This document shows positions 1-64,000 of a stretch of 64,000 nt of DNA, piece by piece (the stretch's first letter is position 1; each line of letters starts with the position of its first letter). The position numbers were made by a program, and so were the translations under genes. This stretch comes from Ectocarpus siliculosus. Lineage: Eukaryota; Sar; Phaeophyceae; Ectocarpales; Ectocarpaceae. The notes beneath the pieces were generated by a model. It did not search any database. It was not told the DNA's origin and saw only the letters and a program-made list of their open reading frames with translations. The DNA is taken from the NCBI GenBank assembly GCA_000310025.1, contig FN649726.1, forward strand, positions 919,295 to 983,294, in the 5' to 3' direction.

Positions 1-3000
1 AAAGCGGCGAGTTGATCGTGATGTCGTCGTCATCGCCAGCAATTTCCGCCTCATGGTACTCGATGGTGAAGTCCCAGTACGGAACGGTCAACTTGGGGTT
101 CACACGCTGCAGGCTGTACTCAAACGTGTTCGTGAGCATGGAGTGGCTGGTCAAGAACCCGAGGCCATCGTGGAACTGTAGAACGCACGACGTGTCGAGA
201 AAGTGCGGGCGGAGGGTTGGTACATATGTGTGTTTACGAACGAGGAAAGAGTGAGGAACGGGTGGGTGGGCTGTTTGGCGCCAGATTGGTAGCTCTTGCG
301 TTTGCTGTTGTCGCCACGGTTTTTTAGCGTTGGTTGAACAAAGCAATCCGCACTCTTGACAGCAACACCGGGAAGCCCAGCAACAACACGTTTCGAACAA
401 TCCATTGTCTGCTCCAACGATACCCGACCCTCCGTCAAACACTGCTGGATGTTGCACAGGGCCGGGATTCACTCAGTGGTTGTTTGGTGAGCGCCCTTTA
501 CACCCACACCCTTTCAAAGGGGCAAAGGTGAACGGCGCTGATAGCCATTCTTGCCGAAAGGTTCAACGCCCCCGTCAAAAGTCTCAGTAATTGTGGTGGA
601 AGCAGCATCTTTTCCCATACTATTCCCAATGATGTACTCGTCAGCTGTCCAACCGCAGAATAGTGTACAGAGCATGGACGGCGGTGGCGCTTCGACACAC
701 ATATGCGAGTCCGTACAATCGTTGACAATTTTTTCTGTAGCGCGGGCACGTGAATTCCACCGAGAAACGGAAGGCAATCTCGTCCGTCCGTGGCTCCGGG
801 GGATTGAAAGCAGCGCTATAGATTGGATCGATTTGCACCTCGTTTTGACGTACTGTCGTAAATTCCAGACGTGGCACACAGACAGCTCCCAGCTCATATG
901 TGTGATTTAATGCAACTCGGCCAAGGCTGGGTGAGATGGAGATTAGAAGGCAGAGTCTACAAAAAAAGTGTTTCAAAAATCGATACCGAAACTGAACATC
1001 AATCTTTTTTACCGTATCTTAGTTACCACATTCCAATTTTGTATTGCACAAAAATTGCACACAGACAGGCCCGTTGAATCGGAAGAATGATAAACAGACA
1101 CGCGCGTGCATTGCAGTCATTCGTGAAGTACGTACCACGTTATTCGACTACCACTCACGACAGGTCTCCTCGTAAGTTTGGTCGTGCGCGAGGCTCAAGC
1201 CTCAAGAGACCACAGCAAAGGTGCGCCATGCAAAGAAAAGGGTGACATTGCCTTTTTTATCGTGGTATGCAGCAACCACGCACGCACGCACAAACACCCG
1301 ATTAATACCCGATTCTCCGCAATTTCCCGGATCGTCTCAAAGATATCACTCGTCTTGCTGTTTGCTTCCTTCCACACTATTATTGATATGCTACGGAAAT
1401 TGCACAAAGACTCGGGGGAGACATTGAGATATCACTACTATAGTATGTAAACTGCTCACTCAGGGAACCAACCGTCGAAATACAAGGTACTAGTGTATGA
1501 TGAATTCATAGCTTTTCGGTATCCTGGACTCTTTTATGTTGAAAAGATGAATTTGTTGTGAGTTTTTTGGAGGAAAAAGTATAATCTTGTACATGCCTAC
1601 TCTTACATACAGCAAGAAGCAGGACAGCAGTATTTTTTGTAGCACATTTCGTTCATTTCAACTCACGTGGTCGCAGCTCTTGTTTTGTGCCGCCTTGAAG
1701 TGCAGGCGGCTGATGGAGGAGATGTCCGCATAATCGTCCCCGTACAGCTCGATCCCCTTGCCACCGTGTACTCGTACTGCCCAAAGCTGGTGCATCTGGA
1801 GATTGGGCGATCGAGGAACGCCAAGAACGACACACACACGTCAATCCACAGCAGCTGCAGCCGTAGATACATGTCAGTAGTCCAAATAGTGCATCATTTC
1901 TACTGTGCGATCAGATAGTGCGCAACTATATATAGACGTCTACGCGGATGCCACCACTCACTGTAGTTCGACGGCATGCTTTTGGGGGTGTCAGGGAAGC
2001 GGCCGTTGATAGCATTATGGTTCCGAACCGCCAAACCAAGATGAATACCGCGAACATTCGCGTTCGTTCTTATTTATCCGAAATGACAGCAGTACATAAT
2101 ATACGGGAAAACAATTTTGGGTATGTGGATCTTCTAGACTCTATACCGTGACCGGACGGGTCTTGGGCTCTGTAATACGTTGTGTTTCCGCTTTACGCAC
2201 GCGAAATGTATGGTTGAGTCGGGGGGCAGAGTTTCGCACCTCAGCTGTGCCCGGGATGGCTCGGTGATCCGAAACACATCACCTACACTCTGGAAGCAGC
2301 GGAAGCTACACAAACTCTGTACTGATGTGGACACGCGCAGGATCACATTCGCCCGGATCGACCAGAGACGGAAGAAGAATATTTTGTATGAGTGTGCCAG
2401 TTTTTTTTTTCGTGTGAGTGAGTCTAATATGTACAATGCACAGAATTCTACGCATAGACTATGTATGCACACTACAGGCGACACGCGCGGTATTGTCAGA
2501 ACCTGCGTGTAGGTTTATAGTTTCACACATAAACACACAACTAACCGTCTTCACGCTCCACACAGCGCGTTTCACACACCATGTCTCAGACACGCACGCT
2601 AATCGTATCAACCACGGCCCGTACACAGACGGCCCGTACACGGATGGCCTGTACACGGTGCGTGGCATGCATTATGTATTATCTCCACGCTCACACGTCC
2701 AAATCTTCGAAACGCGGTCGACTTCTACGTTGGTCGTGATGTCATCAAGAAGAGCACTACTCACCGCATCCAACAGCTCGACTCGCTCCTCATCCGTGAG
2801 AGTCCTGATCTCCCTTCGAACGTACTTGACCATCACTATCTCGTCCAGCTGCCGCACGATCTCCCCATCAGGGTGTACCTCCTTCACAGTTATCATGTTT
2901 TCGTCGAGAACCGTCAGGGTTACAACGGCCTCAGCCCCGCTCGCCGTTGCGATAAGATCGGCCTCGTCCGTCTCACCGGCGCGAACTTCCCAGATGTAGT

Positions 3001-3520
3001 CGTAGCCGTCGCGGGGCAACGTAACCGCGAGGATTGTCTCTCGGTGGGGTTCGATGAGCTTCACATCCCTCAGCCAGGGGTAGTCCTGCGCCGGCTTGCC
3101 GTCCCGGATGTGGTAGAAGTTGAGTGCCACGAAGGAAAGAGGGGCTACTTTTCCAGGAACAGCTGCGGTCTCTACTGCTGTTTGTTTTGATGTCGGCAAA
3201 ACTACCTTCGGGAATGGGCGTGGGACGATCTGGATTGTCTCCTCGGGAGTGTTGTCCGACGGGATCACGACGTCCACTAATAAACTAGCACCCGAAGTTG
3301 TTGTCCGTGATGCCGTGGTGTGGACTTGCCGATTGTAACCGACCACGGCAGCAGCGAGCACAAGCACTCCTGCGCCAGCCCGACTCCACCATCTTCTTGC
3401 GTGCGGCTGCATCATCGTGAGTCCTTCGCAGATGTTGTCGAACGACACCTTCTTGGACCTAATACTCAACCTTGATTCCTGATCGTCAGTAGTGGTCGAT
3501 CCGTACATGCCTTGGGGCAT
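1..3520 (-). CDS. Tyrosinase-family copper protein, membrane-anchored, 3' part outside window
   Basis: Three phase-0 exons are visible: 3520-2765 (252 codons), 1795-1667 (43 codons) and 175-1 (runs off the edge). All borders are GT-AG, e.g. donors GTGAGTAG and GTGAGTTG. Exon 1 has a short basic N-terminus, one hydrophobic segment (about residues 47-62, AGVLVLAAAVVGY) suggesting a type II signal anchor, a stramenopile-type pre-domain, and REIRTLTDEERVELLDA, the usual entry to the tyrosinase domain. Exon 2 continues with MHQLWAVRV, IELYGDDYADIS and RLHF, ending in SCDH. Exon 3 opens FHDGLGFLTSH and continues to VPYWDFTIE. Histidines near residues 284, 295/297 and 306 fit the CuA site; CuB would lie beyond the window. 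Known family role: oxidation of phenols to quinones. A secretory or vacuolar location is inferred from the anchor. Family assignment is strong; the substrate is unknown. Confidence 0.9.
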
Positions 3521-3990
3521 GACCGCTGTCCACGACCGACCGCTGTCGTGTGATTAGCTCTGTACGCGATCCAAGAATGGGGGAGGGAAAGCGCTTGCTT
3601 CTGGCTCGGACTCGGCGTGCTGTCGCGTAGGAACGAAAGGCGTGCTACATTGGGGACGTCCCGATGTCCCGATAGTCTTCCGCTCGAGCGCGACCAAGAC
3701 GCATCTTCTCGGATTATCTACTAATATTTGTCTTCTTTGTTCGCCATTCGTCCGAACTATTCGTTCGAACTACACATTGTTGTTCTTGTTGTTGTTGTGG
3801 TTGTTGTGTTCGTAATGTCAGTTGCTTATCCCAAAATCTAGCAAAGACGCGGTCCGTGGTCACAAAATTGCTAAATAGAGCCACGAGAAGATCCAAAGAA
3901 CACGCCAACTAGCAAGAAATGGGTACACAAGCCCGAACAGGTACACCTACATACCTGCAGCAGCCGGCGAAGTATCCGGAGGGCGCGGGC
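3521..3990. other. Upstream region of the tyrosinase gene
   Basis: This stretch lies directly upstream of the tyrosinase start codon and presumably holds its 5' UTR and promoter. I see no TATA box or other element I would defend, and no supported coding sequence. A short GTT/TTG-rich run lies near 3778-3810. Confidence 0.4.
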
Positions 3991-4185
3991 TGTAATGACC
4001 GGGGATTCGAACAGACCTATTATTAAGGAATAATAAAAACACACACAGAAAGACTACCCATTCGAGATATATATCACAGCAGTCATTATGTTCCCCCGGT
4101 CCAGCCTGTTGGGGGGGTTCATTCAGGACATGTCCCCTGACCCCCAGGATTGTACCGCCTCCCTCGGCGTGCTTCCTGACCAACA
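3991..4185 (-). repeat. Probable solo LTR, about 195 bp
   Basis: Read on the minus strand the segment begins TGTTGGTCAGG and ends GGTCATTACA, giving TG...CA ends. It carries an AT-rich TATA-like run (ATATATATC) and a T-rich stretch with TTTATTATTCC, as in LTR U3/R regions. About 55 bp of it recur in the opposite orientation at about 20461-20516, so it is a repeat in this genome. I see no adjacent coding region and no clear target duplication, so it would be an old solo LTR. It could also be the end of some other repeat. Confidence 0.5.
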
Positions 4186-5470
4186 CCCAGGTGGTTAGTT
4201 ACCACCGCCGATCACGCCAGAGAATCTGAGCCATACCCTTGCCTTGACCAACTGCCAACCCTTGTGAGTGCTGGACCTGATACGCTGATTATCGAGTCAC
4301 TTGTTGTTGTTCTGTTCTGGGATTTATTTGTGTTTTTTTTTCATGCACTCTTCGTCTCATCACTGGCTCCTTCCACTCACTTTTTGGACATCGAACGAGC
4401 TCTCGCTAGACCCCTCTCGATGAATCTGCTAGCGTGGGAGACTCTCTCACCCTGTTGGGTCAGCCCACCTCTCATCCTGCCTGTTCGGAGTGTAGTGTGT
4501 GGCGATTGTGTGCGCTGGTGTGTGGCCATCACGCCCGCCAGTTTTTCGGTAAACTCTTCTTCTCATTTTGTTTTTGGGAATGGTCGCCTGCTACGTAACT
4601 TCTGGATCTTGCATGTCATCCACATCACGCATTCCTTTTACGAATCACCCCGGACCACTGATGCGTCTGACCTCACCTTGCCGGACTAGTCACATCGCCC
4701 CATATCTTTGGCGTGGATCCGCTCACATGCATGCGCATGTACACATTTATTTCCGCCTGCATCTTCCCAGCACACCGCAGTCGTACCCATGGTTGGTGGA
4801 TCTTGTGCCACACCACCGAAATTCCGTTTTCTCCACAGCACACGGCATCATACGCCAACGCACGACTGACTGCGGTAGGTCCGACGACGCCCTGGAGCCC
4901 ACCACATACTCTATATCGGCTATTGGCGCCGTCATACATCGCGGTATATTTTCCTTTGTTGGATTGGTGATTGATTCCGGCGATTTCTCACACGTACGTT
5001 GACGACAGCAGTGCGTTGTACATCATATTATTTTTTTTGCTCTCAGTTCTTTTCTTTTTGGCCTGTGCACAACTTGCCGCGTGAGCACCCGACCGAGTGG
5101 ATAACATTATTGGGTGTTGTCTTTTTGCTGTTTTCATGGTGCTCCATCACCATGAATCATCATACGCCGCCTCATGATGGTTCATGGTGCTCCATGGTGC
5201 ACCATGGATACATTTTCCTGGTAGTCCATGGTGCTCCACGGTGCACCTAAATTTTTCCGGGGTATACTCAATGGTATACTCGGTAACGTTTTTTATGTCG
5301 GACACGTTTTGGACGGAAAGTTCAATATACATGCACCAGGTATACCATTCTCATCTACTGCTGTAAACATCACTGATATGTTACCCCAAAGGATCAAATA
5401 CGGTTTGTAAATTCAAAAAACGGCGGGAAACATCCGTGAAATTCAAAAATCTATAGATTTTAAAAACGAT
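4186..5470. other. Gene-free stretch with ATGGTGCTCC palindromic repeats
   Basis: No supported gene. The left half is pyrimidine-rich. Between about 5135 and 5250 the words CATGGTGCTCC and CCATGGTGCACC recur several times, including a perfect 16-bp palindrome, CCATGGTGCACCATGG, at 5192-5207. The right end is AT-rich and borders the target duplication of the large retrotransposon. Confidence 0.5.
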
Positions 5471-5474
5471 GTAC
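5471..5474 (+). repeat. Target site duplication GTAC (left)
   Basis: GTAC lies directly before the first base of the 5' LTR and again directly after the 3' LTR (20096-20099). The length of 4 bp suits a Ty3-type integrase. Confidence 0.85.
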
Positions 5475-5742
5475 TGTTACAGGATTCAGATTTGTAGACG
5501 TAACATAGAAGAGCTTGGTTCCTTCTAGAAGGCGCGGAGAGATGTAACTCTCCGCGGAAGGATAAAAAGCAGGGGACAGGATCTAGTAGCCCCTGCTTGT
5601 GCGGAGGATCCTGTGCCCCTTGGTGTCATTCCTACCGATACCCAAGGCAACAGCTACTGCTGCTGCTGTTCTACAAGAGTAACAACAAGTGAGTTCTTCT
5701 TCACGGGTCAAACAGACTTCATCACGCGTGCATACCGCTACA
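5475..5742 (+). repeat. 5' LTR of the NADAR-bearing element
   Basis: 268 bp, starting TGTTAC and ending CTACA. It contains a 12-bp palindrome CCTTCTAGAAGG (5521-5532), directly followed by a 9-bp-stem hairpin CGCGGAGAG/CTCTCCGCG (5533-5556) and a TATA-like GATAAAAAG (5561-5569). This looks like a compact U3 promoter. The 3' LTR has all three. Confidence 0.95.
5521..5569 (+). promoter_or_regulatory. LTR promoter: palindrome, hairpin and TATA-like box
   Basis: The palindrome CCTTCTAGAAGG contains TTCTAGAA, the inverted pair of nTTCn/nGAAn units that forms the core of a heat-shock element. It abuts a perfect 9-bp stem with a 6-base loop, then GATAAAAAG about 5 bp further on. Both LTRs keep all of it unchanged. 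A promoter role is inferred from position and conservation; heat control is only a possibility, because functional elements usually need three units. Confidence 0.45.
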
Positions 5743-5744
5743 CT

Positions 5745-5756
5745 TGGCGTTGTCGG
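5745..5756 (+). other. Primer binding site candidate
   Basis: Two bases after the 5' LTR the sequence reads TGGCGTTGTCGG. TGG is expected where the CCA end of a tRNA primer anneals. I cannot name the tRNA. The second element in the window has a similar TGGCGTCAGCGG three bases after its LTR. Confidence 0.6.
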
Positions 5757-5880
5757 CTTATTCGTACGGTGTTGTCTGGCTTGGTTGTGTCTTGGCGCGG
5801 GTTGGTGCTTTTTTAGGCTGCTGCTGCAGTTTTTTGCGCTTTCGTCCAAACCACAGCTTAGCTTTGCCTCGCTTATCGGT

Positions 5881-8800
5881 ATGTCTCAATCTAGCGTCGG
5901 TTCATCGGACTCCGCTTCGGCGAGCCCTGAGCATTCTGAACGTTCGCGTTCGCCGGTGTCACCGCCTCGCGTAGCGACCTTCGGGTCCCCGGCAGCTGGT
6001 CGTCAGGCCACACAGCTGCTGCTGTCTTCGGACGGTGCTCGTGCCGCTGACCCTGTTGCCGATGCCGCTCGTTTGTCAGAGCTTCGCGCTCAACGCATTC
6101 GGGAGAGGTTCGCCTCGCCGGCTTCGGTCGACGCTAACCCCGTGGGTGCTGTCCTCAAACCGCCAGCACCCACACCTGGAACTTCGGTTTCTGCCTCTGT
6201 GTCTTTGGGTGTACAACAGCAGTCCGTCTCGACGACTCAACAGCAGTCCGCTCGACGGCTGCTGGTGATGAGCTTTCTGAATTCCCGCGTGAACCACATG
6301 TCGACTCGAATTTTCCTCTCGCCCCATCCACCGTTGAGCACCCTGCTCTTGGGACCGACATCGGTTTCGACCATGTTTCTGGCCCTGTAGTACCACGCTT
6401 GTCCAGTCGCTCGGCTTCTCGCAGCACGTTGCAGTTCGACTATACAGTGCCGGCGATTCCCCCTTTTTCTTCTCGTAGCGATCGTGTACAAGCAGCGGCT
6501 CTCGCTCAACGGCTTCGTGACCGTCGTGCATCTGCTCCATCCAGTGACATCACCGCTTGCAGATTCCGCCGCATCACCACCCACTGTTCCAGTAGTTTCG
6601 ACTACACGGGCGATTTCGATTGCCTCTGGTACACTCCCCACAGTAGCTTCGTCTACCCCAGCTCTTTCGGTTGATTCTACTGCATTTGATCCCGTGGTTT
6701 CGCCCACACAGGCCATTTCGTTTGCCTCCGATGCTTTAGCTTCAGTAGTTTCGACTACAGGTGCAGTTTCGGCTGCTAACGTGCCTGTCCCTGCGGTCTC
6801 GACTGCTGTAGGTGTGTTTGCCTCCATCCCTTTAGCTCCGCCGCTACCAACAGTTTCGACTGTTCGCGGTGCTGCTGCCTTAGCCGCCCCACCTTTGCGT
6901 ACCGTTTCGACGCTGCGTACTGCTGACCTACCGGCAGCTCTCGTACGCCCAGACGCTGAAGAGGGTCGAATGCCAGAGCGTTGAAGCCACGATCCGACAA
7001 CGACGCCTACTGTTCGCGGGAGCACTGGCAAGGCAGCCGGACGGGCGACTCCCGAAACGACTGATGCTCGGCGAGCTGGCGGGGGGGGAGAAGCCACGTA
7101 GGGGGGGACAGGAACAGAACTGGCCGAAGTGTGTGCTTGACGACCTGAAGGCCTTCGGGGCCGACCACGGATCTACGAAAACCGACCCAAGTTGTCTCGG
7201 AATTCCCGTACCGAAAGACACGGCACCGAAGTCAAGGTGGACGGAAGCCGCGAAGGTGGAGGGGGGAGTACCCTGGCATGCGGCGGTGCTGCAGGGAGCT
7301 GAGAGGTTGATGACCTCCTGGCACGAGAAGGAAGAAGAGGCCAGCCGACAACGAGCGCTCAAACGAAACCACAAGCCAACAACCAATGGGGCGGGAGGGG
7401 GGCAGGAGACGGACGAGACGGCAAGGGAAGAAAGCAAACGAGAAGAGACGGACCGAGTGGCACGACACGTGCCGGATTGAATTTCTTTTCGCCAATTCCC
7501 CCCCCCCCAACGCTGCACCATTGCACCAACCCCCCAGTAGTAGTGATTTCGTACCATTACAATGTATCGCTGGTTGGTGGCCATGTTTGCGTGTTTGCTT
7601 GTTCGTTAGTGGTCTCTCCACCGTGTGCCTTTTTCTGCCTCATAATTCCTGTTATTTTTCGGCCTGGTCCCTCTTTGTCCTCGCCCTTTTTTTCATTTTT
7701 TTCATTTTTTCATTTTATTTTCATTTTTTTTCTCTTCTCCCTACGGGTTTCATTTTTATTTTTTCTCCCTTTTTTTCTCTTTGGCCCTTTTTTTCTCTCC
7801 TTTTTTTCTCCCCTTTGGCTCTCTTTTTTTCCCCCTTTTTCTGTGCCAGATGGACTTGTCTCTGCTTGCGTTGTGAAGTACCAAGATTGAACCAAGGGAG
7901 TGTGCCTCTTTCTCTCCGGCCCATGATAGATAGTGACTGCTAATCTCAGTTGATACCCCGCATAGCGTGAAGAGGGAGCGGAGGATCCCAGAATATCTGT
8001 CGTTGATTTCTATTGACTTGCGGACCCCTCGGGGCCAGTTTATTTGAGTGTACCTTTTTAGGGTAAGTTAACCTGTGACCACGGGAATCGACCGCGTCGA
8101 GTGTTGGATCAGTACGGACATACGAAGGTACTGGGTAGAGAGAAGATCGGAACGGTTTTTAATGTGAAGACAACAACAACAACAACAACAACTGCTGTGA
8201 CGTCTGCCCCCCCACATGCCTATCATGGTCCCACTACTGGTGCACCTGTCTCTGCGGTTTCGACTGCTGCACGTGTACTTTTGCCCATTCCATTACCTGT
8301 CTCTGCGGTTTCGACTGCTGCACGTGTACTTTTGCCCATTCCATTAGCTCCGCCCCTGCAAACAGTTTCGACTGCTGGCGATGCTATTATTCCTGCAGCT
8401 CCGCCTCTTCGCACCGTTTCGACCCTGCGTACAGTGTCGTCTGCCCCTTTCCCCGCTCACACTACTTCCACACAGAACCCTGTGTCAGCGGCTTCGGCTG
8501 CTGTAAACACCGCTGTTTCTATGCCAGTAGATACACCTCTGCTCGCATTTTCCACAGATTCACGTGTTCACACGGCGGGTTTCGATCCTACCGTTTCGAC
8601 CGACTCTGCCATGCTAGCTCCTGCTTCGGCGTCCCTAGCTGCGACCTCGGTTGTTTCAGCAGTACCCTCTGCCCCTACCCCACCCCTTTACCCTTACGCC
8701 GTGCCCCCACCCCCCCCCATGCTTTCCTCTTCGCATGAACGTGCTGCTACGGCTGATGCTTTGCATCGTCTCGAAATCGCAGAGCGCTATAATCGCCATC

Positions 8801-8955
8801 TGCACGGCCTTCTTAGCACCATGGTGACCACGACTCCGGGCCCCAAGCACGAGCCGACATCTTCAGCTCGGCTTTCGACTCCCGAGCTTCGGGATTCCAC
8901 CACCGGTGGCGGAACAAGGTCTGCAGTCACCGGCCGGCCGGCCGAGCCTGTCTAG
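5881..8955 (+). other. Gag-side leader of the NADAR-bearing element, low complexity
   Basis: An open stretch from 5881 (MSQSSVGSSDSASASPEHS) and later stretches to 8955 encode Ser/Ala/Pro/Thr-rich protein with many VST repeats. A block of the type APPLxTVST...PPLRTVSTLRT occurs twice, near 6830-6930 and 8345-8440, so the leader contains an internal duplication. Between them (about 7000-8100) lie non-coding-looking sequence and a long T/C tract (7630-7850). A 51-bp unit is repeated in tandem at 8245-8346 and an (AAC)n run lies at 8170-8191. The relation to canonical Gag matrix is unknown, and the region looks interrupted. Confidence 0.6.
8245..8346 (+). repeat. 51-bp tandem duplication, two copies
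   Basis: Two identical 51-bp units (8245-8295 and 8296-8346), in frame, each encoding 17 residues. The exact identity points to a recent event, probably slippage. Confidence 0.9.
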
Positions 8956-11524
8956 ATGGTCCTACCCCCCTCGGCTTCGGCCACCACCGCTGCTTTGGCG
9001 GCACCCTCGGCTTCGGCCACCACCGCTGCTTCGGCGGCGCCCTCGGCTTCGGCCGCCACCCCTGCTTCGGCAGTACCCCCGGCTTCGGCCACGGCTTCGG
9101 CCGCGGCTGCAACTTCCGGACTTGGCCACGGAAGTGGCCATCGCGTTGCCGGCGGTCGTCACCATTCAGGAGGCGGTGGATGTGGCTAACGCCTCCCGTC
9201 CGGATCTTCGGGATCTGGCCGGCCGTTTCCTCGCTGGGATGCGGACGGCCAACGCCCGTGCCACTGCTCCGGTGGTGTACCCTGGCTGCAGCGGTCCGCC
9301 TTTAGAGGCTTCCTATGTGTTCCAGCAGCCGGCGCCGGGTCGTGTCCAGCAGGCGCAACCGAGTCGGGAGAGTGGTCCTGGTAGCTCGGGCGAGGAGTCG
9401 GGCTGGAGCTCGGCCGGAGCATCGCGTCGACCCCCGGCGCCTTCGTCCTCTTCGGTGGGTGGTAGCCGGGAGAGAAAGGTGGCCAAGCGTGGCGGGGATG
9501 GCGCTCGTGGCTCCAAGAACAAGAGCAAGACCGGGTCAGGCTCGGACACCAGCTTGCCCCGCAAGCCAGGTCGTCAAAGGCAAGTAGTTCCGTCCCTCGT
9601 GGACGCGACTTCGGATGCTCGTTTCTTTTTGCGTGATGATTTTGACCTTCCGGCTTCGGCCCCCCCCGTTTCTTCGGAAACTCGTGATGCGTTTTCGAAC
9701 ATGCCACAGGCTTCGGCCCCCCCCGTTTCTTCGGAAACTGTTGCACCTCCTGTTTTTTCTACCGCTGATTATGCTGTAGGCTCAGGAATCGCACACCACC
9801 CCGGGTTCTCAAACCCCACCCCCCCTTCGACTTTTGTGCCCGTACAAGATGTTCACCATGTTGTACCGTCTTGGGATCGTGTTCCGCGTGCTGCTCCTTC
9901 GGTTGCAGCTGCTGCACCCCCTGTCGTTTCGGATGATAGTGTCTTTCCACTTTCTTCCAACATTGCACATGCTCGTCAAGCCACAGTAGATGCGGCTGCT
10001 TCGGCAGTTCGCAAGGCTCACGTAGTTACTGTCCAACGGGCGTACATCACTCTGAACTTGAAAAAAGTTGGAAATGTCGCTACCATGCCCTTCCCTGCAA
10101 CTTTGTTGCCTGGGGACGGCTACCAACAGCTCATCCGCACAACACGAACGGCCTTGTCCGACATATTGTTGCTGTGTGATGACCAAAGCGAAGGGTTGGA
10201 CAGTACTGATTACGTGCCTGGATGGGAACGGCCTCTCGAAAAGAAATCTTCGGGTGCGATCACCCCTGACAAGCCCTCTACTGCCGATCTTGTCCTTTCC
10301 ATCGCTGATTACTTTCAGCAGGTGAAGAGAAGCTTGGACGGCGGCGCCACCGGACCAGAAGCTTTTCAGTTGCTGTTGCGTCATCTTGCGGAGCAATTTG
10401 ATGTCGTCGACCGTCAAGGGTCTTTTTTGAGGCTACAACAATTTGGAGTAGCAGATGGTACTTCTTTCGCGGATTACCTTCGTGCTTTTCGCTTGTTGGT
10501 TTCGTCTGTGACTGGCTCTGAGCGTACTTTGGCCCCTAGTGTGTCCATGGTTCTAGAAATAGTGCGGCATTCGGTCTGCAAGCAATTTCCGAGTTTGTCT
10601 CCGATTTTGTACCCGGGTGCTCTGGCCACGGCCGTCACTCCCTTTGCGTCGATTGCGGATATGTGGGAGGCGTTCGCGCCTCTAGCGACAAATAAAACCC
10701 CGGTTATCGGCGGTTCATCTTATTTTTCGTTGTCTTCGACGCGTGGCTCCTCGCAGCCTCGGCGGTCCCAACACCGCGCCCCCGCGCCTTCGGGCCAGTG
10801 GGCACCAGGTTCCGCTCAGAACCCTGTAGTTTTGCCGGTACAATCGCACGACGCTGACCCTTTCACACGCAACTATAATTCTTGGCCTGCTTCGCAAGAC
10901 GATTGGTCTGATGTATACGCTCTCACTTCTAGTTTTCGTAACACGGAGGATCCTTTTTTGTGGACTCCTTTGTTGACACAAGAGGCTCGCTCGCAAGCCT
11001 TCCGCGAAAACAGGAATCGCTGTCTGAACTGCTCGGGTGAAGACCATTCCATGAAGCAATGCGTTGCACCGTTCACGAATTCTAGTGGGTTGTTGAACCC
11101 CGAGTTGGGTCTCCTCAATGACGATTCTGCTGCTTTTAGACGTTGGCAAGGCCGTATGCGGTCTTTTCGACGAAAAAGTGCGGACAACCGCCAAAACAAT
11201 CAGGGTAGACGCCACCAGCGCTCTTCCTCTTCGTCCTCTCAGCGTCGAAACCACGCTGGGAATCGCCGTTCCGACGGTGGTAGTTCCCCTCACACTCATC
11301 AGACACAATCGCACAACAGTGGGTATGCCCCAGGGAATTCCGCGGGTAACTCTCACCCTCAGCAACACCCTTCGATCAACACCAACCACACTGGTGCTCT
11401 GTCCCTCTATCAACCACAAACACATGCACACACCGGTCCTTCGTCTGGCATCATGGTTTCGACCCATCACAATGCCCGTCAACCTGGCAACTTCCAAAAT
11501 GGTGGTCGTTCTCGCAGCGGATGA
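8906..11524 (+). CDS. Gag-like protein with CCHC zinc knuckle
   Basis: An 872-codon ORF; the first part may not be the true start, since it reads through a 36-bp tandem repeat (about 8965-9090) rich in Pro/Arg in this frame. It continues with Ser-rich and Lys/Arg-rich linkers, then a more complex segment (about 10000-10720) likely to be the capsid-like part, and a zinc knuckle CLNCSGEDHSMKQC (C-x2-C-x4-H-x4-C) near 11024-11065. The tail is rich in Arg, Ser, His and Asn. Gag proteins of this family pack the RNA in cytoplasmic particles. The knuckle directly upstream of pol makes the role clear although the capsid fold itself cannot be verified by reading. Confidence 0.85.
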   Translation: MAEQGLQSPAGRPSLSRWSYPPRLRPPPLLWRHPRLRPPPLLRRRPRLRPPPLLRQYPRLRPRLRPRLQLPDLATEVAIALPAVVTIQEAVDVANASRPDLRDLAGRFLAGMRTANARATAPVVYPGCSGPPLEASYVFQQPAPGRVQQAQPSRESGPGSSGEESGWSSAGASRRPPAPSSSSVGGSRERKVAKRGGDGARGSKNKSKTGSGSDTSLPRKPGRQRQVVPSLVDATSDARFFLRDDFDLPASAPPVSSETRDAFSNMPQASAPPVSSETVAPPVFSTADYAVGSGIAHHPGFSNPTPPSTFVPVQDVHHVVPSWDRVPRAAPSVAAAAPPVVSDDSVFPLSSNIAHARQATVDAAASAVRKAHVVTVQRAYITLNLKKVGNVATMPFPATLLPGDGYQQLIRTTRTALSDILLLCDDQSEGLDSTDYVPGWERPLEKKSSGAITPDKPSTADLVLSIADYFQQVKRSLDGGATGPEAFQLLLRHLAEQFDVVDRQGSFLRLQQFGVADGTSFADYLRAFRLLVSSVTGSERTLAPSVSMVLEIVRHSVCKQFPSLSPILYPGALATAVTPFASIADMWEAFAPLATNKTPVIGGSSYFSLSSTRGSSQPRRSQHRAPAPSGQWAPGSAQNPVVLPVQSHDADPFTRNYNSWPASQDDWSDVYALTSSFRNTEDPFLWTPLLTQEARSQAFRENRNRCLNCSGEDHSMKQCVAPFTNSSGLLNPELGLLNDDSAAFRRWQGRMRSFRRKSADNRQNNQGRRHQRSSSSSSQRRNHAGNRRSDGGSSPHTHQTQSHNSGYAPGNSAGNSHPQQHPSINTNHTGALSLYQPQTHAHTGPSSGIMVSTHHNARQPGNFQNGGRSRSG
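8965..9090 (+). repeat. 36-bp tandem repeat in gag leader
   Basis: About three and a half units of a 36-bp GC-rich sequence containing GGCTTCGGCCACCACC. The copies differ slightly. The related word GGCTTCGGCC recurs near 9653 and 9710. Confidence 0.8.
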
Positions 11525-11608
11525 CTCATCGGTGGCGGTTCGCCTACTTCCCCCGGACCGCCTTCAGCATCTTCGGGGACCTCGTCTCGTTCTTCACAAG
11601 ACGCTCGT

Positions 11609-12580
11609 GTGTCACGCTCTGTTGCCCCTAATACTTCGGTTTTATGCAACAACGACAACACTTCGGTATCTGTCGCACCGTCACACACTGTTGCCTCTAG
11701 CACTTCGGTCCTACGCAACGATAACCACACTTCGGTGAATGTTATCCCTTCTGGTACTTCGGTGCCGCACAATAACAACCATACTTCGGTATCCGTTGTT
11801 TCTCCCAGTGTCGATCAGGTCGGTATCCAAACATACGCTCTCGTCCCACCTTCTACATCGCACTTATCATTTGCCACCTCTGCGTCTCTGCCTCTTCGGA
11901 CTGGCGCTCCGTCAGAAACTAACCAGTCTGGCGCGAGTACTGTCTTGAGGTGCGGGAACAGAACCGTAGGACCTTCGGGGCCATCGAGTACCGCTCGTTT
12001 GTCGGGCACCGCTCGTTCGCTCCCCCCGTCGTCTGCAGATCAGACCGGCCGTAGCCATGCGCTTTGGACGATTGAAGAGGAATCGCCTGAATTGGTTACC
12101 TCGGGTGAATCTTCGGATACGCTCAACTCGTCTGTGCTCGCTTCCGTTGAGGGTTCGCCCTCGATTGTTGCACCGGTAGCTAACTTGACTGGTTCCGACC
12201 GGCAAGTTACAGGGTCAAATTCGCCTGGCTTCGAATCGCGTTGTTCTCTTGGTCCTGACCGCCGAACATCATCAGATTCCGCCACGAGATATTTCGACCA
12301 TGGATCGTCTTCGGACGCTCCATCCCTTCCGGCGCACGCTCGCCCCACGGCGCCCGATACCAGGCCGCCGCGACCGACGTCGACAGTGTTGACACCACCG
12401 CTTCGGGAGGACCCTCCCGGAGTGACCTCCGAACAGCCGGCGGTCTCGCGTACCTTGTCACGGAGGAATGGCCAGGAGCACCACGCCCGGTTTGGTTCTT
12501 TAACCGACCCGGCCTTGGCGGCCGTTCCTAGCGAAAGCAACCTGTTGAATGACACCTTACGAGGTGTTCTTCAGGTTTAG
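11609..12580 (+). CDS. Ser/Thr-rich ORF between gag and pol
   Basis: A 323-codon ORF rich in Ser, Thr, Pro and Asn. Its first part has repeats of the type TSVxxN/SHT; the rest resembles a disordered linker. I recognise no domain. It lies between gag and pol and has no counterpart in simple Ty3 elements. It may be a spacer of a Gag-Pol polyprotein or a separate protein. Confidence 0.6.
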   Translation: MSRSVAPNTSVLCNNDNTSVSVAPSHTVASSTSVLRNDNHTSVNVIPSGTSVPHNNNHTSVSVVSPSVDQVGIQTYALVPPSTSHLSFATSASLPLRTGAPSETNQSGASTVLRCGNRTVGPSGPSSTARLSGTARSLPPSSADQTGRSHALWTIEEESPELVTSGESSDTLNSSVLASVEGSPSIVAPVANLTGSDRQVTGSNSPGFESRCSLGPDRRTSSDSATRYFDHGSSSDAPSLPAHARPTAPDTRPPRPTSTVLTPPLREDPPGVTSEQPAVSRTLSRRNGQEHHARFGSLTDPALAAVPSESNLLNDTLRGVLQV

Positions 12581-12582
12581 AA

Positions 12583-15500
12583 TTGGGGCGCACCCAGCGT
12601 GATGTCGCTGGCCCAATTATTGCGAACAATTCGGCTCCCGTCGATTCTTCGCCGGTCTCTGACATACCCGAGACCGTCCCCATGGACGTTCACGCCGTAA
12701 ATTACAATGCGGGAGTTTCGGCTGCCTCCGCTTCGACTACATCAGCTTCGGCTGCAACCTCAGCTTCGGCTGACCGCACTCCAGGTGTTTCGACTCCTGC
12801 AGTTCCCGCTGTCTTTGACCCATCTAATGAGTATTGTACTCCTGAGATGGTCTTCTTTTGGCAGCCCCCCTCTCCCTTTTCCCAATGGACCCCGTCGACT
12901 TTTGTGGTCGATGGAGTGGTATACTCGTGTGCTGAGCAGTTTTTCGCTGCGGAAAAAGCTCGTCTTTTCGAAGACCATTGCGCTTTACAAAACATCATGC
13001 GCGTGTCCGATCTTGCCTTACACAAGAAGTTTGGCCGCGGTGTCCGTGGTTTCGACCCATCTCTTTGGGAACACGAGCGCGAAAATATTGTGCTCACTGG
13101 CTCTTACGCAAAATTTAGTCAAAACTCCGAGTTGCGCGAGCATCTTCTCGGATCTGGCGACAAAATCCTTGCCGAAGCTAGTCCCTACGACCGTATTTGG
13201 GGCATTGGCCTTCAAATCGATGATCCTGACGCTCTATCCACCTCTCGATGGCGTGGCCTCAATTTGTTGGGCAACGCCCTTCAACGAGTACGCAGTCTTT
13301 TGCGATGCAATGCCCCGCCGCCCGAGCGCAGCTCTCGTTTGCTGCCCCCCAACGACCACGTTTCGACGTCGTCTCAAGATAACGCGGTCTATGAAATTAG
13401 CCCTTTTACACACCAGCGTCTTCGGATGGCCTCAACCCCTCCGTCGACTGAACGATTCGCGTCGTTTTCACATTACGCTGCGAATGTTCCATCGGATCAT
13501 GACACCGCTGTTTGGGCCGTGTCTTCCGGGTGCCCTCAGCCATCCTCTTCCTCTTCTTTGCTTCCTGAGCAAGGTCCGGATTTGGTTGATGGTGTTTTTA
13601 CCATCGGTGATGACTCTTTCACCACCCAAATCCTCACTCACAGTGGTTCAGCTTCTGTTCAGTTTGGATGTGTTGCTCTTTTAGACACGGGTTCCCCGCA
13701 GTCTTTTATTAGTGCATCTGCGTGGGAATCCATGAAAGCCGCTTCGGCCGCTTCGTCGTTGTCTGAGAAACAAACCCAACCTCGCTGTTGGGGAGGTTTC
13801 GGCGAATCTGCTCCGCTTCAAACTTCGACTATTGTCCGTTTGAGCGTGCAGTTTCTTCGCAAGCGCCTTCCTACTTCCTCTCTCGCTGTTTGGGCGTACG
13901 TTGTTCCCGATGGTGTTATGCATCATGACGTGCTCCTTGGGAGAGACAGTTGGATGCAGTTTAGCGACCGCTCTTACCGCACTTTGCGTGCGAAACGCCC
14001 TGGTGACCGTCTTTTTGGTGAGCTTACCCTGGCTCAGCATAGCAGTTGCGGTGCCACCGCATTTGCTCACGATTTGTCTTCCACGGATGGTAACTACCAA
14101 CTTCGCTATGCTGGGAAACATTCCGTCCAACTTCACCCTGAACATAGCCTTGTTCCGGTTAATTTGGTACGCAGCGATGGCTCTCCAGCCCTCGTAGGTA
14201 ACTATCTCGTGGATATGCTTCCACAATGTGCTATGTTTTCTTCCGAGGAACATTTTGTGCAAAATGGTTGCCAAAAACTCCCGCTCGCGGGTATCTCTTC
14301 ACTCGAACCAGGCGACATTCTGGGTACAGCTTCGGCTCCCCTTCTTCGCGTGCCTCTCAGTGCTGTGTCTCGCCAAAGTTTGAGCGATGGTCTTCAATCT
14401 GCGGCTCAAGATCCCACCATTGCTTCGGGCAACTGGGTTCCGGGTCCTGTTTCGACAGGTGGCATTGATTCATCTGCCGAACGTCGCATTGATGACCCCT
14501 TCGTGTATAATTTGCATGAGCGACCCACGCCGTCGCCACGCGGCAAAGAGGACCCTGGTTCTGCCAGTGCTTCTCTTTCGTCGCCTCCGCCTGCTCTTCT
14601 CGAGCGGTTGACGTCTGAACAACGTCAGAGTTTTTCCCGCGTGTGGGATAAGCTCCCCTGCCATCTCCGTGAGATTTCTTTTGATCTCCATGGTCCGGGT
14701 TGGACTCCGGATGTCATCACTCAGCTTGGTAACGTCCTGTGCAACTATCATGATGTCTTCTCGAGTTCCCCCACCGACTTTGGATCTTGTTCGCTTTTTC
14801 CTTTCAAGCTTACAGTTCCTCCGGGCAGTGCACCCGTCACGTCTCGTCCATACCGCGTTAACCCCCCGGTGGCGAAACAAGTTGACGCGATCCTTGATCA
14901 ATATCTTGCGGCTGGTCTGATCCAACATTCGACCTCGCCCTACTCGAGTCCTTTGGTAGTCATACCGAAGAAATCTGGTGGTGTTCGCATCACTGTCAAC
15001 TATCGCAAGCTCAACAAGCTTTGTGCTTTGAGCCAGCTTCCGATTCCTCGAGTTGATGATACTTTGGACAAGTTGTTGAAAGGGCGAATCTATTCCCTTT
15101 TCGACATGAAGTCTTCGTTCCACCAAATCACGGTTCACCGTGATACAATCCCTTTCACGGCATTCGTGACGTCTTCCGGGCTTTTTGAGTGGTTGAAGAT
15201 GCCTCAAGGCAGTTCTGCTGCCCCTGGGTGGTTTTGCAAGGTGGTCAACGAAGTCATCAAAAATCTCCACGGTGTTTCATCGTACTTGGATGATTTGATC
15301 GTTTTCGACGACAACCCTGCTTCTCATGTTGATACCATGCGCGCTCTGTTTGAACGCTTGCGCACCCACAACTTGAAACTCACCCCACCGAAGGCCACCA
15401 TTGGCGCTACCGAAGCGGATTTCCTCGGCCACACCATCTCCCCTGACGGTGTTCGGCCTAACGGGGCCAAGGTTGCGGCCCTCACCAAAATGCCCATGCC

Positions 15501-18500
15501 AAAGGATGTTAAACAACTTCGCTCTCTTCTCGGCGGCCTCAGCTACTACCGCAAGTTCCTTCCCAACATGGCTACGCGAATTCGACCTCTGACCACTCTT
15601 CTCAAGAAGAAGGCGACGTTTGCCTTCACCCCTGCCATGGAGCAAGCTGTTCGCGTCCTGCTGTCTGAGTTGGCCAATCCTCCTGTCTTGGTTTATCCAG
15701 ACTGGGATGCCGTTACGGACGGCTCGCGACCTTTTCGCCTCTACTGTGATGCTAGTCGCGATGGGTTCGGCGGGACTCTCGAACAAGAACAGCCGGGTGG
15801 CTCCATCCGGCCCATCGTTTTCATCAGCCGAGCTACTTTGGACTCCGAACGTCATTGGACTCCCCTCGACCTCGAGGCGGGTAGCATCGTATGGTGCATC
15901 AAACGACTTCGCGGTTATTTGTGGGGCACGAAATTTCGCATTTTTACCGACCACAAATCTCTTGAGCATTTTGCTAAGGTGGGGGAGAACAATGCCCGCG
16001 TTCAGCGTTGGCTTGAATTTCTTACCGCCTACAATTACACTCTCGAGTACCGCAAGGGTTCCGCAAATGGCAACGCTGATTTCCTCTCTCGCCTTCCGAT
16101 CGATGCGGCGGAATGTGACCGATCTGGTCGCAGCCGCTTGACACCGGATGACGATGAGGAGAGCGTATTCTTCATCCGTTCTTGTGGCCTTACGCCTTCT
16201 GGCCATCGCGCCGTGGGTGTTGGCTTGGGTGGGCTCGTCCCCACTTCCCCGACTTCGGTCTTGGGTGGGCTGGCCCCCTCTACAGATGATTTTGTCGACT
16301 TCCGTCGGCATGGTCCACGTCTCTCGCCGTCAGGCCTTTCGTCTCCGCCTGGCGTCTGGAACATCGCACCCTGGCCGTCTAACAACTCCCGCGGGTTGTC
16401 TCCTTCGCTACGACGCCTGTGTGGCAGGGCCCTCGATTGGTCTGGCTCCTTACATTCTTCGGTGGAGGACATTTTGGCTCTCGAACCCGAGTCTTCGCCG
16501 GCCGTCTCGCCGACTGCAGCATCACGACGGACTCTCGACCCTACTCAACTGATTTCCACGCGAACTCGCCGTCGGACGGCGGTTGTGGCAGGCACGCCCC
16601 TCCCGCCCGTGGATTATGGTTTCTCCGAGGACCCGCCTGCTCCTACTCGGATTTCCGCTTCGCCCCGATCGTTTCGACGTTCCCCGCCCGCACAATCAGC
16701 ATCGACGGCGCCCCCCGTTTTGACCAGGTTGGTTTCGGCTCCTGGTGCTGACACTTCGATCCCAGACCTTCATACGCCTCTGGCTCGTGGAAGGGATCTT
16801 GCGTCTTCGACGCACCCTGCAACTTCGGTTGCTCCTGCCCAGCAGTCTTCTGCTGCCCCCGATTCTTCGGAATCTTCGACGCGTTCGGTTTCGACCACTC
16901 GTACGCCTTCGTCTTCTGTTTCCGCTGCTACTCTGCCTTCGGGTGGATTGCAGCCGGAGCCTCAGGAATCGGCCCCCTCTTCTATCGAGGCGGCTTTTCA
17001 TTCCTCGGCAGATTTAGCCTTCCGGGCGTCTGTCGAACGTTTCTCGCATGCTGATTGGGCTCGCGAGCAACGTAACGAACCTGTTTGTGATGCAGCTATT
17101 CGTTTCACCCTTCTGGGTCGGCCTTCGGCTCTCCCTTCGGATTTCCTGGATCATCTTCCGTCCGCTCGTCGACCTCCTCTGTCGGAGATTCGTGACCTGT
17201 CTAACAAAGGCCGGTTACTGGTTGACGATGATGGTTTGGTCTTGCTTGTTCGCAAGCAAACAGTGCCCCCGTCGTCTACGACCACACGTCCTGGCGGGCG
17301 TGCTGCTCGCCTTCTCAACGACGAACCCATTCGGATTTATGTTCCCATGCTCATGCGTCCGTGGATCATGCAAGCCTGTCACGCTGATGCATCCTGCCAC
17401 CTCGGTGCCGCTCGCAGGCTTAGCATGCTGGAACGTTTTTATTGGTGGGTTGGCATGAGTGTTTGCACGAAGTGGTGGGTAAGGCATTGTTTGCGATGCC
17501 AAGCTCGCAAGTCATCTCGTCAAACGCCTCGATGGCCTACTTTGTGCCTTCCGCTGCCTTCGGGCCCTGGCGTGTCGGTGAGCGTCGATTATTTCGGTCC
17601 CCTCCCATTGACACCGCGCGGAAACACATATATTCTGCTTTTCACTGATCGTTTCAGCCGCCGTGCTGACATGTACGCGGTTACGGCTGCAGAACTCACC
17701 GCCGAAGGCATCGCTGACGTACTTGTCAATCGATATATCCCTTTATGGGGTTGCCCTTTGAGTCTCTTGTCTGATAATGGCTCTCAGCTTTGTTCTAAAC
17801 TGTCGCAGGCTGTATACGCCCGTCTGGCTATCCGCAAAGTGGCTACCAGCTCTTACCATCCCAACGGCAATGGGGGTGTGGAGCGCGTAAATCACACTAT
17901 GGCTCAGATGTTGGCTATGGTCGTCAATGAGAGGCAAGATGATTGGGACATTCATCTGCCGCACGTTGAGTTTGCCTACAACAATTCGGTTAGTGCCGCT
18001 ACTGGTTTGGCGCCCAACGAGGTGCATATGAACCGACTGCCACGCATGCCGATGACGGTTTTTGAGCATCCATATGCTCGAGGCCACCAAAGCTTGCATC
18101 GCGATCAACTTGAGTATTGCGATCTTGCTGCTGATCGCCAACGTCGTTCTTACGATTTAGTTCGCGAACAGCACAACCTGTCCGTTTCGAGGATTGAGCG
18201 GCGTAACTCCGCTCTATCGGATGCTTTGCGCAAGGTCCCCTCATACTTCGTCGGTGGATGGGTTTGGGTGTACAACACCGAATCTACCATTCGCCAAGGT
18301 GTTCGTTCAGGCACGGATGACAAGGTCCTCAAGGCTAAGTTGTCTTTCCTTTGGACTGGTCCGTTCAAGATCTTGGCCGTGGGTCCGTGTCCTGACGCTC
18401 CCGACGGTTGTCCTCTGGCTTCCAAGTTACTGTATTTGGATCTTCCATCGGATCTGCCGGGTCCGGACTCGAAAAACCGTGTGTCAGTTGCGCGTTGCAA

Positions 18501-19266
18501 GCCTTGCGCTAATCCGCATGACACTGAAGACTTGCCTCGGTTCCTGCCTGCCGGCTTTACACCGTATGTGCTAAACTCCTATGCGAATACATCTCCTCCC
18601 TACCATGTTACGGAAGACGACGTGTCGACTCCGGTCGAACGTCTCGAGGTTGACCGCATTTGTGGCCATCAGTCTGTTCGTGGCCGTGGTGGCACCATCG
18701 CTGTTTTATACCAAACGCATTGGAAAGGTCTTCTTCGTCCTTCTTGGGAACGTGAGATGGACCTCCAGCATTCCAAGCCCCACATTCTCCGGTACTGGAC
18801 GGGTTCACCTGATCAACATCGCCAAACGAATCGTCGCTATCGGGCGATGCGTGTTGGTGCGGCCACCCGCGAGATGGCGCGCGCTAAAGGGGAGCGAGCT
18901 TTGCCTTCGGGTTATTCGCTCGTCTCTCGTTCAACTTGGGACCGCCGCTTCGCCAATACTCCACTACCTGCAGGCGCCTTCTTCTGGTACAAAGCTCGCG
19001 ATGGATTCTGGTGGTTGGGCAAGATTACTGGACCGCCTCTACCGTCCGACTTCTACGTCGTCCGCTTCTTGGACGATCCTGGCCCTGTCAAGCTCGCCCT
19101 TCCTGATGTTCGCTACTCCACCGCTGAAACCGCCGTCTCCGGATCCTGGTGCCTCCAAGTTCACAGCGGAAGTGCCCTTTTTAAGGGGATCCTTCGCAAC
19201 GTCGACATGTCGCGTGGTGACCCCGGGACTGATTCGTCGCCTGATAACGTTGCGCGCCCCCATTAA
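12583..19266 (+). CDS. pol: Pol polyprotein: NADAR, protease, RT, RNase H, integrase, chromo, Tudor-like
   Basis: 2227 codons in one open frame; the true entry point is unclear because the frame is open upstream and such elements often use recoding. Parts by residue: NADAR 83-240; aspartic protease with DTG at 368-370; RT about 742-960 with the first catalytic Asp at 841 (FDMKSSF) and YLDD at 901-904; RNase H about 1050-1170 (YCDAS at 1054-1058); integrase zinc finger H1600, H1606, C1636, C1639; integrase core D1669, D1731, E1767 (D-E spacing 35); chromodomain 2017-2073 (EVDRI...HWKG...WE); Tudor-like module 2129-2195 (FFWYKARDGFWWLGKI, then YVVRFLDD). Integrase after RNase H gives Ty3 order. 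Every catalytic motif I looked for is present. The host-like modules at both ends are the surprise. Confidence 0.95.
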   Translation: MGRTQRDVAGPIIANNSAPVDSSPVSDIPETVPMDVHAVNYNAGVSAASASTTSASAATSASADRTPGVSTPAVPAVFDPSNEYCTPEMVFFWQPPSPFSQWTPSTFVVDGVVYSCAEQFFAAEKARLFEDHCALQNIMRVSDLALHKKFGRGVRGFDPSLWEHERENIVLTGSYAKFSQNSELREHLLGSGDKILAEASPYDRIWGIGLQIDDPDALSTSRWRGLNLLGNALQRVRSLLRCNAPPPERSSRLLPPNDHVSTSSQDNAVYEISPFTHQRLRMASTPPSTERFASFSHYAANVPSDHDTAVWAVSSGCPQPSSSSSLLPEQGPDLVDGVFTIGDDSFTTQILTHSGSASVQFGCVALLDTGSPQSFISASAWESMKAASAASSLSEKQTQPRCWGGFGESAPLQTSTIVRLSVQFLRKRLPTSSLAVWAYVVPDGVMHHDVLLGRDSWMQFSDRSYRTLRAKRPGDRLFGELTLAQHSSCGATAFAHDLSSTDGNYQLRYAGKHSVQLHPEHSLVPVNLVRSDGSPALVGNYLVDMLPQCAMFSSEEHFVQNGCQKLPLAGISSLEPGDILGTASAPLLRVPLSAVSRQSLSDGLQSAAQDPTIASGNWVPGPVSTGGIDSSAERRIDDPFVYNLHERPTPSPRGKEDPGSASASLSSPPPALLERLTSEQRQSFSRVWDKLPCHLREISFDLHGPGWTPDVITQLGNVLCNYHDVFSSSPTDFGSCSLFPFKLTVPPGSAPVTSRPYRVNPPVAKQVDAILDQYLAAGLIQHSTSPYSSPLVVIPKKSGGVRITVNYRKLNKLCALSQLPIPRVDDTLDKLLKGRIYSLFDMKSSFHQITVHRDTIPFTAFVTSSGLFEWLKMPQGSSAAPGWFCKVVNEVIKNLHGVSSYLDDLIVFDDNPASHVDTMRALFERLRTHNLKLTPPKATIGATEADFLGHTISPDGVRPNGAKVAALTKMPMPKDVKQLRSLLGGLSYYRKFLPNMATRIRPLTTLLKKKATFAFTPAMEQAVRVLLSELANPPVLVYPDWDAVTDGSRPFRLYCDASRDGFGGTLEQEQPGGSIRPIVFISRATLDSERHWTPLDLEAGSIVWCIKRLRGYLWGTKFRIFTDHKSLEHFAKVGENNARVQRWLEFLTAYNYTLEYRKGSANGNADFLSRLPIDAAECDRSGRSRLTPDDDEESVFFIRSCGLTPSGHRAVGVGLGGLVPTSPTSVLGGLAPSTDDFVDFRRHGPRLSPSGLSSPPGVWNIAPWPSNNSRGLSPSLRRLCGRALDWSGSLHSSVEDILALEPESSPAVSPTAASRRTLDPTQLISTRTRRRTAVVAGTPLPPVDYGFSEDPPAPTRISASPRSFRRSPPAQSASTAPPVLTRLVSAPGADTSIPDLHTPLARGRDLASSTHPATSVAPAQQSSAAPDSSESSTRSVSTTRTPSSSVSAATLPSGGLQPEPQESAPSSIEAAFHSSADLAFRASVERFSHADWAREQRNEPVCDAAIRFTLLGRPSALPSDFLDHLPSARRPPLSEIRDLSNKGRLLVDDDGLVLLVRKQTVPPSSTTTRPGGRAARLLNDEPIRIYVPMLMRPWIMQACHADASCHLGAARRLSMLERFYWWVGMSVCTKWWVRHCLRCQARKSSRQTPRWPTLCLPLPSGPGVSVSVDYFGPLPLTPRGNTYILLFTDRFSRRADMYAVTAAELTAEGIADVLVNRYIPLWGCPLSLLSDNGSQLCSKLSQAVYARLAIRKVATSSYHPNGNGGVERVNHTMAQMLAMVVNERQDDWDIHLPHVEFAYNNSVSAATGLAPNEVHMNRLPRMPMTVFEHPYARGHQSLHRDQLEYCDLAADRQRRSYDLVREQHNLSVSRIERRNSALSDALRKVPSYFVGGWVWVYNTESTIRQGVRSGTDDKVLKAKLSFLWTGPFKILAVGPCPDAPDGCPLASKLLYLDLPSDLPGPDSKNRVSVARCKPCANPHDTEDLPRFLPAGFTPYVLNSYANTSPPYHVTEDDVSTPVERLEVDRICGHQSVRGRGGTIAVLYQTHWKGLLRPSWEREMDLQHSKPHILRYWTGSPDQHRQTNRRYRAMRVGAATREMARAKGERALPSGYSLVSRSTWDRRFANTPLPAGAFFWYKARDGFWWLGKITGPPLPSDFYVVRFLDDPGPVKLALPDVRYSTAETAVSGSWCLQVHSGSALFKGILRNVDMSRGDPGTDSSPDNVARPH
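12829..13302 (+). other. NADAR (YbiA-like, DUF1768) domain inside pol
   Basis: Residues 83-240 of pol match the NADAR family along the whole fold: an FFW/PFSQW start, VDGVVYSCAEQFFAAEKA, HKKFGRGVRGFD, ENIVLTGSYAKFSQN, LREHLLGSGDKILAEA, SPYDRIWGIGL and WRGLNLLGNAL. These blocks, with the conserved Glu of the AEQ motif, the GR-V and the EASPYDxIWGIG signature, are what I know of YbiA relatives. Established: YbiA cleaves N-glycosidic bonds of early riboflavin intermediates, and other NADAR proteins remove ADP-ribose from guanine. Which of these applies here, if either, is unknown. The length (about 158 residues) is typical of the full domain. Confidence 0.9.
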
Positions 19267-19827
19267 GACGACATGCTAGTTGTCTTGGCTTTCTGTTGTT
19301 TTCAGCGTTGTTTGGGTTGCTTTTTAGCCTTGGTTGGTTTTCGCTTTCTCCTTGCTTTATTTTGTGCCTTTAGCGTTTGGTCACGACCTGTAGGTGTTTC
19401 GCGCCCATTGTTGCCCCTTCTACACTGCCGTGGCGACTGCGTGAATGGCGTATCTGATCGTTTTCTTACGATACCGGTCTTGTTGTGGTTCCTACAGTGA
19501 TCCTTTCTTTTTTGTCGTTATGACGACCTCTGCTTTTCTTTTCTGTTTTTCTTCCCTTCTTTGTGTTTTCCTTTCTTTGGTTCCGATCTTCTTCCGGTCG
19601 TCGTAGGCTTTTCTTAGCCCCGTCAGTTCCTTCCTGTCTGTGTCTTGTTGTCGTTTTAGAAGTCAAACGATGGTCTTGCGACTCATCGAGTGAGAGGTGT
19701 GGAAGGGTGAATTGTGCTGTTTTGGAGCTCCACATCCTCGATACTTTCATTTAGAGACTCGACAATTGCTTGTCAAGACTCCGGGGTTTTACAGTATCTG
19801 CGTATGAGAACCTCCAGGGTGGGCTAG
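19267..19827 (+). other. 3' non-coding tail and polypurine-like tract of the NADAR-bearing element
   Basis: About 560 bp between the pol stop and the 3' LTR, T-rich, without a supported ORF. Just before the LTR, CCAGGGTGGGCTAG is the best candidate for a polypurine tract, though it is a weak one. Confidence 0.5.
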
Positions 19828-20095
19828 TGTTATTGGATTCAGATGTGTAGACGGAACATAGAAGAGCTTGGTTCCTTCTAGAAGGCGCGGAGAGATGTAA
19901 CTCTCCGCGGAAGGATAAAAAGCAGGGGACAGGATCTAGTAGCCCCTGCTTGTGCAGAGGATCCTGTGCCCCTTGGTGTCATTCCTACCGATACCCAAGG
20001 CAACAGCTACTGCTGCTGCTGTTCTACAAGAGTAACGACAAGTGAGTTCTTCTTCACGGGTCAACCAGACTTCATCACGCGTGCATACCACTACA
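19828..20095 (+). repeat. 3' LTR of the NADAR-bearing element
   Basis: 268 bp from TGTTAT to CTACA, followed by the GTAC duplication. It keeps the CCTTCTAGAAGG palindrome, the hairpin (19886-19909) and the TATA-like box of the 5' copy. About 3% divergence between the two LTRs is visible. Confidence 0.95.
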
Positions 20096-20211
20096 GTACT
20101 GCTGTAGACTTCGTTCCATCTTCCATGATTTTTGCAATAATATTATTATTCCTATATGATTAATAAACCAGCAAGCTGGCAATAGACACTGCGCCGTGTC
20201 CCCTGTGAAGG

Positions 20212-20307
20212 TTACATTTTACAATACACGACACAACGGAGGGATTCTCCCAGATATTTTGTCGTTGACCCAGTAGAGAACTACAGGGGATGTATTGTAA
20301 AATGTAA
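20212..20307. repeat. Small inverted-repeat element (MITE-like), 96 bp
   Basis: A perfect 17-bp inverted repeat, TTACATTTTACAATACA (20212-20228) and its complement (20291-20307), encloses 62 bp. GTTAC occurs at 20211-20215 and again at 20308-20312. No coding capacity. It could be a tiny MITE, or a fragment of an LTR with a foldback. Confidence 0.6.
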
Positions 20308-20460
20308 GTTACCTATCTATACAGATGTTTTTGTACTTAGAACCAGCTGGCATCACTGGTATAAATCATCAGTGTAGACTTAAAAATACTCGAAATAAGT
20401 CCAGTACCCAGCCGGTTTCCCTCCACTCACTGAAAGACTCCACCACATCCCGTTCGACTG

Positions 20461-20516
20461 TGGGTATATCTCGAATGGGTAGTCTTTCTGTGTGTGTTTT
20501 TATTATTCCTTAATAT
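20461..20516 (+). repeat. Partial copy of the solo-LTR repeat
   Basis: About 50-55 bp (TATATCTCGAATGGGTAGTC...CCTTAATA) match the segment 4021-4075 in inverted orientation. The match stops two bases short of the left LTR of the second element, so that insertion may have cut the repeat. Confidence 0.7.
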
Positions 20517-20518
20517 TG

Positions 20519-20777
20519 TGAGACGGTTGTCTCCAGGTTCGCGTGTGAGCAAGTTCCCTTTCGGATGCGTGGTGTGGATACACACCAGTACAACCTCTGG
20601 TGGAAAGGCTGACGAGTACGGATAGTTGTGTTGTGAGTCAAGGGGGGAACAACCTTGTGTTGAAGCAAGGTTCAGCATCCATCCGACACTGACTCTATCT
20701 GTGGCAACACCCCGAAGGTAGATCTCCGACAGGTCATCTCACGTCACAATCTACTACAGTCTGAGGTGGCATTCACA
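20519..20777 (-). repeat. 3' LTR of the second element
   Basis: 259 bp; on the minus strand it starts TGTGAATGCC and ends ...CCGTCTCA. It differs from the partner LTR at about 11 positions including one indel. Confidence 0.93.
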
Positions 20778-20790
20778 TCACCCCCCTATC
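20778..20790 (-). other. Polypurine tract of the second element
   Basis: Read on the minus strand, GATAGGGGGGTGA sits directly against the TGTGAATG start of the 3' LTR. This is where plus-strand priming occurs in this family, and it fixes the LTR border. Confidence 0.8.
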
Positions 20791-21100
20791 TTCAATCACG
20801 GGGCCTGAATCCGGATTGAAAGATACAAGATTGACATAAATACTCCAGAGTGTATGAAATTGTGAAGTACTGATGAAAAACACGAAGTAAATGGCTTGGG
20901 CCGTAACGCACGACAACTGCCATCATTCAACGAATGCTTTTTGTTTTGTAGTCATAAAATTTGGAACGTGTCACCAAAATATCTCATCCGAGCATCGACC
21001 GTACATAGTGCAGTCACAACCACAGCTTGCACGAGAGCAATTCAGGAATTTTGGCAACTATTCCCGTACGACGAACGAATAACTACACAGATGACGAAAT

Positions 21101-21755
21101 GTGTACGGAACATGTCAGTCACTTCAGTCCGCCTCGGCGCTGTAGGTAACATGTGATCTACCGTACGAACGAACGACGGGTGTACAGAAAAAATATCACT
21201 TCGGTGCGCGTCTTGCCCCGATAGTGTAAAAAAATGTACAAGTAGTACCTTGAGACAACGCCGTGAACTATTTGTAGTTGCACGTAACGAACATCCAGCA
21301 ACTAAAAATGATTTGGCATTGCACCTGTGAAAAACGATTGCTTGCAAGGCTTAAAGTTCACAAGTGTCGAATGGCATATGACGTGGGTCGACCCGCTGGG
21401 AAAACGTTGCTCAAACGATATGCAGCGGCAACAACAAACGAACATGTTTGCACAGCTCATGGAGAGCTAACGATACAACCTTCTCATGCGATTACGCAAA
21501 TGAGAGGTGCTGCATAGACGAACGACGACGAATGAATGGTGATTATGAGTACAGCACACGATGTGCTGCAGCATGGATTTGACGCAGTAGTGGGACGAAG
21601 GTCTGGTCCTCTTGTGCTTCCTCTTGCACGCATCTACTCTTTCGCAGTGTACGACACGCGAGAAACGATGTGCGGACAACGAAAGGTGTACGGAACATGT
21701 CACTGCAGTCAGCCTCAATGCTGTAGGCAACATGTGATCTACCGTACGGACGAAC
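21101..21755 (-). repeat. Direct repeat pair, about 70 bp, in the tail of the second element
   Basis: The segments 21101-21174 and 21686-21755 share GTGTACGGAACATGTCA, CTGTAGG(T/C)AACATG and TGATCTACCGTACG in the same order and orientation, about 515 bp apart. They lie in the long non-coding tail, which is also rich in ACGAACGA words. Confidence 0.75.
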
Positions 21756-24700
21756 GGCACGGGGCAAAAATCCACCGCACGAAACGACTAGACGAAATCG
21801 GGCATGAACAAAACCGTGTGAGTGAACAATGCAAAAGTGGATGGATCCAGAAGTCGATTATCAATTGCAATTCCCCCAAACTGCAAGTGAGACGATATCA
21901 CCCCCCAAATTAATGACGGAGTGGACGAGAATCGACGAACTTCCGATCCCGCATATTCGCTCACATAAAGTATCAACTGACCCCATACGACGCACTCGTA
22001 TCTCAAGGACAGTGACACAACGGCAATGTACGCTTCACACCACGCACGATTGTCTATAAACGGACGCACGTTCCAATCATGAATAATTGAAAACGCTGAC
22101 GGAGCTCGTACGAGGTACTATTTCGTACGGCATTCAAACAGAGAAATATATACAAAAATATTAATAAATCACATAACGAACGGGCAACGCCATGCCTTAA
22201 AAATGACGTGCGCTAGCAGCATGTCCAACGAAACGAAGACACGCAACCAGACCTTGGTTCGCGGAGGGCGAATCTCGACGCGAACTAGGCTCCACCTGCC
22301 GACTCCCACGAGGTGTTGAATCCAACGTGGGCGTATCCACCAACAACGACAATGTCCGGCCGGACTGCGAAGGAACGTTGGGGACGGCGAGCACTACGAA
22401 ACGATCGTGCTGGACAACGAACAATAACATATATGTGCATATAAAAAAACAATAATAATAAACGAAAACGTGGTCCTTGGAAAATAAACAAAACACGAAA
22501 CGAATAAGGCAAAACACAGCACGAGACACGATACGAAGCAGCCAGGACGCTACTTCCTGGGAGAATGATCAAAGGCGTGCGGATTATCACGAAGAACGCA
22601 CGCTCGATATGAACGGATCATCTCATGACACTGTGGTACTTCTTTGAAGTGCTTCCAACATCCAAGAGTCGCAGGACGGTCTTTGAGGAGGAAATAATAT
22701 TGGAAGTTGTGGAGAGACGGTTTTCCTGCTCCACGTTTAAATTTATTTATCCCCTCGACGACGTACGATCCATTTTTTACGGTAAACACGGTACCATCCA
22801 AATCTGGAATTGGAAGTGTTTGTCCCTAAAACATCTCACCCAATTCAGTAAAATCGGGAACAGAATGACGTTGAAAAGCATAGTACTTTTTCATACGACC
22901 CAAGTGTACTGACGTTTCCGCGAGTTCCCGTCTTTGCAAACACGATATATGACGGGTGACACTTTTGAACGAACGGTGAATGGGCCATGCCAAGGACTGA
23001 TCAGCTTGGGATTAGGGGCATCAATAACGGTATGGGGACGACGTACGAGAACTTGTTCCCCAGGAGTGAACTGCGGTACGGATAATTTTTCGTTCGAGTC
23101 TGCTTGCTTGTCAGTTCACTTTTTCAAATTACGACGAGCGATCCACGGTACGACCTGAATATTCCATCCGCGAAGCAGAGCTATCATGAGACGGTAGACC
23201 AAGAATGACATCCACGGGAAGCAAAGCCTGGCGACCGAACATCAGATAATGAGGATTTTCCTCAAGAGTTTGGTTGTACGCGGTGTTATGGGCGAGTTGC
23301 GCAAACGGTAAAAGCTCAGCCCAATTATCAAACCGAACGTTTGCATACATTGGGAGCATGTCATGCATTGTGCTGTGCACGCGCTCTAATACAGAGTTAC
23401 CTTGCGGCCGATACGCGGACGTCCGAATGTTTTTTTGAAACCAAACACGGCCTGCAACTCTATAACCAACTCATTCTCGAGCTCAGTGCCCTGATCATTG
23501 TGTAACGTTTCAGGGGGAGAGAAAACGGAAAAGACACGCTCTACGAGAGCCTGTGCAATTGTTGTTGCTTTTTTATCACGAATAGCAATCAACACGAGAA
23601 AACGGGTCAGGTGATCGATGACCGACAAGACGTACTTGCAACCCTGTGATACGGAATTATATTCAACGAGGTCGATCGCGACACACTGAAACGGACGGGT
23701 AACGGGACGGTGACCCACAGGTAATAACGGTCGTCTGTGGGACGTTTTTCGGTGTTGGCACGACGAACAATGCTGGATGTGTTTGGACGCATCTCGAGAC
23801 ATGGTCGGCCACCAAAAACGATCTCTGAGTCTATCGTACGTGGCTTTGAACGCTAGATTACCCCCTGACGCAGGAGCATCATTACAAGAATCCAAAACTA
23901 ACGCACGCAAAACGGTGGGAACGACAAGTTGATCACGGAACGAACTGCGATTACGAAGATACCCTGGTAAATACGACCTGAAGAGCACGCCTTCATTCAA
24001 GAAGTAATTACTCATGGTGCCTTTATTTTCGCTAGACGGCAACGGTGCTGTTTGTGGTTTCTTGACGTAGTCGATATACGGACCGAACTCTTTGTACTGT
24101 TCTCTTCGCAATTTAGCGGGATCCAGCACAGGAAATAACGAGACAGCACTAGCGAACAGTTCATTGTCAATCTGGACAATATCAACATCGTTCAACGAAT
24201 CGGCAGAAATTTCGTAGTCACGAGGGCCAGGAGGATGGTACGGACGATCACTCGGCACATTCCTACAAATCGACGCCAGGGCCGGTTTGTGCGATACAGA
24301 TTCTGACTCAATTTCGCCAAATAAACGAGATAACGCATCGGGTACGACGTTTACTTTTCCCGCTACGTGTTTGACGGTAAAATCATAATTTTGAAGAGCG
24401 ATAGCCCAACGAGTGAGCATGTCGCTGGTGTCTTGCATAAAAAAAAGACGAGTCAACGCTTGATGATCAGTGATCACCGTAAAATGTTTCCCAAATAAGT
24501 ACGGTCGCCAATGCGAAATTGCAAGAACCACACCGCAACACTCTTTCATAGACGCAGAGTAAATGACGCTGTCCATGTTTGAATCCATTACTATAATACG
24601 CAATTATGTCAAGAGACTCTGGATCAGTCTTGGACGGCTGGGCAAGAAACGCGCCACACCCATGTTCGGATGCATCCACATGAACTACGAATTCCCGATC

Positions 24701-27321
24701 GAAGTCTGGGAAATGTAAAACGGGCGCTGAACTTAATAACCGCTTAAGATGAGCGAACGATGCGTCGTGATATTTTTTCCAAGTTTTTACGAAACGCGAT
24801 TTTGTGGCGTACTCTTTGCGATTTAACTCCACCAACGGATTGGTTATTTCTGCGTAATCTGGTATAAACCGGCGCACAAAATTAACCACCCCGAGTACTG
24901 AGCGAATATCTTTAAGGCAACGAGGTGTAGGAAGGTTTTGGACGGCTTGAATACGATCCTTCCTGACAGAAATACGTTCAGCCGAAATAATATGTCCCAA
25001 ATACTCGATGGATTTGGGGCCAAACGAAATCTTCGAAGGTTTAAATGTCACACCTGCTGCTTGGAGAGCTACGAACATGCTCTCTAAATACTTCATATAA
25101 TTCTCGAAAGTTGCTGAAAGCACACAGAAATCATCCATGTAAATCAACAATTCGGGAATATGGCCTAACGTTTTATGGGCCATCTCAGCAAAAAATCCAC
25201 GGGGCATTACAAACACCAAACGGCATCCGCTTGTAACAGTACTTGCCAGAGTTGGTGACAAAGGCTGTCCTTTCGACGTAGTCAGGATGAACAGGAATCT
25301 GCCAGTACGTTGACTGGACGTCTGCAATGCTGATGAACTTGGCGCTGCCGACAGAGTCAAGGTTGGACTCCATGTTCGCTAGAGGCCAAGCCTTGCGAAT
25401 GATGTGCTTGTTGACGGTGCTTCGGAAATCGACGCAAAAACGAGGTTTACCATCGTTACGCGCGACGAGAGTAACGGGGGAACCCCACTGACTAGGCAGC
25501 TCTTCGATGATATCATCGTCAACCATGTCCTTGACGCACGTTTGGATAACGGCTTCAGTGTGCGGGTTAGCGCGGTAGGGACGACGGTTAACCGGCTTCG
25601 TGTAAGGCGGCATTGGAAACGTGGCTTGAGCAGTCTTGCATTTACCAAGCTTTTTACGATTCAGCGAAAAAACGGGACGATATTTTGCGCACAGGTCCAA
25701 AACACGAGTTTGCTGTTCCTTAGAGAACGTGGAATTTGTGAACGCTTTCGACAGCGGTTCTACCAGCTCAGCTTTAGCAGCAGCAATTTCACTCGCGGTT
25801 TTCGGAGACGAAGCAACAGCATGGACGTGAAGCTGTTCCTGTGCTACCATAGTAATCGGCGATAAAGTTCCAATCTCCAATCCAACATGTACGGCGAGAT
25901 ACTGAGATGATGGATTCGCAATTTGGACCACTACGGAACCATCAACAGCACTCCATGTTGAGACGGTACGAGCCACGATTAAACGTTCAAATTCGGGCGG
26001 AGTTCATCTGCCGACAAAATACGCGGCTCGACTACTACGGCGGTTTCAACGGACGGTATGCATTCAGTGAATGCTTTTACGATCATCGCATGACGAGGGC
26101 GAATATTATAACGTTGACGTAATTTGACTGAGTGTTCTTCCGCATTTCTGTGAACGGCTGCAACACGGGGGGACGGCGACGGATCAACGCCGTGTTGAGA
26201 ATTTTTACGATTAATAGCGGGGACAATAGTGTCACTACACTCAAAAGTCAAACGTTCATTTTTCCAGTCAAGTACTGCCCCAAACCGGGTCATTGCCTCA
26301 TTGTCGAGTAGTATTTGATCAGGACCGAGCGATGGTACGACCACCGCATCAATTCGGCGGGACGCGTCTCCCAACCGAACAACGAACAAAATAAATCCTT
26401 AAACTTTGACGGGTGCTCCATTTGCGGCACGAAGTTTTAGGGACGGAGACGGTCTGGGCTCTAAATGAGCAAACGATAACGATGGGTGCTGTTTCAAAAA
26501 CGAAAGTGAAACGCACTTGACGTCACTTGCAGTATCAATGGTGATTTCAGGGAGAAATTGGCCATCCGTATGTCGAGGAGCGCGAACGCGATTTGACGAA
26601 AAAGACAGAGGCAAAGACGGTTTTTTCCGCGCCGGCGCTGAGCTGTACCACGAAACACGTTTTTTAATTCCCTCGGAATTCCTCTTTTTCTTCTTACGCT
26701 CCGATACATTCTTCGGTACGGCAACAATCCTGTCGGCCCTTGTTTTGTTGGAACTCTTACGAAAACGCGATGCCACAAAGGACGCTCTATCAACCACGTC
26801 TAAATCGGCTGCGATAATTGAACGCTCTAACCTTCTATGTGGTGGTTCTACGACAGGGGACGCATGTGCCTTATTTACAAGTCGTTTGGTACTCTTCGAA
26901 CACGATCTATCACTCCGAGCACTAGAGGACACGGACGAACGCGCAAGTGACGCAAAACGATCAAACGATCTTTTCACGCCCTGACTGCTAATTGCTACGG
27001 CAACAGCAGATTTCTTCCCAAGCATTGTGGGCACAACACCTGGGCACCCCTACTCGGAGTCCGACGAGTCTTCCTTCCTCTTCGGACGACATTTTTTTCG
27101 GGACCGCTTTGACGCAGAACAACCCTGACGATCTTCCTCCTCTGCGACCCGCACCCAGCAGCGCTCGATGGGGTGGGTCTTGTGCGAGCGGCAGGTGGGA
27201 TGAGTGCATGGGTCAAAGGACGGACGACGCTGACCCCCACCACTACCCGAACCTCGACCACGAGTGGCGGGCGTTCCACGGCGAGGTGTCGACGGACGCG
27301 GGGCAGGTGACTTCTTAAACG

Positions 27322-28866
27322 TCACCGTTTGGGTAGGCCTCGCCTGAACACGGTCGTGGGGCGAGCGGTGGCAGACGATACGGAGTGAGTTGCCGAAACA
27401 GTTAAAACGGGTTCCGAATCCTCCAGACGACGCGCTCGGTCTATGGCTTCTTTGAGTGACTTCACGGGAGTGTATCCCCGTTGAAGTTTACGAACTTCCG
27501 GTGTCAACCCATTTTGCCACAAGGCCACTGTCATGCAGTTCCAAGCAGTACGACTACCATCACGCCCGACGGCAGTTTGGATCCGTGCCATCACAGTACG
27601 GAAACGAAGAGCATACGAGGAAACAGATTCCTGCGGCCCTTGGACGAACGTTGCGAGATTGTGTGCCTCCTCCTCAACGGAATTTGCGGGAAGAGTTGAA
27701 TCAAGCAAAACGGAACACATGGCATCCCACGTGGTCGGAGAGGGAAGCGACCCTTTTTCCTCCGGTTCCGTGAACGTGCTTGCCTTAGAACAGTCTATCT
27801 GTCCAGACAAGATCTGCTGAATCAGACTCAACACCTCTCCTGTTCCCACAAGGGCAACGTGTTTGAGTGCAACTCCATCAGCAAACGACGAATCCGGGTT
27901 GATGGCTGCGGCTTTCAGCTCAACCACCGTACGAAAATGGTTCAAAATTTCGATCACATTCTCAGTACGGTCTCCTGTCAGTTTGGGAACGCTGCGGAGA
28001 TCAGCCGCGGATATTGAAACGGTAGCTGCTTGTAGAAACGTACGAACGGGGGGTTCGGTTGCTACAGCAGTAGACGCCACCTGCGACGTTGAAGTAACAG
28101 GCGGTGCTACGACGGACGATTGCGCATTCGCAGATGCAACCTGTGCTGTTGAAGTAACAGGTGACGCTACGATGGACGATTGCGCACTAGCAGGTGCAAC
28201 CTGTGATGTTGAACTATCTGTGGTTGCACTACCAGACGTACACGACACCGAAGTAGACGTGCTTACGGGCACAGTGAGCGACGGACTCGGCGAGGGATTT
28301 GATCCACTCGTTGCCTGTGCGGACGGAACGAACGATGGTGCTCCAGGGGACAACGGTGTCTGCCCGGGCAACGACGGAGCCAAAAACGGAACGCTTGAAC
28401 TTACCACTGAATGTGCAGTTTCACCCGCTCCACGAGACGAGGCTCCACGAGACGACGACGTAGGTGACGCTGAGGCGACCGACGATGAGCTTCCCACCGA
28501 CTCCGTCAGGAGACGCTGTTGCCAAGCGATGGTCGCTAGCGAAAGCTCCGGCGGTGTCCGCCTCTGCTTCAACGCGCGGAGGTAATTCTTCACCTCCGCC
28601 TTGCAAGTTGCCTCCAGCAACTGCAACGACGACAGCTGGTCCAACCCATCATCTTCACCCGACGACTGGTCAGACCGGTGCCCCTCGTCTCCCGACGACG
28701 GGGACGACGACGACGAGGGAGACGGCGACGGCGGGCCGGCGGGCGACGCTAGAACTTGTTCGTCGTTTGCCGGCATAAAATCGACCAGATGCTCACCGTC
28801 TTGCCACTCCTCCGGAAAGTGGACCTCTTCAGATTGTTGTTTCTTTTTCTTTTTCCGATTCCCCAT
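27322..28866 (-). CDS. Gag-like ORF of the second element
   Basis: 514 codons from MGNRKKKKKQQ. After a basic start come acidic and Ser/Pro-rich stretches and a Thr/Ser/Val-rich section with three related repeats (VTSTAQVASANAQSSVV type). The C-terminal third is more complex (WDAMCSVLLDS...FRTVMARIQTAVG...LTPEVRKLQRGY) and resembles retrotransposon capsid regions. A Cys/His motif (CTHPTCRSHKTHPIERCW) lies just beyond, near 27180. Retroelement context makes the Gag call safe. Confidence 0.8.
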   Translation of the reverse strand: MGNRKKKKKQQSEEVHFPEEWQDGEHLVDFMPANDEQVLASPAGPPSPSPSSSSSPSSGDEGHRSDQSSGEDDGLDQLSSLQLLEATCKAEVKNYLRALKQRRTPPELSLATIAWQQRLLTESVGSSSSVASASPTSSSRGASSRGAGETAHSVVSSSVPFLAPSLPGQTPLSPGAPSFVPSAQATSGSNPSPSPSLTVPVSTSTSVSCTSGSATTDSSTSQVAPASAQSSIVASPVTSTAQVASANAQSSVVAPPVTSTSQVASTAVATEPPVRTFLQAATVSISAADLRSVPKLTGDRTENVIEILNHFRTVVELKAAAINPDSSFADGVALKHVALVGTGEVLSLIQQILSGQIDCSKASTFTEPEEKGSLPSPTTWDAMCSVLLDSTLPANSVEEEAHNLATFVQGPQESVSSYALRFRTVMARIQTAVGRDGSRTAWNCMTVALWQNGLTPEVRKLQRGYTPVKSLKEAIDRARRLEDSEPVLTVSATHSVSSATARPTTVFRRGLPKR

Positions 28867-28937
28867 GGCAGTGACAAGGTAGTGCCACCAACGCACAAGG
28901 AACTCGACCAACACACGTAACGCCGCTGACGCCACTA

Positions 28938-29197
28938 TGAGAAGGTTGTCTCCAGGTTCGCGTGTGAGCAAGTTCCCTTTCGGATGTGTGGTGTGGATAC
29001 ACACCAGTACAACCTCTGGTGGAGAGGCTGACGAGTACGGATAGTTGTGTTGTGAGTCAAGGGGGGGAGCAACCTTGTGTTGAAGCAAGGTTCAGCATCC
29101 ATCCGACACTGACTCTATCTGTGGCAACACTCTGAAGGTAGATCTCCGACAGGTCATCTGACGTTTCAATCTGCTACAGTCTGAGGTGGCATTCACA
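28938..29197 (-). repeat. 5' LTR of the second element
   Basis: 260 bp, the same ends as the 3' copy. The primer-binding-like TGGCGTCAGCGG follows three bases downstream on the minus strand. Confidence 0.93.
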
Positions 29198-30035
29198 ATA
29201 GAGTTATTTAAAACTCGAAAAAATGCATGCAACCAGTGGAAGAGCCCGAAAAGTGGATGAATCGAGTTTTATATCGGAGGGGACTTTTGGGCAAAAATGC
29301 ATGAATCGTGAGCAAAAATATGTTTGGGGCTCCAGAGCTCCAAGTATATATTTGTTTTCCGAGACGAACAGACTCCTCTCTCTATCTCCCTCTCTCCCTC
29401 CCCTCTCTCCTCGCCTTTGAGCAAACATCACCGCCGTCACAACAGCAAAGACACAGCACACCGTCATAACAACGCCGCCACCACCGCCAGCCCCCAACCA
29501 AGCTTTCGGGCACTGCCCGGACGATTTTTTGTTGTGCTGCATGCGTATCAACGCGTCCGTGAGGTTGCTGCATGCTGCTGCACCCTCTCTTTCCCCCTCT
29601 GCCCTCCTCTCTCGTCGTGCTCCATTTTCTTTCTCGCTTTCTCTGGTGCCGCCATCGCACGCAAGCACAGACGAACTAACGAACAGACACAGTTCCACAA
29701 GGCTCGCCGCGTAGCTTGTGGGCTGCCCCGTTATTTTTGTGGGGGGAGGGCGGTCCTTCCTAGTCGGCATGGCGGGGAGGCTGGAGGTTGTTGTTGCCGT
29801 TGATGCACAGGGTGTGCGTATATGCCCTCCGTGACAAAAAAGCGACTCTTTTTACTGTCTCGTGGCGGTTTGGCCTGTTTCGGCGTGTCCATGCTTGGTG
29901 CGATTTGATATGTTTTTTGTAGGCACGCGTGCCGAGCGACCATCAACAGCCAGCATGCAGAATAGCAAGTCCTTCAGCGTGCCGGAAGATCGCAAATGTA
30001 CCCCGTTCAAGGTAATGAAACATAAAACATCCCAG
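29198..30035. other. Gene-free stretch with pyrimidine tract
   Basis: No supported gene. It starts with an AT-rich stretch containing the inverted pair AAACTCGA/TCGAGTTT (29212-29219, 29262-29269). A strongly pyrimidine-rich run (CTCTCTCCCTC words) lies at about 29370-29415. Confidence 0.4.
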
Positions 30036-30714
30036 GCTCCCACCGATGTCGCACTTTTAGCAGGCAGCGTGCTCGACAACGAGCTGTTCGACGACGCCAT
30101 CATGGCAATACGGTCCCCGGGATCTGCCGGCACGGACCGCGTCCTTCTGGGGAACGGCGGCGGCGGCATTTGCGGCGGCGGCAGGCTTCGTATGAAAGAA
30201 GTGGAGCAGGGGTCGTCGCGGTATCGTAAGCTGGAGGAGGGGCGGCGTCGGGTTTGGCAGCTCGAGGAGGCTTCCCGTCGGAAGTACTGTAGAGCAGGTA
30301 AAAAGGGAGGTAAAGAGCTGGTGGAAAGATAGGAAGGCCCACCGTCGAAGCATGCTGCGAGAGTTCGGCGGGGACAGCTTTGGGGCGATGTGTGCGTGTG
30401 TGCTGCGGGAATATGTCGCACTCTTGGCACAGACCATCTTTTCAAGTAGGTCAACTAAATGTAACATACGTGCACCCTCGCATTTTGTAATGAGATGTTC
30501 GGTTATGGATTATCATCATTTCCCAACAAATGTATATTTTGTCGCTTTTTTCATCGCGTCTTGCCCTCCACCCTGTCCAATTGTGCCCTAACCCTAGGAA
30601 GAATACAAAGGAGAGGTCACAAAAGCGCAGCAGTCCGTCTCCCGTCTCCCTTCGGATGATGTATGTGTGGCCCTGAACGGCGAAACGTTCGGCGTCGAGA
30701 ACGCGACCTCGACG
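30036..30714 (+). CDS. Possible exons of an unidentified coiled-coil protein
   Basis: Two candidate exons on the plus strand join in phase: 30036-30297 (after a CAG acceptor; it could begin further left, near 29924) and 30602-30714 (after AGGAAG, before GTAGGG). The first encodes VLDNELFDDAIMAIRSPG and then a charged helix (KEVEQ...RYRKLEEGRRRVWQLEEA). The second gives EYKGEVTKAQQSVSRLP and ALNGETFGVEN. The charged heptad-like pattern across the junction suggests a coiled coil. I recognise no family, see neither start nor stop, and splice consensus is modest, so this is tentative. Confidence 0.33.
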
Positions 30715-31099
30715 GTAGGGTTTGGAGCAGCGGGAGCAGGAGCAGGATATCAAACACGCGCAGATCGGCTGGGGGCCAGGTCGGCAAGGTGAGAGATTGG
30801 TACCGCCCCTGGGTGGTATATTCCAGGACGCGCCCGTCTGTCCCAGATTGGACGAGGCTTGGACTGAAATCGTGGACATCTATGATCCACAAGACCAACA
30901 TGTGTTTGTTCGGTTCCTACGATGTCTCAGTATTTTTTTATTGTGGTTTACAGGACGACCACATCATTTTCTTTGTGACATAGAGACTCCTCATGTTGTG
31001 GATAGTCCCACTGGGAACTATGTACTGAACGTCGATTGCTGTCGCTTCATGCAGATGCAAAGGAGATATATATATATAGATATACGTCCATTCTGAGAG

Positions 31100-34000
31100 A
31101 GAGAGACTGTAGAGGCACGGAGCATTTCATGAGACTCTTCTTTCCCGCTGTATGTCTGGGACTGGTTAGTCTAAGCTTAGAGTATTGCGCTGGCGCTGCT
31201 GCGCAGTCGGCGTCATCCCGTAGACTTTTGTAGAGTACTCTCCAAAAGAAATCCGAAAACATTCGAGCTCTACTATCACCTCCTCGCCGGTTGGGCGTCG
31301 TGCAAGTCCATGGTGACTGCCGCACGTTTGGTGGAAATCGCGGAGACATGCGGTGACTTAAACTGAGTGTTGCCCCTAAACCGACGCCCCCCCCTGGACA
31401 CGCACGAAGTATTTCGTCTGTACCACATATGTCGTTCATTCATCGTCTCACCTACGGATCTCCACCTATTTCAGTTCCGTGAAACAAACCCTCGTTGATC
31501 CTGTGTGCACGTGCCACCACGCGATGCTATAATAACACCAACAGCAAACCTCAGGTGTAGGGCGTGCTGGACAAGCATTGGAGTGCGCAGGCCTGCCTGG
31601 ACCCACTCGCGGCGTATACTCGCGCGGTGCACGGACATTCGCCGCCTCCAACCGACCTTCTTTGCGCTCGCTCGGCAAAAATATCACTGCCGCTGCCGGT
31701 TCCGCCGGTGTCGGCGTCTCCTGCGAGTCTTCTCCGCCCGGAGGGGAGGACGGGGGTTCAAAGTCGGCCACCGGCAATCGGGGTGGGGTGGAGAAAATGG
31801 ACGGTTATCAAGGGAATGTGTAGCTTGTGCGCGGGGAGTGTTTGCCTAGCTGCTGTACGGTAGCTTCGCGAGGCTGTCGTCGGGCAAGCGGTAGAGGCAA
31901 GAGAGCGGCGCGGGAGGGGTTGGGTAGTGTCGCGTTGGACCAACGTTGTACGACTATGTACTTTGTACTATCTATGGGCGGGCGCGCAAGGCTGCACTCT
32001 TTGAGCTTGTGCGTACATAGTCCCGGGTCCGAGATTGGCCTTGCTAGATGTATATTTCAAGTTCCATGAAGTATTGATATCGTGCTGTTGGGATGTGTGA
32101 GTGTCTTGGTGGTAGGCGGTAGTTATTCGCGCCCTGTCGCTGGAGCAGAGAGGAGTTGTCTTGGGCTTGCCATACCCGTCACCCCCTGTTGTTCGTTGAT
32201 TTTCGTTTTTTGCGATGCCCCAGTGTTCGTTCCAGTCCAGGGCTTCTAGTCAAACAACAAGAAGCAAAGACGTGGGTTTAACGTGTGGTTTAGCTGCGTT
32301 CGAGTTGGTCAGTGATTCAGGCGACGACAAACGGTATGAAAAGATTGGTGCTGACACGCACACTCACGTAGAAACCCATACGGTTCAGTCAAGTAAAAAA
32401 TTATCACACTCAGTCTTTGTCAAACCGTAAAATACTGGCCCCGCGAAACGAGCAACAGTGGTTCCCACCCACGACATGAACCGGGTCTAACAGCTTTTGA
32501 GGCTAGACGTAGGTCAACCTTCCGCGTGTCAGTACCGCGGGAATGGTCAGTACCTCGATTATCTGGCTAGCAGTCAAGTTCGTTAGTTCGGATGGGTTGT
32601 TGTATTCGATTACTTCGAGGAAGGGCGCCCACCCACATGTTTATGTTACTTCGATTGGTGGAGTCAGCGTTTGGCACACCACTTCCAATGTGCGGCGACG
32701 AGAGGGCCGGAATTGAAGGAAGGCGAGGGGGTTTGGCTAGTTGGTAATGTCTCTATTCCCAAAAGCCTTAAGTCCACTTTTTATGTCCCGCAGTCGCTTT
32801 TTATTCGCATAGCCCACAGCCTTGCCCGAGCTGCCGTCTGAAAAGCGGTTCTCAGCCCACATTGCGAACCCCCGAGCCCTACCAGCAGTTCCGTTCTTTG
32901 AGACGATTTAAATAGTCTTGTTGATTGGGCAACTATCGCTTGCTGTGGCGCGATAGCCGGGTTCTTTGTCAATCGATAGGGTTGGAGCAGGTTGACTTGT
33001 TGTGTAGGATCCGTTCGGCTACCTGTGTGGACCTTGCGGGCAAATAAAACGTTGTGCTGCATCAAGTCAATGAAATGATGGCCGTCTGTGGCACACAACA
33101 ACCCATCGCACACAGACTCTGAGTATACTACCGTTCTCGCTATGCGAGGTAGGCATTGTACAGGGATTAAGACAAGAAGGGGACCAAAAGGAGAACGGGT
33201 AAGTATGATACTCACGGTGTGGAGTTCCGCTTTCGTGTTTCATGTTTGTTTTCGTGTTCATCCACCGCGGAAAGTTCGATACTGAACATAAATGTCATGT
33301 GTCTCCTATATTTGGCCGTCGGCGCGGACCACTACAGTTGACTCACCAGACAACTACTTCTGTGTGCACCATTTGCCCACGTCCGGCTACCGCTGACTCA
33401 TATCCTTGACTGCACCACTGATGGCCAAAAACGCCAATACAAGAGGTATCACCCACGGAGCCGCAAACCCACCTCGTTCATTATGAAACCACGCAGGTGT
33501 AAAAACGCAATCGCATTTTCACCTGCCGATTCTCAATCTCCATCTGTAGACTATGCGGACAAGGGATGGTGTTTCCTTAGAGTGACGACACACAGCTCTG
33601 ACAACTCAGGAAACACGGTGTCACCGACCCACCACGATGATCCGGTGCATCTAACTACCGCCACACCACATGTGGGACCAGCAGGCATTGAAAGTGGACC
33701 TAGGGTTGCTTGTGGTTAGGGACTAGGGTAACAGCAGAACAGCAGGAATGATAGGCGGTTCGTTGGAGAGACTGTTGTGTGCTGTGCTATTAGTCAAAGT
33801 GGCAAGCACCGTTGCCTCCATGCGAGGTACTGCTGTACTGTTTACAGAAGCCTCGCCCGGCACGACAGCCTCTCTCGCCGAGGTACGTTCCCCCGCTTCT
33901 CTTTCAAAGAAACCAATCAACAAACGGCCACCGCGGTACCTGCTGTGTGTACAGCAGCCTGCTTGCGTAGCCGTTGGCCTTTCGCACGATGATGAGCATA

Positions 34001-36572
34001 TCCGATGAGATACGGCGGGGGTGGGCCGTGAAAAAAAAGAGAGGTACATACAGCAGTAGACATGTCAAGATGCCTACTGAAGAGATAGATCATGGAGGCA
34101 ATGAGCCACACCCAAAAGGAGGCAATGAGGTACAGTAACACCCATCCACGTGCCCACGTGTAGCGCAAGAGGGTCGGCCGAAGCTGGCTCAGGTGTTACG
34201 CGTGTCGCACCGTCGGGAAACGATCGATGATTCCGATGCTGGTGCGTGGAGCGGTCATCGTCTTCCTTCGACCACAAACAATCGCGCCCAATGTTTTCTC
34301 GCGCCCTACACCACAGTCCCTAACAAACAGAGGGCAACTGCAAACGGGCGAGATGAGCGAACGTGGGGAATGGCTTCGCGGCCACTTTGCGTTTGGAGTG
34401 TTGAGCCACGTCTTACAGATTTTTCGGAAGAGAAATGGTTGCCGTATACGTGAGAGGGAGGGATAAAAATGGTCTCCCCGGTCCGTTTGAAACCGGCCTG
34501 ACAGTTTATTATACAGGCTCGATTGAAAAATTGAAGTTCCCGTGTAACTCGAAGGAACGGAAATCGTCCTCGGAGGGGACATTCACACGGGAACATTTCG
34601 CAATGCACGGGAGCCTAAAGGCTACCGGTTGTGAATCTCCACTGCGGCAGTCACCGCGACGAGTATCGTCGGAGCTGCCCGTCTGGAGTCGTGTTTTATT
34701 TTACGGAGAGCCGAGGGCGGAATTGCACGGGAGCCCATAAGCTATCCGCTGTGTGTATTTTCATTGATGTTCGTGTACAATACGGTCGTACGCTTGTGTT
34801 GGCCTGTGAGCGATCTTTCGTCTCGTCTAGCCCCGTTGGCTAGGCAAGGCCGCACAACAGGTAAATAGGAGACAACGGCCAAACCACATCAAGCATTGAT
34901 AGCACTGCTGCCAGAGGCTTGCCGATACCAAGAAGAGCGTAATCAACTATCCATGTGTGTGTTTGAACTCAATCGACAACTAGCCAGTATAGGGCGAGGT
35001 ACCCTCACATCTTAAGAGGAAAGAAATTTGCTACGACAGGTCCAAGCCGTACGGGACACTTTGCAACGACGGTGACAACCTTGAAACCCCACGAAAAATG
35101 TGATCACTCCTTCACGACACACACAAAATACGCCGCCGCAACCAGTCCGTATCTACATAAAAAAAACATGCACGAGAACATTCTTGTCTAACACCAAGAA
35201 GCGCAGGTTGATCGCCAGCCCCACGTACAACTTCCAAACATGAACTTGGGGCGATCGATTTCGACACACATTTCTCCGCAACGGTGATTTGTTGTGCGAC
35301 GTTCACCAGGGCTTTTCTTATAATGGCCGCAGTCGCGACACACATATAGGAGAACGGGCCCGAAAAGTAAGCGATATTTTTCAAGTATAATTCGACGAAG
35401 ACGCAGAAGCTCAAATTGTCAAGAACGCACCATTAGGCTACAAGAAACTCAGCTCCGCGCGGGATCCTGCACTAAACTCTACCAGGTATACATCACCCTG
35501 CGCACGACGATGGCGACGAAACAAGGAATTGAACATCAAACCAAGTTTGACATTCTTCTTTATTTGCGGGCCCGTTCTGTAGGCTAGACTACGGCAACAC
35601 TTCTGACTCGGCAGCGCTTGAATGTTCCCCCCACAGAATCTAGCAGCGCTCCTACGCCCTCTGAACGACACGCAGCCTCTACCCCTGCTGCTGTTTTCCG
35701 GACAACTACTGTACACGTGTTGCCGAACGGAAAGTTAACGGCAGCGCACCCCAATGGTAAACACACCCAAACCTGACCACTGTATTCTAGACCGTCCGGA
35801 ATCAGCCGAGTTGCCGCATGAATCAAACTCCGACGGACTGTTGTTTCCAGAATCGGGCACGACTGAAAGCGCCCCCGAGAGCTCTCTCAGTCAGCGGGCC
35901 GTTGGTGGCCTTCGTGCCTCGGTCAATAAAAGTCCAAGTAGTAAGTACACTTGCCGAATATTCATTGTTCTCTTTATGGATTTGTCTCCTGCTCTCCAGT
36001 ACACGAAATAGCAAATTCAGCAAAGTCCACACCCATCCCACTTGAGAATCATTCTTCCTGCCGCACGGAACGCGCGACATTGTGGACACGCCGCAAACTT
36101 ACCAGGCACTTGTTTTCCGACGGACCTCGAACCTTGTGCACGTGTGCGCCGGACGTCCCAAGAGTACCAAATCGGACCCAGTCGGACAGATATAATGACA
36201 CCAAAACCTACGCCAGCACTCGGGGCCAACTTTCGTTCCAGGTAAGGCCAACACGGCCTGACTTGCCGAATTTTTCCAGCTCTCCGTGCAGCCCCGCAAA
36301 TGTACGCGCGGGTGAATTGGCCGACAGAATTACGATCAACATCACCAACCCCCCGTTCCCTTCCCGCCCGAAGACCCCCGCAAGGCAGCGTACGAAGACG
36401 GCACGCCCGACACACACCCCACCGCGCCGCTCTTGTGCGTGTAGGCGACGAGTAAAGGAACAACCACAACGACCACAAACAACAGAGCCATGTTACCCGA
36501 CAAAAAAGTACGCAAAATGACACGGTCTGACACTACAACACACTATTTGGTTTCATCACGTGTACAGTCAAT
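31100..36572. other. Long stretch without a convincing gene
   Basis: About 5.5 kb with only short ORFs on both strands. About 32210-33160 shows protein-like composition scattered over several frames and may be a decayed coding sequence of unknown origin. 34536-34594 holds a 10-bp inverted repeat GTTCCCGTGT/ACACGGGAAC. A phrase GCACGGGAGCC...AAGGCTA/AAGCTA recurs at about 34604 and 34722. Nothing else is defensible. Confidence 0.4.
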
Positions 36573-39321
36573 CTATTGTGGACTGTCTGGTATCACCGCT
36601 TTAAGACATGTGGGGCAACGGTTGCGCATAAGCAACCACTTGCGGATGCACGCACCGTGGAAGGCGTGGAGGCAGGGGAGCACAGAGATCTGTCCCCGGC
36701 CAGCAAAAACATGGAGGTGCGGATTTCATGCGCATTTCCGACAACCGGGAGCATCGCCAAATCCAGGGTTCCCAGACGCCGCGCGACCCGGTGACAGCCA
36801 AGAGCATCGGCCAGCGGCAATAGACCAGGGGCGGCCGAGGCAGCAGCAGCGACGACAGTAGCATGGGCAGCGGACGGGTATGGCACGGAAGGATGCGGGT
36901 GGGTTGGTACAGGCTGCAAGAAGGGCGCACGTGGACACCACAGCACGCTCGAGTACTAGCCGCCACACAACGGGTCGGCACGCACACGCAACTGCACGAT
37001 CACGTCATACGTGCTCGCCGTCAGACTTGATGGGCGCGCGGAAACCGTGCGGCTGTTGTAGTAGTACAGACCGTGATGGCCCCCCTACCCAACAGGTGCG
37101 AGAACCATTGCACACTCGCTAGACCGCGACCGTAAGAGCTCAAGTTCTCCACAACCAGGAATAAGTGTCGAAAGGGGTCATCTCGTAAGCTTCGCCCCAA
37201 ATCAGGAGGTTTCCGCACTCCCTCGGCCCGGGAAAATCGATCTTGGAAACATCGGTCTTGGCGTGAGCTCGCACAACGACTACACGCATCTTCGCGGAAT
37301 ACAAACGGGTCGCGACCGCGTGTTTAGCGACATGCCTTGCATGGCGACCATATTCCCTCCTGACACTAGGGGTCACTAAATCGGGCCAGCCTCTGTGAGG
37401 CTCTTTCGAGTTCGTTCCATCTTTCTGCTTTTGGCCTTGCCGAAATAAAGCAAAAGGCTAATGGTGTCACGGACAGTGCAGAGTCCCAACAGAGGTAACA
37501 AAAAAGATGCGTGTGTCGGAAATACACGACTGGACCAATGAATACCCTACAATGAGCAGACCTAATTCCTGGACTTGATGAGAACAAACGCATATTCGGC
37601 ACGTAAATTTGTCGCATCACACCACCACGAGACTGATGGAGACCACGCACGCCGAGCAAATGCACGCGCGTCTCTCACACACACACCAACACCCCTCATG
37701 GCGTCCCAGATCATATAAATAGCCTTCACAAGCGTCTGTAGCGCGGTCAATGCTAGTCAAAACTCAACACGCGCGCGCGCGATTGCGCTCCCATTGACGC
37801 CTTCTCACGGGGTCCCAGATCATGGCCATAAATACAAGCATGATGAGCTTTCAACCGCACTAAGACGCAAGTCTTTTCATTGTTCACCAGGTTACCGCAG
37901 TAGACAGTGCCAACCACAACAAAAACACAAAAAACACGCCCGCAGAAGACACGCACCTCGTCGCCGAGCCCGAACTCCTCCATGCAGACCGCACAGCTCT
38001 CTTCCAGCCTTGCCCCGGCCGCCTTCCCGGTCTGCAGCACCGCCTCCATCGCCTCATCCGCGAGACCCTTACCCCCGGCGCAACACCTCCCCCCCTCCCC
38101 GCCCGCTTCGTCCAACGCCAGCAGCGTCTCGAAGTCGTTCTCGTCGATATCCTGGAACTGCAGAGCGCGGACGGCGTCGCTGAGGTTGCCCCCCGCCGCC
38201 GACGCTACCGCCGGGTGGTTGCTGTCGGGGCTGATGTACCCCGGGATGGAGTTCCTCCGCGCGGAGGAGGCGTTGCTGCGGCGTTGGACGCGGCGGCGGG
38301 ACGCCCGCCGCTCGGCGCCGGCCTCCTCTCGGGCGGCCAGGCGCAGAGCTAGGAGCTCGTCCTCTCTGGCCTGGGCCTCCTGTTCCTGCTTCGCGAACCG
38401 TCGCGCGGCGGCCTGCGGGGGAGGGGGGGCGTACTGATGTTTTGCATGCCTTAGACGATTGACCACGCGTCCTCGAGATTCATGGCCGTGTGCGCTACTT
38501 GGCAAGTTTGCAAGAAGACCCAGGCAACAAAGGCGCCCGTGGGAAGCCAGCCCGTGGGGGATAATGTTCATGGTTGATCGGATGGAGTACTTGGAAGGAG
38601 GGCGGTGATGTTCCGGTGCACTAACGCGGATTCAGCAAAAACGCTGCCGAAGTTGCCGGAAGTTGGTACTCGACGGGAGATCCATGAAATGGAGAACGAG
38701 GGATTACCAAGCAAAAAACACTTCCGTGCACGTCAGCTCACGCACATATCTACCACCACGACCGAGCATCCAGAGGCGTCGAGTGGCAACGCCTACGCAA
38801 CCTGCACCACCGCGCAAGCATGCAAACACACGCCCTTCGCTTGTCCCACCTCGTCCTCGTCAATGCCCTGGGACGGTTCCGCCAACGCCGCCGCCGCTGC
38901 GCTCGCCTCTCTCGGCCGAAACACCTGCGATGACACCGATGACAGCAACCAGCCGTCCCCCCGAGATCGTCCATCGCTCTCCACTGGCGTAGAGGGACAG
39001 TCCCACCGACCCGGCCCTCTTCCTCCCCTCTCGGGCCCAGCGGGAGGCGTAAAGCCGATCATGCCTCGCCTTCGGGCCACGGCGCGAGGGGCGCTGAGGC
39101 TCCTGGGGGGGGAGCGGGACCCGGTCAGGGTGGGTCTCTCACCGAGGATAGCGCGATAGCTGGCCTCGTCGAAGAGCGCGTTCGCCAGCCGCTCCTCGTC
39201 GAGCGGGGAGGATCCGTTCGCGGCGGGCACGTTGCCAAGGATAGCGCGATAACTGGCCTCGTCGAAGAGAGCGTTAACCAGCTTCTCCTCTTCGGCGTCT
39301 GGCGGGCCGCCCCTGTTGCGA

Positions 39322-39353
<32 letters not shown>

Positions 39354-39374
39354 GGACCTCCGGCGCCCTTCGCT

Positions 39375-39449
<75 letters not shown>

Positions 39450-40748
39450 CGCCACGAGCCGGCGTCGTACGTCTAGCGCCGTCCGGCCCGCGGAGCGCAG
39501 GCGCTCGGGGCTCGCGAGGCGGGCGGAGACCAAGCTGCCGGACGGCGACCGATGGCCGCTTGCAACCCGCCTGCTGGAACCCACCGTCGCCGCCGCCGCC
39601 GCCGCCGCCGCCGCCCCACGTGCCGTGGTCGAGGGCCTTCCGAACGCGCCTGCTGCTTCCTGCGCAGCTGCGTGGCTGCTTGCGCCTTCCCCCGATTTGT
39701 CCGCCAGCCAGTCGCCGCTGGCTGCACCATCAAGCCACGTCGCTGATGTCGGCGGCCTGTCGCGCCTCGAACCCTCCACGCTCGAAGTCGCGGGCTGCTG
39801 CTGCCGCCGCCGTTGCCGCTCCACCGGCGAAGGCTTCCCGCTTCCGAACTGAAAGGTCGCCGCGTCCTGCCGCCGTGCGGCAGAAGATGCCGCGCTCGCC
39901 CCTCCTCCGCCCGCTTTTCCGTAGCCTTCGACACCTTCTGCCCCCCCGGCTCCAGCACCTGACATCGACACTCGCAATGACGCCGCAGCCCTCCTCTTCC
40001 TGTCCTCCGCTGCCGCAGCAACGTCGCTCCGAGTCACCGGGGCTAGCCCCAGCGACACCGCCATCTCCGTTGCGGTCGCCTTCGGCGGAGCCGCCCCCCA
40101 CGCGGCCACCGCCGCCGATCGCGCCCCACCAACCCGCGTCCCCCGCTCCACTCCGCTGTTCCGGCCCGCCCGCCACAGCCCTCCGACGCCCGCCGCCGCC
40201 GCCGCTTGGGAACGGCAGCTCCTCACGGACCCGCTGCCGCCCCGATGGATACCCTGGTTGCGGTACACGCCTCCGCCGCTAATACTCTTGCGACCACTCC
40301 CCGCGCTTCCGGCGGCTCCTCCCTCTCCTCCTCCCGTTGCTGCTCCCGCTCCCGCTCCCGCTCCCACTTGCGCTCCCGCTGCCGCTCCCGCTGCCGCTCC
40401 CGCTGCCGCTCCCGCTGCCGCCGCTACCGGCCTCCCGGCATCGCGGGTTTCGATTCGTTCGGGACTACCAGTCCAATTTCCGAGAGGGGTTGCCAGGGAA
40501 GACGGCTGTCTCTCCGTTCGTGATTCCGCGGGGGCCCCACCGTCGCCATCGCCGGCAGCACCGGCGACGTCAGCGGCGCCTCCGCTACCGCTTGTCACGG
40601 GCGCGGAGGAGTGCGGCGGGAACCCCGAGAGCGCGCTGATGACTAGAGTTAGGGCCGACGCCGTCACCGCGTTGGCCCTGTCGCAGGACTGGACCGTGTC
40701 GAGCACCTTGGAGTGGTAACCGGTCTCAGCGCTAAAGGGGTCGTTCAG
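36573..40748 (-). CDS. RING-H2 finger protein (probable E3 ubiquitin ligase)
   Basis: Three phase-0 exons: A 40748-38850, B 38412-37957, C 36689-36573 (ends TAG). Introns of 437 and 1267 nt are GT-AG. The exon B end and exon C together form one RING-H2 finger: [13 protein letters not shown] then [11 protein letters not shown] and GACIRKW...NRCPTC (C-x2-C-x14-C-x-H-x2-H-x2-C-x10-C-x2-C). Exon B also has a long charged helix ([21 protein letters not shown]). Exon A is low-complexity: Ala/Gly/Ser runs, a (Gly-Ser)n stretch from a GAGCCC microsatellite, and two copies of [19 protein letters not shown]2 proteins pass ubiquitin from an E2 to a substrate. The finger splitting exactly at an intron with all ligands kept makes the gene model strong; the N-terminus is unresolved because an acceptor (GCACAG) precedes exon A and a sequence gap lies beyond. 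Confidence 0.85.
39141..39288 (-). repeat. Duplicated [14 protein letters not shown] module in the RING-H2 gene
   Basis: Two closely similar DNA segments, about 39141-39195 and 39234-39288, encode the acidic-hydrophobic motif [18 protein letters not shown] and [18 protein letters not shown], spaced about 33 residues apart. Conservation inside an otherwise low-complexity protein suggests a binding motif. Confidence 0.8.
39376..39446 (-). repeat. GAGCCC hexanucleotide microsatellite
   Basis: About 12 perfect units of CGAGCC, in frame in the RING-H2 exon, giving a Gly-Ser dipeptide run. CCG trinucleotide runs lie near 39325-39350 and 39585-39615. Confidence 0.9.
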
Positions 40749-40778
40749 CTGTGCCTAGGGGGCGGGCGCCGGATGGGG

Positions 40779-40993
40779 GGGGGGGGGGGGGGGGGGGGGG
40801 GAACCAAAACCCCCGGGGCGCCCCGGAATTTTTTAACATTTACCCCCCCCCCCCCAAAAAGGGGGGNNNNNNNNNNNNNNNNNNNNNNNNNNNNNNNNNN
40901 NNNNNNNNNNNNNNNNNNNNNNNNNNNNNNNNNNNNNNNNNNNNNNNNNNNNNNNNNNNNNNNNNNGGGGGGGGGGGGGGGGGGGGGGGGGGG
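40779..40993. other. Assembly gap flanked by homopolymer runs
   Basis: 100 N (40867-40966) with a long G run and short CCCC/GGGG tracts on the left and about 27 G on the right. The gap length is a placeholder. It falls just upstream of exon A of the RING-H2 gene and may hide part of it. Confidence 0.95.
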
Positions 40994-41070
40994 TACTCAT
41001 AGTCGTCGTGCATGCCGTAGTCGTTTGACCATTGACCTCGCATCCCTACAAAGCCGGGACGGAGCACGCC
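40993..41070 (-). mobile_element. Fragment of LINE 3' region
   Basis: The segment shares GTACTCAT, TTTGACCATTGACC and GGAGCAC, in the same order, with 63168-63239, which is the 3' end of the LINE ORF at the right edge. It is a short decayed copy. Confidence 0.6.
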
Positions 41071-41462
41071 GGGTTCTCACCGGACCAGGCTCTCACATCA
41101 CCAAGCGCGAAGCACCGTGAGGTATTCGGTGAGTCGCATGAAGGGTGAGCTGCATCCTGGTAAGGGTGTTCGGCATCTTGTGCTTACTTCCTGCGTACGG
41201 ATGACAGCTGCGTATGACTTAATTTAGTTTCTGGTGCGTTCACTTCCAGAGACAGTTATAAGCACTGTGTAGCTGCCTCGAGGATGCATGACCATTTTAA
41301 CACAACGTGGTGCGATCATCCCCCTTGCGCGGAGTGAGGTTTCTCCACCCCGCACAACATGATCTACTCGACCACCACTATGGTTACCGCCAAATAAAAA
41401 AAACAGAGGTAAAAAAAAAAACGGTAACCTGGTTGCCGAGTTCACGAAGTGAATTGGCTTGT

Positions 41463-41601
41463 TTACAACGTCGTTGCCAAGCGACGGAAACCCAACCCCG
41501 ATGGCAAACACCGGGGGGGGCGGCTTGTTTTACAACGTCGTTGCCAAGCGACGAAAACCCAACCCCGGATGGCAAACACCGGGGGGGGGGGGGGGGGGGG
41601 G
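41463..41601. repeat. Two tandem 60-70-bp units ending in G runs
   Basis: Two copies of a unit starting TTACAACGTCGTTGCCAAGC and ending GGCAAACACC plus a G run (8 G in the first, 21 G in the second). No coding sense. Confidence 0.8.
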
Positions 41602-42574
41602 TAGCAGCACTGTCAGAAAAGCTAGGAACGCCAACCCATATCAAGGGCGGCGGGAGGGCACTCATCGGGTCATCAGAGAAACAGGTGTGGGAGATTGGGA
41701 GGCGACTTCTTCGATCTAGTGAGAGGGAATCCCGCCACCACCAATACTGGATGCGCTTTCCAGGCTGAGAGACACACAAGAGAGGTACGATTCTCTACCG
41801 ATGTTGTTTCCACCTACTACGATACTGGTGTCAAGGCTGAAAGGGCGCACACCTCTGGTTGACACGATGCACGACATTTTCCAAGAACCCGCATTCAAGG
41901 GACTATGCCCAGAGACCTTCAACTCGTCAGGACCAATAGCGGGACGACCAAACAGCCCCGGTGGTTTATGTGGTCCGTCCCCTGTTTGGCTTGATGGGGA
42001 TTGTCCTATTCCGGGCCAAGTCAGCGACCCCGCTACAAGCGTCGTCGTATCGAGTATTGCTGAAACGAAAACGTGCATCTTTCGTGAGTGCGCTTGACGG
42101 AAGAACTGCTCAACCATTCTCCCGCCGAGAACTCCAGTAAGACAGGTGCTGCCGAAGGAGCTCTTCTATTATATGTTTGCGATGTTCGGTGTAAACCCAC
42201 CCAGTATCTGACTTACGCGTCCGACGTCAATTTGTAACAGAACGGAGTCAACGTGAATCACTGCTTCGCGAGCTTCTCCTGCACCGTCAAGTACGTGAGG
42301 TTCTAGGGCATCACCTTCTGACGGACAGAAGCGCCCCAAAGGGCGTACCCGAGTCCCGAATATTCTACGGAAGACAATAACGGCGAGTCTTGGGTGATCA
42401 CAATGCCGTCGTCAGGTGACACCCCCAGCCTCTGCCACTGCGCTTGCGCCAGTGCATGGCCACTTCACGGAACGACTACTACGCCGAACACGACGTAATG
42501 TACACGGACTTCCGGTGCGACATGGCATAACGCCTCCGCCGCCGGCGGTGAAGAAAAATATTCATAAACCTCAC

Positions 42575-42703
42575 CAGCGATCCGTGATACATGTCGTCGG
42601 CGATTTGCTGCGCATGCAGAAGAGTGGACTGCGCCTTCCGCCCGTCGTTCGTGACCGCCACGGGCCGCCCCCTGTGCTGCAACGATTCATGGGGCCCGTG
42701 CGC
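42575..42703 (-). CDS. Candidate upstream exon of the RING-H2 gene
   Basis: 129 nt (43 codons), phase 0, with a CAG acceptor and a GTGAGG donor. It encodes AHGPHESLQHRGRPVAV, TNDGRKAQSTLLHAQQ and IADDMYHGSL, which has normal protein character, unlike the other frames. Exon A of the RING-H2 gene begins [16 protein letters not shown] in a compatible phase. The link is inferred from strand, phase and spacing; the family is not recognised. Confidence 0.5.
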
Positions 42704-43142
42704 CTGAATTCGAGACGAACAACAAACCACATGATATGTTTTCCGTTAGAGACCAAGAAAGCGCCAATAGTTGGTATTTTTCCATGAGAAACAAAGGTGG
42801 GAAACAGTAGTAGTTGGTGAATTTAATGGGGAAAATTCTTGTGACGGTTAGAATATCGCTGCGGCACCGTGGATCGTGCTCGTCAAGCTTGTTTGCGGCG
42901 AGGAAGCACCTCGCATGTGAGAGGGGGTTCTGACAACAGAGCATGCGGTCAAGGGACACATTAACAACGAGCACATAGAGGATGCCTGCTTGTTGTCACC
43001 GGCGTTTCGAGAAAAGTACGGGCCCGATGTACCTGGAGAGAATCTGCGATTCGCATTCTAGCTGTCCTTGTTACGTATGCATACTTTGAACCCATGCTCA
43101 CATAAATACGTGCATGCACAAGCTACCTGTTCCGCATGATGC

Positions 43143-45734
43143 CTAAACCGCCACGTGCCTGTCCAACACACTGTCCAAGGGGGAGACCTCGGACAGAGAG
43201 AGAGAAAGAGAGATGTAGTCGGGGCGAAACAAACGACAACTTTCCCGCCCCCTGAACGCGAGGGGGAGATCGCTGGGCATACCTGAGGTGAGAATAAAAC
43301 TGGCAGATACTGGGAGGCCGTCAACAGTTGTAACGGTGGAGGCATTTCGGAGAAGCTGGTGCGAGAGGATAGTAACGGTCGAACAAGGAAAAGGTAAACA
43401 ACACGAAAACTGCGGAAAGTACGGCGCAATATCATACGTCCCATCTTCTCATTTCTCACCTGTGCGAGCAGCGAATGTCTCAGCTTGGTCAGCTGGCGGC
43501 TACAGCGGACGAGAGCATGCAGCAGTGGGTCCCCCTTGATCACCTCCGTGGCTTGCGCAGGGGCTTCGACCGTCTCACCTGGCGCCGGCGCCGGCGCCGA
43601 CGCCGACGCCGGCGTGGCCTTGGCAACCTCCTGGTTTGCGTCACGAAAAAAGAAGCAGCCAACGACCAGGTCGGATGCTGAAAGGGACGGCACACTTTCC
43701 TTCAGGAGAGAGGGGCGGATACCATGTATGCAGAGCGCCGTCCCTCGCGGGGGTTCGTCATGCGAGAATCGTGCTGGATGCGGATCGCAACCTACTCCTT
43801 GTATATTGCAAGAGTGCTTGCTGTTCACTGCTCCTTGGTGCCTCCCACCGTGGTGTGGAACTCTAAGCGCCACAAAGGCAACCGAATTGCATCGCTGATG
43901 TAGGAAATGCTACCACATGTATACGCCGATTCAAAGCACCGTGCTGGGCACCTGTTACGAAACAGGGTAGGATTGACGTTGAGGGTAAGCTCCACTTTGG
44001 AGGGCGAATTGGGGTTTTGGTTTGGTTTGGGCCTTTGAGGGGAGGGAATGTTGGTCCAGTTCGTGCTGTAAAAAATAGTCAGGCACGTAACAACGGCAAC
44101 ACACAAGAACACGGACGTGGGTACTGCTGTATTGTAGTGTTGCATCGCTCGATTTGATTGGTTACTTGATCTTTATATCTTGCGTCTATAATCAAATGTA
44201 ATCAAATGTGTGTCTCTCTGTTTGCTGTCTGTCTCTGTCTTGCTGTCTGTCTCTCTGTCTCCAGCTGGCCCAGCTACACCCTCCCACAAAACCCCCAGAT
44301 CCCCGAAACTCTTGTGCATGAGGGCCACACATACGAACACATGGACACTTGATTGGCATCATGAAGAACCGCCGTGTTGGAAAATACAAATTCCTTGAAT
44401 GGAATAATGGTACGTAGCTTTCGTAGGAACTAAGCGGGGTGTTCTCAAGGAAATCGGCGCACGTTTGTTCACCGGGGTAAAACCGCTCCTCCCGTGTGTG
44501 GACAACAAAGATTCCTGGTGCGCACCAACCAACTACAGCAGTAACACCTATTGTATAATGTGACTAGCTGCAGAGATCCAAAGGTTCGTATTATTGAAGG
44601 AATCAAGGCCCGGCGATGATACCGAACTTTTTGTTCTCCATATGCATTGTATACAATGGGAAGAAAAAGTAGGCTCAATCACATCCGCTGCGCTCAAGAT
44701 CTTACATAGATGTCAGCGTTGAAATTTACGGAACAGTTTGTTGACGAAAAAGAGGACTGCTATCTTCGCCACAATTACTGCTGTAGTAAGGAAGGCAAGT
44801 ACCGCAGCGGAATTATTCTCCATGGGCCTGGAATTGGAGCCTGTCCTTTGGGAGAGGAACAAGGCAGATATGCAAATGCATCTCTATAGGTAAGTACACA
44901 GCCAGTGGACTTTGAGAAGTGACGGGAAAAGGTGGGATATTTACAATGCGTCGAGCAGTATTCCACAAAAAAATGCGGGGGAGACGACGATAGAGCCTGC
45001 TTGGGGTACGTATGTGCGTACACGAACTCTTGACCAAAACGGTAAGGGTGACCAAAACGGTAAGGGTTACGGTAAGGGTTAGCCCACCAACTGAAACACA
45101 GGCAGCTGCAAAACGGAAACAAGTTGCTCTGTGGGAACCACAAAAACAAGCTGCCACGCCACTATTTACTATTTACGCCTCCTCATGCCACCCTACCCTT
45201 TGTTCGCGATGTTCAACCGCACAGACTTGAGATCGGGCGGAGTGTTGAATGCCGCGTTCCTGTTCCTGCGGGATCATCATAGAGGGCTATACTGACTGCT
45301 GGCAGAGACACGCTGTGCTTGCTGGGCGCACAAACGCTGGTGGCCAGGGTCCTCCCTCCTCCCCCATCACGCAAGTACATCACGAGCATTCAAATCACAG
45401 CAGGGAGGTGGCCTTATGGTATGAACAGGTCCGGGCTTCGGACCCAAACTCCGGTAAAAATCGGAACGCGGCCTTTTTTCCCTCTTTTCGTTCACCTCGA
45501 CGCAGCAGATGTGGCACCTGAAACAGTAACAACCCCAGCCACCGATTACTTTGGTTTCTAACTTACCTCGTCCAGATGTCGCTGGAGTTCTACCAACGCG
45601 ATGCCAATCTCGCCCGCCGCCCGCAAAGCCCTGCCGCCCGCTGTAACATCAATGCTGCTGCTGCTACTTCCCGCGATGACACTTGCCATTTTTCCAGCTC
45701 TCCTGAAGAGCGGGTCGTGTGACACAGAGATGAC
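43143..45734 (-). CDS. Unidentified small helical protein, 3' exons
   Basis: Three exons join in phase 0: 45734-45567 (56 codons, donor GTAAGT), 43630-43460 (57 codons, donor GTGAGA) and 43187-43143 (14 codons and TAG). The first reads VISVSHDPLFRRAGKMASV, a Ser run, and GRALRAAGEIGIALVELQRHLDE. The second has an Ala/Pro linker and then DPLLHALVRCSRQLTKLRHS. The last ends SPLDSVLDRHVAV. The pattern suggests amphipathic helices around a flexible linker, perhaps a subunit of a larger complex. No family is recognised. Upstream exons and the start codon are not identified, and an extra exon inside the 1.9-kb intron cannot be ruled out. Confidence 0.55.
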
Positions 45735-47643
45735 CTGCGTGTCCAGCGTGTCAGAGTCACAAAACGGGCACAACCCACCTCTCAAAACGCTAGGGCTGTC
45801 TGGTACTACTGCTGTCCCCTCTATCCAGCTATTGGCGTGGTCTCGCTCCTTCTTCAAACAGCTGGGGAACGGCGGCATTGGGATGGCTCTCTTCCGCCCT
45901 TGTATTTTTTTTTTATACAACTGCCCGCCTCAGTATCTGGAAATCCGCATCTATCTCCGACATACGCGAAACCGCTACGCCTCCTGGTCGCTACTGACTC
46001 GTCGTGGAGCGCCGTAACTTGTACTCTTTCGACCCCCGCCCAAACGTCCAAGACGGCGTACATACAAACCAAGGATTTTCAATACAAGGGGAGCAGAGCA
46101 CTGTACCCCAGCCGTTGCCACGCATGTGTGAGGAAGTGGGCGGTCATCGCGTTGCACAGATCAGCCAGACGCGAGATACGGACGAACGGGATCGTCGTCG
46201 AAGAATGAATGTGCGTTGAGAAGGTGTTCTTCGTATTGAAGTGTGTAGACATTGTGCCGATTCTTTCGGAACATGCACATAAAGCACACACGCCAATTAT
46301 GTGACGTCTTGCAGGAAGCTTTCAGGACCAAACACGGTGGCACCTGGTTGTGTCAACTTTGGTTGTCTGTGATCTGGCAATCATCTGTCCGCGACGATTG
46401 GGGCGTAAACTACTGCTTGCTGTGTATCTGTAGACTGCGGGAGGACCGGCGTAGAGATTGCGGGCATACCCGCGTAGTGAACACGCTGCTTGTCACGTGG
46501 CGTTCATTCCCTGGGACGAAGGTGAACCACTGTGACTACCGGGTTCCACCGCTCTAACGTCGTTTTGTTCCCCGCCATTTTTTTCTGTTGATGCTGTGAC
46601 CATGCAGACCGCTCGCGATCACTGACACAGCAGGTGGACCTTCGCGGCACCGAGTAAATTGACGGTATGCTAGCCGTTGCTTCTTCCATGGATGCAGGCA
46701 GGTCGTGGGGACTCCTGTCTGCTGGCAGCTCGATGATACATACTACTACCAGGGTGAGGTATCGGTCGGACGTGAACTTGCGGATACCCCCACACCGTAC
46801 AGGAGACAGGATGGCATTAGGACCCGTATGCACCACGCACAGGCTGTTGGCTCTACTACCGTACACTGACAGCATCACACACGCATGCATGCACTCGTTA
46901 CCCCTGGAACAGCAGCATCCTCGTCCCAGTTGAATTCATGAGAATAGCTTGCATTTGCGAACACAAACTTGCCGGAGTGGAAGCTCAGATTTAAACTACC
47001 CTAGGGTACTGTCCGGTAACACCCTCATCGTGCTTCTATGTATCTTTTTGTCAACTACCGCCGAGAGTATGTACGATTCATTTTTCACGCTACTGTACAT
47101 CCTACGTTGAGGCCCCTTTCAAAGTTTGTTTGCCCAGGCGAGCACGAAACTCGTAGAGTTTTCCAGAGGTGCTAACGTGCTTGACACGATGTGGCCTACC
47201 GTAACAATGCCCTACCCGCCCTAGACCCGATCATATGGAACTATTCCCGTTGCCATGCATCCTAAGCACAGATGAGACCAAGCGTCGTGCGCACGTCAAA
47301 GTATTGGGACATATTGTCAAGGCGCGACGTTTCGTTGGAACTACAATACTTCGAAGGATATGGCTGGGTTGCTCCAATTGATCGAAATATACCCAGTTGT
47401 CTATACACATACACATAGACAGTCACCCAAAAGAGCAGCATGGAAGGGCCCCCGCATTAATAAACAGGCGGACACATATCTACCCCCCGCGATCAATTGC
47501 GGCGCTGCCGCGAGGAGCATACGGGGCCGAGAATCATCATTTACAAACGCTCGCGAAACGCGCTGTTTTTGTAGTTTCACCGATCGTCCGCCACGGCACA
47601 TGCCCCACGAAATTCGCAGGCATGGGCCCCCCCGGCATCGCCC
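45735..47643. other. Stretch with no firmly supported gene
   Basis: Several short ORFs occur on both strands. A minus-strand stretch near 46620-46880 has some protein character and could contain a 5' exon of the 43-46 kb gene, but no splice-consistent model emerged. Confidence 0.35.
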
Positions 47644-49785
47644 ATGGCGTACTCAGGGGAACGCCAGGCAGCGTCGCCGATGGCTCAGAACCTTGCCAGA
47701 CAACGGGGGTCGAAAGCACCGCGCCGTCGGCATTCCCAGGCACCACACCGAAGAACCGGGAGCAGCAGCATCGCCAGGGGGGGCGGCGGCGAAGCCACCG
47801 TCGTACAAACCGTAGTGTCTTCGGGAGGGGGAGCGAAAGCGAGTGGCGGTCGTCGAGACGCTGAAGGCACGGGTGTGGCCACGAGTTATGGCAGCGGCAG
47901 CAGCAGCGGCGGCGGCGTCGAGAGCAACATACATCCTCGATCCCAGGAGCGTCCTGTGCGGGACGCAAAAGGAGGGCAGCACGAGGCAACTACTAGAGCA
48001 AGCAGTGGCAACGGGGCGAGCAGCGGTAGTGGCAGAGGTTCAAGGGGGGTCGCCGGGTGCGGTGAAGCCTGGGGGGCAACATCGGTGACGACAGCTCGGA
48101 GTCCCTCTGAACGGGCACGCAGCGGCGGAGCAAGCACGGGGCGAGGGGGTAAGAGCTCGAACAGTCCAGAGGCCTGGGCATGGGCCGGAGGGAGCGGGGG
48201 GGCGGCTAGAGGGCGGGCAATGCTCAGCGCGTACGGCCTCCAATCCGACAAACACAACCCAACCTGCCCGCGAGGTACCCCTAGCGACAACGGTGTAGCG
48301 AGGCACGCACGCTGGCAACGCGATCAGAACGGAGGATGTTCGCGGAAGTTGGAGGGCGGTGGCAGCAGCAGTGGAAACGAAGGTGGCCGAAGAGTCGGAG
48401 GCGACGAAGAAAATGGCTGCACTGGAACGGCCGAATCACACTGCGCCGGTAGCGATGTTGATCTTGCTGGCGATGATACGTCGGGCCAAGCTTCGGCCGC
48501 TCACGTTCACAAGGTTTGTCGCGGTAAGGGTCATAAGCAGCGCCAATCTGTTGCTCCTCACCGAAGATCGACCGCGACTAGCGATAGATGCTCCTCCGGA
48601 GATTGCTCGTCTAGCTACGGGGATGCTTCAGCGGAATGCTCCATCGCCGGTGATATTTCTCCCGCACAGAAAGACCATCGAAATGCACCGGATGGATTCT
48701 TGGGCAACATGATGGCCACTGCCGCAAGCTTTCGAGAAAGTGCCAGACCAGCAGGAAAGAAAAGTGTCAATAATCACGCGCAGCCAGAGGTGTTTCTCGT
48801 GCCTCCTCGCGGTTCAACCGCGTCACCGCACCAATCCAATTGCTACGCTGCAGGCTCGGGACCGCCGGCCGTGGCAGCAACCTCCGGACACGTGGAAATC
48901 CTAACCATGGACGGCAGGGGCGGGAGCGCGGCACCCTTGCACCGACCGCAACTAAGCCTCAAGGCATCTTCTTCCGCTTCATACGCACCCGTCCTGCCCG
49001 GCCTTAGCACGGGGACAGGGGCAGGAGCTGGGGTGATCGATACCGCCGAGGTCGGTAGTGGAGACGGTGTCGGAGAGGGTGGCGGCAGCGGCGTGGCGGA
49101 GGATAGTCACAGCACGCCGCCGGTCTCGCGACAGCGGTCTCACTCCCACCACTCCCCCTGGCAGGCCAGGAAGCAGTCTAGGGGCCTCCCGCGGAGCAGA
49201 GGCGGGGCGGGAGTCGGCCGCCACCACCACCACTCAGAGGAGCGCCGGCTTTTGGAGAAAAGGCCGTCGTCAGGGTCTACGGCGGGGAGGCTAGGCTCGT
49301 GCTTTTCTTCAGAATCGACGGAAAGGGCCACGCCGTTCTTCTCCTCTCCTAATTCTGCTTCGGCGGCGGCCGTTGCGGGTGCTGCAAGTGAGCCGAAACA
49401 CGACTGCAGTAGCACCGCCAGCGCGGTGGTGGCGCGGAGGCAGCAGCAAGGAGGGGGCGAGCGTAACCCGTTCGATCGGCTTCTCCATCCACGCCATCAT
49501 GACGGCGAGAAGGCCTCGTCTTGTCCTTCCGCTGCAGGCGGCGGCGCGGTTGCGGCCGCACCTCACTCCGAGCTGATCGACCGCTTCAAGATGGCTACCA
49601 GACCCACGTCGCGCCGGGGCACCCGCAAGCAGGGAGGCGGAGAGGGCGAATGCGCCCCCGAGCCCGCGTTCTGCCTCTTCAGTCGGGGGGGTGTTGTCGG
49701 CGGTAGCGCTGCCGGGGGTGGGAGAGGGCGGGGCGCCGAGGAGGAGGAGCGGCGGAGAAGTAGCAGGGAGTATGGGACGCATTGA
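47644..49785 (+). CDS. Long Gly/Ser-rich ORF of unknown function
   Basis: 713 codons without a stop, in GC-rich DNA. Composition is dominated by Gly, Ser, Ala and Arg, with a His run (GRHHHHSEERRLLEK near residue 530) and short complex islands such as DGFLGNMMATAASFRESARP and SELIDRFKMATRP. No domain, signal peptide or membrane segment is seen. So long an open frame is unlikely by chance, and brown algal proteins often have such long disordered exons; but frames in simple GC-rich repeats can stay open without coding, and no flanking exon was found. Confidence 0.45.
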   Translation: MAYSGERQAASPMAQNLARQRGSKAPRRRHSQAPHRRTGSSSIARGGGGEATVVQTVVSSGGGAKASGGRRDAEGTGVATSYGSGSSSGGGVESNIHPRSQERPVRDAKGGQHEATTRASSGNGASSGSGRGSRGVAGCGEAWGATSVTTARSPSERARSGGASTGRGGKSSNSPEAWAWAGGSGGAARGRAMLSAYGLQSDKHNPTCPRGTPSDNGVARHARWQRDQNGGCSRKLEGGGSSSGNEGGRRVGGDEENGCTGTAESHCAGSDVDLAGDDTSGQASAAHVHKVCRGKGHKQRQSVAPHRRSTATSDRCSSGDCSSSYGDASAECSIAGDISPAQKDHRNAPDGFLGNMMATAASFRESARPAGKKSVNNHAQPEVFLVPPRGSTASPHQSNCYAAGSGPPAVAATSGHVEILTMDGRGGSAAPLHRPQLSLKASSSASYAPVLPGLSTGTGAGAGVIDTAEVGSGDGVGEGGGSGVAEDSHSTPPVSRQRSHSHHSPWQARKQSRGLPRSRGGAGVGRHHHHSEERRLLEKRPSSGSTAGRLGSCFSSESTERATPFFSSPNSASAAAVAGAASEPKHDCSSTASAVVARRQQQGGGERNPFDRLLHPRHHDGEKASSCPSAAGGGAVAAAPHSELIDRFKMATRPTSRRGTRKQGGGEGECAPEPAFCLFSRGGVVGGSAAGGGRGRGAEEEERRRSSREYGTH

Positions 49786-52110
49786 TTGAAAGACGGTAGC
49801 GATGGAACTTGTAGTAACACGTGGGCTGTTCGATACGAAGGACTGGTTAATATGGACACCGCGGGCGGGGGGTTGTAGTTGATGGTGGAAGCGACTCTCT
49901 CAGGCACCGGCGGCATCGTTGGGCTCAAATATAGGCCGTCCATTCGACCATCGGTACTACATCGATACCCCCATCCGGGCGCGTATTTTGTCGCGCGGCG
50001 GGGTGAGGTAATGACAGGAAGGACACCCTTCCAAAGACCAAGCTTTGTGTACACACTTTCAACGCAATCTCCCCGGGATGATCCAGAGGGGAGAGGAATG
50101 CCTGTAGGTGCATTTATGAACGCGGCGTTCCTTAGTAATTCGTACCATGTAGTGAATCCACCCAATTGAGCCATGTGTGTACTGTATGCCCAGCAGCTGA
50201 CGCAAAAGCTCCACCCTCATCTCGCCACCATCGGGAACAGTCGTGTTTGTTGTATTCCTCAACCAGAGCGTCGCCAAGCCCCAACAAAGAACTTGCGACG
50301 CCACCGCTACCCGTACATGGCGTGCTGAATCGACTTCTTATCCTGCCGCTCCAGTCGCCTATCCTGCACTGTTAAAAACGGAAACGACGGGTGGGTTGAA
50401 CCGAACTGATGCATCACACAACTATACAACAGTGGAGGAGGCTGTTCATATGGGACAAAGGTTCGGCGGCCATAGAATCCCGACCAATCGAAATCATTGA
50501 AAAACAGAGCTGTTGAATATCCTATCCGGCGAAAAGCTCGTGGCCGGCTGCCTACTCGTGTGGGCAACCAAACCAACACGCCAGACCAGTACCAAGCCCC
50601 CTCAACTTGCGGTTCAGAACCGCACTGGGTCCGGAAAATGGAAATCGTGGTGTTCATTCGCGTGCTGAGTAGAAATACACGTCCACTATTCACATCCTGA
50701 GACAAGTCTCTATCATCGCCCAAACAATTATTACGATTGTAGGAAGGAATGAACCGCATGGATGGGTGTAATGAGCGTGTAGTAGTAGGTGGCCTGCTCG
50801 TGAAGGGCGAAAAAATACTTTTCATATATATAGGTTCATATATATAGGCTTCAAATCGGCTCACAAACTGGGGGCCTCGGTCGAAGGGAGCGGCGAGTAG
50901 TCGTATTGAGTAGATTGAGACCTATCGGTTGACGAATCGAATGAGTTCGATGCTTCCCCCCTCTTAATACACGGAACCTTCGATCTCTTTTTGTCTTGGC
51001 GTCCGAGAGAGTCAGGGTCAACGTCGGAGTGACGGGGAGCGCAAGACCCTGTGTCCACGCTCTCCCGTGCACAGCACCGCACGGAACACGACAACTGGAA
51101 CAAGGGGTCAAAAACCGGTATACGGATAAATTTGTACTTATCCAAGTGGGCAGCATCCCGTCCAAGAAGCACCCAGCAGATCAGCTACGAGGGGAGAAGT
51201 CCGTTTGGATTTCTCGTGCTGACACATCGCATAAATCCTCAAAAGCTTGGCCAGACGCCGAAACGTCGTGGGGAGACCTGATCCAAATACCTACAAGCCT
51301 GCCCCAAAATATCCGCCGACCCGACGCAAAAAACATTGATTAAATTACATACGATTGACACTATTTTGGCGAATGTGTGGTTTGCGTGTTGGTGACCAAA
51401 TTGCCACGACCAGAAATCAGAATAGGGCACAGCACAAAAAGCCGATCCAGCAAGAAAGCAGTCCGGCTGACACGCATCCCTGGCTAAAGCGGAGGGACAA
51501 AACCACATCGAAAGAGCAGCAGCAACAAATGAAGATCTGCTCTCGTTGCCTCCCCATCTCGGATGAAGCAAAAAAAAAAAAATCGCCGCAAGCATGGCCA
51601 TCAAAAACAGAGAACTTAGACAAAAACATACAGCTATCGAGACCGACGAGATGCTACCAACTATACAACCACACGATGACGATCAAGGGAAGGACAAACG
51701 CTACATACCGGCACTACTGCCACAAACACGATAACGCAACGACACGATTCATATGCATATGTGCCAGCTATTCATTTCATACACGGTATCATGTCATTCG
51801 GCCAAGTCCTTGCCACCTTGCAAGACACAAACCAGTTTATTTGTATGCATAGTCTTGATCACGGGCAACGTACGGCGAGCGGCGCGCAAACTGACACGTG
51901 CAACTTATTGCCTCCTCAACACTAATTAACCTCCGAAAATAACAGTCGTCCTATCTACTTCCCATCCCACTTCCAACTACTCTGGACGCCAGGGACGATA
52001 CTAAACCTCGCGGCACACCGCTGTTGGGAGTGGGACCCAGCCGGACATCCTTAAGTAGTGCCTAACAACAAACGGGGACACAGATATAAAATCCTAGATG
52101 ACATGTCCAC
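49786..52110. other. Stretch with no firmly supported gene
   Basis: Only short ORFs in conflicting frames. TTCATATATATAGG is duplicated in tandem near 50820-50850. No splice-consistent exon was found. Confidence 0.4.
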
Positions 52111-52380
52111 CCGGGCAAATCAGACGCAGCGACGACGCTCTCTCCCTGGTCAATCAGACGCGGTGATGACGCTCTCTCCGGGCCAATCAGACGATTTCTC
52201 CAGGGCCAATCAGAGGCAGCGATGACGCTCCCTCCTGCGCCATCGCCAATAGAAGAAGCGACGACGCCCTCTCCTGGGCCAATCAGAAGCAGTACCGACG
52301 CTCTCTCTTTCCCCGGCCAATCAGATGCCATCTCCCACGCCAATCAGACCCTCTCTCCCGGGCCAATCAGACGCAGCAGA
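52110..52380. repeat. CCAAT-rich minisatellite across the calpain 3' end
   Basis: About nine degenerate units, spaced about 25-37 bp, carry the core CCAATCAG (exact at about six sites, e.g. within GGGCCAATCAGACG) followed by GACGCTCTCTCC-like text. The last unit overlaps the final codons and the stop of the calpain gene on the other strand. Confidence 0.85.
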
Positions 52381-55300
52381 TGAGGCCGGTGCACTTCCTC
52401 CCCTTGCGGGTGGTCTCCTTGCTCTTCGTGGGGCAGATGACGTGCTTGCACCCCCGGCAGAGGCACCAGTACCCAAAGCATCCGCCCAGGCAACCGACGC
52501 ACGGGCCGGGGCACCCCAGGTCTTCGTGAACGTCGAGGGCGAGGTCCGAGGCGTCGGTGCTGCGCGAGCAGATTGTGATCTCCATCCATACCTGCGGTCG
52601 GGTCGGATCGGGCGTGTGGTGGAACACGTCGCAGCAGTTGGGGCTCCGTAATCTTGCAAAGATGGCGAGCGTGGCCGTCAGATTGAAAGGGCGCGGCGAT
52701 CCTAAAAAAACAACAAACTCTCGTGCGTGTACAGGCACAGTACAAGGTACAAGCATATCTCGGGTGCGGTGTGGTCCAACACAACACAGCAGTGGAAAAA
52801 CCGGAAATCTGAGCGCTGAAAGCTCGCACGGGGCGTGCGTGCGTCGCTGCTAGATTGGACAGATACCGGTCCCCGAAACACGCAACTCGTTCGCGTCCAT
52901 GAACATCCGTGGCGAACAGGAAGACATTCATGCGTTCTCGCACATTACCGGCGACAAGGGTGGTCGTGTGCAGCCTGGACTACATGTGGGAATTAACAAT
53001 TTTTCCGGACTCTAGGGTTATGTAACGACAACGTTTGTGCGGGTTGACACTTTTCGACAGAACATCAACAAATCGAACCTTTTCGGACATGAACGGGTGA
53101 AGCTATGAGGGAACACCCTCGAAAAGTACCACCGATCTGATCTGCGAACAGATTTCAAGCAACAAAGATTGTTCCAGAATTTGCAATGACCTGGCATAAC
53201 ACAAACAACGATCGGACAGCAAGCAGAACAAAAAAAAGAGTCACCTCACGGAAGTCTTCCCAGCACATCCAGAATGTACCGTCGTTGTCGTTGTTCTCGT
53301 GCCCCACGGCGACCTAGGGTACAGAGCCAAATGTCACCCACAGAGAGGGGGGGGGGAAACACGGGAGTTAGGCAACGTTTTTAAGCCGAAGCGCTGCCAC
53401 ACCTGTAGTAAGAGGGAAACGTGAGCAATGCTGACATCGGCACACGACAACAACAACCAGCGACAATTCAGCACCAGAACCAAATTCGATACTGTACCGA
53501 AATGCTATTGGCACAAGAGAGACGAACCCATGAAGCAGACATGAATGCATTGTCTGTCGTTTTCAGTCCTGCGGGAACGGCCAGCAAGCCTCAAAGAGTG
53601 GACAAGGCATGGGGGGGCAGTCAATATTCTCCTCTACTCCCCCATCACAACGCCCACGTAGGTGGGTGAGAGCCCGATCACGGGATGGCTACGAAGACGG
53701 AATCTTATGAAGGGGGTATCGCCCCAGTCAAACTCCACACTGCAACGGTTATGGAAAACCGCAGCCGTGCCGCGCACTCACACTGATGAGCGGGGAAGTC
53801 TTCCACTCCGATGTGCCGTCCGCCCAGCGCCCCTTCCACTCCCCCTTCTTGCCCTGGGAGAGGAAGAGAAGCAAAAACACAGCAGAACGTCATGAAACAG
53901 GAAGCATTGAGGACAACCCCAGCTTAGAGTTTTCTCTTTCGCTCGGTTTGAGTCTCTAGATAGAGCCTGCACCAAGCGACCGGGTTTGTCACCCTTCGGT
54001 GCACGCCTAAAAAAAGCAAGTAACAAGGGAGTCCATCCTTGTACATTCATACAACAATAGACACGGTGCAAAAACACACATATTCACAGACGACGACACA
54101 ACCAACACAGATGCCACGGATGTATGTCCACGCTTGCTATCAAGCAATAAGAGTAGTAGCCAACGACGTCCGAACTAAACAGTGAGAACATGAACGATTT
54201 CAACAGAATCCACACATCAATAGGAAAGGCTACATAACAAGGTTCGATGCGAAGTCGATACAGGACGCCACCCCCGTTCAAACTCCAGAGACTCAAAATT
54301 CTTTTACCCAGAACTTTTTCGGGTCCGTTAAAAACACTAAATAGTCGCACATGAATAGCCCGAACAAAACAGTACATAGCGCGCGTGACGTGCGACAATG
54401 GCAAATACAACCAACCAGAAGCGAAAAGTCTAAAAACCTGCAACTGTGGCAGTGACGAACACAACCACCAACTACGGGCGGCCGAACGTAAGGAGTACGC
54501 TGTAGCCCAGGGAAGGGTAAATGTCTACTATCAGAAACCGGTACGTCCAAATCAATTCAATCAACTTGCCTTCCTGCCATGTTTTCGCCTACCCGCTAGG
54601 CACGGTAGACAATCAAACCAACCGCGATCCACACCCCTCCCTCTCCTTTTGTTCTAGTTTCGGCTCGGCTTCAACAAACGATCTCGCCCACGGTATCTAC
54701 CCGTCGTCACGGCAGCGAATCAAACCAACGGAGAATGTTCACGCCAAAATATTTTTCGTCTCACCCACGGGTTGCGAATCTGAATGAGCTGCTCCCCGTG
54801 CATGTCGATGGCCCTCATGATGGAGTACGCGTGGTTCTCGATTAACCCGTCCTTGCGCACTCTCTCCGACTGAGGGACAGCAACGGGCAGGTAAAATACA
54901 TCCGTGTGAACTCCAATGCCTAAAGCGCTTCGCCCTTTTTATAGGCTACATGCCAACGATGATACGTTTTGGCACCTGCAAAGAGCCTAGGCGCTACGGC
55001 AGCAGCGGTTACGTCTAGCTACACATGAGCCGATGCTTTTCTCGCCCAGCCCATCAACTCCACGTGCTCGGGTGCAACAATGCGGCACCCACCGGTAGGT
55101 TTCGATGTCAACGTATGTACGCATGCACGTGTGTACCACGTCCTATTCTCGGAAGCCACGAAATTTCCGAATCAGCAACTCCCAAATGGCTACACGAGGC
55201 ACTTGTCGGCTTGCCACCACTAGCGCGGTTTCGCTGGCAGAACCACTACCCCTGTTGTCACTGCCATCGGCAGTGCCATCACGAGGTAGCGTACTGCATG

Positions 55301-56390
55301 CTGCTAGCTGCAGCCGCTACCTCAAGGCAAGAAGAGCTTACCACGGGGCCCGTGATGCTGCAGCACATGGCGCCCTTGCGACCTTGCGCGTACGTCAGCA
55401 GCACCCCCCAAAACTTGTCGCTGCGTCATGTGTGCACGTTTGCGTTGTGGTGCGAGGAGGTCAGAGAACACGCGCACGAAGCATACAAATCACGAAACAC
55501 ACCGAGTATTGGGCGGAAAAGGAGGCCCCGACAAATTATTAAAGCCCACATGCACCAAACAGCAGTTCTCGGCTTGCGACCAAGCCATCGCATCGGGGAT
55601 GGACAAAGATCGTGCGATACTGTGTATTTCTTTGTTCCTTTGCCATGTTTCTTTTGCGGGGCGGTAGGATCCAGAGTTCGGCAAACTCCAGAACACGTAC
55701 CTAGAGGCCGGCTCAAACTGTGACACCAATCCAGCAGCAACGCCAGTAGTGAAACGACACCCGAACACTGACACAGGCATCCCGGAACGAAACCTTGGCG
55801 CGACACTGCTTGTCGCTTCTCTGCTACGTCACTGCTCAAAATGCCGATTCCAGCCACCACCGCTGTTGACGGAACGGCAGGCTGGCGCCAACACACGGCG
55901 TGAAAGGCACACGCACTTGTCACCCGGCACTTACGTACAACGCCTAACTCTTACCTCCTTGAAACAGTTAAATGCCACGCGTATTATTCACCCTAGTCAT
56001 ATGCGTACCCTCTAAACATCAAACGTTACTTCATATGTACTTGCAACCAAACGTTCGTACGACGCCATGAAGATCATTCACAACGCATGCGACAGACACG
56101 CAGAGCGCAGCCTATCGTTGCAACCTTCTCACCTCTCGTGGACCTCCTCGGTGCCGACGCTGGAGGCGTCGCGCTTGTTGTCCGCGGAGGGCTTGAACAG
56201 AAACTCGTAACGCCTCCACTGACCAGGCTTTCCCGGTCGAGCCGATTTCAAGCGCCTATCGTACGTATGGCAAACACACACACGGGGCCCCAGTTAGTGG
56301 CATTTCGAAGTATTTTTGTGTTTTCAACAGCACTAAGACTGACGTCTTTTCATTGGTCAGCCGGTTAGCGCGGTCGATGCAAAAAATAAA

Positions 56391-56428
<38 letters not shown>

Positions 56429-59400
56429 ACCAGTGGAGTAAACATACGCCAACCCGGACCTTGACAAGCATACCATTGTTATCGGAACGTTGCCCTTCAC
56501 GGTAGCAGCCGGGAACAAGGCAAAATGATTGGGCAAAAGTTGATTTTCTCCGCCTGTTATCGTCATAACAGTTGACAGTCGTTGATCCGTGTTTAGTACC
56601 TCCTCCTTTTCATACCGTTCAAAAACAAAACCAACAAGTTTCCGTCATCATAAACGAAGTCAAAACTTGGTGCAGAAGTGTTGAGTTGTTGTGGCTGTTG
56701 CTGCTACTGCCGTTGTCTACGCCTTTGCCGTCATTGTTATTGTTGTTGTCGGCCCATCTACTAACGGGGCTTCTCCTTTTGGTACACATTTGACGTGTCG
56801 GCCGGGGTCACGGAGGTTAAAAAATAAAAAAAAGTCACAAGACAAAATCTAACGGTTCGCTAGGAACATAGTTCTCGTTTCACCTGCATCAACAACAGTG
56901 AGGGGAATGGCCTACAGAGCAGCAGTTGCACGAAGTCACCTGAACGTCCACACGTGGTTCCCCGTCAGAACCTTGAGCCCCCAGGCCTCGAACCCTCCGG
57001 CGATGTTCGAGTAGCTGCCGCAGAACCTGCCAAGAAACCAACAAAAAAGAGCCAACGATTCGGTTAACTCTTGCCACAACCCACCAAGCTACCCTAAAAA
57101 AAACTTCCAACATCAACGTGAACAAACAGGCGTCGACAGCCAACAACAGCAACAGCATCAGAACGGCCCTCGCGCCGCTCCTTTCGTGCCTACTGAGAAC
57201 TTGAAAGGGACGCAGATCTCGGGGGGGGGGGGAAGCGAGATGCTGCCTGTACGAGTTATCGAATATGATCAAGTTCGATAAAGCCATGTACTACAGTCGG
57301 CTTAACGCCCGCGAAAAAACACCGGAAAAAATGACGGAACACTCAAGAGATCACGGCAGGAGCAGCTACAACAACATCGCCATCAACACCAGCCCATCAA
57401 TCACCACGACCACTGCTGCCAAACATATACAATCGAAATTGTCCCCGGCAGGGAAGAAGCTTGGGGCTGTGTGGCTGTACGCAACAGCACCATTTCACCG
57501 CAATCAACATGGGGAGACATGGAACATGTCCCGAATCGAATCGTGCATGCTTACTTGGCGACGGCCTTCTCGAGGAGTACGACCCACAGCTCCTTCCCGT
57601 TGGGCTTTGCGAAGATGGGATTTCCGTGCCTGGTCGGGATGTTGTCGTCTACCGTGATGGTCCTCCACCTGTCCTGCGTGATGTCGAAGAGGCGCACCTT
57701 GTACTTGCCCCTTCACAACAACAGAAAGGCACAAGATCAAACACGCACACAAAGACAAAACAGGCGTTGCGTTGATCACACGTCGTCATTTCGTTTTTGT
57801 GAAACTCGTACATACTGACGGAAGGGAACCTAGGAAGCACCCCAAGGGAACCCAAGAACATTTTACACATGGCAACCGGAGTAGAGCCCACATATGCAAC
57901 ACGAAGTCAAGCGCTAGGAGGCGTCCACCTCGACCCTATAAAGACAAACAAGGTTCAATACGGGAGGGGGGTCGTGACAGCAACATGATACAACATTTTC
58001 TCCGACATGCATGCATTAGCCGAGTCACAACAGCAGCACCCCCTTGTCACAAGGCCTCGCAGGCATAGAGGCGAACAACCACAAACCTCACAGCTAAATA
58101 GGCACGCAGCGTCAACCCCACCTCCCCGCACATTTCCCAATTCTTGCTTGCCTGTAGGAGCGTTCGCTGTTGCCAAAGAGCTTCTTGATGGCGCCAGGCA
58201 TGGTGCCGGCCAGGGTCGCCATCGCAGCAACCAGCCAGCAGTCGCCCAGAGCCCCCTGCTTGACGTCTTCGGCCTTAACGCCCTGTATCAGCAGGGAGTT
58301 CGACAGGGGAGAAGAGACAGGGGGTACAGAGAGGAAGCGTAGGTGGGTTTCGTGTTTGATCGAAGGCGAGCGACGCGAACACTTCTCGACAAAATGAACC
58401 TCAACTCGCCAAACTGTTGGAAACAGAGAATGTTCCCTGCAGCCGCAATTCTCCTATCTTGGCGCTTGGTTGGGCTCGAACGACTTACCCAGCAACAACC
58501 AACTGCTGTGGATTGTGAAGGAAGACAGTAGATGTAAAACCTCGTCGTCGTGAACATAGATTTAAACAAGCACGTCAGAAGAAATAGGGACTCCATGATC
58601 CTCTGCGGGCAGCACAACGGCGAGAACATGGATAAAAGCACGAACACCAATTCTTAGTTCACCCCAGAGGTTGTGCGAGCCTGGCGAACGCCCTAACACC
58701 ACGGCCTGCGTGTCTGTCCTCCCGATCACGCCCCCCCCCCTGCGCGGCCGTCTCGAAAATCGCACAAGAAAACAATTCCCACTACGTATATACCATGCAA
58801 ACACACGGATTACATACCTTGTTGAAGAGGTGAAACGGCTCGTCATCATCGCGGGCCTTTATCAGGTCAGCACGCTTCCACTCCACCCCGCCGCCAGCCG
58901 CCTTAAACTTGTGGGTCAGCTCCTTCCCGATCGACTTGTCCGTGGCAGGGAAGCTCTGCTTGCGAAGGTCATTGAGGCACATATCGTGTAAACTTGCAAA
59001 ACATCGGTGCGGTATGCACATTTTAAAGCATAGGTGTGGAGGGAGCCCCGACTCGTGTGGCAGAGTGGGATGGGAGAAGACCAGACGGCGGAATCAACAA
59101 GTGGAATGAGCAAAACATCCAATATTTCGACGCACAAAGCGGGGTGCTCGAACTCTTTAGAAAATAACTAGGGCGAACCACTTACGATGGATCTTGACAA
59201 CAACGAGTGTGGATCATGGCGAGAGCGAGTACGATGGTCGACGATTGCCCGGACACGTGGCGTAGGCTTGATAGATAAAGGGTTGCTCGTGGCGTTGCAA
59301 CGATATTTATGAGGACGCCAAATGAAACAAACAATTCTTTGCATGAGATCGACCGTACTGCAAGAGCGCCACAATCTCTTTGGAGCTGATCGGCTACACG

Positions 59401-61643
59401 AAATAATTCGTACTTTGGGTATATTCATCGCGATGTCTCAGCCTGGGTAACGCGGCATTGCTCGTTGACGTTCAACTCAATGCCACGACGCCGAAGGGAA
59501 CTCTGCCTTGCATTCAAAAACACTCCAAAACCGCTTCCCACACGAAAGGTTTTCCCCGTTGCGCTGGGCAAAACACAACGCCGCAGCCGCCGCTCGGGCC
59601 GACGCCGCCGATATCGTTGCCGCTCCCGGTGACGCTGCTCCCACCGCCACCGGTCGGGCCGGGGCCACCGCTGCCGTCGCCGCTCGCGCCGTCGATGCCG
59701 GTCGTCCCATCGCCGTTCCCGCTGCTGCCGCACCAGCCGCAGAAATGGTGCCCCCGTTGTACGTCGGCACGAGGTGGCGAGCACCCGTGGAAGCCCTAAC
59801 GTCGCCCGCGGTGTACCCCGCAGGGGTAGATCGCCTTGTAGCAGTCGCGCGAGTGCGATTCGCCGGGGTTGAGGTAGAAGCATCGCTCTCCCTTCGGCTC
59901 GGTCTTGGTGGCAATGTGCGCGTGGTGCTTAGGGTCGTCTGTTCTTCTGGATGTGTGCTTCATTTTCTTTATTGTCTTATTTGCATATAAAAACACGACC
60001 TAATCGGGCAACCAAAATCATTTACCCTAGTCTTTACACCGTCGCCCTTCAATGTTGACAGTTTGTAGAAGCATTGCAGTAAATCTGCATCGCGTTCACG
60101 GCCGGAACTTCCGGGCAAGAACCTGATCAGGGCGTACGGGAAAAATCAAGGAGGACGACATCGTGATTGACCTCATTGACGATGTCGTCCTTCTTGATTT
60201 TCCAAGTGCAGCTCTGATCCAGGTCCTTGCCCGGCCGTTCTGGCCGTGAACACGATGCAGGTTTACTGCGATGTTAATACTAATTGTGAGTATTGAAGGG
60301 TGACGGTGTCATCACTCGGTAAAACGAGATTGCGGTTGCATGACTAGAAAAGGATGTTTCATTGGCAATACTGTAACGACAAAATAAAATAAAACACATT
60401 TTACATAAAGGCAGAGGAGACAGAGGAGCAAATGACGCTAACCACCACGGGCGCACTGCCGTCAAGATCGAGAGCCGAAGGGAGAGCGATGCTTCTACCT
60501 CAACCCCGGCGAATCGCACTCGCGGGACTGCTACAACGTCATTTACCCCTCCGGAGTTACGGGGTACACCACGGACTTCGTTTGGGGCTTCTACCGGTGC
60601 AAGCCGTTCTTCGACCTCGTGCCTACGTACAACGGGGGAGCCATTCCTGCGGCAGGCGGGGCAGCATCGCGGGCCGCAGGCGGCAGCAGCGTGAACGGCG
60701 GTGGGACGACCGGCATCGACCGCGCGAGCGGCTAGGGCAGCGCCGGCCCCCGGCCCGACCGGCGGCGGTGGGAGCGGCGGCACCGGCTCGAGCAGTGCCA
60801 CAGGGAGCGGCAACAGTAGCGGCGGCCTCGGCCCAGGCGGCGGCAGCGGTGACGCTTGGCCGGCTGAATAGTCATGCTCGATGTCTACCACCGAGTCACA
60901 GCAGTAGGTGGGCAAGGGTTGCATGACCTTGGCGCGGGTGTGTGTGCTCTCGTTAAATCTCCCAGTTGGTGAGAACAGAAGTGGCGGGCTGAAATTCGAC
61001 TACGGCGGGTCCAGTCGTATCTGTCCCCGGCGCCAGAGGAACATCAGCCAGGACATCACCGGAGTTCTGACTATTTGCCGCGTACAAGCCACTGCTCGCC
61101 TCGCCCTTCTCGCGTTCCCTCGATGACAGCAGAACAAAAAAATTCGAAATTCGAAAGTTGACCCGCAACATGCTGCCTGCGTGGGTTTGGGTGTGTTTGT
61201 GTATTGTGTAGGACGTCGGAGACGTCGCTCGCAAGCACGAGAGTAATTCGACTATGGCTGACTGCTGATATATATGTCGTGGGAGGGCTTCCTCGAGTGC
61301 AGCTCTTACCAAAAAAGGCAGGACGCGCATCATCAGTCAACTGCTGCGGCCACGTTGAAGTTGTGTGCCTACGCTGGCTGTTCGAAGCATTCGCACTTTG
61401 CGAACCATTGGCAATACATACTTTGAGAGCGGGGGAAAGAAGCCTCACCGTATCCGTGAAGGTAAGTCCACACCCGCAGCACACGTGCCGCAAGAAGCCG
61501 CGGCAGCAGCACCTGAGCATCCTTTGCATCGCCACCCCGATGCAGGGCAAGACGTAGACTCTCGTGCCGAACCACAGGAGGAGGAGCGGAGACAGCACGA
61601 TCCGCATGCAGAGAGGCCACTCGGCCACGCTTTCGCCCATCAT
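52367..61643 (-). CDS. Calpain-family cysteine protease with membrane/Cys-rich ends
   Basis: Exons read on the minus strand: 61643-61449, 58958-58818, 58282-58152, 57710-57555, 57026-56940, 56218-56133, 55420-55342, 54869-54765, 53853-53782, 53313-53245, 52652-52367 (stop TGA); about 468 residues. Exon 1 has a hydrophobic segment (VLSPLLLLWFGTRVYVLP) and a Cys cluster (RCCCRGF...CCGCG), then FTDT. Exon 2 gives SFPATDKSIGKEL and GGGVEWKRADLI. The catalytic triad of the CysPc domain is complete: Cys in QGALGDCWLVAA, His in ENHAYSIM, Asn in IRNPWG. Further family marks are KVRLFDITQDRWRTITVDD, EWKGRWADGTSEW and GTFWMCWEDF. The last exon adds LALDVHEDLG and a second Cys-rich tail. Known role: Ca-linked limited proteolysis; membrane attachment is inferred. 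Junctions 5/6 and 10/11 do not fit in phase, so small exons are probably missed. Intron 3 starts with GC. Confidence 0.9.
56323..56375. repeat. Short dispersed repeat in a calpain intron
   Basis: TCAACAGCACTAAGAC...GTCTTTTCATTG...CGGTTA matches 37850-37905, which lies in the second intron of the RING-H2 gene, at roughly 80% by eye. Confidence 0.65.
56393..56424. repeat. (AC)16 microsatellite
   Basis: An uninterrupted AC dinucleotide run inside a calpain intron. Confidence 0.95.
59470..60870. repeat. Inverted duplication of a gene fragment inside calpain intron 1
   Basis: The minus-strand segment about 59960-59580 and the plus-strand segment about 60440-60860 are homologous. Both encode EPKGERCFYLNPGESHSRDC and later DLVPTYNGG / LVPTYNGG, then a GS-rich tail. 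The plus copy keeps a middle part (VIYPSGVTGYTTDFVWGFYRC) that the minus copy lacks, and shows a 2-base difference upstream that shifts frame relative to the minus copy. The Cys/Tyr/Trp-rich unit suggests a secreted or extracellular domain; no family is recognised. Both look like decayed fragments, facing each other around a hairpin. Confidence 0.75.
60073..60273. repeat. Long imperfect hairpin, about 95-bp arms
   Basis: The left arm (60073-about 60166, from CATTGCAGTAAATCTGCATC) and right arm (about 60178-60273, ending GCAGGTTTACTGCGATG) are inverted copies at about 85% identity, with a loop of about a dozen bases. The arms include GTTCACGGCC, CCGGGCAAG and GGACGACATCGT. Possible natures: foldback MITE, inverted gene piece, or small-RNA precursor. 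It is the centre of the inverted duplication. Confidence 0.85.
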
Positions 61644-63099
61644 GGTTGCAGCTGCCGTGCGCGATCGCCTTTAAGCTTCGCGGAAATGCAAATCAAAGAC
61701 AACGTCCCCTCCGTCCTTAGACTCCAAGAGCTGCTGACAATGAGCTGGCCAGCCTCAGCGAACGCCAGTCGCAACCGCAGGCCCAGGCTCTACCTACGAG
61801 AACTTGTCCTTTTTACCCCAGTCACAGCGCAGTAAAGGTCGTCCGCGTCCGTTGCGCCAGCTAAACCTGCTGGAGGTGATGGTGAACCTGATTCTGTCGA
61901 GACTCTGCCGCAAGCGCTTTGTACCCCACGTGGCAACACGGGCAACGTGCCGATGGAGAGCGCGGCACAGCGGCGCCGGAACATCGCAAACTTCTCCAGT
62001 GGTGCCCTGCCGTATGGGGGGTCCGCAGAATCTGATTCATACACACAGGTACCTCCGGAGCTCGTCACCCTGAGGGTCGGTATCCTACATAGGATGCACC
62101 GGAACACTGGAACAACTGGCAAGGTATTGCTGTATTGGGGTGAGAGATTCTCGCTTTCAACGAGGGACGACCTGGCCGAGGAGGGCTTTTCTTCAATTCG
62201 TGTGTCCTCACACACGTTCGGGGCATTGGCGTCTCACGGAAGGTGCCACACGGATTTTTTTTTTTTTTTCTTAATATGACACCACGAAGCCATCTCCATC
62301 ATAGAAAAGAGTCTGTTTTGAAACATGTATCTCACGGCACCTATCTCACCGCACCGTCAAGTGAGTACAGGTGGCAGCAAATACCTCCGCAGGCAATCTG
62401 AATTAAGAAAGAATGTGTGCGTACTATGGTGCCATTGGGTTTGGCGACAGGCAGGCTGACCCTACACAACGGAACCCTTACGCGTGGTTGGAGTCAAAGA
62501 AGGTCCCTGCACATGAAAAAAACCACGAAACCGAGTCGAACGTACATGTTACGTATCTGATCGACCTCGTCGTAAGTCTACAGTAGAACATTCGATTCCC
62601 GTTTGCTGTACATTCTGCGCCAATTCTAAACAATGCCGTAGTAGAGAAACTACTCGCCCTGACGATGAGGTGACCTGAGCACCACGGTTCGGTTGCAAAG
62701 TTGGAACTTATACATTGTTGAAGCAAAGCAAAGAAGCGATAAGTACGAAACAGGGCCCCATCGCCATCACCCCCGTGTGGAAAGGAGGTCATTGGGCGCT
62801 GGGCGGCGCGGCTAGCCTCACAAGGGTAACTTCATAACAACTTTTTTGGTTCACAGCGAGGACCCCCATTGCCCGTCTGCATAGTCTATTTAGTATCGTT
62901 CGAGAAACTGCAGGCGCGTACGGTATAGAAACGGAAAATCGCACGGCTCTCTCTCCTCTTCGTGGTGGTGAAAAGAAAAAGGGAACGGGTTCGGTGGTGG
63001 GGACCACATGTTCGAAGAGGTCCTGGGTCTTGGCAACCGACCTGAAGTTCGTCTAAGCGATATTTTCTCCTGAATCCAACCGTACCCAACATGCGCGGA
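61644..63099. other. Upstream of calpain; ambiguous ORFs only
   Basis: A plus-strand candidate exon at about 61836-62048 (SSASVAPAKPAGGDGEPDSV ... SGALPYGGSAESDSYTQ, then a GTACCT donor) competes with an open minus-strand frame over the same bases; neither is convincing. The calpain promoter should lie here. A poly-T run is at about 62260-62270. Nothing is seen in 62280-63099. Confidence 0.35.
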
Positions 63100-64000
63100 C
63101 TAGCGGAGCACGATGGCGCCGTCGACCGACGCCGCCGTAGAGGGTACAACACGCAAAGACGGATGAGGGGGCGGCGTACTCATTTGTTGCTTGCCGGTCA
63201 TTTGACCATTGACCACGCGTCCCTTTCGAGACGGAGCACCGTTCCTACCCCTACTAAAGACACCACCAACATTTGGGAGCTCTTTACGTTTCTGCCACAA
63301 ACTCCATAACAGTTTCTTGCACATCTTATCCCCGTCCTCTAGGGCCTCTTGTGCCCACCATCTATCCCCAATTATCGCGATCGTTTTTTCGCTGTTGTCT
63401 AGTTTACCAAACTTGTCCATGTCACACCCTCTCTGTCTCATTTCCTCCTCGAGATCCTCTCTTTCCTTCCTGTACAACTCACACTCCCCAACTATGTGGG
63501 GTCTGCTCTCCTCCGATTTGCCACATGGACATGTGTGTCTATCCTCCTCTTCCTCTCTCCTACGGCTGGTATACCTCGTCCTCCGTTCTGGCAAGTCCAG
63601 ATCGCCTACTCGAAATTGCAATTTCAGCTTTTTCGCGTAGTCCATGGGGCCGTCCAAGTACGTCTTCATCCCTATCTCTTCTTTCAACTTCCCGTATATC
63701 TCCAAGTGGTCTTCGCCTCGTACCTTCTTCCGAAGGGTTGCCTCCTCCCTACTTTCTAGCATCTCCTTGACTTTCGTCTTGAACCCCCCGAACCCTTCGG
63801 TGTCCAACGTCTCCTCCTCGTCTCCTATCTCCTTCCAAACCTTCTCTACCACCTTGTCCCATCTGATTCCCTTCTTCCCTGGAGTCGCTTTTCCCCAAGC
63901 TGCCTTGTCAACCATGGCTGGTAGTCTATCGTCCGACATTCTACTTACCTTGTACTGCCAATTCAACTTCGTGCATGTCTCTCTTTGTTTTAAGAGAGTA
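63100..64000 (-). mobile_element. Non-LTR retrotransposon (LINE), C-terminal end of ORF2
   Basis: A minus-strand frame is open from the right edge of the window to its stop at 63100 (at least 299 codons in view). After a segment of the LINE type LNWQYKVSRMSDDRLPAMVD and a long charged region (KVVEKVWKEIGDEEE..., MDYAKKLKLQFRVGDLDLP) it carries a zinc-finger-like CPCG...RPHIVGEC (C-x-C-x8-H-x4-C), usual downstream of LINE reverse transcriptases. The RT domain itself lies outside the window. In this part the frame is uninterrupted. No poly-A tail or target duplication is visible at its 3' end near 63000-63100. Confidence 0.8.

Follow-up and report, generated by a model that had tools for sequence, protein, structure and literature searches.

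A YbiA-type NADAR domain in the Pol of a nearly intact Ty3/Gypsy LTR retrotransposon from Ectocarpus siliculosus

In this study, 64,000 nucleotides of Ectocarpus siliculosus DNA (contig FN649726.1, positions 919,295–983,294; hereafter the window) were analyzed, and a Ty3-type LTR retrotransposon carrying a NADAR domain in its Pol was located at 5475–20095 on the plus strand. The element belongs to the NADAR-carrying Ty3/Gypsy LTR retrotransposons known from brown algae, and this copy is nearly intact. The fusion of NADAR to Gypsy pol is itself already known. The present analysis adds a nearly intact copy with low LTR divergence (K2P 0.03) in which most of the residues surrounding ADP-ribose were kept, including those at three positions studied for their part in the mechanism of C7 NADAR from E. 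coli; the supplementary alignment of PMC12477816 (Fig. S2) may show the same residue conservation. Since most pocket residues are kept in a nearly intact copy, an enzymatic role of the domain is likely, and the exact residues to mutate can be named.

Structure of the element and its published relatives

The 5′ LTR (5475–5742) and the 3′ LTR (19828–20095), both on the plus strand, were 268 bp long and differed at 8 positions (K2P 0.0305). The LTR started with TGTTA and ended with CTACA, which gives the TG...CA ends of Ty3/Gypsy elements, and a 4-bp target-site duplication (GTAC) was present upstream at 5471–5474 and downstream at 20096–20099. A primer-site-like sequence, TGGCGTTGTCGG, started two bases past the 5′ LTR, and a polypurine-like sequence, AGGGTGGG, was found just upstream of the 3′ LTR. 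The interval of about 3 kb between the 5′ LTR and gag (5743–8827) contained a minus-strand ORF of 286 aa (6237–7097). A plus-strand open frame (8062–8952) was also observed there, and neither frame had a Pfam match.

The gag open frame (8828–11521, plus strand) was 898 codons long from stop to stop and ended with TGA. It had no Pfam match; a zinc knuckle motif, CX2CX4HX4C, was present at 11021–11062 (plus strand). Past the TGA, the gag frame reopened into a Ser/Thr-rich stretch of 351 codons (11525–12577, plus strand), likewise without a Pfam match. In this one copy, the TGA followed by the open stretch is equally compatible with read-through, with an ORF of its own and with a gag that is broken. 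Because gag is closed by the TGA before the stretch leading into pol, this copy may lack full function.

The pol open frame (12553–19263, plus strand) was uninterrupted over 2237 codons from stop to stop. It was shifted by −1 from the gag frame, and the two frames overlapped by 25 nt (12553–12577). All of the following domains were on the plus strand. The NADAR (YbiA-family) domain, supported by PF08719, TIGR02464 and an AlphaFold2 model, occupied 12853–13305. The aspartic protease motif LLDTGSPQSFIS followed at 13678–13713, with LLDTGS at 13678; its Pfam match was weak (Asp_protease_2, E = 0.044), scoring 14.9 bits where the cut-off is 24.3. Reverse transcriptase (RT) was found at 14962–15438 (PF00078, E = 5.9e-26; YLDD at 15283), RNase H at 15625–16032 (PF17917, E = 7.8e-31; PF17919, E = 3.6e-22), and integrase, with its zinc-binding H2C2 region and catalytic core, at 17341–17862 (PF17921, E = 2.9e-11; PF00665, E = 1.9e-8). 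The order protease–RT–RNase H–integrase, with the protease identified by its motif and a weak Pfam match, was that of Ty3/Gypsy elements. The first-pass annotation of this DNA, made from the letters alone, had placed a full-length NADAR domain in frame ahead of the protease of an element retaining RT, RNase H and integrase motifs; the open pol frame, the LLDTGS position and the Pfam matches bore this out. A chromodomain-like stretch was present at 18646–18798 (PF00385, weak, 20.2 bits against a cut-off of 25.1).

The last 138 residues of Pol (18850–19263), beyond the chromodomain-like stretch, appeared Tudor-like by eye. Pfam and PDB sequence searches of this C-terminus returned nothing, and a single-sequence model had a pLDDT of 32. 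Therefore, a Tudor identity is not claimed.

The same annotation had supposed that no such retrotransposon was described. However, PMC12477816 (Genome Biol 2025;26:320) reports the NADAR fusion in Ectocarpus Gypsy elements, in one of four Gypsy lineages and in all families of that lineage. Of four papers among the literature matches listed (PMC12477816, PMC7922944, PMC9303266 and PMC9599419), PMC12477816 alone describes a NADAR in a retrotransposon. Compared by description only, the layout of the Gypsy-12_Ec32 lineage of Ectocarpus sp. 7 was the same as that of the present element to the extent that its weak chromodomain match allows; a C-terminal chromodomain is named for Gypsy-12_Ec32 (PMC12477816). 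An apparent NADAR is also reported in the same paper for a Tx1 LINE of Crassostrea gigas, which differs in being a non-LTR element, in carrying the domain in ORF1 rather than Pol, and in its divergent sequence.

Identity, predicted structure and origin of the NADAR domain

PF08719 matched residues 91–241 of the pol ORF (read from 12583) with E = 1.3e-43; the score of 149.5 bits exceeded the cut-off of 35.1, so the search against Pfam NADAR proposed in the first-pass annotation gave a significant result. The profile was covered whole (1–163 of 163), which makes this a full-length match. TIGR02464 (NCBIfam), the YbiA-type riboflavin-intermediate N-glycosidase family, matched with 141 bits against a cut-off of 73.7. 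With a profile of 58 NADARs, which includes the element's own row, a single piece among 1556 stop-to-stop pieces of the window (at least 25 residues, six frames) was matched, namely the pol frame piece (E = 1.2e-58). The GC3 of the NADAR stretch was 0.51 and that of the remaining pol 0.45–0.57; the GC content of the window was 0.539, a value in keeping with Ectocarpus.

The three sequence blocks on which the domain had initially been recognized were all located in the pol frame: AEQFFAAEKA at 12931–12960, GRGVRGFD at 13033–13056, and EASPYDRIWGIG at 13174–13209. The E-x6-K block of the YbiA family was conserved as pol E118 and K125. Glu was found at the position of E125 in the Phytophthora nicotianae NADAR 8bau (pol E198, nt 13174), consistent with the YbiA family. 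Asp at this position marks the BC4488 family and His the phage gp30.3 family (PMC11543638, PMC11125620). The element thus differed from the DarT1-NADAR toxin-antitoxin systems: Glu stood in place of the BC4488-type Asp, and Pfam scans of the surrounding and other long frames (5, 6, and 8 queries; long frames only) detected no ADP-ribosyltransferase.

The AlphaFold2 model of the domain, built on 58 sequences, had a mean pLDDT of 96.1. At E ≤ 0.001, the only PDB matches of the model were 8bau, an ADP-ribose complex (TM 0.89), and E. coli YbiA (PDB 2b3w; TM 0.77). YbiA belongs to the same family but is a free protein. The 189-residue PDB chain of 8bau was identical to the element at 40 of 113 aligned residues (35%).

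The pocket was compared by using a phmmer alignment and the 13 residues named in PMC11543638; the numbering offset was checked, and all 13 letters of 8bau agreed. Eleven of the 13 residues around ADP-ribose were identical in the element: E43, K50, K75, G78, R79, V81, W89, R93, E125, D130, and W133 (8bau numbering). The remaining two were changed, Y84 to F and D86 to P, and D86 of 8bau touches the adenine-proximal ribose (PMC11543638). The first-pass identification of a NADAR fused to a Ty3-type pol was confirmed, and most of the ADP-ribose pocket was retained. With 11 of 13 pocket residues identical, the domain is probably catalytically competent, as judged from the alignment and the model.

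According to PMC11543638, the E. coli C7 enzyme loses activity when the counterparts of K50 and E125 (the latter an Asp there) are mutated. At the E43 position, a change to Q inactivates the enzyme and E88A has only a minor effect in vitro; K115, at the K75 position, is dispensable for catalysis. All four positions (E43, K50, E125, and K75) are required for rescue from DarT1 (PMC11543638), and the element carried the 8bau residue at all four. Given the minor effect of E88A and the dispensable K115, not every conserved residue proves hydrolysis.

Across 57 other NADARs, 38 well-filled columns showed conservation of 90% or more, and the element kept the consensus at 36 of these. Identity within the seed peptides used for locus finding (PYDRIWGI etc.) partly reflects how the loci were found; outside these peptides, the consensus was kept at 19 of 20 such columns. 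In a leave-one-out comparison at the 80% level, the element kept 42 of 47 conserved sites and ranked 50 of 58, so it was more divergent than most rows. This conservation suggests past constraint on the lineage leading to this copy, which is distinct from a dN/dS estimate.

NADAR matches were gathered from IMG/VR (24 loci), GTDB contigs (80 of 126 kept) and phages (40 listed of 703 records). No relative of the element was found in IMG/VR by RT and integrase queries. Identity to bacterial and phage YbiA-like proteins reached at most 55% (Planctomycetota), and 52% for a Pseudomonas phage, the best among the matches listed. In a tree of 59 rows, in which the partial 8bau was the sole eukaryotic NADAR, the element joined a Planctomycetota sequence with support 91/58, which is not enough to name a donor. 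The domain thus appears to have bacterial affinity among the non-eukaryotic sequences searched, in agreement with PMC12477816, where blastp of NADAR domains beyond Ectocarpus gave almost solely bacterial matches. PMC7922944 describes a stress-induced Ectocarpus host protein, Esi0017_0056, with a NADAR/DUF1768 domain at residues 132–291 and two close Ectocarpus relatives; the retrotransposon domain may be related to this protein, either as its descendant or as its source.

NADARs of animal RNA viruses, such as nidoviruses, resemble the element in another respect, since they tend to share one polyprotein with the polymerase (PMC9503650). However, that polymerase is an RNA-dependent RNA polymerase, and among the BFVD matches, which included replicase polyproteins, the 4 rows named polymerase or replicase were 19–28% identical.

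Possible actions of the domain

Since the pocket is largely intact and the domain is part of Pol, removal of ADP-ribose from guanine is the most likely action. The proposal that the domain is made with Pol and frees guanines in RNA or cDNA of the element from ADP-ribose is held with a little less than even confidence and draws on sequence and the structural model. In such a mechanism, the domain would be made as part of Gag-Pol and packaged in the particle, where the protease would free it or it would stay joined to Pol. Acting on the RNA or cDNA, it would then cut ADP-ribosylated guanine at its N-glycosidic bond and so keep reverse transcription from being blocked. Either a host defence or incidental damage could be the source of the mark. 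NADARs are reported to reverse guanosine ADP-ribosylation on DNA (PMC11543638, PMC11125620) and on RNA, a reaction that the macrodomain and ARH enzymes assayed in PMC11833690 failed to carry out. In the results reported there, the activity of C7 NADAR on RNA far exceeded that of T4 NADAR and E. coli YbiA, and the present domain is YbiA-type. If the domain does remove guanine ADP-ribose, it would offer a way into the study of nucleic-acid ADP-ribosylation as a means of retrotransposon control in a eukaryote.

A narrower form of guanine de-ADP-ribosylation, raised already in the first-pass annotation, is counter-defence. Here the element's enzyme would undo a brown-algal defence that ADP-ribosylates guanines of reverse-transcribing elements, as a eukaryotic counterpart of DarT-NADAR, and would point to an undiscovered host ADP-ribosyltransferase. 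This is put forward as a rather doubtful extension. In a literature search combining ADP-ribosylation, LTR retrotransposons and restriction, the matches listed dealt neither with algae nor with ADP-ribosylation of retrotransposon nucleic acid.

The substrate could also be a metabolite. As an N-glycosidase, the domain might hydrolyze ribosides that are reactive (for instance, an intermediate of riboflavin) or a soluble alarm signal derived from ADP-ribose, and so protect or enable reverse transcription indirectly. The above-cut-off match to TIGR02464 and the bacterial and phage proteins as best matches are consistent with this, and soluble ADP-ribose derivatives are proposed for phage NADARs in PMC9503650. 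However, tested NADARs, including YbiA, do accept ADP-ribosylated guanine as a substrate in both DNA and RNA (PMC11125620, PMC11833690), and we are aware of no need for a Pol-joined metabolic enzyme in a retrotransposon. A metabolite substrate was judged unlikely.

In PMC12477816, the domain is suggested to take part in the processing of the element's RNA intermediate. It might, for example, act on NAD- or ADP-ribose-derived groups of that RNA which are distinct from guanine marks, for instance those at ends or branches. A precedent is the nematode NADAR protein SNA-3, which is needed for trans-splicing and is impaired by mutations of NADAR residues, but these mutations also reduce the protein level (PMC9303266). 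In addition, ADP-ribose at RNA phosphate ends was not removed by the NADARs tested in PMC11833690, and the bacterial NADARs tested in PMC13036486 are reported to process ADP-ribosylated uracil negligibly or not at all. Such processing has a low probability.

Binding of ADP-ribose-marked chromatin or particles, by which a non-catalytic domain would tether Pol, or persistence as a hitch-hiking relic is improbable: a pocket can bind its ligand without catalysis, and Ectocarpus Gypsy elements do bear C-terminal fused reader domains (chromodomain and Tudor; PMC12477816), but the residues at the C7-critical positions E43, K50, and E125 are the same as in 8bau, and every family of the lineage is reported to have the domain (PMC12477816).

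Neighbouring elements in the window

A second Ty3-type element adjoined the first at 20519–29197 on the minus strand. It had LTR-like repeats of about 260 bp that were 96% identical, with gag, RT, RNase H and integrase distributed over separate frames, and it had no match to the NADAR profile. The whole NADAR-carrying element was flanked by perfect 51-bp inverted repeats at 4021–4071 and 20465–20515, with TA at each outer end. These repeats resemble the termini of a DNA transposon, about 1.9 kb long, that received the retrotransposon insertion.
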